Shown one piece after another: positions 1-64,000 of a stretch of 64,000 bases of DNA (within the stretch, counting starts at the first letter, position 1; each line of letters opens with the position of its first letter). Below the pieces are notes generated by a model. That model saw only the letters and a list, made by a program, of their open reading frames with translations. It made no database searches and had not been told where the DNA came from. Source of the stretch: Actinoplanes lobatus (GTDB lineage: Bacteria > Actinomycetota > Actinomycetes > Mycobacteriales > Micromonosporaceae); the NCBI RefSeq assembly GCF_014205215.1, contig NZ_JACHNC010000001.1:10102501-10166500 (forward strand), given 5' to 3'. A program made the translations under genes and the position numbers.

Positions 1-1
1 C

Positions 2-2167
2 GAGTCCACGGTCCCGGGGCGCATGGACTCCGCGGTCGTGGGCCGGATCGTCGCCGAGACCCAGGGCAATCCGCTCGCCCTGGTCGAGGTAGCCAGCGAG
101 CTCTCCGACGAGCAGCTCGCCGGTGCTGCGCTGCTTCCCGACCGGTTGCCGATCGGCCGGCGGTTGGAGGCGCACTTCGCCGGGCAGGTCCAGGCTATGC
201 CCGCCGACACTCAGCTGTTGCTACTGCTCGCCGCGGCCGCACCGGCCGACTGTCCCGCACTGCTCTGGCAGGCCGCCGACAGGCTCAACCTGGCGCCGGC
301 CGCGCTCGACATCGCCGTCTCGGAGGGTGTCCTGCTGCCGGGTCACGGCTGTTCATTCCGGCATCCGCTGATTCGTTCGGCGATCCAGAGCGCCGCACAC
401 CCGACCGACCTGCGCGCTGTCCATGCGGCTCTGGCTGCGGTCACCGACCGGGTGAATCATCCGGACCGGCGGGCCTGGCATTTGGCCGAGGCGACCGTTG
501 GACTCGACGACCTGGTCGCCGCGGAACTGGAGAGTGCCAGCGAACGTGCCCGGCGCCGCGGTGGCTATGCCGCACAGGCCGCATTCCTGTCGCGGGCGGC
601 AGATCTCACCTCGGATCCGCAGGACCGCGCCCGCCGACTGCTGACTTCGGCCCGGCCCTACCTGGTCATCGGCGACGCGAGCAGCGCAGCGGAACAGCTC
701 GACCGGGCGGCACCGGGGCTCGAACTGCCGGCCATGCGAGCCGCGGCGCAGCGGACCAGGGCGACCATCGAATGGTTCACCGGTGCCGGGCCGGCCGGAG
801 TGCCCGCTGCCCTGTTGGACGCGCTGGCGACCTTCGGTCCGCTGGAGGAACGGACGACGAGGGACATGCTGTGGGAAGCGCTCACCGCAGGGATCCTCGC
901 GCGGCAGTACACCGTCGGCGTCACGCTGCTCGACATCGCCAGTTCCGCACTGAAGGCGCCGCTCCAGGACCCGTCCGGGGCGACCATCGCCGATCTGCTG
1001 CTGGACGCTTTCGCCACCCGGATCGCCGACGGATTTGCCCGAGCGGTCCCGCTGCTGCGTGCCGCGATCGCCGCGATGCGCACCGGACGGCTGGCAGACG
1101 AGGGCGAGCCGGTCGGCGTCGTCGGCTGCTGGGTGGCCCATGACCTCTGGGACGACCAGGGCCTCGAAGACATCGTCACGCGGATCGGCACAGCGGACCG
1201 TGGGCGCGGCGCGTTGCACGCGGTGAACGTCGCGCTGCAGAACGCCGCCGCGTGGAAGACCTGGGCCGGCCGGTTCAGCGAAGCGGAGAGCTGCCACGCG
1301 GAAGCAGCGGAGATCGCCGCGACGATCGGCCTGCTGCCCGAGGGGCCGGAGAAGAGAATTGAGCTGCTGGCCTGGCAGGGCCGGGAGAGCGAGACCCGCA
1401 AGGCCGCTGACTTCATCTACCGGGTCTGGGCCGGGCAACGCGGATTCGCGGTGATGGCGAACAACGCCCGTTACTCGGTCATGATCCTCGAACTGGGTCT
1501 GGGCCGATACGGCGAAGCCCTTGCCTGCGCCGCTCCCCTGTTCGACGAGGACGCACCCGGACAGGGCAACCTTCTGCTGCCCAACCTCGTCGAGGCCGCG
1601 GTACGCGGCGGCGACCGGAACCTCGCGGAAGCCGCCTTGGCGCGCCTGGCCGAACGCGCGGCGACCAGTGGCACTGCCTGGGCGCTCGGTCTACTCGCGC
1701 GCTCCGCCGCGTTGCTCACCGACGACGACCGCGCCGACGCTCTCTACCGCGAGTCCCTCGACCATCTCGCCCGCACAGCGGTCCGCACCGAGTCCGCCCG
1801 CGCCCACCTGCTCTACGGCGAGTGGCTACGCCGCCGTAAGCGCCGGGCCGACGCCCGCGTGCAGTTGCGCCTGGCTCACGAGATGTTCACCGGTATGGGC
1901 GCCGCGGCGTTCGCCGAGCGGACACGTCTCGAGCTGGCCGCCACCGGCGAGCAGCCGCGCAAGCGCACCGAGACCACGAGTCTCGATCTCACCCCGCAGG
2001 AGACCCGAGTCGCCGCCCTCGCGGCCGGCGGAGCGACGAACACTGAGATCTCCAGCCGGCTGTTCATCTCGTCGTCCACTGTCGAGTACCACCTCAACAA
2101 GACATTCCGCAAGCTCGGCATCACCTCGCGGCGCCAGCTCGCCACCGTCATGAAGGCCGGTGGCTGA
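2..2167 (+). CDS. LuxR-family (LAL-type) transcriptional regulator, 5' truncated by window edge
   Basis: This is the C-terminal part of a large ATP-binding LuxR-type (LAL/MalT-like) activator. The reading frame is already open at base 2, ahead of the first ATG at 23, so the gene begins outside the window; family members are usually about 900 aa and the P-loop ATPase part is missing here. The visible region is a long helical, TPR-like sensor segment. It ends in a LuxR HTH of about 60 residues starting at LTPQETRVAALAAGG, with the recognition-helix stretch SSSTVEYHLNKTFRKLGI. The protein should bind DNA through this tail, probably as an ATP- or ligand-switched activator. The hydrolase, SDR and cupin genes follow on the same strand and are plausible targets; that is inferred from position only. 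Confidence 0.9.
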   Translation, partial: ESTVPGRMDSAVVGRIVAETQGNPLALVEVASELSDEQLAGAALLPDRLPIGRRLEAHFAGQVQAMPADTQLLLLLAAAAPADCPALLWQAADRLNLAPAALDIAVSEGVLLPGHGCSFRHPLIRSAIQSAAHPTDLRAVHAALAAVTDRVNHPDRRAWHLAEATVGLDDLVAAELESASERARRRGGYAAQAAFLSRAADLTSDPQDRARRLLTSARPYLVIGDASSAAEQLDRAAPGLELPAMRAAAQRTRATIEWFTGAGPAGVPAALLDALATFGPLEERTTRDMLWEALTAGILARQYTVGVTLLDIASSALKAPLQDPSGATIADLLLDAFATRIADGFARAVPLLRAAIAAMRTGRLADEGEPVGVVGCWVAHDLWDDQGLEDIVTRIGTADRGRGALHAVNVALQNAAAWKTWAGRFSEAESCHAEAAEIAATIGLLPEGPEKRIELLAWQGRESETRKAADFIYRVWAGQRGFAVMANNARYSVMILELGLGRYGEALACAAPLFDEDAPGQGNLLLPNLVEAAVRGGDRNLAEAALARLAERAATSGTAWALGLLARSAALLTDDDRADALYRESLDHLARTAVRTESARAHLLYGEWLRRRKRRADARVQLRLAHEMFTGMGAAAFAERTRLELAATGEQPRKRTETTSLDLTPQETRVAALAAGGATNTEISSRLFISSSTVEYHLNKTFRKLGITSRRQLATVMKAGG

Positions 2168-2229
2168 GCGACGAGACTGGGGTGTTTCCAGGGTCCGAAC
2201 CCGTGACCGCCCGTGGTCCGGTAGTTCCC

Positions 2230-3027
2230 ATGACGACACCGACCCCAGTGATCTTCATTCACGGCCTCTGGCTACACGCTTCGTCCTGGCAGCCCTGGAT
2301 CGACCTGTTCCGCAAGGCGGGCTACGACCCGTCGGCTCCGGGCTGGCCCGGCGACCCGGACACTGTCGATGAGGCCCGGGCCAACCCGGAGGGCATCGCC
2401 GACCACGGCATTGACGATGTGGTCGCCCACTACGCGGAGATCATCTCAGCTCTGCCGGCCAAGCCGATCCTGATCGGGCACTCGTTCGGCGGCATGATCG
2501 CCCAGAAGCTGCTCGGCCAGGACCTCGCCGCCGCCACCGTCGCCATCGACGCGGCACAGATCAAGGGCGTCCTGCCGCTGCCGCTGTCCGCACTGCGCGC
2601 CACCCTTCCAGTCTTCAAAAACCCTAGGAACAAGCACCGGGCCGTCTCCCTCACGGCCGAGCAGTTCCGCTACGCGTTCGGCAATGCCGTCACCGCCGAG
2701 GAGTCCCAGCAGCTTTTCGAGACGTGGACCATCCCGGCGCCCGGCAAACCGCTGTTCGAAGCGGCCGCCGCCAACTTCGACCCGCACTCGCCGGCCGCGG
2801 TGAACACAAACAACGAGCTGCGCGGACCCTTGCTGCTGATCACCGGCGGTAAGGACCACACCGTGCCGGAATCGGTCACCCGGGCCACCTTGAAGCAATA
2901 CCGCCACTCCGAGGCGGTCACCGACATCCTCGACTTCCCCGACCGTGCGCATTCGCTGACCATCGACAGCGGCTGGCGCGACGTCGCCGACGCGAGCCTC
3001 ACCTGGCTGCGCGCGCACGGGCTCTGA
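2230..3027 (+). CDS. alpha/beta-fold hydrolase
   Basis: A 265-aa soluble alpha/beta hydrolase. An oxyanion-hole HG lies at residues 11-12 (FIHGLW), the nucleophile elbow GHSFGG puts the catalytic Ser near residue 85, an acidic residue lies in ITGGKDHTVPE, and the catalytic His is in RAHSL near the C-terminus. The start is ATG 2230, because the upstream in-frame residues from 2182 are Arg/Pro-rich and unlike the family. The substrate cannot be read from sequence; relatives include esterases and haloperoxidase-like hydrolases. It is followed on the same strand by an SDR and a cupin, a combination common in small catabolic or detoxification cassettes controlled by a nearby regulator. Confidence 0.9.
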   Translation: MTTPTPVIFIHGLWLHASSWQPWIDLFRKAGYDPSAPGWPGDPDTVDEARANPEGIADHGIDDVVAHYAEIISALPAKPILIGHSFGGMIAQKLLGQDLAAATVAIDAAQIKGVLPLPLSALRATLPVFKNPRNKHRAVSLTAEQFRYAFGNAVTAEESQQLFETWTIPAPGKPLFEAAAANFDPHSPAAVNTNNELRGPLLLITGGKDHTVPESVTRATLKQYRHSEAVTDILDFPDRAHSLTIDSGWRDVADASLTWLRAHGL

Positions 3028-3076
3028 GCCGACCGCCGTCGCCCGAAAAGCTCGCCTCGAACAACCGGAGATTTCC

Positions 3077-3196
3077 ATGACCACTCGCATCCGCCGGTCC
3101 CAGGCCGTCATCCTCGCCGACGGCGCCGCGCCGGCGATCCTCACCCTGCTGCCCGGACCGGTCGCGTCCGCCGAGACCCACACGCCCCGTTCATGA
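3077..3196 (+). pseudogene. 39-codon leader-peptide-like ORF, probable gene remnant
   Basis: A short ORF with Arg residues near the N-terminus, a hydrophobic stretch (AILTLLPGPVASA) and an AxA-like site, which together look like a signal peptide with nothing after it. GGAG about 9 bases upstream is a usable ribosome binding site. The stop overlaps the ATG of the next gene as ATGA, so it could be translated and coupled to the SDR. The likeliest origin is a deletion that joined the export signal of a lost secreted protein to the SDR gene. A functional leader peptide cannot be excluded. Confidence 0.4.
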
Positions 3197-3963
3197 ACCT
3201 GAACCTGGCCGGCAAGACCGCGGTCGTCACCGGGGCGAGCAAAGGCATCGGGCTGGCCATCACCCGGGCGCTCGCTGGTGAGGGCGCGAACGTCGTGGCC
3301 GCAGCCCGCACCGCAGCGACGGCGACCGGTTCGGTGTATCCGGTTGCGGTGGATCTCACCACGCCGGGCGGGCCGGCCGCTCTGATCGAAGCGGCCGTGG
3401 CCCGCTTCGGCGGTGTCGACATCCTGGTGAACAACGTTGGCGCGGTCCGACCTCGCCCGGACGGCTTCCTATCGGTCACCGACGACGGGTGGACCTCAAC
3501 CTTCCTGGTCAACTTCTTCTCCGCGGTACGGACCACCCGAGCCGTTCTTCCGCACCTGCTCAGCAAGGGCGCCGGATCGATCGTCACGATCACCTCGGTG
3601 AACGCCGTCCTGCCGGACCCGATGGTGATTGACTACAGCGCCGCGAAGGCCGCCTTGGCCAGCTTCTGCAAGTCGCTGTCCAAGGAGGTCGGTCCGCACG
3701 GCATCCGGGTCAACACGATCAGCCCCGGCCCGGTCAGCACCGACCTATGGCTCGGCGACGACGGTGTCGCCGCCGCTCTGTCCCGCGTCACCGGCCGTCC
3801 GCCGCAAGACATCGCCGCGAGCGCCGCCAAGGACACCGTGACCGGCCGCTTCACCCGGGCGGACGAGGTCGCCGCCCTGGTCCTGCTGCTGGCCGGCGAC
3901 CGTGCCGCGAACGTCATCGGTGCGGACTTCGCGATCGACGGCGGCATGACCACGACCCTGTAA
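3193..3963 (+). CDS. SDR-family NAD(P)-dependent oxidoreductase
   Basis: A 256-aa classical short-chain dehydrogenase/reductase. It has the cofactor motif TGASKGIG at residues 14-21, NNVGA near residues 81-84, catalytic Ser near 135, and the YSAAK pair with Tyr 148 and Lys 152. The C-terminal IGADFAIDGGMTTTL matches the usual family ending. Length and motif order are canonical, so it should be an active Rossmann-fold oxidoreductase. The substrate is unknown. The start overlaps the stop of the preceding mini-ORF by 4 bp, and the cupin gene follows 30 bp downstream, so the genes are probably cotranscribed. Confidence 0.93.
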   Translation: MNLNLAGKTAVVTGASKGIGLAITRALAGEGANVVAAARTAATATGSVYPVAVDLTTPGGPAALIEAAVARFGGVDILVNNVGAVRPRPDGFLSVTDDGWTSTFLVNFFSAVRTTRAVLPHLLSKGAGSIVTITSVNAVLPDPMVIDYSAAKAALASFCKSLSKEVGPHGIRVNTISPGPVSTDLWLGDDGVAAALSRVTGRPPQDIAASAAKDTVTGRFTRADEVAALVLLLAGDRAANVIGADFAIDGGMTTTL

Positions 3964-3993
3964 CGCCCCCCTTTACACACGCAGTACATCGAT

Positions 3994-4458
3994 ATGGAGA
4001 CTCCGATGATCCGCAACACCGGTGAATCATTCTGGTTCCTCGGCGGTCGAGCACGAATCCTGGTGCCGGGCGAAGCCACCGCCGGCGCCATGAGCGTCAT
4101 GGAATTCGAGGACCCACAAGGACACGCCACGCCGTTGCACGTACACGGCGGCGAGGACGAGGTCTGGATCGTGCTGGACGGCGAGATCAGCTTCTTCATC
4201 GGCGACGACCGCCACGACCTGCAGGCCGGCCAGGTCGCCTTCGGTCCGCGCGGTGTCCCGCACGCCTACCTGGTTCGTTCGCCACGGGCACGTCTCGCCG
4301 TGACGTTCGGTCCCGCGGGCATCGAGCGGTGGTTCGCCAGGAACGGCTCCCCGGTCTCGATGCTGGACCAGGCGCCGGCAGCCTTCGACATCGAGGCCAT
4401 CATCGCGGCGGCGGAGGAGTTCCGTCTCCGTGTCGCCGGACCGCCACCCAGCCTCTAG
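3994..4458 (+). CDS. cupin-domain protein
   Basis: A 154-aa single-domain cupin. Motif 1 is recognisable (HVHGGEDEVWIVLDGEI, metal ligands His 49, His 51 and Glu 54 or 56), as is motif 2 (GPRGVPHAY, His 90), so a mononuclear metal-binding beta-barrel is expected. Such proteins include quercetinase-like dioxygenases and small isomerases; no specific substrate can be assigned. An alternative ATG lies four codons further in. It is the last gene of the hydrolase/SDR/cupin group and is followed by a strong hairpin. Confidence 0.85.
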   Translation: METPMIRNTGESFWFLGGRARILVPGEATAGAMSVMEFEDPQGHATPLHVHGGEDEVWIVLDGEISFFIGDDRHDLQAGQVAFGPRGVPHAYLVRSPRARLAVTFGPAGIERWFARNGSPVSMLDQAPAAFDIEAIIAAAEEFRLRVAGPPPSL

Positions 4459-4486
4459 GAACTCTTGCAGGTACCGCTATGAACGA

Positions 4487-4520
4487 GCCGTAGCCGGATA
4501 GCAACTGGTCCGGCTACGGC
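4487..4520 (+). terminator. hairpin, 12-bp perfect stem, after the cupin gene
   Basis: A perfect 12-bp inverted repeat (GCCGTAGCCGGA and its complement) with a 10-base loop, 29 bp after the cupin stop. There is no T-run, as is usual for actinomycete terminators. It probably ends the hydrolase/SDR/cupin transcript. Confidence 0.65.
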
Positions 4521-4756
4521 CAGAAGTCCGATGAACAGGATGAATCGCGCGGAGTTTTTCGACAAGGACAAGCTGGCCACACCGGCGGGCACCCTGCTGC
4601 GGGTAACCGCCACCTGCACCGGTCTGTCGAGCGCTACCCGCCCGCCGGCGGTGCGGGATCGCACCACCAGCAAAGATCAGCGCCGGGTGAGATGTTCGAC
4701 CCGAGAAGCGAAAAATGGCCTGACCGGAACTTCCGACCTGGCCCTTGACTTGGGGT

Positions 4757-4832
4757 GGGCCGGACGTTGCACTATGCGAACCGCTGGACCGTCGTGTCCG
4801 GCGTTCCGCTGTCGGGACGTTTGACCAGCTCA
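4757..4832 (+). repeat. 76-bp dispersed element, copy 1
   Basis: This aligns without gaps to 8115-8190 in the same orientation, with 58 of 76 bases identical by hand count. The best conserved parts are the left end (GGGCCGGACG), ATGCGAACC, and the right end CGGGACGTTTGRCCAGCTCA. ATGCG and GTTTGNCCAGCTCA also occur 43 bp apart upstream of the IS110 transposase (here 45 bp). The divergent centre with conserved ends looks like a structured RNA or a mobile-element end rather than a coding segment. Confidence 0.6.
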
Positions 4833-4898
4833 CGTGGCAATCGGAAGGCGGCTGGAATGTCCTGACGGCCGGTCAATGGCTCGCTCTGCGGTGTCGAC

Positions 4899-5064
4899 AT
4901 GGCCGAATCCCGCACGGTTCCTTGCCCTTCGTCTTGGAACGCGAGGAGGACGGCGTGTGGTGCGTTCACGCCCAGCGGTGTCCAGGCCCGGTAGTGCACG
5001 GCGAGGGCGATACCGAGGAGACTGCGCTGGAGGACCGCCGTGAGGCGGTGTTACGCAACGCCTG
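4899..5064 (+). pseudogene. HicB-like antitoxin remnant, frameshifted
   Basis: ATG 4899 opens MAESRTVP. After a one-base frame change near 4920 the sequence continues LPFVLEREEDGVW, VHAQRCPGPVVHGEGDTEE and ALEDRREAVL, a good match to the HicB-like fold (strand with EREEDG, then PG, then the EGDT-EALED-REA helix). No intact frame joins the two parts, and no HicA-type toxin is visible beside it. It is read as a dead antitoxin gene. Everything around it to 5.8 kb also looks decayed. Confidence 0.5.
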
Positions 5065-5074
5065 GGCACCTGCT

Positions 5075-5395
5075 CTACTGGGCGCAGCGGCGAGCCTCCC
5101 GCGCGCTGATCAGCGCGACCAAGCGCCCGGCAAACTCATGTTTGCGGGCAAGGTAACGCAGTGCACCGTGCTCGTCGTGGTCGTACTCCGCGATGACCAG
5201 GCGCAACCGAATCCCGATCTCATCCGAGCCGGCCAGGCCGAGTCGCGACACCGCGTTCGAAGCAGCCGGTCGAGCTCGTGCAGCCGTTCGGGCTGGCCGG
5301 CCGCTACGCCTTCGGTGAGCGTCCGAACCAGTTCTGCCGGGTACGGCAACGTCTCGGCGTCTGGTTGAGACAGCGCGTTGAGGAGACCGTCCGGT
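5075..5395 (-). pseudogene. frameshifted conserved gene fragment, unknown function
   Basis: Two minus-strand frames each look protein-like over half the interval: first YPAELVRTLTEGVAAGQPE and RLHELDRLL, then GIRLRLVIAEYDHDEHGAL and RYLARKHEFAGRLVALIS up to the stop at 5075. They switch near 5240-5260, which implies a single indel. Upstream, a TGA just above 5396 closes the first frame, so the N-terminus is missing too. I do not recognise the family. Confidence 0.4.
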
Positions 5396-5794
5396 CGACC
5401 GAATCATGGTCACCCGTCTCGACCCGTGTCGCGACGATGGGCCCAGCTCGCGGGCAGCTGATGGGAAGCGCTGGCATGGCGCGGCGGCACGGGACAATCG
5501 TGCCGCCGCGGCCCGCCGGTCCCGGCCCGGAAGTGTCCGCTGGGGCAGCCAGGACGACGTCTCTTCCAACTCGCGGGTGACGGGGCGCCGATCAACCGAC
5601 CTGCTGTCCTCGGCTAGGCAATGACGGCCCGTCCGGCCTCCGCGGCGGCGCGCGGCATCCTCGAGAGATCGACCCTTTGAGTCATCACTGCCCCCCGTCT
5701 GCCGAGGACATCCAGCAGATCTACGTCCACCCTGGCAGGCTTGCCCGCCTGCGCACCAGAGACTTCACCGGTAACTCACCCGTACTATCTCGGC
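5396..5794. other. non-coding or degraded interval before the NB-ARC regulator
   Basis: About 400 bp with no ORF that looks protein-like on either strand and no clear hairpin. It should hold the promoter of the downstream regulator. I cannot point to a convincing -35/-10 pair. Confidence 0.4.
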
Positions 5795-8023
5795 GTGACC
5801 GGAGGATCGACGTTTGGGCTCGCCGTGCGGGCCCACCGGCGGCGGCTGGGGCTTTCGCAAGAAGATCTGGCCAAGCGGACCGGGGTCAGCACGAGCACCA
5901 TCGGCAAGGTGGAATCCGGCCGGATCAGCCATCCCCGGCCGGTCACGATGCGCCTGCTTGCGGATGCCTTCGGGTTGACTGGCGAGGCGCGGGACACGTT
6001 CTGTCAGAGAGCCGAAGCCCCGCCCGATCCGCCATCCGGCTTCCAGGTGGCGGCCCAGCTGCCGTCGGACGTGTACCCGTTCGCCGGCCGCGCGGCGGAA
6101 CTGGCCCGGCTGGATGCGCTGCTGGCCGTCGCGGGCGAGCGGCCGACCGTGATGCTGATCTCCGCGTTGTCCGGCATGGCCGGGATCGGGAAAACAGCCC
6201 TCGCGGTGCATTGGGCCCACCAGGTCTCTGGCCAGTTCCCCGACGGCCAGCTGTATGTCAACCTGCGCGGCTTCGACCCGTCCGGCCGGGTCATGGATCC
6301 CACCGACGCCATCCGCGGCTTCCTGGACGCCCTCGGCGTGGCACCCGACCGAATCCCGGCGGGTGCGGACGCCCAGGCCGCGCGCTACCGAAGCCTGCTC
6401 GCCGGCAAGCGCGTCCTGGTGGTGCTCGACAACGCCCGCGACGCCGAACAGGTCCGGCCGCTATTGCCGGCCAGCCCGACCGCCCTGGTCCTGGTGACCA
6501 GCCGCAATCAGCTCACCGGCCTGCTCGCCACCGACGGCGCGCACCCGCTCCAGCTCGGTGTCCTGACTCCGGCGGAGTCCCGCGAGCTGCTGCACGAGCG
6601 GCTCGGCGACGATCGGGCGGCCGCCGAGCCCGGCGCCGTGCCGGAGATCGTCTCGGCCTGCGCGGGGCTGCCGCTCGCGCTGAGCATCGCCGCCGCCCGG
6701 GCGCAGCAGTCGGGTTTTCCGCTCGCCGCCCTCGCCGCCGACCTGAACGAGGCCAGTCACCGGCTCGACGTGCTGGACTCCGGTGACCCGCTCAGCGACG
6801 TACGCACTATCTTTTCCTGGTCCTACGCCAGTCTCACGCCGCCGGCGGCGCGGCTGTTCCGCCTGCTGGGCCTGATTCCCGGCGCCGATCTGTCCACGGT
6901 GGCGGCCGCAGCCCTGGCCGGCGCGCCAGTGGCCGGGACGCGCCGGATGCTGACCGAGCTGACCCGGGCTAACCTCGCGAGCGAACACCGGCCCGGCCGA
7001 TACACCCAACACGACCTGCTTCGCGCGTACGCCGAAGAGCTGGCCTCGCCGGACGAAGCCGGTGCCGCGCGGGCCCGCCTCGTCGCCCATTACGTACACA
7101 CCACCTGTGCGGCCAACCGCCTCGTCTACCCCACTCTGGACCCGATCGCCGTGCCCCTCGAACCGTTGCCGCCCGGCGTCGAGATCGACCAGATCGCCGA
7201 CCAGCAGGCCGCCCTGGCCTGGCTGACCGCCGAGCACGCCAACCTGCTCGCGGCCGGGGCGTATGCCGCCGCGGCCGGCCAGCACGCCTTTACCTGGCAG
7301 CTTGCCTGGGGCCTGGACACCTTCCACTACCGTCAGGCGCGCCCACATGACCAAACGACTACCTGGCATGCCGCCGTCGCTGCGGCCGAGCACCTGAAGA
7401 TCGCGCACGTGTCGGCTTATTCGCACCGTAGGCTCGGCGAGGCCTACCGGCGGGCCGGCCGACCCGCCCAGGCGTTCGCCCAGGCCCGGACGGCCCTGCT
7501 GCTGTTCAACGACATCGGGGACTGGCGCGGCGAGGCGGGCGTGCATCTCGACCTGTCCATGCTCGCCGAACAACAGGGCGAGCTCGAAACGGCCCTCGAG
7601 CACGCCGAGCGTTCCCTCGCCATCATGTCCGGCCAGTCCGGTCTCGGGGAGCTGGGCAAGCGCACGATGGCCCGCGCCCTCAACACGGTCGGCTGGTTCC
7701 GTGCGCTGCTGGGCGACCACGTCGCCGCCCTGGACTTCTGCGAGAAGGCGCTGGCCATCAACATCGGGCTGGGCGACGACGAGAGCATGGCGTGCACCCT
7801 GGACAGCCTCGGCTACGCCCACCAGCATTTGCGCGACCACGGGCAGGCCGTCGACTGCTACGAGCGGGCCATCGAGATCTTCCACCGGCTCGGCCACGCC
7901 GCCATGACCGCCGACGCCCTGAAACGCCTCGGCGATACCCACCACGAGGCCGGCCAGGCCGACGCGGCCCGCGATGCCTGGAGCCGGGCCCGGGACATCC
8001 GCACCAAGCTGAAACGCGGCTAA
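5795..8023 (+). CDS. XRE-HTH / NB-ARC / TPR regulator
   Basis: A 742-aa STAND-type regulator. An N-terminal XRE helix-turn-helix (FGLAVRAHRRRLGLSQEDLA, TGVSTSTIGKVESGR) is followed by an NB-ARC ATPase with Walker A GMAGIGKTALAV near residues 127-138, Walker B RVLVVLDNARDAE and GLPLAL. The C-terminal half is made of TPR-like helices. GTG 5795 is chosen because the XRE domain begins directly after it; the longer frame from 5741 adds an unlikely N-terminus. Such proteins are AfsR-like cytosolic switches of secondary metabolism or stress genes, and some actinomycete NB-ARC/TPR proteins work in defence. No target gene is adjacent. The two copies of a 76-bp element bracket it. Confidence 0.85.
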   Translation: MTGGSTFGLAVRAHRRRLGLSQEDLAKRTGVSTSTIGKVESGRISHPRPVTMRLLADAFGLTGEARDTFCQRAEAPPDPPSGFQVAAQLPSDVYPFAGRAAELARLDALLAVAGERPTVMLISALSGMAGIGKTALAVHWAHQVSGQFPDGQLYVNLRGFDPSGRVMDPTDAIRGFLDALGVAPDRIPAGADAQAARYRSLLAGKRVLVVLDNARDAEQVRPLLPASPTALVLVTSRNQLTGLLATDGAHPLQLGVLTPAESRELLHERLGDDRAAAEPGAVPEIVSACAGLPLALSIAAARAQQSGFPLAALAADLNEASHRLDVLDSGDPLSDVRTIFSWSYASLTPPAARLFRLLGLIPGADLSTVAAAALAGAPVAGTRRMLTELTRANLASEHRPGRYTQHDLLRAYAEELASPDEAGAARARLVAHYVHTTCAANRLVYPTLDPIAVPLEPLPPGVEIDQIADQQAALAWLTAEHANLLAAGAYAAAAGQHAFTWQLAWGLDTFHYRQARPHDQTTTWHAAVAAAEHLKIAHVSAYSHRRLGEAYRRAGRPAQAFAQARTALLLFNDIGDWRGEAGVHLDLSMLAEQQGELETALEHAERSLAIMSGQSGLGELGKRTMARALNTVGWFRALLGDHVAALDFCEKALAINIGLGDDESMACTLDSLGYAHQHLRDHGQAVDCYERAIEIFHRLGHAAMTADALKRLGDTHHEAGQADAARDAWSRARDIRTKLKRG

Positions 8024-8034
8024 GAGGGCATTTC

Positions 8035-8065
8035 ACCAGCTCGCAGCACATCTGCCCGAGCTGGT
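8035..8065 (+). terminator. hairpin after NB-ARC regulator
   Basis: A 9-bp perfect stem (ACCAGCTCG and its complement) with a 13-base loop, 11 bp beyond the stop codon. It is probably the transcription terminator of the regulator gene. Confidence 0.5.
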
Positions 8066-8114
8066 TCGCGCACCGCCAACAACCGATTCACGTTTGCCCA
8101 GGTCAGGGGCCAGG

Positions 8115-8190
8115 GGGCCGGACGATGCACCATGCGAACCACCCGGCCGTCATCCCCGGGAACCCATTACCGGGACGTTTGGCCAGCTCA
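8115..8190 (+). repeat. 76-bp dispersed element, copy 2
   Basis: Second copy of the element at 4757-4832, same orientation, ungapped, 58 of 76 bases identical. The right end GTTTGGCCAGCTCA is followed by AGGGGTAG. Its centre can form a stem between CCCGG and CCGGG. The two copies lie 3,358 bp apart and enclose the HicB relic, the broken minus-strand gene and the NB-ARC regulator. Confidence 0.6.
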
Positions 8191-8228
8191 AGGGGTAGTC
8201 GGGCAGCGCGTTAACCTGGGCCGAACCC

Positions 8229-8251
8229 GCCGTCCGTCTTCCTCGGACGGC
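8229..8251 (-). terminator. hairpin downstream of the Mrr-like gene
   Basis: A perfect 8-bp stem (GCCGTCCG and its complement) with a 7-base loop, about 60 bp past the end of the minus-strand endonuclease gene. It may terminate in both directions. Confidence 0.45.
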
Positions 8252-8309
8252 TGAACTTCCAAGACGCCCTTAAGCACGACGTTCCGTGTGGAAGCCTGGA
8301 TGCTGCCTT

Positions 8310-9929
8310 TCAGTCTTCCGGTAGGTCGGGCTGGTCGATCGAGGCCGCATTCTTTGGCCGCTTCACACTGATGACGACGTCTTTCCCGGTGTACTTCTTG
8401 ATCAGAAAGATCAGGTTCTGGCCGTCGACGAGCTGCATGCGTCCGTGCTCGTACGCTTTCTGGCGGCCGCCGGAGGTGAACCATGAGGTCGTGACCAGGA
8501 TTCCTCGTCCCGCCTTCTTTTCCTCCATGGCGCCGGCCAACTCGCGGATGTGATTGACCCCGACGACGTTCTTGTAGTGCTTGGCCTGGATGATGGTGAC
8601 CCCGCCGACGAACGGGTCCGGGTTCTTGACCACCGCGTCGACACCATCGTCCTTACTGGATGTGGTGGTCCATCCCTGCATGCCCATCGCCTCGAAGACT
8701 TGGCGTACAAGATGTTCGAATTCCCCGTGTCCCATCTGCATGAGGTCGGGCCGGTGATCGAGCGTCGAGACGGCGTCGAGGCCTTCGATGAAGGCGAACT
8801 TGCTCAGATCGAAGACAAGGATGGGCTCGATCGGCATCAGCGCGTAAGGGTGCTCGGATACGCGCGCGCGAAGGTAAGGCAAACAGTCGGCTGGTCTGAC
8901 ACGATCCAGGACGAGTTCTTCAAAAGCCGCTCGTTCGACGTCCAAGCTGATCAGGCATGGATACTCCTGCCTCCCGGTCGCCGGGTTGATCGAGTCCACG
9001 TGCCCGTTGAAGGCAACCTCTCGGAGGTGCTCGTCGGCGTCGAACAGATCTCTGATGGCCAGCAGCGTCACCTGTGCGATCACGTCGCGGTAAAGCCTCT
9101 TGATCTCTGAATCCGGCCGTTTGGTCTCGACTATGGTGTCGGCGTTTTGGCCGCTCTGGATGTACCGGAAGGTCTTCGCCGTCGGTACGACGTCAGTTCC
9201 CGGAAGCTGTAGCTGGACCACGACCTGCTCTGCGTCGCGGTTGTAGGCGACCTCCGCGCGACGCGGGAAGTCGGGGGGAAGAAGTAGCCGCGAGAGTACC
9301 TGCTCGCAGTACCGCTCCACGCTGGGTCGGCGGCGCTCGCTGAAGGCCTCAATCTCTGCATCGATCTGTCGGTTGTGTTCCGCGCATTCCGCCTGTTCCC
9401 GGGCCATCCGCGCATCGAACGCCGCTCGCGCCTGCACCAGATGCTGGTGCCGGTCACGCTCCCGCGCCTCCCAGAACGCCATTGCGTCGTCGAACCGCCG
9501 TCGCGCCCGCGACACTGCCGCCGCGTGCCGTTCTCGGCCTCCGAAGATCGTCGACAGCATTCCCGGCGCGGCCGGTTCGAATTGCCGCCACTCAGGCCGT
9601 TGCGCCGGGGTGGCCAGACTCCCCGCGTCGAAGGCGGATGGTTTGAAGGTTCGCTTGAAGCGCTGGAGGTCGATCCGCGCGGTGCGGCGAATGCCCTCGA
9701 GGAGAAGTCCGTCAAGTATCGCCACCCACCGGGTGACGTCGGCGGTTCTGCGCTCGGCCTCATCCCGGCGCGAGGCGCAGTATTTCGCCCGCTCGTCTCG
9801 CGCAGCGGCAGCGGCGGCGCGCTCGGCGTCGCGCTGATCACGCTGGGCCTGTTTCAGCTGGTTCTGCTGCATTCGGAAGAACTCGGAGTTGCCCGATCGT
9901 CTGTTCGAAGCCATCAGCCACCCGTCCAC
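8310..9929 (-). CDS. Mrr-like restriction endonuclease with N-terminal coiled coil
   Basis: A 539-aa protein. Residues about 18-65 are a charged, Ala/Arg/Gln-rich coiled coil, followed by a middle region of unknown fold. The C-terminal domain (from about residue 400) is Mrr_cat-like: FEHLVRQVFEAMGMQGW, DDGVDAVV (Asp 431 position), IIQAKHYKNVV (QxK at about 448-450), then GILVTTSWFTSGGR and LVDGQNL. The D-QAK arrangement is the usual catalytic signature, so it probably cuts DNA. Mrr relatives cut modified DNA, and this may be a type IV defence enzyme. It could also start at the ATG five codons in. It sits at the edge of a large restriction island, transcribed in the same direction as the next two genes but separated from them by 190 bp. 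Confidence 0.85.
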   Translation of the reverse strand: MDGWLMASNRRSGNSEFFRMQQNQLKQAQRDQRDAERAAAAAARDERAKYCASRRDEAERRTADVTRWVAILDGLLLEGIRRTARIDLQRFKRTFKPSAFDAGSLATPAQRPEWRQFEPAAPGMLSTIFGGRERHAAAVSRARRRFDDAMAFWEARERDRHQHLVQARAAFDARMAREQAECAEHNRQIDAEIEAFSERRRPSVERYCEQVLSRLLLPPDFPRRAEVAYNRDAEQVVVQLQLPGTDVVPTAKTFRYIQSGQNADTIVETKRPDSEIKRLYRDVIAQVTLLAIRDLFDADEHLREVAFNGHVDSINPATGRQEYPCLISLDVERAAFEELVLDRVRPADCLPYLRARVSEHPYALMPIEPILVFDLSKFAFIEGLDAVSTLDHRPDLMQMGHGEFEHLVRQVFEAMGMQGWTTTSSKDDGVDAVVKNPDPFVGGVTIIQAKHYKNVVGVNHIRELAGAMEEKKAGRGILVTTSWFTSGGRQKAYEHGRMQLVDGQNLIFLIKKYTGKDVVISVKRPKNAASIDQPDLPED

Positions 9930-10122
9930 ATCCGTGAGACTCAGGCTAACTACGACATCGATTCAGGTCGAGACTTTGTGTGCTCAGTTCAATGCTCTCC
10001 GTAACATCGCCGATCGGCGGGGCGCCTCCATCCAATGATGTTCTGCCACCGTTCGCCGGACCGCGATGGCAGCAAGGCGAACAGGCGCGCTATGGGAAGC
10101 GCGCCTTGTGCGGGCGTCGGGT

Positions 10123-11262
10123 TCACATACCGCCCGGATCAAGGCTGCTGTCGAGGTCTCGGGCGGTTCGGCGTCGGATCTCCTTGATGCGGACCACGTC
10201 GCCGCTGACCGAGTCGGTGGTGTGCCAGAAGCCGAGCCCATCGGTTGAGATCTTCGACTCGGGTGCGTCAGCTCCGAGTGTCTCCAGTTTGACGGCGCGA
10301 CCCGCTGCAGACAGCGTCGAGTGGATCTGTCCGTTGTAGCGGACCCGGCCGTCGGCGAGTAGTTCACCGTAATGGGTGATGCCGCGATAGTCGCCGTGGA
10401 GGGCGGCTCCTGGCCGGAGGCGCCCGGCGGCGATCATGTCGGTCACCTTGATCAGTCGTTCCTGCGCGGTCACCGCCTGCTGGGTCCGGCGGCCGGCGAT
10501 GGGCCTGTCGTTACCTGGCAGGGCGGGCGGTGTGGTGATCGCGAGGTGCGGTGGGTTCTCCGCGGTGCCGGAGGGAAGAACCGGCTGGCCGACCGGTGCC
10601 GCGAAATCGAAGGTGGCGTGAGCCCGGATCAGACTCGTGCGGATCTCGTCGGTGGTCAGCCGGGGCAGGCGCCGGTCGAGGAGAGCGACAAGCTCGGCCG
10701 CCGGCTCGATCCCGCTGAACATGCTGGTCAGCTCGGCGTGAACCTGACGGTCGACGAAGAAGCTCTTCCACAGCTCGTCGATTCGGTGGTCTCGCATGTT
10801 TTCCTTGCTCAGTAGGCTGAGCAATTCCACGGCGCGCTCGGGGTCGTCGATGCGAACGGCCCTGAACAGTTTCTGCTCGATGGGCACGGGGGCGTGCGCG
10901 TTGTAGATCCGCCACTGCATGCCGTCGGTGAGCGCGACCCACTCGACTCCGGCGGCTGTCGCGTACGCGATTGTCTGGTTAGCCCAGCGCGGCACGTCCA
11001 GGTTCTCGCCAAGGCCTTTCGCCTCAATGAACAGCCTTGGTGTGTGCAGGAGCAGGAGGGCGTAGTCGACCGGGTTGTCGGTGCCTTTGCGCCGGTACTC
11101 GTGGGAGACCTCGTCGGGGTCCCGCAAATCCCAGCCGAGCGCTTCGATGATCGGGCTGATCAGGCTCGCCTTGGTGTTCTGCTCGCCGAGCCGGTGCGGA
11201 TTCCGCTGGAAGCGCTCCAGCCGTTCAGCGCACTGCTTAACGACGTCTCGCAGGTCGAGCAC
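10123..11262 (-). CDS. HsdR_N-type nuclease-like protein with C-terminal RAMA-like domain
   Basis: A 379-aa protein. The N-terminal third resembles the type I restriction R-subunit N-terminal domain: QNTKASLISPIIEALGWD, NPVDYALLL, LFIEAKGLGENLD (a D...ExK PD-(D/E)XK-type site), then NQTIAYATAAGVEWVALTDG and QWRIYN. There is no helicase. The last 90 residues (DMIAAGRLRPGAALHGD, GELLADGRVRYNG, STLSAAGRAVKLE) have the look of a RAMA domain, a module found in restriction and modification proteins and proposed to read DNA modification. GTG start with GAAGG upstream. It lies between the Mrr-like enzyme and the SMC-like operon, so a modification-sensing nuclease or regulatory role is plausible. The RAMA call is by eye. 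Confidence 0.6.
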   Translation of the reverse strand: MLDLRDVVKQCAERLERFQRNPHRLGEQNTKASLISPIIEALGWDLRDPDEVSHEYRRKGTDNPVDYALLLLHTPRLFIEAKGLGENLDVPRWANQTIAYATAAGVEWVALTDGMQWRIYNAHAPVPIEQKLFRAVRIDDPERAVELLSLLSKENMRDHRIDELWKSFFVDRQVHAELTSMFSGIEPAAELVALLDRRLPRLTTDEIRTSLIRAHATFDFAAPVGQPVLPSGTAENPPHLAITTPPALPGNDRPIAGRRTQQAVTAQERLIKVTDMIAAGRLRPGAALHGDYRGITHYGELLADGRVRYNGQIHSTLSAAGRAVKLETLGADAPESKISTDGLGFWHTTDSVSGDVVRIKEIRRRTARDLDSSLDPGGM

Positions 11263-11326
11263 CCTTCACTCCCGTCTGTCACCTCGGCCACCAGATCCGC
11301 CGCGCCGTCGTTCGTGGAACTGGTGG

Positions 11327-11524
11327 TCACGGACGGATCAGAGCAGCGATTCTCTCGCATGACTGCGAGTCGAGGGCGACGGCATACCGGTCGATCGCTT
11401 CGAGTAGTTGCGTGGGATAGGCGCCGATGGCATGCATCGTCGGCTTCTCGAGCCGGCTGCGCAATTGGGCAACGGTCTGACCCAACTGCTTACCACCATG
11501 ATCGGAGAGAACCAGAACCCGCAT
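11327..11524 (-). CDS. small conserved-looking protein, 65 aa, unknown function
   Basis: A start at 11524 is favoured by a strong GGGGGAGG ribosome binding site 7-8 bases upstream. The protein begins MRVLVLSDHGGKQLGQTV and is compact and mixed alpha/beta, without membrane segments or Cys motifs. The beta-strand MRVLVLSD followed by GGK is vaguely reminiscent of small nucleotide-binding folds. I do not recognise a family. It lies between the 679-aa protein and the HsdR_N/RAMA gene and may be cotranscribed with the latter (64 bp gap). Confidence 0.6.
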   Translation of the reverse strand: MRVLVLSDHGGKQLGQTVAQLRSRLEKPTMHAIGAYPTQLLEAIDRYAVALDSQSCERIAALIRP

Positions 11525-11639
11525 TGACAGCCTCCCCCAGTGAGGGACTTCGCCACGCGTATCACGAAAGGTAAACGAGTAGCTACTACCGGCTTTCGTT
11601 GAGTTGGGTTCGGGCACGTGAATGGGGTCAGCTTCTGGG

Positions 11640-13679
11640 TCAGCGGAAGCTCGCGGTGGGCAGGTGGTCGCCGACGTAGCCGATGTGAATACGGCGGGTC
11701 CGGCCTCCGGTGTCGTCGTGGAAGTGGATCCGCGGACACGGCGTACCGCCCTGCTGGATCTTGATGTGGGCCTGCATGTAGGCCCGACCTGACGCCTCCA
11801 CTTGAACTGGCACCGCGAAGGTGCGCGCCTCTCGCAGCCTCGGCATCGTCGTGGTCGTCTCCGATTCGCTCAGCGCAACCCACGTCGCCGGGACCGCGGC
11901 ACCGCCCGATGGAGGCGCTTGGCACCAGGCCAGGAACGAATTGGTCCAGGCGCCGGTCGACCGCGCCTCGGCGTAAGCATTCAGCGCTGCGAGTGCCTGC
12001 CAGATCTTGATTGCCCACCGCTCCGCCTGGGGATGCACGTCGAGCCCGGCCGCCGCGTCCGAGGTGGCCCCGATCGACAGGAACGGCAGCCGGGCCGCCA
12101 GTTCGAGCGTCTCGACCACGTTGCCGGGCAGGATCATCTGGCCTGGCGTCTCCTGCCCGGCGACGTGCACGTGATGGGCGGACAGCTCGGATTCAAGCCA
12201 GCGGATCCGGGCGCGCAGGCGCTCGTTGTCCCGTTCCAGGTCGGTCAGCTCGATCTCGCCGAGTTCCCAACCCAGCCGCAGGTCCTCGACCTCCCCGCGC
12301 ATCTTCTGCTCCTCAGTGAGCTGAACGGTCAGGTCGTCGATCTCGGCGTACAGCATCGCAATCTCCGCACCGGCCTCCGCGAGCTTCTCGCCGGCACCGG
12401 CGTTCGCCGCCATCGATCGCAGCAGCAGGTCCTGCAGGGCGAGACGCTCCGCGGTCAGAGTCTCGACTTCGGCTGGCTCGTCGACCAGCGCGATCGCGCT
12501 CGGATCGACACCGGCCAGCGTGAGCGTGGCCCGCAGCAGCCGGTTCCGCTCGGCGGTCTCGGCCGGCGCCGGCACCTCGGGCGCGGTGACACTGCCGCTG
12601 AGGCCGGGGAGCAGTGTCGGTTCGCCGGGGGTCGGAAACAACGCCGGGTGCTCGGCCGGCGTCCGCCGATCCGGCATGGTCCGCGCCGCGGAGCCGCGCG
12701 ACAGAGCGCGGCGGACCAGCACGTAGGACGCGGGCGGCGGGCGGCGGGTGGACAGGGTCAGAACCTGGTCCCGTACGGCGTTGGCCGACCGCTGCCCGAG
12801 CGCGCGCATGCTGGCCGCAGACAGGATGCGGTGCCGCCGCGGAAACGGCTCGTTCGGCGTCAGCCCCGGCAGATATGTCCGCATCCCGCCGCCGTACACC
12901 TGCAGATGCGTACCGACCCGGCGGTTGAAGGCCGCCGCCGACGCGACATTGTGCAACCGCACCACCACAGCCACCCCGGTGACATCCCGAGCGAGCCGTC
13001 TGGCGAATCGCGCCTGGTCCTCCGGTTGTTGCGGATCAGGGCTGAAGACGATCACCGGAACCCGGCGGCTGGGGTCGAACAGCCAGCCGCGGAGCTCATC
13101 GATGTGGCCCTCGGTAATGTCGAGAACCTCTGACGTCAACGGCAGCGACGCGTCCGTGCCCTCGACCTCGGCGAGCAGGTCACGGATCAGCCGCGGACTG
13201 CCGGGCCGCACCGGTGCGGTCTCCGGAACCCGGTGGTGCTCCAGGTCCAGCCACACCCAGGACCGTTGCGGCCACGGCGGTTCGGCGCCGAACAACGTCG
13301 CCGGTTCGCCCGTCTCCGCGAACGGAGCAGCCTGCTCGGCCTGATGGGGCACTGCGATGCGCAGCGAGGTGGTCCACCGGTTTCCGTCGGCCAGCCGCTC
13401 CTCGAGTCGGAACACCGCCGCCTGCAGCCGTCGGCCGGTCGACCGGTCGGTGTACGCCCCGACACTGCCCCGCACGACACGGTGCGTATCGTCTGCCTCC
13501 GCTTCCGCGCCGCCGCCGGTCAGCAACTGTGCCGCGCTGACCGGCACGTTCTTGCCGGTGGCCCAGGAGGCGAAGAGTTCCGCCGCCCGCGACCGCAGGT
13601 CGGGCTCGGCCGAGTTGAACATGCTTCGGTAGACCAGCTCGGCCGGCACCTCCCGGCTCGGCTGCCAGCTGCCGCTCAC
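11640..13679 (-). CDS. 679-aa coiled-coil protein of the SMC-like operon, unknown function
   Basis: The start is GTG 13679, which overlaps the previous stop as GTGA; the longer frame upstream is only the other frame of the preceding gene. The protein has an N-terminal globular part of about 380 residues (LASWATG-like helix, then a region with VPVIVFSPDPQ and VTGVAVVVRLHNVASAAAF), a predicted coiled coil near residues 430-530 (EKLAEAGAEIAMLYAEIDDL, then DLERDNERLRARIRWLESEL), and a C-terminal domain ending PRIHFHDDTGGRTRRIHIGY. No catalytic motif is recognisable. Tight coupling to an SMC-like ATPase suggests a partner or effector of that ATPase. Confidence 0.75.
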   Translation of the reverse strand: MSGSWQPSREVPAELVYRSMFNSAEPDLRSRAAELFASWATGKNVPVSAAQLLTGGGAEAEADDTHRVVRGSVGAYTDRSTGRRLQAAVFRLEERLADGNRWTTSLRIAVPHQAEQAAPFAETGEPATLFGAEPPWPQRSWVWLDLEHHRVPETAPVRPGSPRLIRDLLAEVEGTDASLPLTSEVLDITEGHIDELRGWLFDPSRRVPVIVFSPDPQQPEDQARFARRLARDVTGVAVVVRLHNVASAAAFNRRVGTHLQVYGGGMRTYLPGLTPNEPFPRRHRILSAASMRALGQRSANAVRDQVLTLSTRRPPPASYVLVRRALSRGSAARTMPDRRTPAEHPALFPTPGEPTLLPGLSGSVTAPEVPAPAETAERNRLLRATLTLAGVDPSAIALVDEPAEVETLTAERLALQDLLLRSMAANAGAGEKLAEAGAEIAMLYAEIDDLTVQLTEEQKMRGEVEDLRLGWELGEIELTDLERDNERLRARIRWLESELSAHHVHVAGQETPGQMILPGNVVETLELAARLPFLSIGATSDAAAGLDVHPQAERWAIKIWQALAALNAYAEARSTGAWTNSFLAWCQAPPSGGAAVPATWVALSESETTTTMPRLREARTFAVPVQVEASGRAYMQAHIKIQQGGTPCPRIHFHDDTGGRTRRIHIGYVGDHLPTASFR

Positions 13680-14047
13680 CGCGACCCGGCCATCGCGGCG
13701 GCCTGCAGGCGCTCGGCCACCGCGACCAGCTCGGCTCGCAACCGCAGCAGTTCGCCGACTGTCAGTCCCAGCTCGTACCGGTGATGGTGGCCAGCCCGGG
13801 ACAGCGCCCACCACAGATAACCGGCCCGCCGAGCGATCTCCTCACCCGCGTACGCCGACAGCATCAGCAACTTGGGCCGCTGCGCGCGGACCACGCCGAT
13901 CTCCGGCCGCACTCGTGCCCAGAACCGGTCGAGCGCCGCCTCCAGCTCCAGCCGCAGCAGCCAGGCACAGGCCCGCGGCCACGTTCCCCGGGCGCCCGGC
14001 ACGGTGGTGGTCAACAGCCGGTCCGCAGTCGCCAGGTACGTGCTCAT
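13676..14047 (-). CDS. 123-aa helical protein of the SMC-like operon
   Basis: ATG 14047 overlaps the stop of the upstream ATPase gene by 4 bp and the stop overlaps the next GTG by 4 bp, so the three genes form one translationally coupled unit. The protein is almost all helix (LLRLELEAALDRFWARVRPE, YAGEEIARRAGYLWWALSRA, LRLRAELVAVAERLQAAA) with no Cys or membrane segment. A short RAGHHH cluster is present, but I would not call a HEPN nuclease on it. It may be a small bridging subunit between the ATPase and the 679-aa protein. Confidence 0.75.
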   Translation of the reverse strand: MSTYLATADRLLTTTVPGARGTWPRACAWLLRLELEAALDRFWARVRPEIGVVRAQRPKLLMLSAYAGEEIARRAGYLWWALSRAGHHHRYELGLTVGELLRLRAELVAVAERLQAAAMAGSR

Positions 14048-16449
14048 CGGAGCCTCTCCACCAGGTCGGAGGTGTTCTTCACCAGCGTCGTCATGCTGGC
14101 GCGCCGGGTGCCGTGCGCGCCCTCGGCCACCGCGCGCAACGTATCGGCGGCCCAACTACCGTATGTCTGGTCGAGGTATGGATAGAGTTCATCGCCTCGT
14201 TTGAGATCGCCGAGCAGCGTCAGGGTGAGCCGCTGATGCGCGGTGTTCGCTGCCGCCAGCTTCCGCTCCACCTGCCGGTGTGTAGCGCCCTCCCGGTAAC
14301 GACGTGCCCGGTAGGCGTCCATGGACGCCGCCTCCAGCGCCGACCGGCAGAAGCCGGCCACCACCGGATACCGCGCGTCTTCCGGCAGGGACTGTGCTGC
14401 GGCCAGGGCGAACGCGTCGGCCAGGTACCGGTCGGCCGGGTCGTCGGCCATCCGCAAGTCGACCACCGATCGGGCCCGTCGGCTCACCTCCCAGACCGTC
14501 GCTTCCAGCCCGAGTCGCCGGATCGCCTCCGGCAGCCGATCGTCGTGGGTGAACACCACGACCTGCCGGTTCTTCGCGATCTCGCCGAGTACCTCGGCCA
14601 GACCGTCCACCTTCGCCGGGTCCATACTCTGGACCGGGTCGTCGACGATCACGAACCGGTACGGGCTGGCCTCGGCCGCCGCCCGCGGCAGGAACACCGA
14701 CAGGCCGAGGGCATGCAGCTCGCCTTGGCTCATCACGGCCAGCGCGTTCGCCTCGGAGCCGTCGACGGTCACTGGGAACCGCACCCGCCGTTGGGTGTTG
14801 GCCCCCTCCATCCGCATCTCGCGTAGTTCGACGTTGCTTTCCTGGCGCAGCCGCCGCCAGATGTGCTCCGACTGCCCGACGAACGCCGCCAGCCGCTCAC
14901 TGCGGATCCCGTCGAGTGCGGCGCCGAGCGCGGCCCGTGCCGCCACCAGCCGACTCAGTTCCCTCGCCTCGGTCTGAACCACCTCGGCGGCGGCCAACCA
15001 CCGGCGCAGCGCCGCGGCCGGCTCCTGCCAGACGTTCTGCCGTCGGACCAGCCAGCGGGTGACGGCCTCGACCAGTTCCGCGTAGGCCGTCACGACACGT
15101 TCCCAGGCCACCCGTACGGCCGCCACCCCTGCGGCCGTCCCGGGCAGCTCCGACAGTACTTCGCGCAGCCGTTCGACCGGCTCCGGCAACACGCCGGCCA
15201 GCGCGTTCCCGGCCCGGCTGAGCTCCCGGCGTACCAGCGCGAGGTTTTCCTCAACCGCCCGCCGAGCGGCCTCGACCCGGCCGGTCGCCGACCGCGACTC
15301 CGCGGCGGCGGCCTCCAGCCGCACGGCCGCCGCCTCCGCTTCGGCCCGCCACACCGCATCTAGATTTCCGGTACGGCACACCGGGCACCGCTGATCCCCT
15401 TCAGCCGCGTGGTGGTCGAGCGCCCTGCGCAACAGATCCGCGGTACGTCCGGCCGTCACCGACTCGCTGCCGCCGAGCCGGTTCGCGTCCTCCTGCGCCA
15501 CTACCAGTGAGTCCAGCGTGGACGCCAGATCCGGCAGGTCGTCGTCGAGCAACCGGCGTGCGACGGCCGCAAGCGCCGCGTCGGTGCCCTCACCGTCACC
15601 GGCCGCCAGCCGCGTCAACGTGGTCAGATCGGCCGTGCCGGCCCGGCTGCCAAGCGCCTTGAGCGCCTGCCCTGCACGGTCGTCATCGACCTCGGCGAGC
15701 TGGACCTTCAGCTGGCTGAAACCGGCCTTGACCGCCTTCACGCGGTCCTCGCGCTCCTTGCGGCGTGCCTGCAGCCGGGTGTCGGCGGCGGCCAACGGAC
15801 CCAAGCCGAGAATCGGAGCGAGCGCGTCGTAGAGCTCGGCCGGCTTCGCGGTGATCACCCGCTCCAGGTCCCGGGCCGAGAGAAACGGCCGGTACAGGCC
15901 GACCTTTCCGAGCCAGGCCGGCGCCACCACGGGCTGTCGGGCGGCATCCTCCGGGTTCTTCGCCGCAGCATCCCAGTGCCGGCGGATGGTCACCGGCGGG
16001 TGGTCACCGCCGAGGCGCAGCCGAACCGCGATCTCGGTGTCGCCGTCGTGGTGCAGGTTGCGCCAACCTTCCCGGAACACCACCGGGCGGCCGGCCCAGC
16101 GCATCGAGTCGTCGGTCAGCGCCAACTCGGCCGCCTCGGCGAAACTCGACTTGCCGGAACCATTGCGCCCGATCACCAGGGTCAGGCCCGGCCGTGGCCG
16201 CAGTTCCAGGGTTGCCGCCCGGCCGACCCCACGGAAGCCTGCGACCTCGATCGACTCCAGGAAGACGTCCGGCGATTCCATCTCACCGGGTTCGGCGTCG
16301 CCGTCCCTCGTCAGCGGTTGCGGGGCCGTTCCGGTGGCCAGCGTCGCGTCCAGTTCCTCGTCGCCGTGGAAGGCTGCCAGGACCAGGCCTGCCACCACCG
16401 AATCGGCGCCCGCCAACCGTGCTCTCAGTTCGGTCTCGTCATCCATCAC
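14044..16449 (-). CDS. SMC/Rad50-like AAA ATPase (AAA_23 type)
   Basis: An 801-aa ATPase. Walker A IGRNGSGKSSFAEAAE lies near residues 90-105, followed by a long heptad-rich arm. A CPVCRTG near residue 353 gives half a zinc hook (only one CxxC per chain, as in Rad50). A returning arm leads to the ABC-type C-terminal lobe with VIVDDPVQSMDPAKVDGL and FTHDDRLPEAIRRL. This is the Rad50/RecF-like head that binds DNA ends and works as a dimer. Such ATPases are common as the motor or sensor of defence systems (for example Lamassu LmuB and Wadjet JetC), but the two partner genes here match neither. Two ATGs in tandem give a start ambiguity of one codon; GGGGAA is the ribosome binding site. Confidence 0.85.
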   Translation of the reverse strand: MMDDETELRARLAGADSVVAGLVLAAFHGDEELDATLATGTAPQPLTRDGDAEPGEMESPDVFLESIEVAGFRGVGRAATLELRPRPGLTLVIGRNGSGKSSFAEAAELALTDDSMRWAGRPVVFREGWRNLHHDGDTEIAVRLRLGGDHPPVTIRRHWDAAAKNPEDAARQPVVAPAWLGKVGLYRPFLSARDLERVITAKPAELYDALAPILGLGPLAAADTRLQARRKEREDRVKAVKAGFSQLKVQLAEVDDDRAGQALKALGSRAGTADLTTLTRLAAGDGEGTDAALAAVARRLLDDDLPDLASTLDSLVVAQEDANRLGGSESVTAGRTADLLRRALDHHAAEGDQRCPVCRTGNLDAVWRAEAEAAAVRLEAAAAESRSATGRVEAARRAVEENLALVRRELSRAGNALAGVLPEPVERLREVLSELPGTAAGVAAVRVAWERVVTAYAELVEAVTRWLVRRQNVWQEPAAALRRWLAAAEVVQTEARELSRLVAARAALGAALDGIRSERLAAFVGQSEHIWRRLRQESNVELREMRMEGANTQRRVRFPVTVDGSEANALAVMSQGELHALGLSVFLPRAAAEASPYRFVIVDDPVQSMDPAKVDGLAEVLGEIAKNRQVVVFTHDDRLPEAIRRLGLEATVWEVSRRARSVVDLRMADDPADRYLADAFALAAAQSLPEDARYPVVAGFCRSALEAASMDAYRARRYREGATHRQVERKLAAANTAHQRLTLTLLGDLKRGDELYPYLDQTYGSWAADTLRAVAEGAHGTRRASMTTLVKNTSDLVERLR

Positions 16450-16464
16450 TTCCCCGATCCGTGG

Positions 16465-16676
16465 TCAGCGGCCCCGGCCGCCAGCCACCTGCAGGCAGGC
16501 TTGCATGGTTTCCACCGGTACGCGCATCGCCTCGGCGAGCACCGACAGCACGCCGAGGCGACCACCGCTACGTTCGGTCACGTCGTTATACAGGCCGAGT
16601 AGCGATCGATGAAAGGCGTCGCCACTGTCGGGCAGTCCACGGCAGCCGCGAACCGGCGCACAGCGACGACGTCCAT
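16465..16676 (-). pseudogene. small leader ORF of the SMC-like operon, apparently frameshifted
   Basis: The last 55 or so codons before TGA 16465 look coding (AFHRSLLGLYNDVTERSGGR, LGVLSVLAEAMRVPVETMQA), but that frame has no ATG or GTG downstream of the promoter region. An ATG at 16676 in another frame gives MDVVAVRRFAAAVDC, and the two could be joined by one shift near 16630. It may be a decayed gene, a real gene with an unusual start, or a programmed frameshift. It ends 15 bp before the ATPase start, so it would be the first gene of the operon. Confidence 0.35.
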
Positions 16677-16686
16677 GAGAGCATCG

Positions 16687-16741
16687 ATTGTCAACCGCGT
16701 CAACAATGTTTTGCCTTGACGAGTGTGTACACTGCTGATCG
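16687..16741 (+). promoter_or_regulatory. divergent promoter/operator region with two dyads; probable leaderless GTG start
   Basis: Between the divergent operons lie a 21-bp imperfect palindrome (ATTGT...ACAAT, 16687-16707) and a near-perfect one, AGTGT-GT-ACACT (16722-16733). TACACT at 16728-16733 is a good -10 and would put transcription start at or next to GTG 16741, so the methylase mRNA is probably leaderless. The dyads are good candidates for autoregulation by the methylase's own HTH domain, which would also control the opposite operon. Confidence 0.5.
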
Positions 16742-18639
16742 TGCGACGGACAGCGAGAGTCACCGCGGCCGACATCGCCCGCATCGCGGGAGTCGGCCGC
16801 GCCGCAGTAAGCAACTGGCGGAAGCGGTACGAAACGTTTCCGGCCCCGGTCGGCGGCACCGCCACCAGCCCTCAGTTCGACCTGGAGCAGGTCGAGCGGT
16901 GGATGGTCGCGAACGAGAAGCTCCATGCTGTGCCCGAGGAGGACCTCTTCTGGCGCAATCTGCTGGCCGCCGAATCGGAGCCAGCTGAGGCGCTCGCACT
17001 CGTCGGCGAACATCTGAGCGGTAAGCGCCCGCTACCGTTCCCCAGCCTCCGGCCGGACCTCGACGCCCTGGCCGACCGGCTGGGCAAGAGCGGCTCCGAG
17101 GGCGTCTTCCAGCAGTTGTGGCGGCGCTTCGCCGAACAGGCCGGACCCCGACTTGTCATCACGCCGGAGCCACTGGCCGCCACAATGATCAACCTGGCCG
17201 CGGTGAATGGCGGCACGATCCTCGACCCGGCCTGCGGCACCGGCCAGGTGCTTCACACCGCGGCCCGGGCCGGTGCCGCGCAGGTCTACGGGCAGGACAT
17301 CGATGCGGCCCTCGCTCGCCTGGCCCAGCTGTCCCTGACGGTCAACGAACTGCCCGGCGAGATCCGGGCCGGCGACTCGTTGCGGCACGACTCCTTCCCG
17401 GAGCTGACGGTCGACGCGGTCGTCGCGCACCCGCCGTTCGGCCTCAGCAACTGGGGGCAGGAGGAACTCGGTGCCGACCACCGCTGGGAGTTCGGCGTCC
17501 CGCCGCGCACCGAACCCGAACTGGCCTGGGTCCAGCACGCCTACGCCCACCTCAAACCGGGTGGCCGGGCCGTGCTACTACTGCCACCCTCGGCCGCAGG
17601 TCGCCGCGCGGGCCGCCGTATCCGCGCCGACCTGCTGCGCCGAGGCGCTCTCCGGGCGGTCGTCGCCCTGCCGCTGCGGCTCACCCCCTCGTACGCGGTC
17701 AACCTGCAGCTATGGGTCCTGCAGCGCCCGAGCCGGACCCCGCAACCCCACGTTCTCCTGGCCGATGCAGCGGCGCTGGGCGCGGACACGAGCGGCGACA
17801 AAGAGATTCTCGGCCGGGTGGAGACCGCGGTCTCCCGGTTCCTGGACACCGGCGACCCGACAGACCCGTCGTTCGCCTACGTGGTCCCCATCATCGATCT
17901 TCTGGACGATGAGGTCGATCTGACCCCCACCCGGCACGCACCGGCCGGGACGGCGGGCGTCGACATCGCCCGCGAGCTGCACACCGTGCACAAGATGCTG
18001 GCAGACCTCGGCACCGCATTGCCGAAGAGCCTTCCGGTCCTGCCTACGTCGGCGGAGGCAGCCGCCCCGCCCACCGTCTCGGTAACCGATCTGGCCCGTG
18101 GCGGAGCCCTAGAGATCCTCGGCCCGATCCGCGACACCGGTGAGGGTGACTTCGTCGCCGACGTCCCGGTGCTGACCGCTAAGGATGTGGTGCTCGGGAA
18201 CAGCGCCTCGGGCGGGACCGACGAGCGGATCCTGCAACGGATACCGCTGCGCGACGGCGACATCGTGGTGCCGCTCGTGGCCCGCCAGATGGTGGCCCGC
18301 CTGATCACTGAACCGGGCACGGCTGTCCTTGGCCGCAACCTATACCTGTTGCGCCCAAACCCGGATGTTCTCGACCCGTGGTTCCTTCTCGGCCACCTGC
18401 GGACCGGCTCCAACGAGCGGTTGACCGGCAGCTCGTCCAGCGGTCTGCGGATCGACGCACGCAAGGCCCAGATACCCCGGATCCCGATCGCGGAGCAGCG
18501 CCGGCACGGCGTGGTGTTCCGCGGACTGCACGACTTCAACGATCTCGCGCAGCAGGTCGCGTCACTTGCTGCCGATATGGCCCGGCTGACGGCGGAGGGT
18601 CTGACCTCCGGCAGACTGCGCCCCACCGAAGAGAACTGA
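16741..18639 (+). CDS. HTH - N6-adenine DNA methyltransferase-like - TRD fusion protein
   Basis: A 632-aa protein. An N-terminal helix-turn-helix (VTAADIARIAGVGRAAVSNW) resembles the HTH of a widespread actinobacterial N6-methylase family. It is followed by a methylase core with motif I DPACGTGQVLH near residue 162, and by a motif IV that reads AHPPFGLSNWG (His 230) instead of N/D/S-PP-F/Y. The C-terminal 200 residues resemble half an HsdS target-recognition domain (GDIVVPLVARQM, then GSSSSGLRIDARKAQIPRIP and a long helix). It is therefore a self-contained modification/specificity protein with a DNA-binding front. The His in motif IV makes catalysis uncertain; it could be a regulator. It is the first gene of the plus-strand operon, 13 bp before HsdM. 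Confidence 0.75.
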   Translation: MRRTARVTAADIARIAGVGRAAVSNWRKRYETFPAPVGGTATSPQFDLEQVERWMVANEKLHAVPEEDLFWRNLLAAESEPAEALALVGEHLSGKRPLPFPSLRPDLDALADRLGKSGSEGVFQQLWRRFAEQAGPRLVITPEPLAATMINLAAVNGGTILDPACGTGQVLHTAARAGAAQVYGQDIDAALARLAQLSLTVNELPGEIRAGDSLRHDSFPELTVDAVVAHPPFGLSNWGQEELGADHRWEFGVPPRTEPELAWVQHAYAHLKPGGRAVLLLPPSAAGRRAGRRIRADLLRRGALRAVVALPLRLTPSYAVNLQLWVLQRPSRTPQPHVLLADAAALGADTSGDKEILGRVETAVSRFLDTGDPTDPSFAYVVPIIDLLDDEVDLTPTRHAPAGTAGVDIARELHTVHKMLADLGTALPKSLPVLPTSAEAAAPPTVSVTDLARGGALEILGPIRDTGEGDFVADVPVLTAKDVVLGNSASGGTDERILQRIPLRDGDIVVPLVARQMVARLITEPGTAVLGRNLYLLRPNPDVLDPWFLLGHLRTGSNERLTGSSSSGLRIDARKAQIPRIPIAEQRRHGVVFRGLHDFNDLAQQVASLAADMARLTAEGLTSGRLRPTEEN

Positions 18640-18652
18640 TGAAAGGAACTCG

Positions 18653-20614
18653 GTGAGCACCGATCACCAGAAACTCGCCAACTTCATCTGGTCGGTCGCC
18701 GACCTGCTGCGCGGCGACTACAAGCAATCCGAGTACGGCCGGGTGATCCTCCCGCTGACCGTGCTCCGCCGTCTCGACTGGGTGCTGGAACCGACCAAGG
18801 ACGCGGTGCTCGCCCGATACGAGCAGCTCAAGGCCGCCGGCGTGCAGAACATGGACCCGGTGCTGCGCAAGACCGCCGGGCTGACGTTCTACAACACCAG
18901 CCAGCTGAACTTCCGCAACCTGCTGGCCGACCAGGACCACGTCGCGACCAACCTGCGCTCCTACATCGGCGGCTTCTCGCCCGGCGCCGTCGACGTACTC
19001 GACAAGTACGGCTTCGACGCACAGATCACCCGACTGGATGAGGCCGGGCTGCTCTATCAGGTGGTCAGCAAGTTCGTCGAGATCGACCTGCGGCCCGACG
19101 TAGTCAGCAACCACCAGATGGGTTACCTCTTCGAGGAACTCGTCAGGAAGTTCTCCGAGATCAGCAACGAGACCGCCGGTGAACACTTCACTCCGCGCGA
19201 GGTCATCAAGCTGATGGTCAACCTGCTCCTCGCTCCGGACGAGCGGGATCTGGTCACGCCCGGCATCGTCCGCAAGATCTACGACCCGGCGTGCGGCACC
19301 GGTGGCATGCTCAGCGAGGCCCAGGACCACATCGAGAAACACAATGCGCACGCCACCATCGAGGTCTACGGCCAGGAACTCAACGGCGAGACGTACGCGA
19401 TCTGCCGCTCCGACATGATGATGAAGGGCGGCGACCCCAACAAGATCGCGTACGGCAACTCGTTCAGCCAGGACGGCCACGACGGCGAACGCTTCGACTA
19501 CATGCTCGCCAACCCGCCGTTCGGCGTGGAGTGGAAGAAGGTCGAGAAGTTCATCAAGGACGAGGCGGCACGCGGGCACGCGGGACGCTTTGGCGCCGGC
19601 CTGCCCCGGATCAACGACGGCTCGTTCCTCTTCCTCCAGCACATGATCTCGAAGATGAAACGCCCCGAGGACGGCGGCAGCCGCCTGGCGATCGTCTTCA
19701 ACGGCTCGCCGCTGTTCACCGGCGCGGCCGGCTCAGGTGAGTCCGAGATCCGTCGTTGGATCCTGGAGAACGACATGCTCGAAGGCATCGTCGCCCTCCC
19801 CGACCAACTGTTCTACAACACCGGCATCTCCACCTACTTCTGGATCCTCACCAACCGCAAGGCCCCGGAACGCCGCAAAAAGGTCGTGCTACTCGACGGC
19901 CGCGACTACTGGGTCAAGATGCGCAAGAGCCTCGGCGACAAGCGCAAGATGCTCAACGCCGACCACATCGCGTCGCTCACCAAGGCCTACGTCGACGCCC
20001 TCGCCATCGCGGAAGGCCCCGCGCACGAGCAGCACGGCAAGGTGAAGGACTTCCGGACCACGGACTTCGGCTACCAGCGCATCACCGTCGAGCGCCCACT
20101 CCGCCTGCGCTTCGAGATCACCGAAGAGACGCTCGCACTGCTCGCCGAGGCCAAACCCCTTCTCCGGTACGCCGACAGCGAAGCCCTGCTGTCCACGGCA
20201 AAGACCCTGACCGGTACGGCCGCGAGCACCCGCTCGGAGTTCGCGATGAAACTGGCCGCGCTCGGCAAGCTGCCCGCGCCCGCGGAGAAGGCCGTCTGGG
20301 ACGCGTTCTCGATCAGCGACCCGGAGGGCGAGATCCAGACCGACCGCAAGGGCAACCCGCTCCCAGACGCCGACCTTCGCGACAACGAGAATGTCCCGCT
20401 GAACGAGGACATCCACGACTACCTCAAGCGAGAGGTCCTCCCACACGTCCCCGACGCCTGGATCGACGAGCCGAAGACGAAGATTGGTTTCGAAATCCCC
20501 TTCACCCGTCACTTCTACGTCTACGAACCACCTCGCCCTCTCTCCGAGATCGACACAGAAATCAAGGATCTTGAGGCCAAGATCCAACACCTCCTAGGCG
20601 AGGTGACCAAGTGA
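18653..20614 (+). CDS. hsdM: type I restriction-modification system M subunit
   Basis: A 653-aa N6-adenine methyltransferase subunit. It has an HsdM N-terminal helical domain (NFIWSVADLLRGDYKQSEYG), motif I YDPACGTGGML near residue 211, motif IV ANPPFGVEWKK at about 286-290, and a long C-terminal helical extension for the S subunit. GTG start with GAAAGGA nine bases upstream. The stop overlaps the HsdS start as GTGA. With HsdS it should form the modification complex that protects host DNA. Confidence 0.95.
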   Translation: MSTDHQKLANFIWSVADLLRGDYKQSEYGRVILPLTVLRRLDWVLEPTKDAVLARYEQLKAAGVQNMDPVLRKTAGLTFYNTSQLNFRNLLADQDHVATNLRSYIGGFSPGAVDVLDKYGFDAQITRLDEAGLLYQVVSKFVEIDLRPDVVSNHQMGYLFEELVRKFSEISNETAGEHFTPREVIKLMVNLLLAPDERDLVTPGIVRKIYDPACGTGGMLSEAQDHIEKHNAHATIEVYGQELNGETYAICRSDMMMKGGDPNKIAYGNSFSQDGHDGERFDYMLANPPFGVEWKKVEKFIKDEAARGHAGRFGAGLPRINDGSFLFLQHMISKMKRPEDGGSRLAIVFNGSPLFTGAAGSGESEIRRWILENDMLEGIVALPDQLFYNTGISTYFWILTNRKAPERRKKVVLLDGRDYWVKMRKSLGDKRKMLNADHIASLTKAYVDALAIAEGPAHEQHGKVKDFRTTDFGYQRITVERPLRLRFEITEETLALLAEAKPLLRYADSEALLSTAKTLTGTAASTRSEFAMKLAALGKLPAPAEKAVWDAFSISDPEGEIQTDRKGNPLPDADLRDNENVPLNEDIHDYLKREVLPHVPDAWIDEPKTKIGFEIPFTRHFYVYEPPRPLSEIDTEIKDLEAKIQHLLGEVTK

Positions 20615-21843
20615 ATTATGCGACGGTTCGCCTCAAACGGCTTGTGGCTCCGGGTCGGGCAATCACATATGGCATTGTTCAAGCTGGCGCGGATTACCCG
20701 GGGGGTGTGCCCTATATAAGGCCGGTGGACATGACGCCCAATGGTGGGCTGAAAGATCCGTCGGCATTGTTGAGAACAGACCCCGCGATCGCGCGCGCAT
20801 ACCGCCGATCTGCCGTAATGCCTACTGACGTCGTCGTTTCTATCGGCCCTTCTTTTGGCAAGGTGATGGTCGTTCCAAAAGACCTTCAAGGGGCGAACCT
20901 TACTCAGGGAACCGCACGAGTGGCTCCAGCCCATGGAGTCCATCCTCGCTTCCTCTACTGGGCACTTCAATCGACTCAGGCGAGGCAGCATTGGGAGATT
21001 TCGGTCGGTGGTGCGACCTTCAAGGCTCTGAACCTCGAACCTTTGTCAATGACGCCCATCCCCGTCGCGCCAACGGACGAGCAGCGGCGAATCGCCGACT
21101 TCCTCGACGCCGAGACACGACTCATCGATACCGTGCGTGCCGGACGTCAGCGGATGATCGAACTGCTTGCGCTGAAGCGGGATCGCCTCGTCGATGAACT
21201 GGTCAGCGGCGGTCAGGACGCCAGCGCGTTTGTACCGCTCAAGTACCTCGTCTCGTCGGTGAGTGTCGGAATCGTCATCACACCGGCCGCCTGGTATGTC
21301 GAAGCGGGGGGTGTCCCTGCGCTTCGTGGCCTGAACGTGAAGCAAGGCCGAATCGATGCGAGCGATCTGGTGCAGATCAGTCACGAAGGTCACCTCCTGC
21401 ATCGGAAATCCCGGCTGGCGGCCGGCGATCTAGTTGTGGTCCGAACCGGCCAGGCGGGCGCCGCCGCTGTCGTGCCCGCCGAGCTGGATGGCGTCAATTG
21501 CATCGATCTGGTAATCGTTCGGCCGGGCACTGCCCTCATTCCGAAATTCGCCGAGTACTTGCTCAATTCCAGTTATGCCAAGCGTCGCGTCTCGGAATTC
21601 TCGGTCGGCAGCATCCAGGCCCACTTCAATGTCGCCGCAATGAAGGAGATGCCGGTACCCCGCTACCCGGTCGCCGAGCAGAAGCGGCGCGTGTCGGCTA
21701 TTGAAGAAGCCGTTCAACCAATTGAGAAGGCAATCAGTCAGATGCGTGAACAGGATCAGCTCTTGGCGGAGCGGCGGCAGGCGTTGATTACGGCAGCGGT
21801 TACTGGTCAGATCGATGTAACTACGGCGCGAGGATTGGACTGA
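20611..21843 (+). CDS. hsdS: type I restriction-modification system S (specificity) subunit
   Basis: A 410-aa specificity subunit with two target-recognition domains. Each is followed by a conserved helix: PTDEQRRIADFLDAETRLID near residue 155, and PVAEQKRRVSAIEEAVQPIE near the end. The first TRD (about 20.6-21.0 kb) is visibly AT-richer than HsdM and HsdR. That is typical, since TRDs are exchanged by horizontal transfer. It sets the bipartite recognition sequence, which cannot be predicted from sequence. Confidence 0.93.
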   Translation: MNYATVRLKRLVAPGRAITYGIVQAGADYPGGVPYIRPVDMTPNGGLKDPSALLRTDPAIARAYRRSAVMPTDVVVSIGPSFGKVMVVPKDLQGANLTQGTARVAPAHGVHPRFLYWALQSTQARQHWEISVGGATFKALNLEPLSMTPIPVAPTDEQRRIADFLDAETRLIDTVRAGRQRMIELLALKRDRLVDELVSGGQDASAFVPLKYLVSSVSVGIVITPAAWYVEAGGVPALRGLNVKQGRIDASDLVQISHEGHLLHRKSRLAAGDLVVVRTGQAGAAAVVPAELDGVNCIDLVIVRPGTALIPKFAEYLLNSSYAKRRVSEFSVGSIQAHFNVAAMKEMPVPRYPVAEQKRRVSAIEEAVQPIEKAISQMREQDQLLAERRQALITAAVTGQIDVTTARGLD

Positions 21844-21844
21844 G

Positions 21845-24800
21845 GTGAAGGTGCACGGGGAGGGTGCGTTCGAGACGGCAATCGAGCAGGTGCTGATCGA
21901 CGCCGGCTGGTTGCGGGGAGTTCCGGACCACTATGACCGGCAGTTTGGGCTGGACACGGCGGAGCTGGTCGCGTTCATCGGGGCTACGCAGAACGAGGCG
22001 TGGCTGAAGCTGGTCGCCTATCACGGGAACGACGTTGCCGAGACGCAGCGGCACTTCAAGGAGTATCTGGCCAAGCAGATCGATGAGCGCGGGCCGCTTG
22101 ATGTGCTGCGGCGTGGGGTCAAGGACAAGGGGATCCTGTTTCGGCTGGCGTACTTCAAGCCGGCGCACTCGATCACCGACGACGCGCTCAACCTGTACCG
22201 CGCGAACCGGCTCGCCGTGACCCGGCAGCTGCACTTCTCCGAGAGCGACGAGAAGAGCCTCGACCTCGCCCTCTTCGTGAACGGCATCCCCCTCGCCACC
22301 GCGGAACTCAAGAATCCGCTGACCGGCCAGACTGTCGAGGACGCCAAGAAGCAGTACCGCGAGAAGCGTGACCCGAAGGAACTGCTGTTCTCCCAGCGTA
22401 CCCTCGTGCATTTTGCTGTTGATCCTGATCTGGCCTTTGTGACCACAAAGCTGGCTGGGGAGAAGACCCGGTTTCTGCCGTTCAACACCGGGTCGGACGG
22501 GCCTGGGGTGTCCGGCGGCGCGGGCAACGCGGCGGCCGAGGGGTACCGGACCGCCTATCTGTGGGAACAGATCTGGCATCCGGACACCTGGATGGACCTG
22601 ATGCGGCGGTTCCTGCACACCGACAAGGAGTCGCGGGCGCTGATCTTCCCGCGCTACCACCAGTGGCACGCGGTCACCGCGCTCACCGACCATGCCGCCG
22701 CGCACGGGTCCGGCGACAACTACCTGGTCATGCACTCGGCCGGGTCGGGTAAGTCGAACACCATCGCTTGGCTGGCGCACCGGCTGTCCAGCCTGCACAC
22801 CAGCCAGGCGATCCCGGAGAAGGACATCAAAGCCAACGAACCGGTGTTCGACAAGGTCATCATCATCACCGACCGAGTGGTGCTGGACCGGCAGTTGCAG
22901 GACACCGTGTTCCAGTTCGAGCACGTGCCGGGTGTGGTGCAGCGCATCGACAAGGACTCCAACCAGCTTGCCGCCGCGCTGACCGGGGAGACTGCCAAGG
23001 TCGTCATCAGCACGATGCAGAAGTTCGGCTTCATCCTGGACAAGGTGGAGGGACTGCGTGGCAAGCGGTTCGCGGTGATCGTCGACGAGGCGCACTCATC
23101 GCAGTCCGGGGACAACGCGGCCTCGATGAAGAAGGTGCTGCTGCGCAAGGGCAGCGACGACATCGACGACGACGGTGACCTGCTCACCGCGTCGGCGCTG
23201 GCCCGCGGCCGGCACGAGACGCTGTCCTACTTCGCGTTCACCGCGACGCCGAAGCCGAAGACCCTGGAACTGTTCGGGACACTGGGCGGCGACGGGAACA
23301 TGCACCCGTTCCACACGTACTCGATGCGGCAGGCGATCGAGGAGGGATTCATCCTCGACGTGCTCCGGCAGTACATGGACTACGACGTGTACTGGAAGCT
23401 GGCCAACGCCAACCCGGAGGATCCCGAGGTCGACCCGAAGAAGGCGTCGTCGCAGCTGGCCCGGTTCGCGGTGCTGCACCCGACGATGATGGCGCAGAAG
23501 GCCGAGATCATCGTCGAGCACTTCCGCAAACACACCGCGCCGCTGCTGGGCGGCCGGGCCAAGGCGATGGTGGTGACCGGAGGCCGAGAGGCGGCGGTCA
23601 AGCTCTACACCGCGATCAAGAAGTACATCGAGACCAACGGGTACGTCGGCTCCACTCCCCTGGTCGCCTTCTCCGGTGAACTCAGGATCGGTGACGAGGC
23701 GGAGGTGACCGAGGCGCGGCTCAACGGCTTCGGCGAGAGCGAGTTGCCGGAACGGTTCGCCTACACCGCGGCCGACGACAAGCACGCCGGTACGCCGAAG
23801 GCCAAGCAGCCGGTCGAGTTCAAGATCCTGGTGGTGGCGGAGAAGTACCAGACCGGCTTCGACCAGCCGCTGCTCACCACGATGTACGTGGACAAGCCGC
23901 TCAAGGGCGTGGCCGCGGTGCAGACGCTGTCCCGGCTCAACCGGATCCACCCGCTCAAAGCGCAGGGTGACGTGTTCGTGCTGGACTTCGTCAACAAGGC
24001 CGACGACATTGCCGACCAGTTCAAGCCATACTTCGAAACCGCCGCGACGGTGCCGACCGACCCGAACCTGCTCTACCGGGCCGAGGGCGCGGTCATGTCG
24101 TACCCGTTGCTGGTGGAATCGGAGATGCAGGCATACGCCGATGCCCTGCTCGAAGCCGAAGGCAAGGCGAAGAACGACGCCGCGCTGGCGAAGGCGCATC
24201 AGGCGCTCTACCGCTTCACCGACCCGGCGCGGGACCGCTACATCGCGCTCGCCGCCGACGATCCGGAGGCCGCCGACGGTTTCCGCGCCGCGCTACGCGA
24301 CTACGTCCGGATGTACGCGTTCCTCTCCCAGGTCGTGCCCTACCAGGACCAGGACCTCGAACGGCTCTATCTGTACGGCCGGGCGCTGCTGAACCGGCTG
24401 CCACGCCGGCAGGACCCTTCGGTCGACATCGGCGAGGTGCAGCTGACCCACCTGCGGCTGACCGCGGGCACCGCGCAGGACAAGGCGCTTGAGGCCGAAG
24501 GGGAGCAGATGCTGCCCGGCTTCACCGGTGGCGGCGCCGGGCCGCAGAACGACCCCGACAAGGTCGCCCTGTCCGAGCTGATCGACGAACTCAACGACCG
24601 GTTCGGGATGGGCCTCGGCGAAGGCGACAAGGTGTGGTTCGAACAGCAGGTCGTCGCGCTCGCCGACGACGGTGCCGTCGAAGCCGCCGCGCTCGTCAAC
24701 GACGAAAGCAACTTCGGCGTGGTGTGCGAGAAACGCATCGAAGATGTGATCCTGTCTCGGCACGACGACAACGGGAAGCTGATGCAGCGTTACCTGGACG

Positions 24801-24883
24801 ATCCGACGCTGCGCAGCCACATGAACGAGTTCGCGCGTAGCCAGGCGTACCGGCTGATCCGCCGGAGGCACGGCATCACGTGA
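21845..24883 (+). CDS. hsdR: type I restriction-modification system R subunit
   Basis: A 1,012-aa translocase-nuclease. The N-terminal nuclease domain has LALFVNGIPLATAELKNP (ExK near residue 154). The SF2 helicase part has Walker A HSAGSGKSNTIAW near 298-306, DEAHSSQ near 413, SAT-like FTATPKPKT, and a late motif ALSRLNR-like TLSRLNRIHP. It ends in a helical domain. GTG 21845 leaves a 1-bp gap after hsdS. With HsdM and HsdS it makes a complete, apparently intact type I system. Confidence 0.94.
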   Translation: MKVHGEGAFETAIEQVLIDAGWLRGVPDHYDRQFGLDTAELVAFIGATQNEAWLKLVAYHGNDVAETQRHFKEYLAKQIDERGPLDVLRRGVKDKGILFRLAYFKPAHSITDDALNLYRANRLAVTRQLHFSESDEKSLDLALFVNGIPLATAELKNPLTGQTVEDAKKQYREKRDPKELLFSQRTLVHFAVDPDLAFVTTKLAGEKTRFLPFNTGSDGPGVSGGAGNAAAEGYRTAYLWEQIWHPDTWMDLMRRFLHTDKESRALIFPRYHQWHAVTALTDHAAAHGSGDNYLVMHSAGSGKSNTIAWLAHRLSSLHTSQAIPEKDIKANEPVFDKVIIITDRVVLDRQLQDTVFQFEHVPGVVQRIDKDSNQLAAALTGETAKVVISTMQKFGFILDKVEGLRGKRFAVIVDEAHSSQSGDNAASMKKVLLRKGSDDIDDDGDLLTASALARGRHETLSYFAFTATPKPKTLELFGTLGGDGNMHPFHTYSMRQAIEEGFILDVLRQYMDYDVYWKLANANPEDPEVDPKKASSQLARFAVLHPTMMAQKAEIIVEHFRKHTAPLLGGRAKAMVVTGGREAAVKLYTAIKKYIETNGYVGSTPLVAFSGELRIGDEAEVTEARLNGFGESELPERFAYTAADDKHAGTPKAKQPVEFKILVVAEKYQTGFDQPLLTTMYVDKPLKGVAAVQTLSRLNRIHPLKAQGDVFVLDFVNKADDIADQFKPYFETAATVPTDPNLLYRAEGAVMSYPLLVESEMQAYADALLEAEGKAKNDAALAKAHQALYRFTDPARDRYIALAADDPEAADGFRAALRDYVRMYAFLSQVVPYQDQDLERLYLYGRALLNRLPRRQDPSVDIGEVQLTHLRLTAGTAQDKALEAEGEQMLPGFTGGGAGPQNDPDKVALSELIDELNDRFGMGLGEGDKVWFEQQVVALADDGAVEAAALVNDESNFGVVCEKRIEDVILSRHDDNGKLMQRYLDDPTLRSHMNEFARSQAYRLIRRRHGIT

Positions 24884-24909
24884 GCTGACGGCCATCACGG
24901 GGGTTACCA

Positions 24910-26445
24910 GTGCGCACGGGAATGCGGATCGCCGACCGGTACGAGGTGACCGAGGCGATCGGCAGCGGCGGCATGGGTCAGGTCTGGGCCGGCTACGACG
25001 AGCGGCTCGACCGGCCCGTCGCCGTCAAGTTCCTCAAGCCCGGCCTGGCCGCCGACGCGGACAACCAGGCCGTGGTGGAACGGTTCAAACGCGAGGCCAA
25101 GGTCACCGCCCGCCTCGACCACCCGGGCGTCCCGGCCGTGTACGACGCCGGGATGATCGGTGAACACCTCTACATCGTCATGCAGCTGGTGCCCGGCACC
25201 GAACTGTCCGATCTGATCGCTGAGCAGGGGCCGCTGCCGGTCCCGTGGGTGGCTGCGATCGGGGCGCAGATCTGCTCGGTGCTCGCCGCCGCCCACGCCG
25301 CCTCACTCGTCCATCGTGACCTCAAGCCGGGCAACCTGATGCTCACTCCGACCGGGGTCGTGAAGGTTCTCGACTTCGGTGTCGCCGCGATTCTCGACGT
25401 CGACCTGCCGAGGCTGACGATCACCGGCGACTACCTCGGCACACCGACCTACATGGCACCGGAGCAGGCGCTCGGCCCCACCACGGTCGGGCCTCGCGCC
25501 GATCTCTACGCCCTCGGCTGTGTGCTGTTCGAACTGCTGGCAGGCCACCCGCCGTATCAGGCGGACAATCCGCTCGGGATGCTGCATCAGCACCTTGAGG
25601 CGGCGATTCCCGACGTCGGCGACTTCCGGGATGACGTACCGGCAGCCTTGAAGGACCTGATCGTCGCCCTGCTCGCAAAGGAACCACAGAACCGGCCCGA
25701 GTCGGCGGCGGCCGTCTACACCCGGCTGCTAGGACTGGCCACCACGGAACTGCCGGAGCTGCCGCGTACACCGCAGGACCGCAGCGCCGCCGACCCCACC
25801 TCGCCGTATCGTTTCCCGTTCGGCCCGCTGCCGCGGGACAGCGTCGCGGGGACACGCCTCGTGGCGGCGCAGGCGTCACCGAGGAGTATCCCCAGCTTCG
25901 ATGAAGTGCAGGAGGTCCGTTCGAGGGCGATAGACCTGATCGAGGAACAGCGGTTCGGGCAGGCTGCCGACGCTCTCCAGAGCCTCATCCGACGTGCCGC
26001 GCCGATTTACGGATCCCGATCCCCGGAAATCCTGGAAACCCGCCTGGACTACGGTGCCGCTCTGATGCTGGCCGGTGACTACCGTGCCGCGCTCACGGTC
26101 TTCGAAGAACTCATCACCGATCTGACTGCCAAGTATGGGCCCGACCACGACTGGGTCCGGGAGTGCCGCCAGCAGGTGGCGACCTGTCAGGCGGAACTCG
26201 GTGAGGGAACCGAGGCGCTGCGGACGCTGCGTGACCTCCTCGATGCGGGCACGGGGCCGGAGCGGCTCGCTCTCCGGTACCAGATTGCGGTGATCACCGC
26301 CGGTATCGGACAGGTGGCCGACGCACTCGGCCACCTGGAGTCACTCTTGCCGGACATGCGATCGGTCCACGGCCCGGATTCCGCGCAGGTCGCGGAGATT
26401 CAGGCCCTGATCGAACACTTGCGACGGCTGTCGGGAGACAACTGA
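24910..26445 (+). CDS. cytosolic Ser/Thr protein kinase with TPR-like C-terminal domain
   Basis: A 511-aa protein. A Hanks-type kinase domain fills residues about 8-270: glycine loop IGSGGMGQVWAG, VAVKFLKPG (Lys), HRDLKPGNLML (catalytic Asp), LDFGVAAIL and GTPTYMAPEQA. The C-terminal 150 residues are TPR-like helices (QAADALQSLIRRAAPIYG, YRAALTVFEELI, EALRTLRDLLDAG). There is no transmembrane segment or PASTA repeat, unlike PknB. It starts 26 bp after hsdR, with CGGGGG as ribosome binding site, so it may be part of the restriction operon. Kinases occur in defence systems such as type 2 BREX/Pgl, which fits an accessory or control role, but a chance neighbour is possible. Confidence 0.88.
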   Translation: MRTGMRIADRYEVTEAIGSGGMGQVWAGYDERLDRPVAVKFLKPGLAADADNQAVVERFKREAKVTARLDHPGVPAVYDAGMIGEHLYIVMQLVPGTELSDLIAEQGPLPVPWVAAIGAQICSVLAAAHAASLVHRDLKPGNLMLTPTGVVKVLDFGVAAILDVDLPRLTITGDYLGTPTYMAPEQALGPTTVGPRADLYALGCVLFELLAGHPPYQADNPLGMLHQHLEAAIPDVGDFRDDVPAALKDLIVALLAKEPQNRPESAAAVYTRLLGLATTELPELPRTPQDRSAADPTSPYRFPFGPLPRDSVAGTRLVAAQASPRSIPSFDEVQEVRSRAIDLIEEQRFGQAADALQSLIRRAAPIYGSRSPEILETRLDYGAALMLAGDYRAALTVFEELITDLTAKYGPDHDWVRECRQQVATCQAELGEGTEALRTLRDLLDAGTGPERLALRYQIAVITAGIGQVADALGHLESLLPDMRSVHGPDSAQVAEIQALIEHLRRLSGDN

Positions 26446-26476
26446 GCTTCCAGAAGATTCGGGCAGCGCAGCAACG

Positions 26477-27103
26477 TCAGCATCGGTGGCTATCTCCTCG
26501 TTCGCGCACCGATGGACGCCGCATCGGATACAACGGTGGTCCGTCGAGGACATGGAATGCTGGATGCGGCTGGTAGCCGGACCGCGCGTAGAGGCGTCGG
26601 TTTCGCGGTCCGGTGGCTTCGAGGTAGGCCGCCGTCGCGGTGGCGTCGAGTTGATCGTGACGATGACGCAGCAGGGTGCTGCCGACTCCACGTCGCTGTT
26701 GGTCCGGGTGTACGGCCAGGAGGGCCAGGTAGCAGTGTGGTTGGTCGTACGGGTGATGGTCGTGTATGGCCTGTTCAAGCGCGGAGAACCGAGGGTGGAA
26801 TCGGCCGGTCATGTCTGTGAGTCGCTGCGGATAGTTGGCCAGGTCCGGGAGCGGCTCGCCGTCGATGGGGTACCAGATGGCTGCGGCTGCGGCGTCCGTG
26901 GTCATGTCGATTTGTCCGTGGGTGAGGGCGTGTTCGATGTGCAGGGCGAAGTAGTGCGGGTAGATGCGGGCGCGGGCGTCGAGGTGCGGGATGAGCCAGT
27001 CGGCGAGATCGCCGTGGAGGAATGCCTCGGCCAGCAGTTCGCTGATCGTCTGCTGGTGGGCAGGAGTCGCGGTGCGGATGGTCGGCTGCGATCGGATGGT
27101 CAT
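26477..27103 (-). CDS. GNAT-family N-acetyltransferase
   Basis: A 208-aa GNAT. The acetyl-CoA-binding motif A reads LLAVHPDQQRRGVGSTLLRH (Q/RxxGxG/A) and is followed by YLEATGPRNRRLYARSGYQP, the usual motif B ending. ATG 27103 is chosen because the permease stops 5 bp upstream; the far longer open frame here is only the permease's shadow. The target is unknown; small-molecule detoxification is the most usual role of this subgroup. Last gene of a GPP34-permease-GNAT operon. Confidence 0.88.
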   Translation of the reverse strand: MTIRSQPTIRTATPAHQQTISELLAEAFLHGDLADWLIPHLDARARIYPHYFALHIEHALTHGQIDMTTDAAAAAIWYPIDGEPLPDLANYPQRLTDMTGRFHPRFSALEQAIHDHHPYDQPHCYLALLAVHPDQQRRGVGSTLLRHRHDQLDATATAAYLEATGPRNRRLYARSGYQPHPAFHVLDGPPLYPMRRPSVRERGDSHRC

Positions 27104-27108
27104 GGCGG

Positions 27109-28605
27109 TCACCGCCTGGCCCGTGTCGGCGGCCGGAGGTCGAGGGTGGCGCTGTTGGCGCCGCGTCCAATCGCCGCGTACGCCTGTGGCCTGGTGTTCT
27201 TGAGGATGAGCGCCCACCCCATCCCGGCCGCTGCGGCGACGGCGTAGCTGGCAGGCAGTTGCCAGCGCAGGCTGGAGGTGGGGTCGACGCCGAGCAGGGT
27301 GGCGAACTCGTCGAGCGTCACGAGCAGCACCAGGGCGAGTCCGACGGCGGCGGTGAGGGGTGCGATCAGGGTGCGTCCGGCGCCGAGGTGGTTGCGGTTG
27401 CCGGGTGCGGTGAAGTAGGCGGCAACCGCGGCGGAGGTGGCGGTCATGAGGATTAGTACGCCCAGACCGCCGAGGACGGTGAGCCAGAAGAACAACCGGA
27501 CGATCGGGTCCCAGCCGGCGATGGCGTAGACGGCGAGCACGATCGCCGCGAGGCCGGTCTGCACGAGTGAGCCGGTCAGCGGCGCCCGCGAGCGAGGGCT
27601 GGTGCGGCCGAGGATCGCGGGTAGGACGCCTTCGCGGCCGAGAGCGAAGAAGTAGCGGGCGGCGGTGTTGTGGAAAGCCAGCAGCGCGGCGAACAGGCTG
27701 GTCACGAACAGCAGATGCCCGAGATCCACGACCGTTTGCCCGAGGACAGGCCCCACGAGGGTGAAGATCAGTTCGGTGCCCTGGGCGCGGGCCTGGTCGA
27801 CGATGTGGGTGGGTCCGGTGGCCACGGACATGGCCCAGGAGCAGAAGGCGTAGAGCAGGCCGATGATGGTCAGGGCCAGGTAGGTGGCGCGGGCGACGGT
27901 GGTGTGCGGGTCTTTGGATTCCTCGCTGAACACGGCGGTGCCTTCGAAGCCGACGAATCCCGCGATGGCCACCGCGAGGGCGGCACCGATCCCGGCGGTG
28001 AGCACGTTGCCCGGATCGAGGGTGGCGAACGAGATGCCTCCGGGTGCCGGGTGGGTGATGTGCACGGCGGCGAAGATGACCGCGACGGCGATCTCGGCGA
28101 TCAGCAGGGTGGCCAGGATACGGCTGTTGAGGTCGATGCGGCGCACGCCGAGCAGCCCGACGATCGCCCACGCCGCGTAGGCGCATAGCCACCACGGCGG
28201 GTCCAGGCCAGCACGGTCGTCGAGGAACTGGGCGAGGACAGCACCGAAGCCGCCGTAGAGGCCGATCTGCATGGTGTTGTAGGCCAGCACGGCGACGAAC
28301 GCGGCACCGACACCGGCGGGTTTGCCCAGGCCGTGGGTGATGTAGGTGTAGAATGCGCCGGCGTTGACCACGCGCCGGGACATGGTCACGTAGCCGATCG
28401 AGAAGACGGCGAGCAGCAGGGCGACGAGCACGTACGCGATCGGAATGCTGGTGATCCCGGTGACGGCAAAGCCGGTGGTGGCGCCGCCCGCGACGACGGT
28501 GAGCGGGGCGGCGGCCGCCATCACGGTGAACACCAGCGGCCACACGCCCAGGCGGCTACGCGCGAGGGTGGCGCTGACCGTGTCGGCGGAATGCTGAGCA
28601 GGCAT
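27109..28605 (-). CDS. APC-superfamily amino acid permease
   Basis: A 498-aa inner-membrane transporter with about 12-14 hydrophobic helices, opening with RLGVWPLVFTVMAAAAPLTV and the helix-1 break GGATTGFAVTG. FVGFEGTAVFSEESKDP is the characteristic helix-6 and following motif of amino acid/polyamine permeases. The start is ATG 28605, preceded by GGGGAG; a TTG six codons upstream lies before this Shine-Dalgarno sequence. The substrate is unknown. The neighbouring GNAT could modify what it carries. Confidence 0.92.
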   Translation of the reverse strand: MPAQHSADTVSATLARSRLGVWPLVFTVMAAAAPLTVVAGGATTGFAVTGITSIPIAYVLVALLLAVFSIGYVTMSRRVVNAGAFYTYITHGLGKPAGVGAAFVAVLAYNTMQIGLYGGFGAVLAQFLDDRAGLDPPWWLCAYAAWAIVGLLGVRRIDLNSRILATLLIAEIAVAVIFAAVHITHPAPGGISFATLDPGNVLTAGIGAALAVAIAGFVGFEGTAVFSEESKDPHTTVARATYLALTIIGLLYAFCSWAMSVATGPTHIVDQARAQGTELIFTLVGPVLGQTVVDLGHLLFVTSLFAALLAFHNTAARYFFALGREGVLPAILGRTSPRSRAPLTGSLVQTGLAAIVLAVYAIAGWDPIVRLFFWLTVLGGLGVLILMTATSAAVAAYFTAPGNRNHLGAGRTLIAPLTAAVGLALVLLVTLDEFATLLGVDPTSSLRWQLPASYAVAAAAGMGWALILKNTRPQAYAAIGRGANSATLDLRPPTRARR

Positions 28606-28637
28606 GCAGAAACTCCCCTTCAAGCGGGTCGGCTGGG

Positions 28638-29348
28638 TCAGCGGCGGGTGATGATCGCGTCGCCGACGGCGGCCTCGGTGTGCGCCAGCAGCTCCCGGAC
28701 CGGGGCCGGCGTGTTGACGACGGCGGCACGGAGCCCAGTCTCGAGGTCGGCGGCGTGACCGAGCAGCACCGTCCGGTACAGGTCGGTGGCCAGGATCAGG
28801 CCGCCGAGGACGGTGTCGAACCCGTCCAAGGTTTGGCCCTTCTGTAGGCAGCCGGAGAGGCGGGCCCAGGGCCAGGCAGCGGTGTTCATGTCGCTGGGCA
28901 CATAGCGCACCCGCCGCCCGAGCAGTCGTCGCTCGGTCGTCTGGCGAAGATGTCCAGCCCGGGTCAGCCGGTCGGCGACATCGTGGTGAGCGTTCCGGGC
29001 GAAATAGGCCAGCCAGGTCCGGACCGGCAGGGCGACTCGTTCGGCGGCCAGCCGGTCCAGGGTTGAGTGCGCGAGCGCGTCGATCGGCGGCGCCGTGTCC
29101 ACGATGATCACCTGGCCGCCCGGTAGCGCGAGCCGTCGTGCCAGCACCAGCTCGGCCAGCAAGGCGGCGGCCAGACCCAGACCAGTGACGTGCTCGTCGA
29201 GCAACGGCCGCCCGTCGTGGTCACGGTGAGCGAGGCGGAACAGGTCGTCAGCGACCAGAGGCCAGGTCGGCCGTCGCGGACCGGTTTGCCACGATGCGGC
29301 CACGGCATGCCGGCCTCGGGCCGTCGCGACATTGTCGATGTACGCCAT
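28638..29348 (-). CDS. GPP34 (GOLPH3/Vps74-like) family protein
   Basis: A 236-aa GPP34-type protein. The start region LVADDLFRLAHRDHDGRPLL leads into LGAALLAELVLARRLAL-like helices, and RRVRYVPSDMNTAAWPWARL and DGFDTVLGGLILATDLYRTV are diagnostic segments. Eukaryotic members bind phosphatidylinositol 4-phosphate; the bacterial proteins are abundant in actinomycetes, usually beside regulators, with unknown function. ATG 29348 is used because the upstream extension is Arg/Pro-rich shadow. First gene of a minus-strand operon with the permease and GNAT. Confidence 0.85.
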   Translation of the reverse strand: MAYIDNVATARGRHAVAASWQTGPRRPTWPLVADDLFRLAHRDHDGRPLLDEHVTGLGLAAALLAELVLARRLALPGGQVIIVDTAPPIDALAHSTLDRLAAERVALPVRTWLAYFARNAHHDVADRLTRAGHLRQTTERRLLGRRVRYVPSDMNTAAWPWARLSGCLQKGQTLDGFDTVLGGLILATDLYRTVLLGHAADLETGLRAAVVNTPAPVRELLAHTEAAVGDAIITRR

Positions 29349-29847
29349 GAGCGGATCCCGTCTACCGATGCGGGTGGCCGCTGGCGAGTTCCAGGTAGCT
29401 GGGTGTCGTGGTGTGCACGGTTGCCTCCTCGGGGGTCGCGATATCCGTGGGGTGCGGCCCCGAGACGCGTGGCGGGTAGCGGATGCCGGGCGTGGGCTGG
29501 GGGACCTACGCGGCATCGCCCGTCATGTGCGTCTCGGGGCCTTACCGGTGCGCCGCTGACCAGCCCGGACGTCTTCGGGTGACGTCGGCGATCACGGCGG
29601 CGCGCATCGACGATCCCGTGTCGTTGGTACGGCCGGAAGGACCATGCTGGGGGTGCACCGCGGACCCCACCACGCGGCCCTGGTCGGCGTCGGAACCGGT
29701 GGGTGCGGTGTCGCCCGATGGTGCGACCTCACCGTGGGTGCCCATGGTGGGTGAACCGCACCGGCATCGTTGAGATCACCAGATTTCGATGCCACGCTGG
29801 GTCGATGCCCTGGCCGTACAGGGCTGGTGGTGACGGGAGGTGTGCCG
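29349..29847. other. 500-bp divergent intergenic region
   Basis: This separates GPP34 (minus) from the XRE/TPR regulator (plus), so it must hold both promoters. A loose inverted repeat GGTGCGGT...ACCGCACC spans about 29700-29762, with CACCGTGGGTG and CCCATGGTGGGTG inside it. No ORF here is convincing. Confidence 0.4.
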
Positions 29848-31125
29848 GTGCGCGTCGAGATCGACCCGAGCTGGTGGGTGTCGGGCTCCTGGGAAGGCCG
29901 GCCGATCCGCGACTTCCTGGAGCGCCGCGACGTCACGGCCATCTTCCGGTTCCTGCACGCCCGCGGCATCTCGTACGGCGCCATCGGCGGGCTGGTGGGT
30001 ATCTCCCCGAACCGGGCCGCCGAGATCGCCAAGAACCGCCGGCAGGTCACCGCGTACGAGGTCCTCGAACGCGTCGCCGTCGGCCTGCGCATCCCCCGAG
30101 CCGTCATGGGGCTGGGATGTGAGCCCGCCCCGGCCGTTCCCGCCGAGCCTCACGCCTCTACCGTCGGCCTGGCAGCGCTGCGTGCCCAGCTGGACGAGGC
30201 GCTGGCATCCTCAACGGTGACCGCGAACCAGCTGGAGATGATCGAAGAGGCGACTCACGATCATGTCCGGAGCTATTTGTCCTCCCCACCGTTGACAGTG
30301 CTGCGGGACATTGCCACCGAGTGCGCTGAGGTGCTCACTCTGTCGCGGCGGCGGCAACCCGCCGCGGTCCAAGCCCGCCTGTCGGCCGCCGCAGCGTTGC
30401 TGGCCGCCCTGTCCGCCGACGCCCTGCTCCGGCTCGGCGACGCCACCCACGCCCGGCTCTGGTACCGCACGGCAGCCATGGCCTCCGACGACAGCGGCCG
30501 AACCCGGCTGCGCGTACTGGTCCGGGCGCATGCCGCGATGCTTCCCTACTACTTCGGCGACCCGCGGCAGACCGTTGCCCTGGCCGAACAGGCGCTCGCG
30601 CTGTCCACGACGCCATGCCCGCTGACTGCTCTGGCCGCGGCCTCCCGAGCCAGGGCGCTGGCCCGAATCGGCGCCACCGATCAGGCACGAACCGCGATGC
30701 TGCAGGCCCGCCATCTCTTCGACCAGGCGGGCGAGAGCGACACGAATGCGGCATTCGAGTTCCCGGAACGACGCCTGCTGTTCTACCTGTCCGGGACCGC
30801 CGCCTGGGCGGGCGACCTGCCCACCGCCTACCACCTGCAGGACGAGGCGCTCACGCTCTACCGGGCCAGCCCCGTGCCAGCGATCGATCCGGCACTTATC
30901 CAGATGGACCGATCGATGTGCCTGGCCCGTGAACACCGGACCAGCGAAGCCGCAGCGGTGGCCCGCGAGGCCGTCGCCTGCCTGCCCGAACCGCAACGGA
31001 CCGAGATCGTCCTGTCCCGGGCACGAGACGTTGTCGCCACCGTCCCCGCCGACCAGCGGCAAGGCGCCGTTATCGAGTTGGACGACTACCTGCGCGAGTG
31101 CGGCCGGCGGGCAGCTCTAACCTGA
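29848..31125 (+). CDS. XRE-type HTH regulator with TPR-like C-terminal domain
   Basis: A 425-aa regulator. A helix-turn-helix (YGAIGGLVGISPNRAAEIAK) lies within residues about 20-75 and is followed by 300 residues of helical repeats (DALLRLGDATHARLWYRTAA, TVALAEQALALS, LAAASRARALARIGATDQAR). GTG 29848 has GGGAGG seven bases upstream and is preferred over the upstream in-frame starts. Such HTH-TPR proteins are common near actinomycete biosynthetic and resistance genes. It heads the APH-like gene (39 bp gap) and faces the GPP34-permease-GNAT operon, either of which it might control. Confidence 0.85.
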   Translation: MRVEIDPSWWVSGSWEGRPIRDFLERRDVTAIFRFLHARGISYGAIGGLVGISPNRAAEIAKNRRQVTAYEVLERVAVGLRIPRAVMGLGCEPAPAVPAEPHASTVGLAALRAQLDEALASSTVTANQLEMIEEATHDHVRSYLSSPPLTVLRDIATECAEVLTLSRRRQPAAVQARLSAAAALLAALSADALLRLGDATHARLWYRTAAMASDDSGRTRLRVLVRAHAAMLPYYFGDPRQTVALAEQALALSTTPCPLTALAAASRARALARIGATDQARTAMLQARHLFDQAGESDTNAAFEFPERRLLFYLSGTAAWAGDLPTAYHLQDEALTLYRASPVPAIDPALIQMDRSMCLAREHRTSEAAAVAREAVACLPEPQRTEIVLSRARDVVATVPADQRQGAVIELDDYLRECGRRAALT

Positions 31126-31164
31126 GTCGGGTAAGGACACCGCACCCGGCCGTCAGGAGCGTCC

Positions 31165-32040
31165 ATGTTCGTCGAGGAACGGACCCGACCGGTACTCGAC
31201 GAGATCTGCCACCTCATCGACCGTTTCTCCCACGAGGCGGTTCTGCTCCGGCACCACACAAACGCGGTGTACGCCGTGGGCGACGTGGTGGTCAAGATCT
31301 CCCCGCAGGCAGTCCCGCTCGACCGGGTACACCGGGTCGTCGGTCTCGTGAGATGGCTGCAGGAGCAGGACTTTCCGACCGTCCCGCTGCACCCCGGAGT
31401 ACCGCAACCGCTAGACGTCGACGGGCACGCCGTCACCGTGTGGCAGCGGCTCGACGCCTCCACCACACAGCCGATCACCACCGCCGAACTCGGTCACCTG
31501 CTTCGTCGCCTGCACGCCCTGCCCCTGCCCCCGACAGGGGTGCCCACCGTGCTCGACCCGATCACCGGGATCCGCCGCTCGATCGAGGCCTCCGCGATCC
31601 TTGCCGACGACGACCGTGAACTGCTCGCTCGCCGCCTTCACGATCTCGCACCGGTCTGGAACACGACCATGCCGTTCGGCAGCGGCCTCATCCAGTCCGA
31701 CCCGCAGGTCCGCAACGCCCTGCGCCGCGACAACGGCACACCCGTGCTGGCCGACTGGGACAGCGCCTCCACCGGACCCCGCATGTGGGACATCGCCACC
31801 GTCGCCGTGCACTGCCGCCGCTTCGGAAGCCACGACTTCCCGGACTTCGTCACCGCATACGGACGCGACCCCCGAGACTGGGACCGCTTCGAGGACCTCT
31901 GCCTGCTCCGCGAACTCCAGATGATCGCCACCAACGCCCGCAAGTCAGCTCCCGGCAGTCCCGCTGCGGCCGAAGTTCACCACCGTATCGCCGGCCTCCG
32001 CGAAGACCTGCAGGAACTGACCGCCTGGAGCATCCTGTAG
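31165..32040 (+). CDS. APH-family small-molecule phosphotransferase-like protein
   Basis: A 291-aa protein with the aminoglycoside/choline kinase fold. The N-lobe has NAVYAVGDVVVKIS (ATP-site Lys). TTAELGHLLRRLHALPLP is the usual lid helix. The catalytic loop reads LIQSDPQVRNALRR, keeping Asp and Asn, with Ser where the HGD His usually sits, and LADWDSASTGPRMWDIA is the metal-binding Asp segment. It is probably active on an unknown hydroxyl compound, or is a resistance-type kinase. GAGCG precedes the ATG. It follows the XRE/TPR regulator, so the two probably form an operon. Confidence 0.8.
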   Translation: MFVEERTRPVLDEICHLIDRFSHEAVLLRHHTNAVYAVGDVVVKISPQAVPLDRVHRVVGLVRWLQEQDFPTVPLHPGVPQPLDVDGHAVTVWQRLDASTTQPITTAELGHLLRRLHALPLPPTGVPTVLDPITGIRRSIEASAILADDDRELLARRLHDLAPVWNTTMPFGSGLIQSDPQVRNALRRDNGTPVLADWDSASTGPRMWDIATVAVHCRRFGSHDFPDFVTAYGRDPRDWDRFEDLCLLRELQMIATNARKSAPGSPAAAEVHHRIAGLREDLQELTAWSIL

Positions 32041-32114
32041 GACCGGTGACGGACGCCATTTAGTGAAGTCGGGCTCCGAGACCAACAGCGGCACCCGTGT
32101 GGTTACGTATCACC

Positions 32115-32732
32115 TCAGGCCCTGCCGAGCGCCTCGTCGATGTGATGCGAGGTGGCCTCCCAGCATGTCCAGGCCGCCCTTCGCGCTTCCTCGACGATGA
32201 ACAACTCGTCGAGGCTGTCGCCCTGTGGCTGGATCCATCGCCAGACTGGAAACGCCTCGGCTTCCTTCTCCCACTCACTGCCCAGAGTCCGGCGCAGTGC
32301 GGGGGCCAAACTGCTCAAGTACTTCGCGACGCGGAGATCACGGCGACGGCGGTCTCCCATTCGGACACCGACATACATGTAAAGCTCGCCGCTCTTGTCA
32401 ATGGGTGGCTGGTGCCACTCGATCGCCGTGGCGGCCGGAGTTACATCGTCAGAGCCGAACCAGTCGCGTTTCGCGATAAGAATTCGTGGCTTCTTAGGAT
32501 TGGTGTCCTCGTCGACCCTTACGACGACGTCGTCGTAGCCACGGCTCTCCGCCTCAACGGTGAGCACCTCGGCCATGCCAAGGAACAGGTCGTGCAACTC
32601 TTGGTTCGCATCCGTCCGGACCCGCGCCCACTCCTCGATCATCTTGAAGTTTTCCAGGTAGAACCGGACGCGTTCGTCCTTGATACGGCCGATGGCCGGA
32701 CCGCCTGATCGCTCCTGAATAGTCATTTCCAT
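32115..32732 (-). CDS. 205-aa protein paired with PD-(D/E)XK nuclease, unknown function
   Basis: A 205-aa soluble protein with EERVRFYLENFKMIEEWARV-like helices, VVVRVDEDTNPKKPRILIAK, GELYMYVGVRMGDRRRRDL and a C-terminal helix. The gene start lies 10 bp inside the end of the nuclease gene upstream, so the two are translationally coupled. I do not recognise a family. As partner of a PDDEXK_4-type nuclease it may be its regulator, inhibitor or specificity factor. Base composition is clearly less GC-rich than in the surrounding operons. Confidence 0.75.
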   Translation of the reverse strand: MEMTIQERSGGPAIGRIKDERVRFYLENFKMIEEWARVRTDANQELHDLFLGMAEVLTVEAESRGYDDVVVRVDEDTNPKKPRILIAKRDWFGSDDVTPAATAIEWHQPPIDKSGELYMYVGVRMGDRRRRDLRVAKYLSSLAPALRRTLGSEWEKEAEAFPVWRWIQPQGDSLDELFIVEEARRAAWTCWEATSHHIDEALGRA

Positions 32733-33421
32733 CTCCGTTTCGTCAGGCGGGACAGCGAACGGCGGTATTCCGCCACAGCGGTTACCTCCGGAGCCTCTTC
32801 CCCTGCGGCCTGCACTGCGTCATCGAGGACGCTCAGTACCCTCGACCACGACAAGCGGTGCCATGCAAGAGCAGCCTGCTCGGTAGTTGTTGTCACGGGC
32901 GCTCGGCCTGAGAGTGTGATGAAGAGCCATCGAACGCCGCGATCCATCCGCCAGTCTTCGTAGAGACGCTGACACTGCCGCTCTGACTCGATAGCGTCGA
33001 TCTTCAACTCCATGACGAGCTTCCACCTGTCCCCGTAGACGACGAGGTCGGCGCGGGAGCGCTCGCGAGAGATCTCGGTTTCCGCAGTTGTGTCGCTGGA
33101 GACTTCGAGTGGTTCGCCGGTAGCCCTGATGAGGCCGACCAGGAAACGGTCGCCGAGGCCGTGGCTGCCCGTTGGATCGCAGAGCCAACGCAGCGCTGAG
33201 CCGTGCGCCAGTTCTTTGCGGTGAAATCCGCAGATACTCATCAAATCGGCGGGGCCATGGGTCCAGCGTCCTTGTAGTCGCAGTCGATCATGCTCGGCCT
33301 TCATCACCGCGAAGCGTGACCGCCACTCGACAACATCCACCGAACTCGTCGCTGGAAGGTTGCGCCACTTCTCGGCGAGCACGGAGAACGTCCTGGGCCA
33401 AGCGGCTGTCTCCAAAGCCAT
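32723..33421 (-). CDS. PD-(D/E)XK nuclease superfamily protein (PDDEXK_4-like)
   Basis: A 232-aa protein. HGSALRWLCDPTGSHGLGDR is the family's N-terminal signature (a WL-DP--SHG-GD motif). The active-site strand pair is RSRADLVVYGDRWKLVMELK, with Asp then ExK, followed by IDAIESERQCQRLYEDW, the Gln-containing helix. All catalytic residues are present, so a nuclease is likely. With its overlapping 205-aa partner it forms a compact two-gene module of the kind found in defence islands. Relatively AT-rich compared with neighbours, which suggests transfer. Confidence 0.8.
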   Translation of the reverse strand: MALETAAWPRTFSVLAEKWRNLPATSSVDVVEWRSRFAVMKAEHDRLRLQGRWTHGPADLMSICGFHRKELAHGSALRWLCDPTGSHGLGDRFLVGLIRATGEPLEVSSDTTAETEISRERSRADLVVYGDRWKLVMELKIDAIESERQCQRLYEDWRMDRGVRWLFITLSGRAPVTTTTEQAALAWHRLSWSRVLSVLDDAVQAAGEEAPEVTAVAEYRRSLSRLTKRRWK

Positions 33422-33620
33422 TTCTCCCTATTGCCGCCTCTGACGCACTTCAGCTGCCAGGTTGCGGCTTGAACTGGCGCGGTTACGTCATCGGCATGCT
33501 ACGGGGCATCGACAGTTCCGTGTAGCCGGCAGTCTCGCCCTCGGGACAGGCATCGAAGCTGTCCTGAGTAGCCCGAAACGACGATGTCGCAAGGCACTTT
33601 ATTGGTGCCGGCGCGCACGG

Positions 33621-34403
33621 TCATTCCGCAACCTCGACCTTGCTGTTCTCCTCCAGATGCAGGTAGGAAGAGGTGCCGGGGATGGTAAGCAATGCTGGAG
33701 ACCGTCGAAGCAACAGGCGGAGAATGCTCTGGGCTCGTACGCCACGGTCGCGCGCTGAGGTTCGGACGAGTTCCGTACCGGACCGGAACGGTTGGTGGGC
33801 GACGTAGGAGAGTCCGTGCTGTTCGGCGTATCCGAGGACAGGGTCGTCGGTGTCGATGCTGTGCTGGTTCTGCACGGCCTCGATAGCCGTGTAGCCGCGG
33901 GCCTCTTCGATTTGGTCGATGGTGACCTTGGAGAGGCCGAGGTGGCGGATCTTGCCTTCTTTTCGGAGATCGTCGAGGGTGCCGAGCTGATCGGCCAGGG
34001 GGACGGCCGGGTCGATGCGGTGCAGGTAGTACAGGTCGATGCGGTCGACGGCGAGGCGGCGGAGGCTGAGTTCGACGCATTGGCGCAGGTATTCGGGCCG
34101 ACCGCAGGGTGTCCATTGGTTGGGTCCGGGCCGCAGCATTCCGCCCTTGGTGGCGATGACGACGTGGTCCGGGTAGGGGTGCAGGGCTTGGCGGATGAGG
34201 TCTTCGACGGTGTGTGGTCCGTAGGCGTCGGCGGTGTCGAGGTGGTCGATGCCGAGGTCGTGGACGGCGTGGCGCAGGATCCGTATGGCGTTGCCGGTGT
34301 CGGTGGGTGGTCCCCAGTGTCCGGGGCCGGTGAGTTGCATGGTGCCGTAGCCGATGCGGCGTACGGGCATGTCGCCGCCGATGGTGACGGTGAGCGGTTC
34401 CAT
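33621..34403 (-). CDS. aldo/keto reductase
   Basis: A 260-aa TIM-barrel AKR. The catalytic tetrad is visible: Asp and Tyr in HLDTADAYGPHT, Lys in VVIATKGGM, and His in DLYYLHRID. The NADPH-binding C-terminal part has ARDRGVRAQSILRLLLRRSP and LTIPGTSSYLHLEEN. It is slightly shorter than usual (about 280-320 aa) but ends normally. The substrate is unknown. It is the last gene of the modified-pyrimidine operon, 24 bp after the exonuclease gene, and could reduce an aldehyde intermediate of that pathway. Confidence 0.92.
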   Translation of the reverse strand: MEPLTVTIGGDMPVRRIGYGTMQLTGPGHWGPPTDTGNAIRILRHAVHDLGIDHLDTADAYGPHTVEDLIRQALHPYPDHVVIATKGGMLRPGPNQWTPCGRPEYLRQCVELSLRRLAVDRIDLYYLHRIDPAVPLADQLGTLDDLRKEGKIRHLGLSKVTIDQIEEARGYTAIEAVQNQHSIDTDDPVLGYAEQHGLSYVAHQPFRSGTELVRTSARDRGVRAQSILRLLLRRSPALLTIPGTSSYLHLEENSKVEVAE

Positions 34404-34427
34404 CGGGCGGTTTCCTCTCGGCGAGGT

Positions 34428-35063
34428 TCAGTCGAAGAGTGTCGCCTGCGCCGCCGGGGTGGTCTTCGGGCTGGGTGGGGCGGCGACAGCGAGCAGGTCG
34501 TCGAGGCTCGGATCGCCGGTCCAGTGCTGCTTGATGAGGGTGTCGAGCAGGAGGGCGGCGCCGATGGTGTCCCAGAGGGCGCGGTGTGGGCGGCTGGTTG
34601 GGGCGGCGGCGTTGACGGTGTCGGTGAGCCGGTGGCGGGTGAGCAGGTCGGTGAGGCTGTTCTTGCCGGTGGCGGGCAGGGTCTTGGCGAGGCGGTGGGT
34701 GTCGATGAGTCCGGCGATGCTGATCGAGGGGCAGCGGCGGTGCAGCAGTCGCCAGTCGACGCCGATGTTGTGTCCGATCAGGTAGGCGCCGTCGAGTCGG
34801 CGGGCCAGTTGCGGTTCGACGTCGTCGAGGGTGGGCGCACCGGACAGGGCGGTGCCGGCGAGGCCGGGTGAGATCCAGGGCCGTGCGGGGATGGGGCGGC
34901 CGGGATCGATGAGGGTGGCGTAGGCGGTGGCGACGTCGGGGCGGCCGGCGATGAGGCGGACGGCGGCGATCTCCAGGATGGCTTCGTGGTCGCCGTCCTG
35001 GGCGCCGCTGCCTTCGAGGTCGAGGGCGACCAGGTTGGTCGCCTCCCGCCAGGTCGTTGCCAT
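34428..35063 (-). CDS. DnaQ-like DEDD 3'-5' exonuclease
   Basis: A 211-aa exonuclease-fold protein. Exo I is LVALDLEGSG (Asp 15, Glu 17), Exo II is YLIGHNIGVDWRLLHRR, and Exo III is SRPHRALWDTIGA (the HxxxxD of DEDDh enzymes). There is no polymerase or helicase attached, so it acts alone on single-stranded DNA or RNA, or on nucleotides. The C-terminus is Pro/Ala-rich and ends ATLFD, a clamp-binding-like tail (QATLFD), so it may bind the DNA sliding clamp; that is inferred. In the operon it sits between the radical SAM enzyme and the reductase. Confidence 0.88.
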   Translation of the reverse strand: MATTWREATNLVALDLEGSGAQDGDHEAILEIAAVRLIAGRPDVATAYATLIDPGRPIPARPWISPGLAGTALSGAPTLDDVEPQLARRLDGAYLIGHNIGVDWRLLHRRCPSISIAGLIDTHRLAKTLPATGKNSLTDLLTRHRLTDTVNAAAPTSRPHRALWDTIGAALLLDTLIKQHWTGDPSLDDLLAVAAPPSPKTTPAAQATLFD

Positions 35064-35089
35064 GTCACCGCCTACGCCGTACGAATGGA

Positions 35090-36334
35090 TCAGTCGTCGT
35101 TGAAACGGGCCGCATGCGCGAACCGTTCCCGCACCTGGTCGAACGCATCAGCCTGGCCGTCGGGTGTGCCGTGCCCGGTCAGTGATCGGCCGTGGGCGTG
35201 CAGGAAGTGCGGTTGGTCGAGTTCCCAGATCTGGAATTGCAGGGTGTGCTGCAGAGCGTAGCGGCGTTGTTCGCCGAGGCCGTGGGTCCAGACGTGGCCG
35301 TCCTCGATGAGGAAGTCGCTGTCGTACCCGAACCGGTCGAGGACCTCGCGCATGTCCTGCCCGGTCGGTGGGCGGTGGGCGTCGGCGCAGCGTTTCTGCT
35401 GGTCGAGGGGGCAGATGTCGCAGATTTCCCGTACGCCCCAGTGGCCGTTGTAGTCGGCGGTCTGGTGGGCGTAGGCGACGCCGCAGGAGGTCTTGCGGAA
35501 CAGCGGGGTGGTGATGCCGGAGGCGCGCCAGGCGGCGACGACGTGGGCGTCCAAGCTGTACGGCATGGTCTTGCGGCGGTGGAACTCGTCCTCGCCGTAT
35601 GGAACGGTGACGCCTTGTTCTTGCAGATATGCGGCGTTCTCTGCCTTGTGGTAAAGGCCGGTGAAGTCGATCGCATCAACGTCGCGGCCGATGTCGAGGA
35701 CGTGGGCCATGGTCTGATCGCTGTCGTTCCAGCCGGGGGTAATCGGCCGCCAGTAGAGAATCACGCCGGTGCGCTCGCGGTGCTGGGCAGCGGTGCGGAT
35801 CGAGGTGACGGTGGTGGCGGTCTTGGCGATCGGCTCGATCCGCGGGTCGGTGATCCCGGAGTACGTGAACAGCAGCGTGACCCGCAGATGGCCCAGTTGT
35901 TCGAGGGCAGCCATGTCGTCGGCAGTGACCTTGAACCGGGTAATGATCAGGACGTGATTGGTGTAGCCGCGCTCGTCGAGACTGCGCAGCACCTGGAACA
36001 GGTGTGGTTTGACGCCGGGCAGGAACGGGTCGGTGGCCTTGTTGAACAGCTGGATCGGGGTGACGTGCGGCTGGAACGCCTCGTGGCCGATCAGGTCTTC
36101 GATCGCCTGCTCGGTCGGGACGAGTAGCTGTGGTTGTTTGACGTCGAAGTTGCCCCAGAAGTGGCGTACGCAGTATCCGCAGTCCAGCGGGCAGCCGATG
36201 ATGTGGTTGAGCGACAGGCCGCTCTTGCGGTAGCCGACGTACGCCGCCATGTAGGGATCCAGGCCGGCTTTCAGATCGTCCGGCATGAAGCGCAGTGTCC
36301 TCGGGCCGACGTCGAGGTCCGGGATGATGGTCAT
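35090..36334 (-). CDS. radical SAM protein, spore-photoproduct-lyase-like, with extra Cys cluster
   Basis: A 414-aa radical SAM enzyme. The SAM-binding 4Fe-4S motif is CPLDCGYC (CxxxCxxC; Cys 48, 52, 55). Further features are IQLFNKATDPFLPGVKPH, TSRIRT-like strands and a second group of cysteines near the C-terminus (SCGVAYAHQ, ICDICPLDQQKRCADAH) that could hold an auxiliary cluster. The N-terminal layout resembles the spore photoproduct lyase branch, which repairs thymine lesions by radical chemistry. ATGA overlap with the NDK-like gene. Gene order suggests that it modifies a nucleotide or nucleic acid, but no reaction can be assigned. Confidence 0.85.
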   Translation of the reverse strand: MTIIPDLDVGPRTLRFMPDDLKAGLDPYMAAYVGYRKSGLSLNHIIGCPLDCGYCVRHFWGNFDVKQPQLLVPTEQAIEDLIGHEAFQPHVTPIQLFNKATDPFLPGVKPHLFQVLRSLDERGYTNHVLIITRFKVTADDMAALEQLGHLRVTLLFTYSGITDPRIEPIAKTATTVTSIRTAAQHRERTGVILYWRPITPGWNDSDQTMAHVLDIGRDVDAIDFTGLYHKAENAAYLQEQGVTVPYGEDEFHRRKTMPYSLDAHVVAAWRASGITTPLFRKTSCGVAYAHQTADYNGHWGVREICDICPLDQQKRCADAHRPPTGQDMREVLDRFGYDSDFLIEDGHVWTHGLGEQRRYALQHTLQFQIWELDQPHFLHAHGRSLTGHGTPDGQADAFDQVRERFAHAARFNDD

Positions 36335-36846
36335 CGAGGGTCTCCGTTCGAGGGATGTGGGGCCCGGAGCAGGTGTTTCTTGGCCGGGCCGTACCAGATG
36401 CCGAAGTCACGGGGCACGACCTCGGTGCTGTCGGAGCTGTGGATGAGGTTGTCGACCAGGCGGCCTTCGGCCATCGCCTTGTCGAGGCTGTCAGCGGCGA
36501 ACCGGCCGCGAATGGTGTCCAGCCCGGCGGCGGCCGGGTCGGTCGGGCCGAGCAGTCGCCTCAGCCGTGGCGCGGCGTCGGGGCCGTAGCCGAGGGCGAC
36601 GGCGGCCTGCCGGCCGACATAGATACGGCGAAGTTCGGCGGGCACATCCCGGCCGAGTTGCGCGGACAGCGCCAAGATATCGGCGTAGTGCGTGAAGATC
36701 TGTTCCTCGGTGGGAAAGACGTAACAGACGTCGACCACCTGAAGTTCCTGCTCGACGGCGGTCAGGACCGGGCCGAGCAGGTCACGGGCGAGGCAGTCGG
36801 GTTTGAGCAGGATCACCGTCCACCAGCGCCAGCCGTCGAGGTTCAC
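36331..36846 (-). CDS. nucleoside diphosphate kinase-like protein
   Basis: A 171-aa protein of the NDK fold with an insertion of about 30 residues compared with housekeeping Ndk (about 140 aa). It keeps LLKPDCLARDLLG (KPD, residues 15-17), GPTDPAAAGLDTIRGRFA and the catalytic His 136 in NLIHSSDSTEVV. The usual TIRGDF reads TIRGRF, so one conserved Asp is Arg. GTG 36846 overlaps the ThyA-like stop. It probably transfers phosphate to an unusual nucleoside diphosphate made by the operon. Confidence 0.88.
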   Translation of the reverse strand: MNLDGWRWWTVILLKPDCLARDLLGPVLTAVEQELQVVDVCYVFPTEEQIFTHYADILALSAQLGRDVPAELRRIYVGRQAAVALGYGPDAAPRLRRLLGPTDPAAAGLDTIRGRFAADSLDKAMAEGRLVDNLIHSSDSTEVVPRDFGIWYGPAKKHLLRAPHPSNGDPR

Positions 36847-37847
36847 GGCATGCCGATCCGGTCGGGCCAGCGTGCGGCCATCAGCCACCGGTTGCCCGCG
36901 GTCAGGGCGGCCGTGATGTTGACGGTGACCGGGTCGCCGGTCTGCCGAATCTGCCGGTAGGCCTCGAACAGCAGCAGCACCTGCCGCCAGTAGCCGGACA
37001 CCGGGATCCGGGCAACCGCATCGACGGTCAACGTGGTGCCGCCCAGACGGAGAGCCTGCTCCCACCACAACACGGTGTCCAACTCCTCCGGCGAGGTGTC
37101 CGGCATCTCCGAGCAGGGGAACATCGGAGCTGGTGCCCGGTCGGTTTCGGCCAGGATCGCCTCGACCTTGGCGACGTCGAGGACGTTGATGTGCATCGAC
37201 CCGACGTGGTGGGTGTATGTGCCGACCTCAACGCTGAGACGACGGGCGGCCAGCTCCTGGATCATGGTGAACGAGAACGTGTCGCACAGCAGGCCGATGA
37301 ATGCGTCGTTGCCACGCATGGATGCGGTCGCGTGCAACCGGCCGCCGCGCAGCAGGAACTGCAGCGCGAGAGTGCAGGCCACATCCGGGTTATCGGGATC
37401 GATCAGCTCATCGGGCCGCATGACGAGCATGGCGGCGCGCTTGCTGTCCGGGTCGTGCCGCAGCAGGTCGATGACCCGGTCGAACTGTGACCGGCCGTCG
37501 CTGTCGTCAACGGCGAACAGGCGCGGTCCGTAGGCAGTGCCGGTCAGCCGGATGCCGTCGGCGGAGAGCTTCTCCAGGCGCGGAGCGTAGTAGCCGATCA
37601 TGGCGAGGTCGTCGCAGCCGGAGAGATACCACAGCGCCTCGGCGTGGTTGAAGACGATGTTCGCCCGCCGAGCTACCAGGTACGGCGACCGGCGGACCGG
37701 GTCGGTGAGCCGGAAGCTGACGTTCGGGACCTCCACGGCGCCCTTGCCGCGGCCCCGGGTGTCGTACTCCGGTTGATCGTGGATGCGTCGCAGCACCGCC
37801 ACGTACGCGTCGCCGAAGGTGTCGAAGGTAGCCGGGGTGAGCGTCAT
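36843..37847 (-). CDS. ThyA-family pyrimidine hydroxymethylase/methylase-like enzyme
   Basis: A 334-aa thymidylate-synthase-fold enzyme. Ungapped alignment to E. coli ThyA from the catalytic Cys (Cys 158 here, Cys 146 there) matches the QF (QFLLRGGRL), the phosphate-binding Arg (MRGND, Arg 178), and GLL-D for GLPFN. Asp 189 therefore replaces the Asn (177) that selects dUMP. In T4 dCMP hydroxymethylase the same position is Asp, so a (d)CMP substrate is expected. His 219 follows in SMHIN. The core genes are joined by 4-bp overlaps. MilA of mildiomycin biosynthesis (CMP hydroxymethylase) is a natural comparison. Whether this enzyme adds methyl or hydroxymethyl cannot be told. Confidence 0.85.
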   Translation of the reverse strand: MTLTPATFDTFGDAYVAVLRRIHDQPEYDTRGRGKGAVEVPNVSFRLTDPVRRSPYLVARRANIVFNHAEALWYLSGCDDLAMIGYYAPRLEKLSADGIRLTGTAYGPRLFAVDDSDGRSQFDRVIDLLRHDPDSKRAAMLVMRPDELIDPDNPDVACTLALQFLLRGGRLHATASMRGNDAFIGLLCDTFSFTMIQELAARRLSVEVGTYTHHVGSMHINVLDVAKVEAILAETDRAPAPMFPCSEMPDTSPEELDTVLWWEQALRLGGTTLTVDAVARIPVSGYWRQVLLLFEAYRQIRQTGDPVTVNITAALTAGNRWLMAARWPDRIGMP

Positions 37848-38944
37848 CGCGGTCTCCCCGCCGTCGGCATGCCGAGTGTGTGCAAGGTGTCGAGCAGGAC
37901 CGCGACCTGGGTGCTGAGCCGGTACGGCTCCAACAAGCGCAGGCACGTGCGGATCAGATCCCGGTGGGCCGGCGTCCCGGCGATCGACTGCAGCCGGCGC
38001 AGCTTCTCGATGACCTCGCGGCCGTCGCGGACGTGCAGCTCCGGTGGCGTGAACCGGTCGGCGGCCACGGTGTCGGCCGGGGTCAGCGGCAGGCATCCCT
38101 GGGTGACGGCCTCGAACAGCCGCGACGTCTGATGCCCGACCGTGCGGTAGCGCTCCGGCAACAGCAACACCGTCGCCAGCGCCTCGCGGTGGATGTCGGC
38201 GACCTCGTCGAAGCCGCAGCGGCCGGTGAAGTTCACGTGCGGCCACGGCTCGGTGTCGGTCCACTTCCCGGCCACTCGGTGAGTCACCTGGGCGGCGGCC
38301 GGCGCGAAGAACCTGTCGAACGCGTCGTCGCGGCCGTACTGGTTACCGACGTACACCAGCGGCATCGGCCGGTCCGCTGCCGCGAGCCGATACGGGTCGG
38401 CGTGGTCGAGCAGCGTGTCAGGGACCGGGCAGGCCAGCGTGAACGCGCCCGGCGTGGGATGCAGCGCGTACTCCCCGACGCGTACGTTCGCCCTCGCCCG
38501 CAGCGGGTCATCGGCTGGTAGCCGCCGGTCCATGTCCCAGATCACCGTCGGCGTGGCCAGGCCGATCGTGTAGTGCTCAATCAGCGCCTGCTGCCGGTGC
38601 AGGTCGCAGGTGTGACCCGGCGTCCCGCACACGGTGGTGTTGCGGCCCGGCAGCGGCCACCGCCATTCGAACACCACCGCGTCCAGCTCCGGCAACCCGG
38701 CAGCAAACCGGTACCGGTCGTCCAGATCGATGCCTGCCTCCAACCGGTCCCGGTCGGCCTGCATCAGCACGACCTCGTTCCCGGCGGCTTGGAGCGTGTC
38801 GATCACCGCGCGGCAGTAGGCGCGTGACCCATCGGGAGTGTCCAGGATCCCCGGAGTCAGGAAACCCCATGCGCTGTAGCCGATTCGCCTCCCGGCCGGA
38901 GGCGACACCACTTGTCGGCGAATCGTGGAAGAAGAGATGGTCAT
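37844..38944 (-). CDS. glycosyltransferase-like protein (CgeB/GT1-type look), first gene of operon
   Basis: A 366-aa soluble protein. ATG 38944 has a perfect AGGAGG seven bases upstream. It has an N-terminal Rossmann-like half (RIGYSAWGFLTPGILDTPDG, with GNEVVLMQADRD and LDAVVFEWRWPLPGRNTT). The C-terminal half has SRLFEAVTQGCLPLTPADTV, which resembles the nucleotide-sugar-binding E-x-G-x-P segment of GT-B enzymes. Sugar donor and acceptor are unknown. It overlaps the ThyA-like gene as ATGA. If the call is right, it could glycosylate the 5-hydroxymethyl pyrimidine made next door, as phage glucosyltransferases do. Confidence 0.6.
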   Translation of the reverse strand: MTISSSTIRRQVVSPPAGRRIGYSAWGFLTPGILDTPDGSRAYCRAVIDTLQAAGNEVVLMQADRDRLEAGIDLDDRYRFAAGLPELDAVVFEWRWPLPGRNTTVCGTPGHTCDLHRQQALIEHYTIGLATPTVIWDMDRRLPADDPLRARANVRVGEYALHPTPGAFTLACPVPDTLLDHADPYRLAAADRPMPLVYVGNQYGRDDAFDRFFAPAAAQVTHRVAGKWTDTEPWPHVNFTGRCGFDEVADIHREALATVLLLPERYRTVGHQTSRLFEAVTQGCLPLTPADTVAADRFTPPELHVRDGREVIEKLRRLQSIAGTPAHRDLIRTCLRLLEPYRLSTQVAVLLDTLHTLGMPTAGRPR

Positions 38945-39038
38945 CGGCGCCTCCTGCCGGAGCGGGCGGTTACGTAGCCCGACAATCACGCGCCGCTCAA
39001 CTCGGCCGAAAGAACGCGGTGAGGCCCCATCGGGTACC

Positions 39039-39152
39039 CCCACCGTGGGTGTGCTCCTCCGACAGCCGCCCCAGCAGCAGGTTCGGGTGAACGGGAGAAA
39101 CTGTCGTAGTCGGCCCCTATCCTCCGGGCATGATCGAGAGACCCACCGTGGG
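39039..39152. promoter_or_regulatory. twin CCCAC-C-GTGGG palindromes upstream of the modified-pyrimidine operon
   Basis: The 11-bp palindrome occurs at 39039-39049 and 39142-39152, 103 bp apart. The first lies about 95 bp upstream of the operon start. A related CACCGTGGG occurs in the promoter region of the XRE/TPR regulator at 29.7 kb. They could be operators. The motif is short enough to recur by chance in DNA of this GC content. Confidence 0.25.
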
Positions 39153-39348
39153 CTGGCAGAACGAGGTCACCACGCAGGAAGCCGCCGTCGCTGCCGGCAC
39201 CCTGGCGCGAGACGACGCGTACGCGATTCGCTTGTGGCCGGCGGCGTTCACCGCTGCGGTCGACATCGTCCTGTCCGCCTCCGAACGGGATGTCGCCGCT
39301 GTCGACACGGCGTCGGACGAGGTGTCTAGGCTGCGGTCGAGAGGGTAG
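39130..39348 (+). CDS. small hypothetical protein, 72 aa
   Basis: It opens MIERPTVGWQNEVTTQEAAV and continues with an amphipathic helical region. There is no clear ribosome binding site. The frame is protein-like in composition, but I do not recognise it. Its 5' end carries one of the two palindromes described for this region. Confidence 0.35.
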   Translation: MIERPTVGWQNEVTTQEAAVAAGTLARDDAYAIRLWPAAFTAAVDIVLSASERDVAAVDTASDEVSRLRSRG

Positions 39349-39629
39349 TGGTGGGGCTCAACATCGCTGACGGGCCGTACGGTGCCATCGAAACCGGCGA
39401 GCGCAAGGAGCTCGCCGAGTACATCGACGCGGTCCTGACCACCGCCGGGGTGGACGTGGCGGCACTGACCGCCCGCCGCGGTCGTCATCGCGGCGAGTTG
39501 ACCGACTCGTCGCGATGGCTGGTGACCGGCCGAGCACGGAACGGGACCAGCACACCTATCCTTTGCGGATCGCGGCTACTTGAGGGCGTCGTCGCTACAC
39601 TAGGCAACCAGCATCGGCCGTTCGGTTAG
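39348..39629 (+). CDS. small hypothetical protein, 93 aa, possibly frayed at the end
   Basis: A GTG start overlaps the previous stop by one base. The first half (NIADGPYGAIETGERKELAE, YIDAVLTTAGVDVAALTARR) looks coding. The rest is Arg/Gly/Ser-rich and may be a readthrough after a frameshift. No family recognised. Confidence 0.3.
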   Translation: MVGLNIADGPYGAIETGERKELAEYIDAVLTTAGVDVAALTARRGRHRGELTDSSRWLVTGRARNGTSTPILCGSRLLEGVVATLGNQHRPFG

Positions 39630-39661
39630 TAGCACTTGCGCTGCCCCATTGTTTATAGACC

Positions 39662-39847
39662 ATGCTCAAACACGTGATGGCTTATGAGCAGAGCGAGCGG
39701 CAGCTCCAGGAGATGATCGATCAGCTTCGCCGGATGCGTAACGAGTGCGAGCCCAAGTCGAACCAGAATCCTCGGTACCTGAGGTACTCCCACGCGGTCA
39801 CTGCACTCCGCTGGATCATCGACGACCTGGCCAGAGAGCGGGGCTGA
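39662..39847 (+). CDS. small charged hypothetical protein, about 61 aa
   Basis: Highly charged and helical (YEQSERQLQEMIDQLRRMRN, then ALRWIIDDLARERG). It could start at the first ATG or at the ATG five codons later; neither has a clear ribosome binding site. It lies at the beginning of an AT-richer stretch with short unknown genes. Confidence 0.45.
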   Translation: MLKHVMAYEQSERQLQEMIDQLRRMRNECEPKSNQNPRYLRYSHAVTALRWIIDDLARERG

Positions 39848-39901
39848 GCCTCTCGTCCTATCTGTGGCAAATGAGATCGTCGGAAGCGTGATCGTCACCA
39901 G

Positions 39902-40360
39902 ATGCTGATTCGCGCGACCCGGGCGGTTCTGGCTTCGATGCTCGACGAGGCCGGGGTAAGCTCTCGTGCGATTTCCACGGCCGACGTTCGGACGACTGCC
40001 TCAACGTTTCGGCAGTTCGCCCCGCTCCCCACCGAGGACGCTGCGCCGCCCGAGGAAGACGGTGACGGGATCCTCGCCGAGTTCGGGAGCCACGACTTCC
40101 GTGGCGAGCGTGAATTCTCGACTAGTCTCACGCGGCAGTTCACCGAGATAGGTGACAAAGACGCGATGTGGCAGTTGGGCTGCGCTTTCTACTGGGCGCC
40201 GCAAGCGGCAACCGACGTTCTCGAGTCTGGACACATGTGGCCCCTCGGTAGGGCGCTCGACGAATTCTTCGACAAACTCGTCAGCCTTCCCGGCTGGGCT
40301 TGGGCGTTGGGCGACGTGCAGGTTCCCCATGGCCTCGTGATCACCCTCGACCGGACATGA
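39902..40360 (+). CDS. hypothetical protein, 152 aa
   Basis: A soluble 152-aa protein with FGSHDFRGEREFSTSLTRQF, MWQLGCAFYWAPQAATDVLE and GWAWALGDVQVPHGLVITLD. Composition and codon pattern look coding. The Trp-rich C-terminal half is distinctive, but I cannot name the family. The start codon lacks a strong Shine-Dalgarno sequence. It sits among other short accessory genes of unknown role. Confidence 0.55.
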   Translation: MLIRATRAVLASMLDEAGVSSRAISTADVRTTASTFRQFAPLPTEDAAPPEEDGDGILAEFGSHDFRGEREFSTSLTRQFTEIGDKDAMWQLGCAFYWAPQAATDVLESGHMWPLGRALDEFFDKLVSLPGWAWALGDVQVPHGLVITLDRT

Positions 40361-40484
40361 GCAATGCGGCCGAGCACCGACAGATGACCTGACGTAGAGC
40401 TATGCAGCATGCCAGCGGTTCCCAGCCGATATGGACCTATCTGCGGCAGATGGGCGTATTGAAATTGAGCCGATTGTCCGAACA

Positions 40485-40898
40485 TCAGGCGCCCCTGCGC
40501 CCGGCAGAGTAAAAGGCATACAGCGCGTTGAGCTGTCCGATCCAGAAAGCTTGCTTCGCCGTTGCTGATGACCGACGCGGCAGCATCCCCAACTCGACTG
40601 CCAACGCATAGAAGCCGGGACCGGCATCGTTGGTATTCAAATACTGAACCAGAGCCGATATCAGCAGGTTTGTCGTTGGACGATTGCGCTCCACGATCAA
40701 ACCGAGCAAGTGACCCATCGCCGCACGTTCGCTGTCCTGATCGAAGTCGAATCCACGTAAGCCGGTCCGCCGACGTAGGGTGGCGTCGAGTTCCGTATAT
40801 GTCGTGGTCTTCTCAAGGCGTGCCCGTTCGACGAGGAATGCCAAGCCGACGGAGGTCAACTGGCCCCACTCCTCGTCGCTGCGTCCGTAGCCAGCCAT
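40485..40898 (-). CDS. hypothetical protein, 137 aa
   Basis: ATG 40898 follows a GTGGGGAC ribosome binding site; a GTG four codons upstream lies inside that site and is less likely. The protein has TSVGLAFLVERARLEKTTTY, TELDATLRRRTGLRGFDFDQ and AAMGHLLGLIVERNRPTTNL, all coding-like. It is helical and charged, and similar-looking proteins occur in actinomycete accessory DNA. Function unknown. Confidence 0.65.
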   Translation of the reverse strand: MAGYGRSDEEWGQLTSVGLAFLVERARLEKTTTYTELDATLRRRTGLRGFDFDQDSERAAMGHLLGLIVERNRPTTNLLISALVQYLNTNDAGPGFYALAVELGMLPRRSSATAKQAFWIGQLNALYAFYSAGRRGA

Positions 40899-40910
40899 CG
40901 TTGTCCCCAC

Positions 40911-41269
40911 TCAGTCGTGTCGAGTTGCTGCTTCAGACGAGAGCATCAGCGCCAAACCACTCTGACGCCCTGGAGCCAGGCACACCATCGCCAAACCAGA
41001 CGTTACGGTCAGCGAACGCGGGGCCGCTCGGTCGACAGCCACCGGGTGCGGACATGCGCCAGGCTGAGATAGCGCGACCGTACGTCCGCTGTTTGTTCAG
41101 CTAGGGCACGGCTTGGTGCAATGCCACTTAGCCTAAGTTGATCAAGGTTTCGACCTGCAAGTATTCGGCGATCCCCGCCGATGTCCGGCGCGTCGGCAAT
41201 TCGTCAGGCGGCCGCATACGGTGCAGGTCAGGCGACTGCGGCCCGATGTACTCGAAAAACAAGATCAAC
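40911..41269. other. intergenic stretch without visible gene
   Basis: About 360 bp between two minus-strand small genes. No protein-like ORF, RNA gene or strong hairpin is visible. Base composition is closer to the AT-richer accessory genes than to the chromosome around it. Confidence 0.4.
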
Positions 41270-41428
41270 TTAAGCTGAGCGGCATTGCGGCTTGGTGTGC
41301 CACAGCACGTCCTGCCACCAGTGGACGTTGTCGCCGGGCTGAATTTCTTGTTTACAGTGCGGGCATACGGACGGCTCCGGGTTCTCGACCAACCACGGTT
41401 TCATATACTCGAAGCTACTGGGCGCCAT
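41270..41428 (-). CDS. small putative zinc-binding protein, 52 aa
   Basis: ATG 41428 is chosen for its GGAGAG ribosome binding site. The sequence has CPHCKQEIQPGDNVHWWQDV followed by LWHTKPQC, a CxxC...HxxxxC pattern that could bind one zinc ion, like a half LIM finger or a phage-type zinc ribbon. Function unknown; it is one of several short accessory genes here. Confidence 0.6.
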   Translation of the reverse strand: MAPSSFEYMKPWLVENPEPSVCPHCKQEIQPGDNVHWWQDVLWHTKPQCRSA

Positions 41429-41489
41429 TACTCTCTCCATGGTGTCCACGACTGTCAACGTCAGCGAACCTCTTTGGTGCGGCCAATTA

Positions 41490-41750
41490 CTAGTCACCTA
41501 GGCCGTCTGTGTTCAGCAAGTGGAGGTTTTCCCTCAGAAACCTCCGCGTTCGATCCTCGTCCGCGACGGTACCAGTATCGTAGCGGCTGTCGGCCCACGA
41601 GGTTTTGCCGACCGAGCGAACGTGCAACTCGCCATTCACGATCTCATAGTAATTATCGTATGAGCTGTTTCTGCTCGTGAAAGACGTCGTATGCTTGAAT
41701 CCTTCGTTTTGGTTAAGCAGTTGCTGGATTACTTGCTTTGTTAGACGCAT
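41490..41750 (-). CDS. hypothetical protein, 86 aa, AT-rich
   Basis: ATG 41750 lies 9 bases after GAAGGG; another ATG three codons upstream sits directly on that site. The protein is polar (LTKQVIQQLLNQNEGFKHTT, NSSYDNYYEIVNGELHVRSV, RTRRFLRENLHLLNTDGLGD). Codon use is far less GC-rich than the window average, a sign of recent acquisition. Function unknown. Confidence 0.55.
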   Translation of the reverse strand: MRLTKQVIQQLLNQNEGFKHTTSFTSRNSSYDNYYEIVNGELHVRSVGKTSWADSRYDTGTVADEDRTRRFLRENLHLLNTDGLGD

Positions 41751-42079
41751 ATAGCACATCCCTTCGACGGTCGTGTCACTGACTTCCGGCGATGAGTGAC
41801 TAGGGAGCGCCGGCCAGTGGTCGGAAGTATAGACGTGCCGCGCCATCAGTTCGGATGTGTAAACGCCTGCCGTGCACCCGGCGGACCAGTTCGGCCGTCC
41901 AGAGCCCGCCCATATGGGGGCAGAATGCTTCTAAACGACAATGCAGAGTCTAGGTGCCGGGCCGAGCCGGGAATGCACTCAACTCGGCTACTTATCTACT
42001 GGTGGCACGACCGCTGCCCGGCCAGGCATGGTCGAGGTGACCGGCGGAGACGCTCTCAATTCGGCTGTCCACCTGCATC

Positions 42080-42211
42080 TTGGGTGTGGCTCAGATTTGG
42101 CATGCGCCCTGCCGGTCACCGCGGCGCGGAGAGGCTCCAGAGGGGTTTGCCCAGCTCAAAGTAGCGCTGCCCTCCCGCCGACACCAGGTCGGAGCAGGGA
42201 GGACGAGACAG
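42080..42211 (+). ncRNA. candidate bridge-RNA/left-end region of IS110-family element
   Basis: Non-coding DNA directly upstream of the transposase. IS110-group elements are known to encode a bridge RNA here that guides donor and target choice. Within it, ATGCG (42102) and GTTTGCCCAGCTCAA (from 42145) have the same order and nearly the same spacing as in the 76-bp elements at 4.8 and 8.1 kb. The exact left boundary cannot be fixed, because IS110 elements lack terminal inverted repeats. RNA identity is inferred from the family. Confidence 0.4.
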
Positions 42212-43375
42212 ATGCCCAATGTCGTCATCGGAGTGGACCCGCACAAACGATCAGCCACCATCGAGGTCATCGACCCGCGCGAACGTGTCCTCGGCAAGGG
42301 CCGGTTCGGCACTGATCACGACGGCTACAAGGCGATGCTCGCCGCCGGCCGCAAACACGGCGAACGGATCTGGGCTGTCGAGGGCTGCAACGGCATCGGC
42401 CGGCATGTCGCCCAGCGCCTGGTCGCTGACGGTGAGACGGTCGTCGACGTGCCGACGAAGTTGTCGGCGCGAGCACGGGTGTTCGCTACCGGTCAGGGCC
42501 GTAAGACCGACCCGGTCGACGCTCACAGCGTCGCCGTGGCCGCGTTGCGCACGGCAGGTCTGCGGCAGGTGCAGGCCGATGACACCACGGTGGCGTTGCG
42601 ACTGCTGGTCGACCGCCGTGACCAGCTCGGCCGGACCCGCACCGAAGTCGTGTCCCGGCTGCATCACCTGCTGCTCGAACTCATTCCAGGTGGGGCGAAG
42701 AAGTTCCTGTCCGCCCAGCAGGCCCGCGCCCTGCTCAATACCGTCCGGCCGCGAGACCTGGTCGGCAAGACCCGCCGCTGGCTGGCGTCCGAGTTGATCC
42801 ACGAGCTCGTCACGATCGACAAGAAAATCAAGCTCGCCAACGCCGAACTCACCGACCTGGTCGCCTCCACCGGCAGCACCCTGCAGGAACTCACCGGGAT
42901 CGGCCCGTCCGGTGCCGCCCGGCTGATCGGCGACATCGGTGACATCGCCCGGTTCGCCAGCCGCGGCCACTTCGCGTCCTGGAACGGCACCGCACCCATC
43001 GACGCGTCCTCCGGCGACCAGAACCGCCACCGTCTGTCGCGTGCCGGGAACCGGCGCATCAACCGGGCCCTGCACATCATGGCGGTGGTCCAGCTCCGTC
43101 GTGACACCGAAGGCCGCCGCTACTACCGGCGCAAACTCGCCGACGGCAAGACCCCGATGGAAGCGATGCGAGCGTTGAAACGTCGCCTGTCCGACATCGT
43201 CTACAAGCGGATGGTCGCCGACGCGAAACGGATCGAGACGGGCCCGGGAGGACATATGGGGGCGACTCTGCAATCCAGCGCGGCCGACCTCAACCCCATG
43301 ATCGACACTTCGGAGAAGTCACTTCCCGGACCCGCCGAAACCCACCATAGAACAGACCTCGCAGCCGCCTCTTGA
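42212..43375 (+). mobile_element. IS110-family transposase (DEDD recombinase)
   Basis: A 387-aa transposase. The N-terminal RuvC-like DEDD domain shows VIGVDPHKRSATIEV (first Asp), WAVEGCNGIG (Glu) and GRKTDPVDAHSVA (two Asp). A coiled-coil linker leads to the Tnp_20 domain with LTGIGPSGAARLIGDIGDIA, and to the serine-containing ASWNGTAPIDASSGDQNRHR and RLSRAGNRRIN. ATG 42212 follows GGGAGG; the longer frame from 42080 reads through the non-coding left end. The gene looks intact, so the element may still be active. Confidence 0.93.
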
Positions 43376-43764
43376 CACAGAGGGGTGCCATGTCCGGACT
43401 CCGCGAGGCAACCCATCGTCACTCTATGTCACTAGAAGTACGATATGAAGTCCGCGCCGCATCTCTGGCGGACAGAATTCGATGGCAAGAACCTGGCCCG
43501 GAACATGATCCGATGACGCGGACAACTTCATTGGCAACGGACAACACCATCGGCGTCGAGGAACATGATCGGGCTGGTTCCGGTCGTGGGAATGGGCCTC
43601 TGGCGCTCAGAACCATCGGGCAGTCGGTCACGCGCATAGCCGATCGACGGTGGGCTGACACGGGCGTGGGACTCGGAAGAGCCGTGCCCGCCCGCAATGC
43701 GAATCGTGCGGACGCCCCCAACAATCGTGAAGCCATTCAGCGCGCGGTGATCCACGATGGGTGG
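43376..43764. other. IS110 right end and flank, no gene
   Basis: About 390 bp after the transposase stop. The right end of the element should fall in the first 100 bases, but no repeat marks it. An 11-mer GGAACATGATC occurs twice, about 60 bp apart, around 43.50 and 43.56 kb. The frame that crosses this stretch into the next gene is not protein-like. Confidence 0.4.
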
Positions 43765-44280
43765 ATGGAACGCGATACCGCTCTCGTCCGGATGCAGGAG
43801 GCCGCCGCGCTGTGGAGCGTCGGCCAGGTCACCGCGGCCGACCTCGTCAGCCTTGCCTGCGAACTGCTGGTCACCGGCTTCGACGGGAAGAACCTTGCCA
43901 TGCTCGCCGGTGTACACGCGCGCAACGCGGACGAGGAGGTTCCCGACCTGCTGCAAGCCGCGTTAGAAGGCCTGGGGCTCAGCTACTATCCAGCGGGCAG
44001 CAATGCCGGGCTCGAGGCCACCGTCAGGATCTTGGCCTCGCGTGTCTTGGCTGGCCGGATGTCACCGCTGGACCTCGCCACCTGGGCGCACTCGAATATC
44101 GGCCACGATCGGTTACCCATTGCCGAACGCCTCGTGGACCTCGATGACATGTACGACATTCTCGATTACATCGACATGACTGAACAGGACCTCGACAACG
44201 AGATCCGCGCGGAAGCCCGCCGGATCACTGCGACTACCGGAGACAGCGCCAGTTCCGTCCTCCCGCCCGCGAGTTCCTGA
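43765..44280 (+). CDS. conserved-looking actinobacterial protein, 171 aa, unknown function
   Basis: It starts at ATG 43765 (GGGTGG upstream). Largely helical and acidic: ALVRMQEAAALWSVGQVTAA, LVTGFDGKNLAMLAGVHARN, ADEEVPDLLQAALEGLGLSY and FGHDRLP-like NIGHDRLPIAERLVDLDDMY. It resembles uncharacterised actinobacterial proteins with the same EEVPDLL and GHDRLP segments, recalled by eye without a search. No catalytic motif. It is the last gene before the detached tRNA end. Confidence 0.7.
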   Translation: MERDTALVRMQEAAALWSVGQVTAADLVSLACELLVTGFDGKNLAMLAGVHARNADEEVPDLLQAALEGLGLSYYPAGSNAGLEATVRILASRVLAGRMSPLDLATWAHSNIGHDRLPIAERLVDLDDMYDILDYIDMTEQDLDNEIRAEARRITATTGDSASSVLPPASS

Positions 44281-44474
44281 TGCTGCAGCCAGTCAGCCGT
44301 CCCGCGGTCCGACCGCTACCCAGTTCGGGCGGATGCTGGCAGGCTTGGCAAGGTGAGCGCCACGCCAAACTCCGGCAGCGGGTCCCGTTCCGGGTGACGT
44401 CCCGGCAGACGCGGAAACCGCCACGTCCACCGGTGACGCCAGCGAACCGGATCCGGTTCGCACGATGCTTCACT

Positions 44475-44502
44475 TGGTGGGCCGCCAGGGACTCGAACCC
44501 TG
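44475..44502 (-). other. detached tRNA 3' end (T-arm, acceptor strand, CCA), probable attachment site
   Basis: On the minus strand the sequence reads a perfect 5-bp T-stem with loop (CAGGGTTCGAGTCCCTG), then acceptor strand GCGGCCC, discriminator A, and CCA. The acceptor suggests a tRNA starting GGGCCGC, as in actinomycete tRNA-Lys. No matching 5' half, D-arm or anticodon arm lies upstream, so this is not a functional tRNA. Integrases of tRNA-targeting elements leave such 3'-end copies at one junction. Confidence 0.6.
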
Positions 44503-44640
44503 AGCCTATGGAGAGCGGGCAACGGTTTCGCGTTCGACATGGCGGGCCTGCCGGGGGCACCACGTTCCCGGGCTCCCCGGGCCGGGGTCTACCGCTTCTT
44601 CCTGGTCACGGCCGCGCGGACGGCGTACCCCGGAAAAGGG

Positions 44641-44672
44641 AAGAAGGCGCCGCGGTGAGCCGGCGCCTTCTT
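44641..44672 (-). terminator. rho-independent terminator of the arabinanase gene
   Basis: A perfect 12-bp stem (AAGAAGGCGCCG and its complement) with an 8-base loop. On the minus strand it is followed by a pyrimidine-rich run CTTCTTCCCTTTT. It lies 17 bp beyond the stop of the GH43 gene. Confidence 0.8.
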
Positions 44673-44688
44673 CGTGAGGGTGACCGGG

Positions 44689-45666
44689 TCAGTAGACCGT
44701 GGGCCAGCCCGACGAGCTCCAGGAGAGCAGGTTGATGCCGAGCTTCGCGGCGCCCGACGAGTTGTAGTAGTGGTAGATCAGCACGTCGGCGTCCGAGTCG
44801 GTCATGACGGCCGGGTGGCCGGGGCCGTAGATGCTGTCGTGCGTGGCGAGGATCTCGGTGCCGCCGCCCGCTGTGGTCAGGGTGCCGGCACGGTCCTTGT
44901 ACGGGCCGGTGATGCTGGTGGAGCGGGCCACCATGGTCCGGTAGGTGCTGGACGCGCCCTGGCAGCAGAAGTCGAACGACATGAACAGGTAGTAGTAGCC
45001 GTTGCGGTAGTGGATGAACGGCGCCTCGACCGACTTGCTGTTGGTGAACCGCTCGGCGATGTTGTACATGGTGCTGTCGGCGCGCAGGCCGGTGCTGGAG
45101 CTGAGTTTCACCATCTTGATGCCGGTCCAGAACGAGCCGAAGGTCAGGTACCACTCGCCGGACGTGGTGACGCTGAGGTTCGGGTCGATGGCGTTCCAGC
45201 CGCTGCTGGTGGTGGACTCGATGACCTTGCCGACGTGGGTCCAGCTGCCGGCCGCGCCGGTGGTGCTGGTGGCCAGGAAGATCGCCGACTTGCTGGAGCC
45301 GAACGTGGAGGCCGAGTAGTACAGCCAGTACTTGCCGTTGCGGTAGGACAGGTCGGGCGCCCACAGGTTGGCGCTGCCGCCGGTGTAGGTCGACGCCCAG
45401 GACGTGCCGTTGGGGAAGGCCTTGCCGGCGTCGGCGAACGCGGTCCGGTCGCTGGACGTCTTCAGGGTGATGCCGTCGCCTGTGGTGGCGAGCAGGTAGC
45501 CGCCGGTCGGTCGTTTGATCAGCGACGGGTCGTGGGCGCCGGTCGAGCCGGTCACCACGCCCGGGTTGGGGTAGGTGGCGGCGCTGGCCGACTGGATGCC
45601 GTAGAGGCCGGCGGCGGCGGCGAGCATGCCGGTCACGCCGGTGAGGAGCAGCTTGCGGATTCTCAT
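44689..45666 (-). CDS. secreted GH43 arabinan endo-1,5-alpha-L-arabinosidase-like enzyme
   Basis: A 325-aa protein with a Sec signal peptide (MRIRKLLLTGVTGMLAAAAG, cleavage near ASA-ATY at about residue 29). The five-bladed GH43 propeller shows the catalytic base Asp in GAHDPSLIK, the pKa-tuning Asp in WNAIDPNLSV and the acid Glu in SVEAPFIHY. NLWAPDLSY and YHYYNSSG are also typical. It should hydrolyse arabinan or arabino-oligosaccharides outside the cell. AAGGTGA precedes the ATG. It is a paralogue of the next gene; both lie downstream of one LacI-like operator. Confidence 0.93.
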   Translation of the reverse strand: MRIRKLLLTGVTGMLAAAAGLYGIQSASAATYPNPGVVTGSTGAHDPSLIKRPTGGYLLATTGDGITLKTSSDRTAFADAGKAFPNGTSWASTYTGGSANLWAPDLSYRNGKYWLYYSASTFGSSKSAIFLATSTTGAAGSWTHVGKVIESTTSSGWNAIDPNLSVTTSGEWYLTFGSFWTGIKMVKLSSSTGLRADSTMYNIAERFTNSKSVEAPFIHYRNGYYYLFMSFDFCCQGASSTYRTMVARSTSITGPYKDRAGTLTTAGGGTEILATHDSIYGPGHPAVMTDSDADVLIYHYYNSSGAAKLGINLLSWSSSGWPTVY

Positions 45667-45761
45667 GGGGATGTCACCTTCGGTTTCGCTTCGGGGAAAG
45701 CGGTTCGCAAAGGGGGTCGCCGCGCGCCGGCGCTGGGGGTGGGCCCCGCCGCGCGGGTGGT

Positions 45762-46754
45762 TCAGTGGACGAACGGCCAGCCGGCCGCGTCGTAGCCGAT
45801 CGGGTTGATGCCGAGGTGTGGCGAGCCCGAGTCGGCGTAGTAGTGGTAGACGAGGTACTCGCCATCGGTGTCGGCGAGGACCGCCGGGTGGCCGGGACCG
45901 TGGACACTGCCGTGCCCGGCCAGGATCTCGGTTCCGCCGCCGGCCGTCATCGGGGTGCCGTTGACGTCGGCGAACGGACCGTCGGGGCTGGTGGAGCGGC
46001 CCACCATGGTCCGGTAGGTGCTGGCCGCTCCTTTGCAGCAGGCGTCGAACGACACCCACAGGTAGTAGTAGTCACCGTGTTTGACGAGGTAGGGGGCCTC
46101 GATCGCGGTGTCGCCCCGGGTGGCGAGGCCGGTCATGGTGTCGCCGCGGCGCAGGCCGGTGGTGGGGTCCAGCTCGATCTGCTTGATGCCGGTCCAGAAC
46201 GACCCGAAGGTGAGCCGCCAATTTCCGGCGTCGTCGACGTACAGGTTGGGGTCGATGGCGTTGAAGTCGCCGCCGCTGCGACTCTCGACGACCAGGCCGC
46301 GGTGCTTCCAGCTGCCGGACGCGCCGGTCGGGCTGGTGGCCAGGAAGATCGCCGAGTGGTTGGAGCCGAAGGTGGAGGCCGAGTAGTACAGGTGGTACTC
46401 ACCGTTGTGGAACGACAGGTCCGGCGCCCACAGGTCGGCGCTGCCCTTGGTGTAGGCGGTGGTCCAGGGTGCGCCGCCGGGGAAGACGGCGCCCGCCTGG
46501 GTGAAGGTGTTGCGGTCGGTGGAGGTGCGGAGCTGGAGGCCGGCCCCGGTGTGGGCGAGCAGGTAGCCGCCGTCCGGCTTCTTGACCAGGGTGGGGTCGT
46601 GCACACCGGCGTCGCCGAGAAGGAACGCCGGATCGGGTGGGGTGGCCGGGGCCGCCGGGGCGGCGGCGGGTTCGGCCGTGGCGCAGCCGCCGGCCGCCGC
46701 GAGGATCAGCGCGGCGGCGACCGCCACGGCGCGACGGGTGGTGCTCGGCGACAT
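45762..46754 (-). CDS. GH43 arabinanase-like lipoprotein
   Basis: A 330-aa GH43 enzyme with a lipoprotein signal (AVAVAAALILAAAGGC), so it is probably anchored at the outer face of the membrane. Catalytic residues are in VHDPTLVKK, FNAIDPNLYV and IEAPYLVKH. The start is ATG 46754 because AGGGAG lies just upstream; an ATG five codons earlier is possible. It shares most motifs with the following gene and is probably a duplicate that changed its location in the cell. Confidence 0.9.
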   Translation of the reverse strand: MSPSTTRRAVAVAAALILAAAGGCATAEPAAAPAAPATPPDPAFLLGDAGVHDPTLVKKPDGGYLLAHTGAGLQLRTSTDRNTFTQAGAVFPGGAPWTTAYTKGSADLWAPDLSFHNGEYHLYYSASTFGSNHSAIFLATSPTGASGSWKHRGLVVESRSGGDFNAIDPNLYVDDAGNWRLTFGSFWTGIKQIELDPTTGLRRGDTMTGLATRGDTAIEAPYLVKHGDYYYLWVSFDACCKGAASTYRTMVGRSTSPDGPFADVNGTPMTAGGGTEILAGHGSVHGPGHPAVLADTDGEYLVYHYYADSGSPHLGINPIGYDAAGWPFVH

Positions 46755-46805
46755 CCTGCTCCCTGCCATGACAGACTTTCATCGCAGTCAATTCGATTGC
46801 CGATA

Positions 46806-46819
46806 TGTTAACGATCACA
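46806..46819. promoter_or_regulatory. LacI-family operator upstream of the arabinanase genes
   Basis: TGTTAACGATCACA fits the LacI-family pattern TGTnAnCGnTnACA (central CG with TGT/ACA arms). It lies about 50 bp upstream of the first arabinanase gene and is probably bound by a sugar-responsive repressor encoded elsewhere. Confidence 0.55.
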
Positions 46820-46964
46820 AGAATCCTGTCAAGTCCGGCTCATGATCAGCGGACCAGCCGGATGGCACGCTCACAGGCCCTACACAGCGCAGACGCCTCC
46901 CCAAGATCAGCTAAGCTTCCGCCCCGACCCGAAGATCTACTTCGGATCGACGTTTGGAGGAAGA

Positions 46965-47186
46965 GTGGCAGTCACCGCCGACCTGGAGAAGATCGTCGAC
47001 AAGGCCTACCAGGACAAGTCCCTGCAGGAGATCCTCGACGCTCCGGTGGAAGCCCTGGCCGGCGTCAGCGAGAACGGCGCCAAGCTGATCCGCGAGGCCC
47101 TCGGCATCAAGACCATCGGTGAGCTGGGCCGCAACAAGTACTTCCGCGCCGCCCAGGCCCTCGCCGCACTGGCCGACGCCAACTGA
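46965..47186 (+). CDS. small conserved actinobacterial protein, 73 aa, helix-hairpin-helix-like
   Basis: GTG 46965 has GGAGGA four bases upstream. The sequence ADLEKIVDKAYQDKSLQEIL followed by APVEALAGVSENGAKLIREA and ALGIKTIGELGRNKYFRAAQ matches small actinobacterial proteins with a helix-hairpin-helix-like SENGAKLIREALGIKTIGEL segment. DNA binding is possible but unproven. It stands alone, followed by a very strong hairpin. Confidence 0.8.
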   Translation: MAVTADLEKIVDKAYQDKSLQEILDAPVEALAGVSENGAKLIREALGIKTIGELGRNKYFRAAQALAALADAN

Positions 47187-47191
47187 CAGCC

Positions 47192-47232
47192 GGCCCGGTG
47201 GGGTGTCACCCTGGGTGACGCCCCACCGGGCC
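47192..47232. terminator. bidirectional terminator between convergent genes
   Basis: A 19-bp stem with a single G-T type mismatch and a 3-base loop, placed between the stop of the 73-aa gene (plus) and the stop of the AIPR gene (minus). It should terminate both transcripts. Confidence 0.85.
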
Positions 47233-47236
47233 GTCG

Positions 47237-48958
47237 TCACATCGGCAGAACAGCCGCGCGTACGGCGTCCGCGAACCGCCGGTTCCGCACCATCTCCCCC
47301 AGCGGCACCCCGGCGGCCTCCTCGCGCTCGATGATCCGGTTCAGATCCGGGACGATCTTGAGGACGGCCTGCTCCGCCTTCCCCGGCTCCCAGACCAGGT
47401 CGAGCAGCCGGCGGCACTGCTCCACGGCACGGCGCGGGTGACTCGCGACCGGGGCCGCGCCGAGCACCCGCCAGCGCAGCGCCGTCATCAGGTGGTAACG
47501 CACCGGGCGCAGCCGCGGCAGGAGGCGGCGGGTCCGCAACAGCCACTCGACGCGGTAGTGCATGGCAGCCGCGGCGTAGTACAGCTCCGGCAGCTGGTCC
47601 GGCTGGAACAGGTCGTCGTGTCGCCGGGTCGTCAGATCACGGTAGTGCCCGACGGCGGCCGGCTCGCCCAGGAACAGTGCGGCGTACGCGCGGGTCAGCT
47701 GGGTGCGGTTGACGACCCGGGTCTTCTCGACATCCGGGCGGGACGCGTACTGCTTGGACCGTCGCTCGTAGAAGAGGCGCCGCTCCGGCGCCTGGGCGGC
47801 GAAGAAGTCCTCGAGTTTGAGGTGGAAGTCCTCACGGGTCGACAGGTCCTCCTCGCTCACCGCGGTCTGCCGGTTCGTGGCCGCGATGATGCCCGCGATG
47901 ACGCTCTCCTCCTCGCTGTGCACCACCCGCACACTGACCTGCACGTCGTCGGTCAGCCGGTCCCGCTCGTCGAACAGCACATGGCACGTCTGGCAGCCGT
48001 TGACCACCTGGAAGTCGCGGACGTGCACCTCGTCGCCGACGACGTCCAGGTTCCGGGTGACGATGGTGATGCCGTTGTTCAGCACCGCGAACCGGCGGTG
48101 GCCGTCGTCGTCGCGGACGGTGTCACGGATCTGCGAATTGACCGGGTTGTAGCCCTGGAAGTCGCGGACGTTCTCGTGGAACAGCGCCTTGCGGATGTGG
48201 CCGGTCGGATCGGTCAGCACCTTCGTCACGAGTTCCCGGGCCGGCATCACACCGAGCAGCGACTCCTTGACCCCCGGCATGCGCGACAGCGAGATCTTCT
48301 TCGGCATCTCGAAGACGACCGACACCGCCTGCGTCGCCCGCCGGTAGAGATCGCGGAGGTCGTCGCGGGTGACGCACCGGAACTCGGCGGCCTCGAAGAG
48401 GCCGGTCGCCATCAGCCGCTTCTCCGCGGACACCGCCTTGCGCCGGATCAGGTCGGCGACCTGGCCGCCGGTCGTGGCGTACGCGACGTGCAGTTTCGGG
48501 CTCCCACCGGAGAACTTGGCGATGTTGGCGTAGATCGCGTCCAGGCAGGCGCGCAGATTCTCCACATCCGGCGAAGCGGGGTACGGCAGCTTCTCCTTGG
48601 AGACGACGACGTGCGCCAGGTTGTCGGCGAGGTCGGAGAGCACCTTCGCCTCGAATTTGGGGCTGGTCTTGGCCTGGACCAGGATGATCCGCACGTCGAG
48701 TTGCCGGGCCTGCTCGGTCGCCGCCCGTACGTCGACCTCGTCGCGCAGGAGCACACCGTTCACCAGCAGGCCGCAGACGTCGATGCCGAGGTCGTTGCCG
48801 CCGCCCATCCGGAACGTGTCCGGGTTGAAGGCCTCCTCGTGGAACGAGCTCAGCACGCAGTAGCCGGCGAACGCCTCGAACGCCTCGTCCTCGGCCAGCG
48901 CCAACAGGTCATGATCCGCCTGGAACTTCTTGACCAGGCTGTCGACGACTATGTCCAA
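47237..48958 (-). CDS. AIPR-domain abortive-infection protein with PD-(D/E)XK-like N-terminus
   Basis: A 573-aa protein. The AIPR core shows LFHENVRDFQGYNPVNSQIR, RFAVLNNGITIVTRNLDVVG, DFQVVNGCQTCHVLFDE and IIAATNRQTAVSEEDL, the diagnostic pattern of this phage-resistance family. The N-terminal part has GNDLGIDVCGLLV and IILVQAKTSPKFEAK (D...QxK), a nuclease-like site. The start is TTG 48958 with GAGGAG six bases upstream. It lies 10 bp after the AAA-HerA fusion gene, so it is probably the effector nuclease of that operon. AIPR proteins are linked to abortive infection; the mechanism is not settled. Confidence 0.88.
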   Translation of the reverse strand: MDIVVDSLVKKFQADHDLLALAEDEAFEAFAGYCVLSSFHEEAFNPDTFRMGGGNDLGIDVCGLLVNGVLLRDEVDVRAATEQARQLDVRIILVQAKTSPKFEAKVLSDLADNLAHVVVSKEKLPYPASPDVENLRACLDAIYANIAKFSGGSPKLHVAYATTGGQVADLIRRKAVSAEKRLMATGLFEAAEFRCVTRDDLRDLYRRATQAVSVVFEMPKKISLSRMPGVKESLLGVMPARELVTKVLTDPTGHIRKALFHENVRDFQGYNPVNSQIRDTVRDDDGHRRFAVLNNGITIVTRNLDVVGDEVHVRDFQVVNGCQTCHVLFDERDRLTDDVQVSVRVVHSEEESVIAGIIAATNRQTAVSEEDLSTREDFHLKLEDFFAAQAPERRLFYERRSKQYASRPDVEKTRVVNRTQLTRAYAALFLGEPAAVGHYRDLTTRRHDDLFQPDQLPELYYAAAAMHYRVEWLLRTRRLLPRLRPVRYHLMTALRWRVLGAAPVASHPRRAVEQCRRLLDLVWEPGKAEQAVLKIVPDLNRIIEREEAAGVPLGEMVRNRRFADAVRAAVLPM

Positions 48959-48968
48959 CCGATGCTCC

Positions 48969-51900
48969 TCAGTCGCGGGCCCGCTGCAAGACCTCTTCGG
49001 TGGTCAGCGCGCTCGGCGGGTGGTAGGTCAGGCACATGGCGGTGGACACCTTGCGGAACGGGCGGCCTTCGGTGACCGCGTAGAACTGGCCGGTGCGCAG
49101 CCGGGAGATGTCCAGGACCGCGCTGCCCTTGGCCTGCGCCACCTCCTTGGCCGCGGCGATCTGGGTGGGGCTGTTCAGGAAGCCGAAGAACTGGGTGGCC
49201 GCGTTGCCGACGATGCGGTTGTGGATGCCCTTCGGCGCCTGGGTCGCGAAGATCAGGCCGAGGCCGTACTTGCGGGCCTGGCTGGCCAGCGCGAGGGTGC
49301 TCTCGGTGCAGGCGGTGGTGCCGCCGGAGGGGGCGAAGGTCTGCGCCTCGTCCATCACGAAGAGCCCGCCGAGCGGCCGGTCCCCGGCCGGGTGGCGTTT
49401 GACCCAGGAGAAGAGCGCCATCTGTAACTGGTTGACGAAGCTCTGCCGCTGTTCGTCACCGGGCAGTCCGATCAGGCTGATCACCGACACCCGGGCGCGG
49501 CGGCCGGGAGCCGGGGTGAACAGCGCGCCCGGGTCGAGCGGGGTTCCGGAGCCGCCGAGCAGCGGGTCGTTGACCATGGCGGCCTTCAGCGTCTCCGCCA
49601 TGTCCGCGGCGAGTTCCCTGGCCCGGCCCAGGCTGGTCACCTCGTCCGGCAGATCGGTGAGCAGGTCCACGAAGTCGGCGAGCCGCCCGCCGCCGGTGCG
49701 GCCGAAGTGTTCCAGGGCCTTGCGCAGCACCGCCCTTCCCCGGTCCGCCTTGGCGGTGTTCGCCGCCATCCGCGCACGTGGGGCGAGGGTCGCGACGGCC
49801 GCGTCGAGGGCGAGCGCGAACTCGTCCGGCTCGTCGAGGACCGCCCCGAAGTCGGGCAGCGGCCGTAGGACCAGCGGCCGCCCGGATTCGCGGCGCGGGG
49901 TCCAGACCACCACGTCGGTGCCGTCGAGGTAGGCCCGGGCCCGTTCGGCGTCGCCGTCACGCCAGGACTCCGGCTGCTCGGGCCACGCGTCGCCGAGCCG
50001 GGCCAGGTCGTTGTTGGGGTCCAGCACGATCGCCGAGACGCCGTGCAGGGCGCACTCCTCGACGAGCCGCCGGATCAGCACGGTCTTGCCGGAGCCGGAA
50101 CCCGCGAAGATCACCGAATGCTTGCGCAGCGACTCGAGCGTGAGGCTCACCGGGGAGCCGCTCTCGGCGACCGTCCCGACCTGGATGCCGGGCCCTCCCG
50201 CCGGCTCATCGACCGGCACGGCGGTGGTCGGCGCGGCAGTGGTCGGCGCGGCAGTGGTCGGCGCGGCAGTGGTCGGCGCGGCAGTGGTCGGCGCGGCAGT
50301 GGTCGGCGCGGCAGTGGTCGGCGCGGCAGTGGTCGGCGGTCCGGTCGGTGCGGGCCCGGGCCTTCCGGCGCCGTCACCGGAGGGCGGGCCGAAGATCTCG
50401 GTGAGCAGGGTGGTGTTCCCGGCGGGCCGGCCGGCCCGGAGGAACTCGGGGAGCGCCGGGTCGTTCTCCTCCAGCAGGACGGCCAGTGCCGCGAAGGTGC
50501 GCAGGTCGTCCGGGGACACCCCGGTGATGATCCCGCCGAGGTCGAGGAACTCCTTCCGGACCTTGGCGCTGACCGGGCCGGTCGGCCAGGGTCCGTTGCG
50601 GATCAGGACGGCACGCCGTTTGCTGACCGCGGGGTTGAGTTCGGCGAGGCCGCGCAGCCGGGCGAGCCGGGCCTGGACAGCCCGGTGATGGGTGTGCGAG
50701 AGGCCGCGAAGGTACCAGTGCGCCTCGTCTTCGATCTCGGCGTCGAGGGTCTCGCACAGCCAGGCGTGCGCGGACGGATTTCCCTGCTCGACCGGCTGCA
50801 CCGTGAACCGGCCGGAGCCGTCGCCCTGTTCCACCGCCCAGGTGCGCAACCCGGCCTCCAGCAGGCGGGACATCTCCGCGTCCTCGGTCTGCGGGGCCAG
50901 GGCCGCCGCGACGTCGGCGCCGGCCCGCAGCTGTGCGAGGCGCTCGCCGAGCCGGGCGAGGTCCCCGGCCGCCACCGGCGGGGCGAAGGTCTCGTACCGC
51001 TCGTCGAGGTCCGCCAGTGGGATGACCTCATCCATCGCGAGGCAGTGGCGGACGTGCTCGTCGGCCCGTTGGATCAGCGACCGTGGGGTGTGGTCCCGGG
51101 CGCGGTCGAAGGCCTCCGGCAGGATCGGCCAGGTGTAGTACGGCGGCTTGAACTCGACCACGTCGAAGAACGGTGCGAACCGGGCCGCGATCAGGCTCTC
51201 GGCCGTCTCCCGGGACGGGAGCCGTTCCAGGCTGGTCTCCCGCCGGAATCGTCCGCTGACCGAGACCAGTGCCCGTTGGGTGATGCGCTCCCAGGATGTC
51301 GGAAGGCAGGCCACCACGGTCACCGTCCGGGCCAGCTTCTCGCGCAGGTCCATGAGCCCGTTGCCGAGGTCGGCGGCGAGATCGGAGGCGGCCCCGGAAG
51401 CGCTCTGGGCGAAGATCACGTCGATCTGGTCGACGGCGAGCATGCTCGGCCCGGTGAGGGCGATCAGGCGGGAGATCTCGACGGCGGTGTCCTGCGCCGA
51501 TTTGCCGGTCCGCGGCAGGCCCCAGGCCGACAGTTCGGCCGGTTCCAGATCCGGGAGTCCCAGCAGCCATGCCTCGCCGAGGTCGGCCAGGTCCGCGTCG
51601 GTGGAGGCCAGCAGGACGAGGGCACGCAGTGTGTGCCGGCACTCCCGGCCGGTCTCCGGATCGGTGGTCCGCAGCTTGGCCACGAACGCGTCGAGGGTGT
51701 CCGGGGTCAGCGGTTTGCGGCCGCCGACCTGCTGCCGCAGCGCCATCGGGATCTCGGCCCGCTCGCTGAGGCGTTCCAGGAACACCGACAGCTGCGAGTG
51801 GCGGTAGGCACCCGAGCGGCGTAGCCCGCGCAGGTATGTCTGCACGATGGTGGGCCAGAAGGTTCGGCCGTCGGCCATGCCCATCAGGAAGAAGTACCCA

Positions 51901-52160
51901 CGCCGGAACTGCACCTTCTCCCGTGCCCAGCGCAGCAGATGGGTCTTGCCGGTGCCGTGCCGGCCCTCGATCACCAGGCCCAGCGGACTCGTGAGACGGC
52001 TGCTGTCGGCGTCGTCGAAGGCCTGGAGAACGGCCGCGCCGGCTTCCCCGTTCAGTTCGTCGAGGTGGATCTCCAGGGCGGTCCAGACGTCTTCCGGCGT
52101 GGGTGCCCAGTCGAGACGGCGCAGCGCGGTCAGCGCTCTCCGCTGAGCCGGCTCGATCAC
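48969..52160 (-). CDS. fused double ATPase: N-terminal AAA/ORC-like plus C-terminal HerA-like
   Basis: A 1,063-aa protein with two P-loops. Near residue 65 lies LVIEGRHGTGKTHLLRWARE, followed by an AAA lobe with TGPSMLAVDQIDVIFA as Walker B. After a linker of seven identical TTAAP repeats comes a HerA/FtsK-like domain: SVIFAGSGSGKTVLIRRLVE, AIVLDPNNDLARLGD, GGLFVMDEAQTFAPSGG and GLGLIFATQAPKGIHNRIVG. HerA ATPases form hexameric DNA pumps that partner nucleases. Here the motor is fused to its own loader-like ATPase and coupled to an AIPR nuclease. GTG start, overlapping the upstream stop by 3 bp as GTGA. Confidence 0.88.
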   Translation of the reverse strand: MIEPAQRRALTALRRLDWAPTPEDVWTALEIHLDELNGEAGAAVLQAFDDADSSRLTSPLGLVIEGRHGTGKTHLLRWAREKVQFRRGYFFLMGMADGRTFWPTIVQTYLRGLRRSGAYRHSQLSVFLERLSERAEIPMALRQQVGGRKPLTPDTLDAFVAKLRTTDPETGRECRHTLRALVLLASTDADLADLGEAWLLGLPDLEPAELSAWGLPRTGKSAQDTAVEISRLIALTGPSMLAVDQIDVIFAQSASGAASDLAADLGNGLMDLREKLARTVTVVACLPTSWERITQRALVSVSGRFRRETSLERLPSRETAESLIAARFAPFFDVVEFKPPYYTWPILPEAFDRARDHTPRSLIQRADEHVRHCLAMDEVIPLADLDERYETFAPPVAAGDLARLGERLAQLRAGADVAAALAPQTEDAEMSRLLEAGLRTWAVEQGDGSGRFTVQPVEQGNPSAHAWLCETLDAEIEDEAHWYLRGLSHTHHRAVQARLARLRGLAELNPAVSKRRAVLIRNGPWPTGPVSAKVRKEFLDLGGIITGVSPDDLRTFAALAVLLEENDPALPEFLRAGRPAGNTTLLTEIFGPPSGDGAGRPGPAPTGPPTTAAPTTAAPTTAAPTTAAPTTAAPTTAAPTTAAPTTAVPVDEPAGGPGIQVGTVAESGSPVSLTLESLRKHSVIFAGSGSGKTVLIRRLVEECALHGVSAIVLDPNNDLARLGDAWPEQPESWRDGDAERARAYLDGTDVVVWTPRRESGRPLVLRPLPDFGAVLDEPDEFALALDAAVATLAPRARMAANTAKADRGRAVLRKALEHFGRTGGGRLADFVDLLTDLPDEVTSLGRARELAADMAETLKAAMVNDPLLGGSGTPLDPGALFTPAPGRRARVSVISLIGLPGDEQRQSFVNQLQMALFSWVKRHPAGDRPLGGLFVMDEAQTFAPSGGTTACTESTLALASQARKYGLGLIFATQAPKGIHNRIVGNAATQFFGFLNSPTQIAAAKEVAQAKGSAVLDISRLRTGQFYAVTEGRPFRKVSTAMCLTYHPPSALTTEEVLQRARD
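50233..50337. repeat. 15-bp tandem repeat, seven perfect units, inside the AAA-HerA gene
   Basis: Seven identical 15-bp units (GCGGCAGTGGTCGGC on the plus strand) encode TTAAP repeats in the linker between the two ATPase halves; an eighth, altered unit (TTAVP) follows. Perfect identity at DNA level suggests slippage and variable copy number between strains, with the frame kept because the unit is a multiple of three. Confidence 0.95.
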
Positions 52161-52789
52161 GCCCGGCCGATCCGGATCAGATGCAGATCCTCGCCTCCGA
52201 TCCGGATGGCCGCGTCGCGCGCCTCCGGGGGCAGTTCGTTGCGGGCCGGATCCGACTCCAGATAGATCTCCCGGCGCCGGTCCATCTCCAGCAGGACCCG
52301 GTCCTGCTCGGCACGCTCCACACCGGTCAGGCGGTCACGGACCAGCACGAGCCGGATCAGGTCGCCCGGCTTCTCGGCGAGGTCCGCGTAGGCCCCGCGG
52401 ATCCGCTCCTCGACGGTGCCGGCCGGCGGTGGTCCCGGGTCCGGCTCGGCGTAGAGGTCGGCGATCTGCTGGTCGCCGCGTTGCAGCAGGCTGTCCAGGT
52501 GGCGCAGGGTGGCGTAGTGCAGCAGCCAGGCGGCGGAGACCTTCTCCGGCGGCGGCGACCGGAACTCCTGCCGGGCCCGCGCCCAGCCCAGGTCGGTCAG
52601 CTCGTAGAAGATCGCGCGCCGCGCGCCCGTCTCCCAGGTGATCAGCTTCTGTGCGGTGAGTTCCTCGCGGGCCGGCTTGGTGATCTCGACCCGGTAGCGC
52701 TGTTTGAGGTCGGGGTTCGAGGTCCGCTCCGCGCGCACCATCAGGGCGATGAGGGCCTGCCGGGCGGGGGTGCTGAGGTCAGCAGTCAT
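52157..52789 (-). CDS. winged-helix protein, first gene of the AAA-HerA/AIPR operon
   Basis: A 210-aa protein. An N-terminal winged-helix-like domain (ARQALIALMVRAERTSNPDL, ITKPAREELTAQKLITWETG, RRAIFYELTDLGWARARQE) resembles PadR/MarR-type DNA-binding folds. A helical middle and C-terminal part (LRHLDSLLQRGDQQIADLYA; PPEARDAAIRIGGEDLHLIR) is unfamiliar. ATG 52789 follows GGAGA. It might bind DNA as sensor or loader for the ATPase, or act as the operon's repressor. Confidence 0.75.
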   Translation of the reverse strand: MTADLSTPARQALIALMVRAERTSNPDLKQRYRVEITKPAREELTAQKLITWETGARRAIFYELTDLGWARARQEFRSPPPEKVSAAWLLHYATLRHLDSLLQRGDQQIADLYAEPDPGPPPAGTVEERIRGAYADLAEKPGDLIRLVLVRDRLTGVERAEQDRVLLEMDRRREIYLESDPARNELPPEARDAAIRIGGEDLHLIRIGRA

Positions 52790-52929
52790 GGATGCGATCT
52801 CCGGATCTGAGTCTCGAACCACGCGAACGCGCCGTCCGAAGCATCATTACCGGAGGTGGGCACGGCGTTACCGTTCCCGACCCTGTCCGCTATCCGATAG
52901 CGACACCCACCGATACACCCATTGACGGC

Positions 52930-54177
52930 TCAACTGGTCAGGATCGGCGCCAGCACGTCGTACACATGGGTGTTGGGGTGTTTGCCGGTGAATTTCCCGG
53001 CCTGTGGGCCGACCGCGGTGACCGGGACGTCCTCGCCGGTGTGGGCGGTGGTCGTCCAGTCCATGGTGAAGCGGAGCTTCGTGCCCTTGACCGCGAAGGG
53101 GCCGTCCTCGGCGGACTTACCGGTGCCGGATTCGTCCTTCGGGTCGACGGCCTCGACGGACAGGCCGCCGGTCTCGTGGTCGCCGGCCACCACGACGAGC
53201 GTGTCCGGGTGGGCGTCGGCGTAGGCGCGGGCCACCGCGACCGTACGGTCCAGCTGCCACATGGCCTGGAGGACGCGTGTGGCGTTGTTCTGGTGGGCGA
53301 ACTCGTCGACGGCCTCCTCCTCGACGAACAGGAAGAAGCCGTCCGGGTCGGCGGAGAGGACGTCCAGTGCCTTGCTGGTCATCGTCGGCAGGCTGACCAC
53401 CGGCTGGTAGGCGTCGCCCTTGCCCTCGGCGCGCTGCTGGAACATCTCCTCGTTGGCGAAGAGGCCGAGCAGTTTGCCGGGGCCGGCCGCGGCCAGTTGG
53501 GCGGGCGTGGAGACGTACTGGTAGCCGGCCGAGCGGGCCCGCGAGATCAGGTTGCCCTCGGTGCCGCGGCTGGCCTCGGTGGGGTCGGCGGCGGGCTTGT
53601 CGGGGTAGGCGCCGGGGTTGCCCTTCGGCAGCCACCAGTCCTCGCCGCCGCCCAGGATGACGTCCGGTTTCGACTTCTCCAGGTACTGCCGGGCGATGTC
53701 GTCCTGCGCGTCGCGGTCGACGGCGTTGGCGTAGAACGCGGCGGGGCTGGCGTCGGTCACCTGGGCGGTGGTGACCAGCCCGGTGGCCCGGCCGGCGGCC
53801 TTGGCCTGGGCCCCGAGGGTCGGCAGCGGCCTACGGGCGGTGTCGACGCTGATCGCGCCGTTGTAGGTGCGCTGGCCGGTGGCCCACGCGGTGGCCCCGG
53901 CCGCCGAGTCGGTGATCTCCGAGGCGGGGTCCTTCGGGCTGGTGGTGAGCTGCCCGGAGTACGGCAGCCGGTCCATGGCGAGCCGCCCACCCTGGCCGAG
54001 GTGGTAGAGGCGGGCGGCCTCGCGGTGGGCGGCGCCCATGCCGTCGCCGTTGATGAAGATGACGTTGCGCGCGGCCGGCTCCTCCGCGGCGACGCCGGCC
54101 GCCGGGGCGCAGGCGGCCAGGGTTCCCGCGACCAGCAGCGCGGCGAGCCGGTGTGGCAGTCTCGCGAGGGTGTTCAT
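52930..54177 (-). CDS. alkaline phosphatase (PhoA-type), probable lipoprotein
   Basis: A 415-aa enzyme. The N-terminus carries a signal with lipobox LAAC (Cys 23). The phosphatase core has VIFINGDGMGAAH (metal Asp 45), EITDSAAGATAWATG (nucleophile Ser 91), LVVVAGDHETGGLS and TTTAHTGEDVPVTA with the usual metal-binding His and Asp. It should release phosphate from extracellular monoesters. GAGGAG precedes the ATG. Its start codon overlaps the first codons of the divergent ATPase gene. Confidence 0.93.
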   Translation of the reverse strand: MNTLARLPHRLAALLVAGTLAACAPAAGVAAEEPAARNVIFINGDGMGAAHREAARLYHLGQGGRLAMDRLPYSGQLTTSPKDPASEITDSAAGATAWATGQRTYNGAISVDTARRPLPTLGAQAKAAGRATGLVTTAQVTDASPAAFYANAVDRDAQDDIARQYLEKSKPDVILGGGEDWWLPKGNPGAYPDKPAADPTEASRGTEGNLISRARSAGYQYVSTPAQLAAAGPGKLLGLFANEEMFQQRAEGKGDAYQPVVSLPTMTSKALDVLSADPDGFFLFVEEEAVDEFAHQNNATRVLQAMWQLDRTVAVARAYADAHPDTLVVVAGDHETGGLSVEAVDPKDESGTGKSAEDGPFAVKGTKLRFTMDWTTTAHTGEDVPVTAVGPQAGKFTGKHPNTHVYDVLAPILTS

Positions 54178-54889
54178 CAGGGAAATTCTCCTCGAGATGA
54201 CCGGGGCCGGTGGCTATCCGTTCGATCTGCCCGCGGTGCGGGCGTTACGCGACCGTCGCGGGTTGCGGCTGCGCACGCCGGTCACCCTTCTGGCGGGTGA
54301 CAACGGTACGGGCAAGTCGACGCTGATCGAGGCGATAGCGGTGGCGGCCGGGTTCAACCCGGAGGGTGGCAGCACGTCGTTCAACTTCGCGACGCGGTCC
54401 TCGGAGTCGAGCCTCGGTGAGCATCTGGTGCTGTCGCGGGTGCCGGGCCGGCGTCCCCGTACCGGATATTTCCTGCGGGCCGAGTCGTTCTACAACGTGG
54501 CCACCGAGATCGAGCGGCTCGGGGTGCTCGACGGGTACGGCGGTGTCTCCCCGCACCAGCGCTCGCACGGGGAGTCGTTCCTGGATCTGGCCACCCACCG
54601 GTTCGGGCCGGCCGGGCTCTACCTGCTGGACGAGCCGGAGGCGGCCCTGTCGGTGCAGGGCTGCCTCGCATTGCTCGTCCGGATCGCCGAACTGGTGGCG
54701 CTGGGCAGTCAGTTCATCGTGGCGACGCACTCGCCGGTCCTGCTGGCCTGCCGGGACGCGACGATCTTCGAGATCGCGGCGGACGGCGGGATCAGCGAGA
54801 TCGACTACGACCAGGCGGACGCGGTCGTGCTGACCCGCGCCTTCCTGGCGGACCCGGACCGGTTCATGAACCGGCTTCTCACTGATTGA
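54170..54889 (+). CDS. AAA-family ATPase (AAA_21/ABC-like), 239 aa
   Basis: A small ATPase with Walker A GDNGTGKST (residues 43-51), Walker B GPAGLYLLDEPEAALSVQG and a switch His in FIVATHSPVLLACRD. It lacks coiled-coil arms. GTG 54170 is preferred because the segment VFIREILLE before YPFDLPAVRAL is conserved in such proteins; ATG 54197 is the alternative. Its 5' end overlaps the alkaline phosphatase start on the other strand by 8 bp. Its 3' end overlaps the FAD oxidoreductase by 11 bp. Role unknown. Confidence 0.85.
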   Translation: MFIREILLEMTGAGGYPFDLPAVRALRDRRGLRLRTPVTLLAGDNGTGKSTLIEAIAVAAGFNPEGGSTSFNFATRSSESSLGEHLVLSRVPGRRPRTGYFLRAESFYNVATEIERLGVLDGYGGVSPHQRSHGESFLDLATHRFGPAGLYLLDEPEAALSVQGCLALLVRIAELVALGSQFIVATHSPVLLACRDATIFEIAADGGISEIDYDQADAVVLTRAFLADPDRFMNRLLTD

Positions 54890-57710
54890 GCTGATCGACC
54901 TGCCGTTTGGGCAGCGCGTCGGCGAGCAGCTGCACCAGGTGGACACCGGTCACCCCGGCCAGGTCGTCGGCCTGGGTGCGGCAGGAGAAGCCGTCGGCCA
55001 GGAAGATGTCACCCTCCTCGGCCTGTTCCAGGGCGGGCAGCAGCTGCTGTTCGGCGACCTGCACGGACACCTCGTAGTGGCCGCGTTCGACACCGAAGTT
55101 GCCGGCCAGCCCGCAGCAGCCGCCGAGCCGCTTGACCGTGGCGCCGGCGCTCTTGAGCAGCTTGGCGTCGGCCCCCCAGCCCATGACGGCGTGGTGGTGG
55201 CAGTGCGGCTGGGCGATCACCCGTACCCCTTCCAGGGAGGGCGGCTCCCAGCCGGGGGTGGCGGCAAGCAGCTCGGCCACCGTCTTGGTCGCCGCGGCCA
55301 CCTCCTTGGCCGCCTCGTTGTCGACGAGTTCGACCGCGTCCTGGCGCAGCACGCCGGTGCAGGACGGCTCCAGGCCGACGATGGGGATGCCCTGCTTGAC
55401 CGCTTCGTGCAGTTCGGCGACGGTGTTGCCGAGGATGCGGCGGGCCGCGTCGAGCTGGCCGGTGGAGATCCAGGTGAGGCCGCAGCAGGCTTTGCGGCTG
55501 GCGATCTGTGGGGCGTAGCCGGCGTCGACGAGCAGGTCGACGGCGGCGCGGGCGATCTCCGGCGAGAAGTGGTCGGTGAAGCTGTCGACGAACAGCACGA
55601 CCGGTTTGCCGGTCTTCACCGGGGTGAAGCTGCCTCGGAACGTCTTGTCGGCGAACGTGGGGATCGATCGCCGGGAGTCGACGCCCGCCAGGTAGAGGGC
55701 GAGCCCTCGGATGCCGGGCAGGCCGGTCATCAGGTTGGCCAGGCGGGGCATCCTCGACGCGAGCCGCGACCAGCGTGGCAGCCAGCCGAGCGAGTAGTGC
55801 GACCGCGGCCGCACCCGCCCCTTGTAGCTCTGGTGCAGGACCTCGGACTTGTAGGCCGCCATGTCGATCCCGGTCGGGCAGTCCGACGCACAGCCCTTGC
55901 AGGAAAGACAAAGATCGAGAGCATCGTGTACGGCCTCCGCGCGCCAGTCCGGCACCAGATCGCCGTCGAGCATCTCCTGGAGCACGCGCGCCCGTCCGCG
56001 GGTGGAGTCCTTCTCGTTCTTCGTGGCGAGGTAGGACGGGCACATCACGCCGCCGAGCACGGTGGTGTCGGCGCGGCACTTGCCGACGCCGGTGCACCGG
56101 TGCACGGCCTGGTTGAAGTCGCCGCCGTCGGAGTGGTAGGCCAGCGCCAGTTCGGTGCGCACCGGCCGGGCCTGGGAGACGCGGATGTTGGCGTCCACCG
56201 GGTCCGGGTCGACCAGGTTGCCCGGGTTGAGCAGGTTGTTCGGGTCGAAGGTGTGCTTGATCCGGCGGAACAGGTTCATGGCGTCCGGCGAGTACATCCG
56301 GGCCAGCAGTTCGCTGCGGGCGCGGCCGTCGCCGTGTTCGCCGGAGAGTGATCCGCCGTAGCTGACGACCAGGTCGGCGGCGTCCTCCAGGAAGGCGCGG
56401 AAGCGGGCCGGGCCGTCCGGCTTGTCCAGGGGGAAGTCGAGGCGGACGTGCACGCAGCCGTCGCCGAGGTGCCCGTACGGCATGACGCTGAGCCCGTGCC
56501 GGGCCGTGAGGGCGTCGAAGTCGCGCAGGTAGGCGCCGATGCGGGCGGGCGGGACGGCGGCGTCCTCCCAGCCGGCGTGTGCGGGCAGCCCGGACGGTGC
56601 GCGCCCGGCCAGGCCGGCGCCGTCCTCGCGGATCTTCCACAGCGGGGCGGCCTCGGCGGTGTCCTCCACGATCCGGGAGTCGACGGCCTCGGCGACGGCG
56701 ATCAGCCGCCGGGTGCGGTCGCGGACGTCGTCGAGGTCGTCGCCGGCGATCTCCACCATCAGCCAGGCGGTGCCGCCGGGCAGCGGCGGGACGGCGTCCG
56801 GGCCGCGGCGGTTGCGGACCACGTCGCAGATGCGGTGGTCGAGGCCCTCGCAGGCGGTGGGCGCGAACTCCAGGATCTTCGGGATGACGTCGCCGGCCGT
56901 ACCGAAATCGGGGTAGCCGAGCACGATGAGGGTGCGGTGGACCGGGTCGGCGACCAGTTTCACGGTCGCCTCGGTGATCACCGCGAGGGTGCCCTCGCTG
57001 CCGACCAAGAACTCGGTGAGGTTGAACCCGTTCTCCGGCAGCAGGTGCTCCACCGCGTAGCCGGAGACCTGGCGGCCGAAGCGGGCGAACTCGGTGCGGG
57101 CGACCGCGAGGTTGTCGCCGATGACGTCGCGCAGGGCGGCGGTGATCTTCTCGGCGCCGCTGAGCGGGTCGGTGATCAGCTCGTCGCCGTCGATCGTGTA
57201 GGCGCGCAGCCCGGCCACGTTGTCGGAGGTCCGGCCGTAGCCGAGGGTCCGTGACCCGCACGAGTTGTTGCCGATCATGCCGCCGATGGTGCAGCGGGTG
57301 TGGGTCGACGGGTCCGGCCCGAACCGCAGCCCGTGCGGTTTGGCCGCGGCCTGGAGGGTGGCCTGGATGGTGCCGGCCTGCACCCGGGCGGTCCGCGCCA
57401 CCGGGTCGATGTCGAGCACCCGGTTCATGTGGCGGCTGAAGTCGAGGATCACGCCGGGGCCGATCGCGTTACCGGCGACCGAGGTGCCCGCGCCGCGCGC
57501 CGTGATCGGCACGCCCAGCGTGCGGCACACCTGGAGGGTGGCCAGGACGTCCTCGGCGGAGCGCGGCCGGACGATCGCCTGCGGCACGATCCGGTACAGC
57601 GAGGCGTCGGACGCGTACGCCGATCGGTGTGCCGCGTCGGTGAGGACGTCGGTCACGCCCGCCCGGCGGAGGTTCTCGACCAGCGGTGCGGCAATGGCTG
57701 CTTGTGTCAC
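54879..57710 (-). CDS. FAD-linked oxidase with C-terminal Fe-S/CCG domains (D-lactate dehydrogenase/GlcD-GlcF-like fusion)
   Basis: A 943-aa flavoprotein. FAD_binding_4 segment VRPRSAEDVLATLQVCRTLG, GAGTSVAGNAIGPGVILDFS, GGMIGNNSCGSRTLGYGRTS and FLVGSEGTLAVITEA are typical. A C-terminal ferredoxin part contains CTGVGKCRADTTVLGGVMCPS and LCLSCKGCASDCPTGID. CCG-type motifs CCGLTW and GGCCGLAGNFG complete the fusion. It probably oxidises D-lactate or another 2-hydroxy acid and passes electrons to the respiratory chain. The start at GTG 57710 is chosen by family N-terminus; ATGs further upstream add an unlikely leader. Confidence 0.88.
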   Translation of the reverse strand: MTQAAIAAPLVENLRRAGVTDVLTDAAHRSAYASDASLYRIVPQAIVRPRSAEDVLATLQVCRTLGVPITARGAGTSVAGNAIGPGVILDFSRHMNRVLDIDPVARTARVQAGTIQATLQAAAKPHGLRFGPDPSTHTRCTIGGMIGNNSCGSRTLGYGRTSDNVAGLRAYTIDGDELITDPLSGAEKITAALRDVIGDNLAVARTEFARFGRQVSGYAVEHLLPENGFNLTEFLVGSEGTLAVITEATVKLVADPVHRTLIVLGYPDFGTAGDVIPKILEFAPTACEGLDHRICDVVRNRRGPDAVPPLPGGTAWLMVEIAGDDLDDVRDRTRRLIAVAEAVDSRIVEDTAEAAPLWKIREDGAGLAGRAPSGLPAHAGWEDAAVPPARIGAYLRDFDALTARHGLSVMPYGHLGDGCVHVRLDFPLDKPDGPARFRAFLEDAADLVVSYGGSLSGEHGDGRARSELLARMYSPDAMNLFRRIKHTFDPNNLLNPGNLVDPDPVDANIRVSQARPVRTELALAYHSDGGDFNQAVHRCTGVGKCRADTTVLGGVMCPSYLATKNEKDSTRGRARVLQEMLDGDLVPDWRAEAVHDALDLCLSCKGCASDCPTGIDMAAYKSEVLHQSYKGRVRPRSHYSLGWLPRWSRLASRMPRLANLMTGLPGIRGLALYLAGVDSRRSIPTFADKTFRGSFTPVKTGKPVVLFVDSFTDHFSPEIARAAVDLLVDAGYAPQIASRKACCGLTWISTGQLDAARRILGNTVAELHEAVKQGIPIVGLEPSCTGVLRQDAVELVDNEAAKEVAAATKTVAELLAATPGWEPPSLEGVRVIAQPHCHHHAVMGWGADAKLLKSAGATVKRLGGCCGLAGNFGVERGHYEVSVQVAEQQLLPALEQAEEGDIFLADGFSCRTQADDLAGVTGVHLVQLLADALPKRQVDQLNQ

Positions 57711-57934
57711 GGGATGTCCAGGCAATCTGTTTGTGGCCACGGGGTAACGCGGTTCGCACATTACCCAGGCGCCGACCGCCACGATCAGGCGCTCTCGCAG
57801 GCCGGGACACAGCTCACGGCCCCCGCCGTCGTCGCCGTTGCGCCGATTCCGGCGTGGCGGCCCACCTGGTGCAGGACACTTTCGTGGTGACGTGGCCGCG
57901 TCCGGCGCGGTCCGCGGGAGAAGGAGCAGACCCC

Positions 57935-58468
57935 GTGAGATCTCGCATGATCGTCCTTGCCGTGGTGCTCGCCCTCGCCGCCGGGCTGGCCGTGCCCGGG
58001 GCGGCTCACGCGGCCGCCGGGCGCGAACCCACCCGGTACGCGGCCGCGCAGTGGAAGGCCGTGGTCGTACCCCTGCTGGTCGCCAACCGGAAGGTGATCG
58101 CCCGCTGTTTCGCCAACGGGCTGCTGCTCACCTCCGGCGGGTTGCGGCTGCTGCGCCCGGGCGCCCTGCTGTCCAAGCTGCTCGGCATCGCGATGTTCGC
58201 GCAGGGTGCGACGAGCGCCTCCTGCCGGGCCACGCTCGCGGTGGCGCGGGCGGCTTACCGGGTCGGGCGGGCCGGCTGGTTCGACGGCACCGACTTCTAC
58301 TTCGAGGACGCCAGTTACGTGGACGACATCCGGTGGGACCGCAACGTCTGCCACATCGACCTGGCGGTCGGCAGCCCGGGCGGGCGGATGCTGCACTACC
58401 GGGCGAGGTACCGGATCTGCCATCCGGCCACGTATTCGTCGACGAACTACCCCTCGCCCGCGGTCTGA
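57935..58468 (+). CDS. secreted protein of unknown function, 177 aa
   Basis: GTG 57935 with AAGGAG eight bases upstream. Signal peptide MIVLAVVLALAAGLAVPGAA with an AHA cleavage site. The mature part has four Cys residues (ARCFANG, ASCRATL, NVCHIDLAV, YRICHPATY) that could form two disulfides. No family recognised. Its 3' end overlaps the NB-ARC regulator gene on the opposite strand by 22 bp. Confidence 0.78.
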   Translation: MRSRMIVLAVVLALAAGLAVPGAAHAAAGREPTRYAAAQWKAVVVPLLVANRKVIARCFANGLLLTSGGLRLLRPGALLSKLLGIAMFAQGATSASCRATLAVARAAYRVGRAGWFDGTDFYFEDASYVDDIRWDRNVCHIDLAVGSPGGRMLHYRARYRICHPATYSSTNYPSPAV

Positions 58469-60615
58469 GCCGCCAGCGTCGTCTCGTACGCCTCCCGGCA
58501 CTCGACCTCGAGTTGCACCTCGTGGAGCGGCTCGAGCAGGGCGAGTGCCGTCCGGTGGTGTTCGAGGGCCCGCTCCACCGATCCGGTCCCCCGCAGGGCG
58601 ACCCCCAGGTAGGTGTGGCACCAGGCCTGCTGATGCTGGAGCCGGTGGTGTTCGGCCAGGTCCAGGGCTTCGTGCAGGTGCTGTAGCGCCTCGTCGGTGT
58701 TGTCCTGGGCGAGGGCGACGCCGAGGGTGACCAGGCCGGTGATGCGGGCCGGCCCGTCGGCGCGCATCAGTGCGGCCCGGGCCAGGTCGGCGGCCTCGGC
58801 CGGCTGCCCGAGGCGCAGCGTCACGAAGGCGTCGAAGGCGAGCGCCTGCGCGTGCCCGGCCCGGTTGCCGGCCCGTTCGAACAGTTCGGCGGCCCGCCGG
58901 AACGACTGCCGGGCGGTTCGTGCCTCGCCGAGGTCGCGGTGGGCGAACCCGGTGCGCAGCGCCAGCGTGGCGGCGAGCCCGTCGCCGGGGCCGGACCGGT
59001 CGGCCTCCCGGTAGGCGGCGAGCGCCTCGTCGAGGCGGCCGGCGGCGGCCAGTGCGAAGCCGAGGTCGGCGAGCAGGGCGGCCCGTTCCCCGTCGCGGCC
59101 GAGCCGTCCGGCCGCGGCGGCCGCGCCGTCGAGCAGCCGCACCTGGTCGTCGGTGCCGCGGTGGCGGAAGAACCAGACCCGCAGCGCCTGCGGCAGTGCG
59201 GCCGTCGCCTCGTCGGCGCCGACGCGTACGGCCAGGTCGAAGGCGGCGATCAGGTTGACGTACTCCAGGTCGAACCAGGCCATGGCCCGCTGCGGATCGC
59301 CGGGCGCGGGGGCCGGGCGGTGCGGTGACGGCAGCATCCGGTCGTACGTCTCAGCCTGCTCCCGGTAGTGGTCGAGCACCCGGCGCAGTGCCGTCCCGGA
59401 GTCGGGTTCCTCCTCGGCGGCGAGGTCGGCCGCGTACTGCCGGATCAGGTCGTGCATCCGGAACCGGCCCGGCGACGACTCCAGCACCAGGTGGGCATCG
59501 ACCAGTTCGTCGAGTGCGCCGGCGCAGCGGCCGGGTGGCAGGCCGGTGAGCGCGGCCGCGGCTTTCGTGTCGAAGTCGGCGCCCGGCAGCAGCCCGAGCA
59601 GCCGGAACACGCGCCGGTCCGGGTCGTCGAGTTGCCGCAGCGACATGCCGAACGCGGCGTCGAAGCGGGCCGGGCTGTCGCGCAGCCGTTCGGCCAGCAC
59701 GCCGACCGTCCAGCCGGGCCGGTGCCGCAGCCGGGCGCCGGCCATCCGCAGTGCCAGCGGCAGCCCGCCGCACCGGTCGAGCACCTGGCCGACCGCGTCC
59801 TCGCCGGTGAGCGCGATCCCGGCGACCGAGCCGAAGAGGCGGGCCGCGTCGTCGTCGGCGAACGGGGTCAGCGACACCGGCGGCACCCCGTCCAGGCTGA
59901 CCAGGCGGTTGCGGCTGGTCACCAGGACGGCCGACTTCCCGGCGCCGGGAAGCAGCGGGCGCACCCGGTCGGCGTCGGCGGCGTTGTCGAGCACCACGAG
60001 CGCCCGCCGCCGGGACAGTTCCGACCGCCACAGCGCCGCCCGCTCCTGCTCCCCGGCCGGTGGGTGGGTGATGTCCAGGACGCCGAGCAGCCGGCCCAGT
60101 GCGGTCGGCGGGTCCAGCGGCTCCTGGCCCGGGGTGAACCCCTGGAGGTCCAGGTAGAGGCCGCCGTCCGGGTAGGCGCCGGCCATCCGGTGCGCCACGT
60201 GCACGGCCAGGCTGGTCTTGCCCACCCCCGCCATGCCGTCGATCACCACGGCCCCGGCGGTGCGCAGCAGCTCCTCGACCCGGGCCGCCTCCCGCTCCCG
60301 GCCGGTGAAGTCGAACAGGTCGGCGGGCAGGTCGTTGCGGCGGGGCGCGGGCGCGGCGCCCGCCTTGTCGGCTTCGGCCCACACCGGGCGCAGCGGCCGG
60401 GGGTCGCGGTGCACCACCCGGCACAGGGCGACGACGGCCTCCCACGGCGGGACGAGGCGGCCGGTCAGGTAGCGGGACAGTGAGGAGCTGCTCAGCCCGG
60501 CGTCGCGGGCCAGGGCGCGCAGGCTGAGCCCGCTCAACTCCTTGATCTGGGCGAGCTGGGAGACCAGTCGCTCGTGCGGGCCGGACACGTGCAACACCCT
60601 AACGTCCCGTGCCAC
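58447..60615 (-). CDS. XRE-HTH / NB-ARC / TPR regulator
   Basis: A 722-aa STAND regulator like the one at 5.8 kb. HTH at residues 25-80 (IKELSGLSLRALARDAGLSS, SSLSRYLTGRLVPPWEAVVA), NB-ARC with Walker A IDGMAGVGKTSLAVHVAHRM, RALVVLDNAADADRVRPLLP and GGLPLALRMAGARL, then TPR-like repeats with much Ala/Leu. Starts at GTG 60615, 60597 or 60588 are possible; GGGA lies 7 bases before the second. It diverges from the carboxymuconolactone-decarboxylase-like gene and may control it. Confidence 0.87.
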   Translation of the reverse strand: MARDVRVLHVSGPHERLVSQLAQIKELSGLSLRALARDAGLSSSSLSRYLTGRLVPPWEAVVALCRVVHRDPRPLRPVWAEADKAGAAPAPRRNDLPADLFDFTGREREAARVEELLRTAGAVVIDGMAGVGKTSLAVHVAHRMAGAYPDGGLYLDLQGFTPGQEPLDPPTALGRLLGVLDITHPPAGEQERAALWRSELSRRRALVVLDNAADADRVRPLLPGAGKSAVLVTSRNRLVSLDGVPPVSLTPFADDDAARLFGSVAGIALTGEDAVGQVLDRCGGLPLALRMAGARLRHRPGWTVGVLAERLRDSPARFDAAFGMSLRQLDDPDRRVFRLLGLLPGADFDTKAAAALTGLPPGRCAGALDELVDAHLVLESSPGRFRMHDLIRQYAADLAAEEEPDSGTALRRVLDHYREQAETYDRMLPSPHRPAPAPGDPQRAMAWFDLEYVNLIAAFDLAVRVGADEATAALPQALRVWFFRHRGTDDQVRLLDGAAAAAGRLGRDGERAALLADLGFALAAAGRLDEALAAYREADRSGPGDGLAATLALRTGFAHRDLGEARTARQSFRRAAELFERAGNRAGHAQALAFDAFVTLRLGQPAEAADLARAALMRADGPARITGLVTLGVALAQDNTDEALQHLHEALDLAEHHRLQHQQAWCHTYLGVALRGTGSVERALEHHRTALALLEPLHEVQLEVECREAYETTLAAQTAGEG

Positions 60616-60771
60616 GCCAACGGATCACCGACATGTCGCCGCAGGTCAGGAGCGTTCCGGGTGTCCCACGGTGTCCCACGGACGGCGCGGGCCGCATCGC
60701 TGCGATGGTCGGATGAATCCCGTCAGCGAGGAACACCGAGAAACCTTGTGACGCCGAGGGAGGAGGTAGTG

Positions 60772-61113
60772 ATGCCGATCGAACGGATGCCGGATCCGGC
60801 GGATCTCGTCCCCGGCGCGCGGGAGGCACTGACCGCCCTGCACCGGGCGATCGCCGGCGCCGGCCCCGGCGAACGGCTGCTGGCACTGACCCGCCCGGCC
60901 GGCGCGGCTGCCGGCGGGCAGACCGGCGAGGAACGCGCCGTCCTGGCGCTGACCGCGGCGGTCACCCGCCCCGGCCCGGTGCCCGACCGGGTCTGGGACC
61001 AGGCCGCCAAGCACTTCGACCAGCGGGAACTCGCGGCGCTGCTGCTCAGCATCGCGATCACCGCGGCCGTCCACCGCATCGACGTATCGACACACCGCCA
61101 GAGGGAGAACTGA
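60772..61113 (+). CDS. carboxymuconolactone decarboxylase-like protein lacking the CxxC core
   Basis: A 113-aa protein that matches both ends of the CMD/AhpD-like family: [20 protein letters not shown] at the start, and [20 protein letters not shown] with [20 protein letters not shown] at the end. The roughly 40 residues between, which normally carry the catalytic CxxC and His, are gone. It cannot have thiol peroxidase-type activity. AGGAGG is a strong ribosome binding site, so it is translated. It might keep an oligomeric or binding role. The DUF1801 gene starts one base after its stop codon. Confidence 0.75.
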
Positions 61114-61114
61114 C

Positions 61115-61534
61115 ATGACCAGCGCCAAGACGTACGACGGTTTCACCGAGGCCGAGCGCGGCGCCATGAAGGAGCGGGCCCGGGAGCTGAAGAAGAACGG
61201 CAAGGACCTGGAGCCCGAGGTCCTCGCGAAGATCGCCGAGATGGACGGCGACGACCGGGTGCTGGCCGAGCGGGTGCACGCCCTGATCCGGGCGGCCGCG
61301 CCCGGCCTGACCCCCAAGCTCTGGTACGGCATGCCCGCCTACGCCCGCAACGGCAAGGTGGTCTGCTTCTTCCAGGCGGCCGCCAAGTTCAAGTCCCGCT
61401 ACGCGATGCTCGGTTTCAGCGACGAGGCCCACCTCGACGACGGCGACCTGTGGGCCACCTACTTCGCCGTGACCGCCCTGACCCCCACCACCGAGTCCCG
61501 CATCACCGACCTGGTCCAGCGAGCCGCCGCCTGA
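61115..61534 (+). CDS. DUF1801 (YdhG-like) domain protein
   Basis: A 139-aa DUF1801 protein: [20 protein letters not shown] followed by [20 protein letters not shown] and [20 protein letters not shown] are characteristic. Members resemble frataxin-like iron chaperones structurally, but bacterial roles are poorly defined. GGGAG precedes ATG 61115. It is coupled to the CMD-like relic upstream. Confidence 0.85.
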
Positions 61535-61588
61535 GCCACCCCGCCGGCGGCCGACGGGAGCGTTCCCGCCGGCCGCACCGCGGCCGTT

Positions 61589-61680
61589 GCAGATTGAACA
61601 CCAGACCCCATGCAAACCGAATACCAGGAGCACTGCGAATCGAAACTCGAAGCCCGCGCAGATGGAACTCAACGGCTATC
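61589..61680. repeat. four degenerate 23-bp tandem repeats upstream of the AAA_14 gene
   Basis: Units start at 61589, 61612, 61635 and 61658, exactly 23 bp apart, with a shared core GCRRATYGAAYACCAG. They sit directly upstream of the promoter of the AAA_14 gene, one helical face every two turns, so they look like multiple binding sites for a protein. Confidence 0.6.
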
Positions 61681-61688
61681 ATGACGTG
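61677..61688 (+). promoter_or_regulatory. -10 element for a leaderless AAA_14 transcript
   Basis: TATCAT at 61677-61682 is followed five bases later by GTG 61688, the spacing expected if the start codon is the transcription start. No ribosome binding site is present. Confidence 0.45.
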
Positions 61689-62950
61689 TGCCCGTACCCC
61701 GCATCGTTTCCCGCCGCGCGGCAGCACAGGTGCACGCCGCGCTAGCGGACACCCGGGTGGTGCTGGTCAGCGGCGCACGTCAAGCCGGCAAGAGCACCCT
61801 CGTCCGCATCGTTGCGGGCGACCAACGGGCCGAGCGCCGCGATCTCGACCGAACCCAGGACCGGGCTGCGGCACTCGCCGACCCGATCGGCTTCGTCGAC
61901 TCTCCCGACCTGATGGTCATCGATGAGATTCAGCGCGATCCGGGGCTTCTCCTGGCCATCAAAGCAGCCGTTGACGACGATCCACGGCCCGGCCGGTTCC
62001 TGCTCACCGGATCATCCCGGCTGTTCGGCATGGCGGCCGCTCCGGACGCGCTGCCCGGCCGGATGGAGACGATCGAACTCTGGCCGTTCTCGCAGGGAGA
62101 ACTCGACGGTGAACCGGACGGATTCATCGATGCCCTCTTCGCGGTGGGGCCCGACCTGCGGCACGAGTCGCGAGTCACCCGGGCCGACTACGCGGCCAGG
62201 ATCGTGCGAGGCGGCCTGCCGGAGGCCACAACCCGCGAAGATCCCCGTCGCCGACAACGATTCTTCGACGCGTACGTCCAAGCGCTGATCGATCGTGACG
62301 TCCGGCAACTGTCCGACATCCAGCACAAGGGCGAGATGCGCAAGCTCGTACGCCTGCTCGCGGCGAGGTCCGCGACGATCATCGCCACCAACTCACTCGA
62401 ATCCGCACTGGGGCTGAGCCGGCCGACGATCGCACGCTACCTCCAGGCTTTGGAGGAGATCTTCCTCGTCAAGCGAATCCCCGGCTGGTCCCGCAACCTC
62501 GGTACCAGGGCCACCGCTGCCTCGAAACTGGTCTTCGTCGACTCCGGTATCGCCGCGAACGAACTCGCGACCGACGCGCGGGCACTGCTGCGCCCCGGCG
62601 CACCGTTCGGCCCGCTGCTCGAATCATTCGTCCTGTCCGAGTTGTCCCGCCAACTCACCTGGTCCGAACAGTTGGTGGACCTGTCCCACTACCGAGACCA
62701 GGGCAGGTACGAGGTCGACGCGGTACTCGAAAACAGATCCGGTCACGTCGTGGGCATCGAGGTGAAAGCGGCCAGCACCGTCGGCCCCGACGATTTCCGC
62801 GGGCTGCGCCGCCTCGCCGACCGCCTGGGGGACGACTTCATTGCCGGCATCGTCCTCTACACCGGCACGTCCACACTGCCGTTCGGCGACCGGCTCCGCG
62901 CCATACCGGTCAGCGCCCTTTGGCAGGTTCCCGCCCCGGCAGAGGGCTGA
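61688..62950 (+). CDS. AAA_14 / DUF4143 ATPase
   Basis: A 420-aa ATPase. Walker A VSGARQAGKSTLVRIV near residues 29-44, Walker B DLMVIDEIQRDPGLLLAIKA and sensor FLLTGSSRLFGMA. The C-terminal DUF4143 domain has RGGLPEAT, RFFDAYVQALIDRDVRQLSD, LGLSRPTIARYLQALEEIFL and the PD-(D/E)XK-like YEVDAVLENRSGHVVGIEVK. All nuclease-like residues are present. The family is large and common near mobile or restriction genes, with unclear function. Probably leaderless; four 23-bp repeats precede it. Confidence 0.9.
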   Translation: MPVPRIVSRRAAAQVHAALADTRVVLVSGARQAGKSTLVRIVAGDQRAERRDLDRTQDRAAALADPIGFVDSPDLMVIDEIQRDPGLLLAIKAAVDDDPRPGRFLLTGSSRLFGMAAAPDALPGRMETIELWPFSQGELDGEPDGFIDALFAVGPDLRHESRVTRADYAARIVRGGLPEATTREDPRRRQRFFDAYVQALIDRDVRQLSDIQHKGEMRKLVRLLAARSATIIATNSLESALGLSRPTIARYLQALEEIFLVKRIPGWSRNLGTRATAASKLVFVDSGIAANELATDARALLRPGAPFGPLLESFVLSELSRQLTWSEQLVDLSHYRDQGRYEVDAVLENRSGHVVGIEVKAASTVGPDDFRGLRRLADRLGDDFIAGIVLYTGTSTLPFGDRLRAIPVSALWQVPAPAEG

Positions 62951-62990
62951 ATCCTGCCGGTTCGCCGGGCGCAACCGGCCCTACAACGAG

Positions 62991-63398
62991 ATGGGTGGTG
63001 GCAGGGTGAGTGAGGCACTGCGGCACATCGAGGCGCTGGCGGCGTTGTTGCCGGCGGCTCAGCGCAGCGCGCACGCGTACGCCAAAGGGATTGATCTTTT
63101 CTCGGGGGCCGGCGAGGTCGAGGCCGCGCACGGCAGTGGCCGCGCCTATCTGGCCGCGACCCGGCTGGCGCTGTTGCAGAGTGAGGCGGCCGAGGCGTTG
63201 CAGGAGATCCGGAACCGGGCGGTCGACCTGGATCCGGCCGCGCGCCGGCCCGATGACGGGCTCAGCCTGGAGCTGGCCGACATTCTGATCCGGCTGCTGG
63301 AGTTGTCCGAGTATCTGGGTGTGGACCTGGGTGCCGCGCTGGTCGCGAAGACGGCTGACACGCTGGGCGGGTACCGGCACGGCGGGGTCCGCTTCTGA
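62991..63398 (+). CDS. MazG-like family protein
   Basis: A 135-aa protein. The C-terminal half DGLSLELADILIRLLELSEY followed by LGVDLGAALVAKTADTLGGY and RHGG is the MazG-like EL-AD-IRLL pattern, associated with nucleotide pyrophosphohydrolase folds. The acidic pair in LELADIL could bind metal, but the full EExxE12-28ExxD motif is not obvious. ATG 62991 or GTG 63006 may be the start. It ends 4 bp before the stop of the P450 gene on the other strand. Confidence 0.65.
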   Translation: MGGGRVSEALRHIEALAALLPAAQRSAHAYAKGIDLFSGAGEVEAAHGSGRAYLAATRLALLQSEAAEALQEIRNRAVDLDPAARRPDDGLSLELADILIRLLELSEYLGVDLGAALVAKTADTLGGYRHGGVRF

Positions 63399-63402
63399 CG
63401 GC

Positions 63403-64000
63403 TCAGCCGAGCAGCACCGGCAGCGCGACCAGCCCGCGGGTGCGGAAGGACGGGCGCCAGCGCAGTTCGCCGGCCGGGACGGCGAGCCGCAGTGACGGGA
63501 AGCGGCGCAGCACCGTGCCGATGGCGATCTCCAGTTCGAGCCGGGCGAGCGGCGCTCCGACGCAGTAGTGGATGCCGTGGCCGAAGGTCAGGTGGCCTCC
63601 GGCCCGGCCGGGGACGACCGTGTCGGGGTCGGGGAAGGCGCCGGGGTCACGGTTCGCGGCGCCGACCACCAGCAGTACGGTCGCCCCGCGCGGCACCACG
63701 GCCCCGGCGACCTCGATGTCCTCGGTCGGGAAGCGGCGCAGCAGGACGGGGGCGGGTGGCTCGTATCGCAGCAGTTCCTCGACGTCGACCGGCAGCCCGG
63801 GGTTGCCGAGCAGGGTGAGCAGTCCGGTGCCGATGGCGTGGACGGTGTTCTCGTACCCGGCGACCAGCAGCAGGAAGGCCAGTGACGTCAGTTCGTCCTC
63901 GCTGAGCCGGTCGTTCTCCTCGCGGGCGGCGATCAGGGCGGACAGCAGGTCGTCGGCGGGTTCGGCGCGTTTCGCGGCGATCAGGCCGGACAGGTAGGCG
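63403..64000 (-). CDS. cytochrome P450, C-terminal part, truncated by window edge
   Basis: Only the C-terminal 198 residues are inside the window. The I-helix (FLLLVAGYENTVHAIG), the K-helix ELLRYEPPAP (ExxR), and the heme ligand loop FGHGIHYCVGAPLARLELEI with its Cys are all present. The sequence continues past base 64000, so the start and substrate site are missing. Actinomycete soluble P450s usually act in secondary metabolism. Confidence 0.93.
   Translation of the reverse strand, partial: AYLSGLIAAKRAEPADDLLSALIAAREENDRLSEDELTSLAFLLLVAGYENTVHAIGTGLLTLLGNPGLPVDVEELLRYEPPAPVLLRRFPTEDIEVAGAVVPRGATVLLVVGAANRDPGAFPDPDTVVPGRAGGHLTFGHGIHYCVGAPLARLELEIAIGTVLRRFPSLRLAVPAGELRWRPSFRTRGLVALPVLLG

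Follow-up and report, generated by a model that had tools for sequence, protein, structure and literature searches.

The window analysed here, a stretch of 64,000 nucleotides (64 kb) of the Actinoplanes lobatus genome, contains an operon of six genes on the minus strand. Recomputation of its coordinates and junctions bore out the preliminary description of this locus:

37844..38944, minus strand: glycosyltransferase-like protein, GT-B, 366 aa
36843..37847, minus strand: predicted MilA-family nucleotide 5-hydroxymethylase (ThyA-like), 334 aa; phmmer 284 bits to MilA 5jnh
36331..36846, minus strand: NDK-like (nucleoside diphosphate kinase-like) protein, 171 aa, catalytic His136; PF00334, 58 bits
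35090..36334, minus strand: radical SAM enzyme, 414 aa; Cys48/52/55 plus Cys284/305/308/316
34428..35063, minus strand: DEDDh 3'-5' exonuclease-like (DnaQ-like) protein, 211 aa; PF00929
33621..34403, minus strand: aldo/keto reductase, accessory; PF00248, 168 bits

The first three junctions (glycosyltransferase/ThyA-like, ThyA-like/NDK-like and NDK-like/radical SAM) are 4-base overlaps, followed by gaps of 26 bases before the exonuclease gene and 24 bases before the aldo/keto reductase gene. The operon proteins match PF00303, PF00334, PF13524, PF00929 and PF00248 above the cut-off; for the radical SAM protein, neither Pfam nor NCBIfam gave a match above it.

Judging by homology, the ThyA-like protein is a full-length CMP 5-hydroxymethylase of the MilA family: its residues 6-334 align with residues 4-331 of MilA, including the C-terminal helical domain, and the 284 bits of this match compare with 48 bits for the best ordinary thymidylate synthase (phmmer). 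A likeness to both MilA and T4 gp42 had been proposed; the former was confirmed, whereas gp42 scores only 37 bits. The alignment with E. coli thymidylate synthase spans residues 15-230 of the ThyA-like protein and 5-219 of the latter. The gapless alignment from the catalytic Cys onward, described before, was seen with the ordinary thymidylate synthase 4dq1, from the Cys to residue 239; both this alignment and that with the host's own ThyA place Asp189 in the column of the dUMP-selecting Asn, as previously claimed. The positions of interest are as follows (roles according to excerpts of PMC5175136):

37374..37376, minus strand: codon of Cys158, catalytic nucleophile by its alignment column (MilA Cys155; role from PMC5175136)
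37281..37283, minus strand: codon of Asp189, cytosine selection by alignments (MilA Asp186; Asn in host ThyA; role from PMC5175136)
37440..37442, minus strand: codon of Lys136, ribose preference by alignments (MilA Lys133; role from PMC5175136)
37311..37313, minus strand: codon of Gly179 by alignments (MilA Ala176; Ser in host ThyA)
37185..37187, minus strand: codon of Asn221 by alignments (MilA Tyr218)

In excerpts of the same source, Lys133 and Ala176 confer the CMP preference of MilA, and an Arg/Ser pair characterizes deoxyribose-specific enzymes of the gp42 type. The alignments did not reveal this pair in the operon enzyme, which has Lys and Gly instead. Since Lys136 matches the ribose-preferring Lys of MilA, and the residue at 179 is small, the substrate is more probably CMP-like than dCMP. 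The gene set does fit the making, phosphorylation and decoration of a 5-hydroxymethyl cytidine nucleotide, as suggested earlier, with the refinement that these two residues argue for a ribonucleotide. That the protein is an ordinary ThyA is ruled out by its Asp, Lys and Gly and by a second, canonical ThyA encoded elsewhere in the genome, which has Arg/Ser/Asn/Tyr at the positions where the operon protein has Lys/Gly/Asp/Asn.

Like MilA and BcmA, the enzymes of the mildiomycin and bacimethrin pathways (PMC5175136, in excerpt), the operon enzyme keeps the Asp, Lys, Cys, Glu and His. The Lys at the MilA 133 position is present in all 27 operon enzymes compared. In contrast to MilA, the same 27 have Gly in place of Ala176 (Ala is found in L108 and in six Streptomyces plasmid proteins), and Tyr218, which in MilA contacts the ribose 2'-OH, is kept in none of the 34 operon-type enzymes compared: 26 of the 27 have Asn and the remaining one Ala, L108 has Gly and the six Streptomyces plasmid proteins have Asn. 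The operon enzymes also form a clade of their own (FastTree support 0.991, 32 tips); after addition of the Streptomyces plasmid proteins they were still grouped, with a support of only 0.067.

Nucleoside diphosphate kinases rely on an active-site motif in which His, Lys, Arg, Asn and Thr have defined roles. The NDK-like protein carries these residues, the Thr included, and appears from its sequence to have the active site of such a kinase; His, Asn and Arg are present in 27/27 of the proteins compared, Lys in 26/27 and Thr in 17/27. The five catalytic residues of the exonuclease are kept in 26/26 sequences, once with Asp replaced by Glu, and in 18/18 of a wide set, where the third Asp is Glu in eight. 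The aldo/keto reductase gene is found in 6/26 chromosomal loci and 7/16 plasmid regions.

The radical SAM protein has a C-x3-C-x2-C motif and, in a structural model with a mean pLDDT of 78 (below 50 in the Cys loop itself), the radical SAM (TIM-barrel) fold; the nearest folds are those of PFL-activating enzyme and spore photoproduct lyase. Viperin was not matched in sequence and ranked 30th by fold. All seven cysteines are present in 19 of the 20 wide-set sequences, the 20th being without its N-terminus, and in 24 of the 28 near-set ones (L032 and L035 each have one Cys replaced, and the sequences of L037 and L047 are partial). In the wide set, a single radical SAM family spans three phyla. 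A homology search counted 2071 relatives of the radical SAM enzyme at E<=0.001, the listing covering 120 of them.

As for the glycosyltransferase, its PF13524 match is barely above the cut-off (25.7 against 25). Its profile finds T4 beta-glucosyltransferase (BGT) with an E-value of 0.003, over the single stretch 135-302 of the profile, as the sole PDB match below E 0.7. The model lies near T4 BGT and AGT, and BGT came first, narrowly, in one of two structural comparisons (VIA-align). Bacteriophage T4 itself combines a hydroxymethylase, a kinase and a glucosyltransferase. Together with the restriction systems of the window, this likeness would suit a hypermodification of the organism's own DNA or RNA, in which, as in T4, hydroxymethylcytosine would enter the nucleic acid and carry glucose, against restriction or as a self-mark. 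We consider this improbable, given the ribose signature of the hydroxymethylase and the absence of the glycosyltransferase gene from 3/26 loci.

The operon recurs in 26 actinobacterial loci, and since the genes present share the same order in 26/26, their association is more than chance. The hydroxymethylase, NDK-like and radical SAM genes occur in all 26 and the exonuclease gene in 25, the contig of the 26th ending before it. The distribution is patchy: both cassette genes sought were found in 16 of 250 genomes of the family, adjacent every time, and broken remnants were also seen. At three loci (L044, L046, L047) the hydroxymethylase gene is split over two frames. These loci might belong to a compact nucleoside-antibiotic or antimetabolite cluster, in which a hydroxymethyl-cytidine nucleotide, as in mildiomycin or bacimethrin, would be kept as a nucleotide, modified by the radical SAM enzyme, glycosylated and released, with the exonuclease or a kinase serving for self-resistance. 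MilA and BcmA do serve such pathways, a MilB-like gene lies within the locus in 20 of the 22 other MilA relatives, and GNAT, permease and GPP34-like genes (in the window, L024, L025 and L027) as well as APH genes occur near the operon. However, the flanking genes vary, their comparison did not show a recurrent exporter, and MilB was found neither in the available stretches of the 26 operon loci, nor in the window, nor by a search of the A. lobatus genome, which had no positive control. Taken together, an antibiotic cluster is possible, with clearly less than an even chance. Resistance-like and regulatory neighbours (APH, GNAT, XRE) would suit it too.

A core of radical SAM enzyme and exonuclease with a P-loop kinase, free of the hydroxymethylase, was found on plasmids. 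The radical SAM-exonuclease pair is present in 15 of the 16 plasmid regions read, and an AAA/ATP-binding gene adjoins it in 15 of 16, a gene annotated as hypothetical taking its place in L151. Within 9 kb, recognised defence genes (PADLOC 2023 models, or annotation where indicated) occur in six of the ten non-Streptomyces regions, none being recognised in the other four:

Rhizobium plasmid region: LmuA, 176 bits
A. vitis plasmid region: GajB 748, dGTPase 487 and ThsB 378 bits
Labrenzia plasmid region L122: type IIG, 95 bits
L149 plasmid region, near-identical to L122: type IIG, by annotation
L146 plasmid region: Shedu and ABC-three-component, by annotation
L148 plasmid region: DncV-like cyclase with patatin and ThiF, by annotation

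Because the hydroxymethylase-free core adjoins anti-phage genes in these six of ten regions, we regard a defence function as likelier than either the antibiotic or the DNA-base reading offered in the preliminary description, which had missed the plasmid core; the presence of this core in plasmid defence islands also speaks against an antibiotic cluster. The six Streptomyces plasmid regions, which bear the hydroxymethylase, contain no recognised defence system within 6-9 kb on each side, toxin-antitoxin genes apart, and four of the six carry 'natural product' DUF labels, as would suit an antibiotic cluster. These six regions, the four others without recognised defence genes and the three loci with the hydroxymethylase in two frames speak against a defence role. 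As the kinase, the exonuclease and HD or MazG-like partner proteins all act on nucleotides, and a kinase sensing phage-modified nucleotides was proposed in the excerpt of PMC10853773, the cassette could handle modified nucleotides made by phages (by sensing, salvage or destruction) and make none itself; we find this very unlikely, the least probable of the readings, because a hydroxymethylase with kept active-site residues is encoded in 26/26 loci, in two frames in three.

With type I and type IV restriction enzymes and AbiU, the window as a whole is likewise a defence island. Its protein 61730-62950 was not counted because its match, PDC-S01, is also matched by a random control gene; the proteins at 32115-32732, 39902-40360, 40485-40910, 28641-29348, 43747-44280, 10123-11262 and 52157-52789 had no PADLOC match. 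Chromosomal relatives adjoin type I-G CRISPR-Cas, type IIG, Lamassu and Gabija; where flank proteins were scanned singly, at five of the 26 loci, three had a definite system and two (L028, L044) none. A batch scan of 110 against 110, in which the control matched too, returned 52 against 7 families, and of the 25 listed of the 52, 22 probably represent the same three kinase-like proteins. PADLOC 2023 has no family for the operon radical SAM enzyme, hydroxymethylase, glycosyltransferase, NDK-like protein or aldo/keto reductase, nor does it have one for the plasmid radical SAM enzyme or kinase; the exonuclease matches only its DEDDh and PDC-S48 models. A phage origin of the operon was rejected: a pattern scan of viral contigs gave six matches and no confirmed relative, the 1682 phage records matching the hydroxymethylase are all below 60% identity, and the radical SAM enzyme and glycosyltransferase had no phage match.

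Viperin, which occurs in eukaryotes and prokaryotes, is accompanied, among its partners, by a nucleotide kinase, and its product ddhCTP poisons viral nucleic-acid synthesis. The cassette may be likened to it in combining a radical SAM enzyme with a nucleotide kinase and, putatively, in making a nucleotide analogue. We give about an even chance to an undescribed nucleotide-modification immunity system working like viperin, and rank it ahead of, in this order, the antibiotic cluster, hypermodification and the handling of phage nucleotides. Homology, active-site residues, conserved gene order and, for some relatives, defence surroundings are what the cassette displays directly; its substrate, step order, product, effect on phages and the role of the exonuclease we infer as follows. 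In the core of all variants, the radical SAM enzyme would alter a nucleotide, most likely in its sugar, the small kinase would lift it towards the triphosphate, and the exonuclease would remove it from the ends of host nucleic acids, or free it. In the actinobacterial variant, the base would be modified as well: the MilA-like enzyme would hydroxymethylate C5 of a CMP-type nucleotide, whose conversion to the triphosphate would fall to the NDK-like enzyme, and the new hydroxymethyl group may receive glucose from the GT-B enzyme. From the loss of the Tyr that contacts the ribose in MilA, it would seem that the radical SAM enzyme acts before the hydroxymethylase, which would then be given a CMP already altered in its sugar. 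Just as ddhCTP does in viruses, the end product would poison the nucleic-acid synthesis of phages. Removal by an exonuclease has a parallel in nsp14, which takes ddhCMP out of RNA (PMC9415739, in excerpt).

In its widest form we advance this proposal tentatively, at somewhat less than even confidence: a new prokaryotic immunity, in which a toxic nucleotide would be both made and tolerated by means of a kinase, a proofreading exonuclease and a radical SAM enzyme that forms a separate family. Plasmids would have carried it into Actinomycetota and Alphaproteobacteria at least (and, without the exonuclease, into a cyanobacterium), its actinobacterial upgrade being a hydroxymethylated and, in one clade, glucosylated ribo-cytidine nucleotide, that is, T4-like chemistry turned against phages. 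If so, it would be a second nucleotide-analogue immunity beside viperin, chemically different from it, whose built-in exonuclease may explain how the host survives its own poison; it could give a new natural antiviral nucleotide and would present a MilA-type ribonucleotide hydroxymethylase at work without base release.

In line with what had been stated before, searches of an open-access library turned up no description of a system with the same gene set; a later or paywalled account may exist. An albucidin-type cluster was set aside, having two radical SAM genes and a reductase, with a thymidylate kinase further off and an exonuclease unmentioned in the excerpt of PMC7074753; PMC13118837, judged from its excerpt, is unrelated to the operon. 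By description, one parallel is the minimal thmABC cluster of radical SAM enzyme, kinase and nucleotide-cleaving NTPase, which yields 4'-thiothymidine (PMC12691670, in excerpt) and would again suit an antibiotic cluster; a search of 11 genomes, which need not contain ThmA, gave one match, in a Streptomyces. Likewise by description, the operon shares a thymidylate synthase domain with a validated defence unit of DefensePredictor (PMC13092281, in part), a precedent for a defence role; the words 'radical' and 'exonuclease' are absent from the main text of that paper, and a dNMP kinase is named in the same figure legend as the unit.

The ThyA-like gene lies in a tight minus-strand operon of six genes, which encode a glycosyltransferase-like protein, the ThyA-like protein, an NDK-like kinase, a radical SAM enzyme, a DnaQ-like (DEDDh) exonuclease and an aldo/keto reductase, with 4-base overlaps at the first three junctions. 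The host genome (10.4 Mb) encodes an ordinary ThyA separately; the closest named relative, as judged by the operon ThyA-like protein, is Actinoplanes flavus (92%). The best solved relative of this protein is the CMP 5-hydroxymethylase MilA, matched over the full length, including the extra C-terminal domain (284 bits, vs 48 for the best ordinary thymidylate synthase and 37 for T4 dCMP hydroxymethylase). The preliminary description of a ThyA-family enzyme with an Asn-to-Asp switch in a kinase/glycosyltransferase operon is confirmed by this organization and by Asp in the column of MilA 186. Its further proposal, that the gene set makes, phosphorylates and decorates a 5-hydroxymethyl cytidine nucleotide, has partial support: the Asp agrees with it, and hydroxymethylation and phosphorylation are predicted by homology; the likeness to the T4 type, however, gives way to that to MilA.

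Passages of the MilA study (PMC5175136) present Asp186 as a mark of cytosine users, Lys133 and Ala176 as favoring ribose, and Tyr218 and His216 as binding the 2'-OH of CMP. The window protein and all 26 relatives from loci with the same operon (L023-L048) have Lys, Asp and His in the columns of MilA 133, 186 and 216, Gly at 176 and, instead of Tyr at 218, Asn (26 proteins) or Ala (one). The 22 other MilA relatives compared (L049-L068, L070 and L071, with L068 and L070 partly unreadable and the fragment L069 excluded) have Lys, Ala, Asp, His and Tyr at 133/176/186/216/218 wherever readable. Given these residues and their described roles, the ThyA-like enzyme probably acts on a cytosine ribonucleotide, with a changed sugar pocket. 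In a phylogenetic tree (L044, L047 and L067-L070 excluded), the operon-type enzymes separate from MilA-type enzymes and the host ThyA as a clade with support of 0.991; its 32 tips are the window protein, L108, 24 of the operon loci and six database proteins taken without their genomic context. Six hydroxymethylases from Streptomyces plasmids combine Ala at 176 with Asn at 218; when they are added, the operon-type grouping stays and its support drops to 0.067.

The genomic contexts differ as well. A profile of the MilB-like neighbor (MilB being the N-glycosidase partner of MilA), built from six of the MilA-type loci on which it was run, detected this gene in 20 of the 22 MilA-type loci, adjoining in 19 (one of the two misses is L067, where the compared sequence begins beside the MilA-type gene), but neither in the window nor in any operon locus (0/26). 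MilA-MilB pairs occur in L050-L054, L058, L061, L062, L087 and L116, several, by eye, with ThiD-like, NUDIX or methyltransferase genes; these loci resemble bacimethrin clusters (Xenorhabdus, Leuconostoc, Brevibacterium, Saccharopolyspora and others).

Among the genes present, the order in the operon loci is constant. NDK occurs in 26/26 (in L035 it shares a frame with the hydroxymethylase and aligns over 103 residues; the protein P0080 is a clear hydroxymethylase-NDK fusion), radical SAM in 26/26 (truncated where the contig of L037 stops, and split in L047), the exonuclease in 25/26 (the L037 contig does not reach it), the glycosyltransferase in 23/26 (in two pieces in L035) and the aldo/keto reductase in 6/26; the hydroxymethylase gene is spread over two frames in L044, L046 and L047. 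The genera, named from database matches, we take to belong to Micromonosporaceae, Frankiaceae, Streptosporangiaceae and Thermomonosporaceae. The NDK active site retains His, Asn and Arg in 27/27 sequences, Lys in 26/27 and Thr in 17/27; that of the exonuclease is kept in 26/26, with one Asp to Glu. All seven cysteines of the radical SAM enzyme are present in 24 of 28 sequences (one is replaced in L032 and one in L035; two sequences are partial).

The radical SAM and exonuclease genes also form a wider core. Among 20 radical SAM sequences, the window's and relatives at 43-51% identity, 19 retain every one of the seven cysteines, and 93 positions are invariant across these 19; the annotation of the remaining one lacks the N-terminus. 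In other actinobacteria, such relatives occur in radical SAM-exonuclease operons, followed by a thymidylate-kinase-like gene in L082, L110, L112, L113 and L115 (Pfam-checked in L110 and L113), by no such gene in L111 and L114, and by a different P-loop gene and an aldo/keto reductase in L109; the hydroxymethylase is absent from the stretches examined around L082 and L109-L115. XRE/DUF5753 and DUF6879 genes lie upstream of L113 (Pfam) and, by eye, of several others.

On plasmids, 24 records match the radical SAM enzyme at at least 48%, and the counts cover 16 of these regions (the other eight are mostly Labrenzia, Roseibium and Rhizobium). The radical SAM-exonuclease pair is present in 15/16 (Nostoc lacks the exonuclease; the Nocardia radical SAM gene is annotated as two parts), and the adjoining gene is AAA or ATP-binding in 15/16 (hypothetical in the region L151); an HD-domain gene occurs in 5 and an aldo/keto reductase in 7. 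The P-loop proteins of six plasmid regions and of L038, L042 and L109 are alike, three of them being AAA_28 by Pfam, and unlike the thymidylate-kinase-like protein. Hydroxymethylase-NDK precedes the core in 6/6 Streptomyces plasmid regions and 0/10 others. Deaminase and DHFR-family genes lie upstream of the Nocardia cassette (L124, 2973-4117).

Among 250 host-family genomes (hydroxymethylase threshold E≤1e-40), the hydroxymethylase was found in 18, radical SAM in 19 and both, always as neighbors, in 16 (G449 being a remnant and G502 having an in-frame stop). Two genomes have only a distant MilA relative (41% and 47%), MilB not being found in the one region of them examined, and three have radical SAM only, two with an in-frame stop. 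Among 394 genomes of the class, the window's own included, the hydroxymethylase was found in 6 (one MilA-type with MilB) and radical SAM in 14. This patchy distribution is the pattern of an accessory system gained and lost. Loss is indicated by L085 (G449) and L084 (G031), where the operon or its radical SAM gene survives in broken form.

The window contains the following defense genes:
8310-9929, minus strand, type IV methyl-directed restriction enzyme (361 bits)
16723-24883, plus strand, type I restriction-modification (two methylases, specificity and restriction subunits)
32723-33421, PDC-S26-like gene (66 bits)
47237-48958, minus strand, AbiU/AIPR-type gene (368 bits)

The last adjoins a gene for a 1063-aa protein (within 47237-52160, minus strand) with weak HerA/mad8 matches. 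Recognized defense genes lie within 9 kb in 6 of the 10 non-Streptomyces plasmid regions, and single scans detected others in chromosomal flanks:
Rhizobium plasmid, LmuA
Agrobacterium vitis plasmid, GajB, anti-phage dGTPase and ThsB
Labrenzia plasmids, type IIG (by model in L122, by annotation in its near copy L149)
Sinorhizobium chiapasense plasmid, Shedu and ABC-three-component (annotation)
S. meliloti plasmid, DncV-like cyclase, patatin and ThiF (annotation)
L033 flank, type I-G CRISPR-Cas
L042 flank, type IIG enzyme
L046 flank, LmuA-LmuB directly behind the exonuclease
L113 (sister type) flank, Gabija

A gene annotated as 7-cyano-7-deazaguanine synthase (L146, 14634-16016) lies in the defense island of the S. 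chiapasense cassette. Single scans of the L028 and L044 flanks gave no defense match, and the Gluconobacter, Mesorhizobium, Nostoc and Nocardia plasmid regions have toxin-antitoxin, helicase or nuclease genes at most. In a batch scan at 1e-20, 110 flank genes matched 52 PADLOC families (anti-phage models of 2023) vs 7 for 110 random carrier-genome genes. This is a hint only: among the 25 of the 52 families that are listed, 22 have two or three members apiece, probably one recurring set of kinase-like proteins.

We suppose that the cassette is probably a nucleotide-modification defense, in which the radical SAM enzyme would alter a nucleotide, the kinase would activate it and the exonuclease would confer tolerance; the actinobacterial variant would add base hydroxymethylation and one actinobacterial clade perhaps glucosylation. 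The radical SAM product, the order of steps and the anti-phage effect are what we infer here. The chief alternative is a gene cluster for a nucleoside antibiotic, since the MilA family serves antibiotics, as does the precedent of the three-gene 4'-thiothymidine cluster (PMC12691670), and the six Streptomyces plasmid regions have no recognized defense genes except toxin-antitoxin. As for the defense reading, nucleotide-analogue immunity as an idea has precedents, so the cassette is not wholly without parallel: they are ddhCTP of viperin, with excision of ddhCMP by the exonuclease nsp14 (PMC9415739), the 4'-thiothymidine cluster just named, and a thymidylate synthase domain within a validated defense unit (PMC13092281). 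For the gene family itself we found none in open-access full texts, nor any description of the gene set, in agreement with the initial impression that no such system had been described.

Two further groups of genes accompany the operon. An NsdA-family regulator and APH phosphotransferase pair (29770-32040, plus strand) adjoins it and is kept in L023, and a second APH-regulator pair adjoins the Streptomyces cassette L153. A GNAT-permease-GPP34-like trio (26477-29516, minus strand; domain names by eye) recurs near the operon, in varying positions, in L023, L024, L025 and L027.
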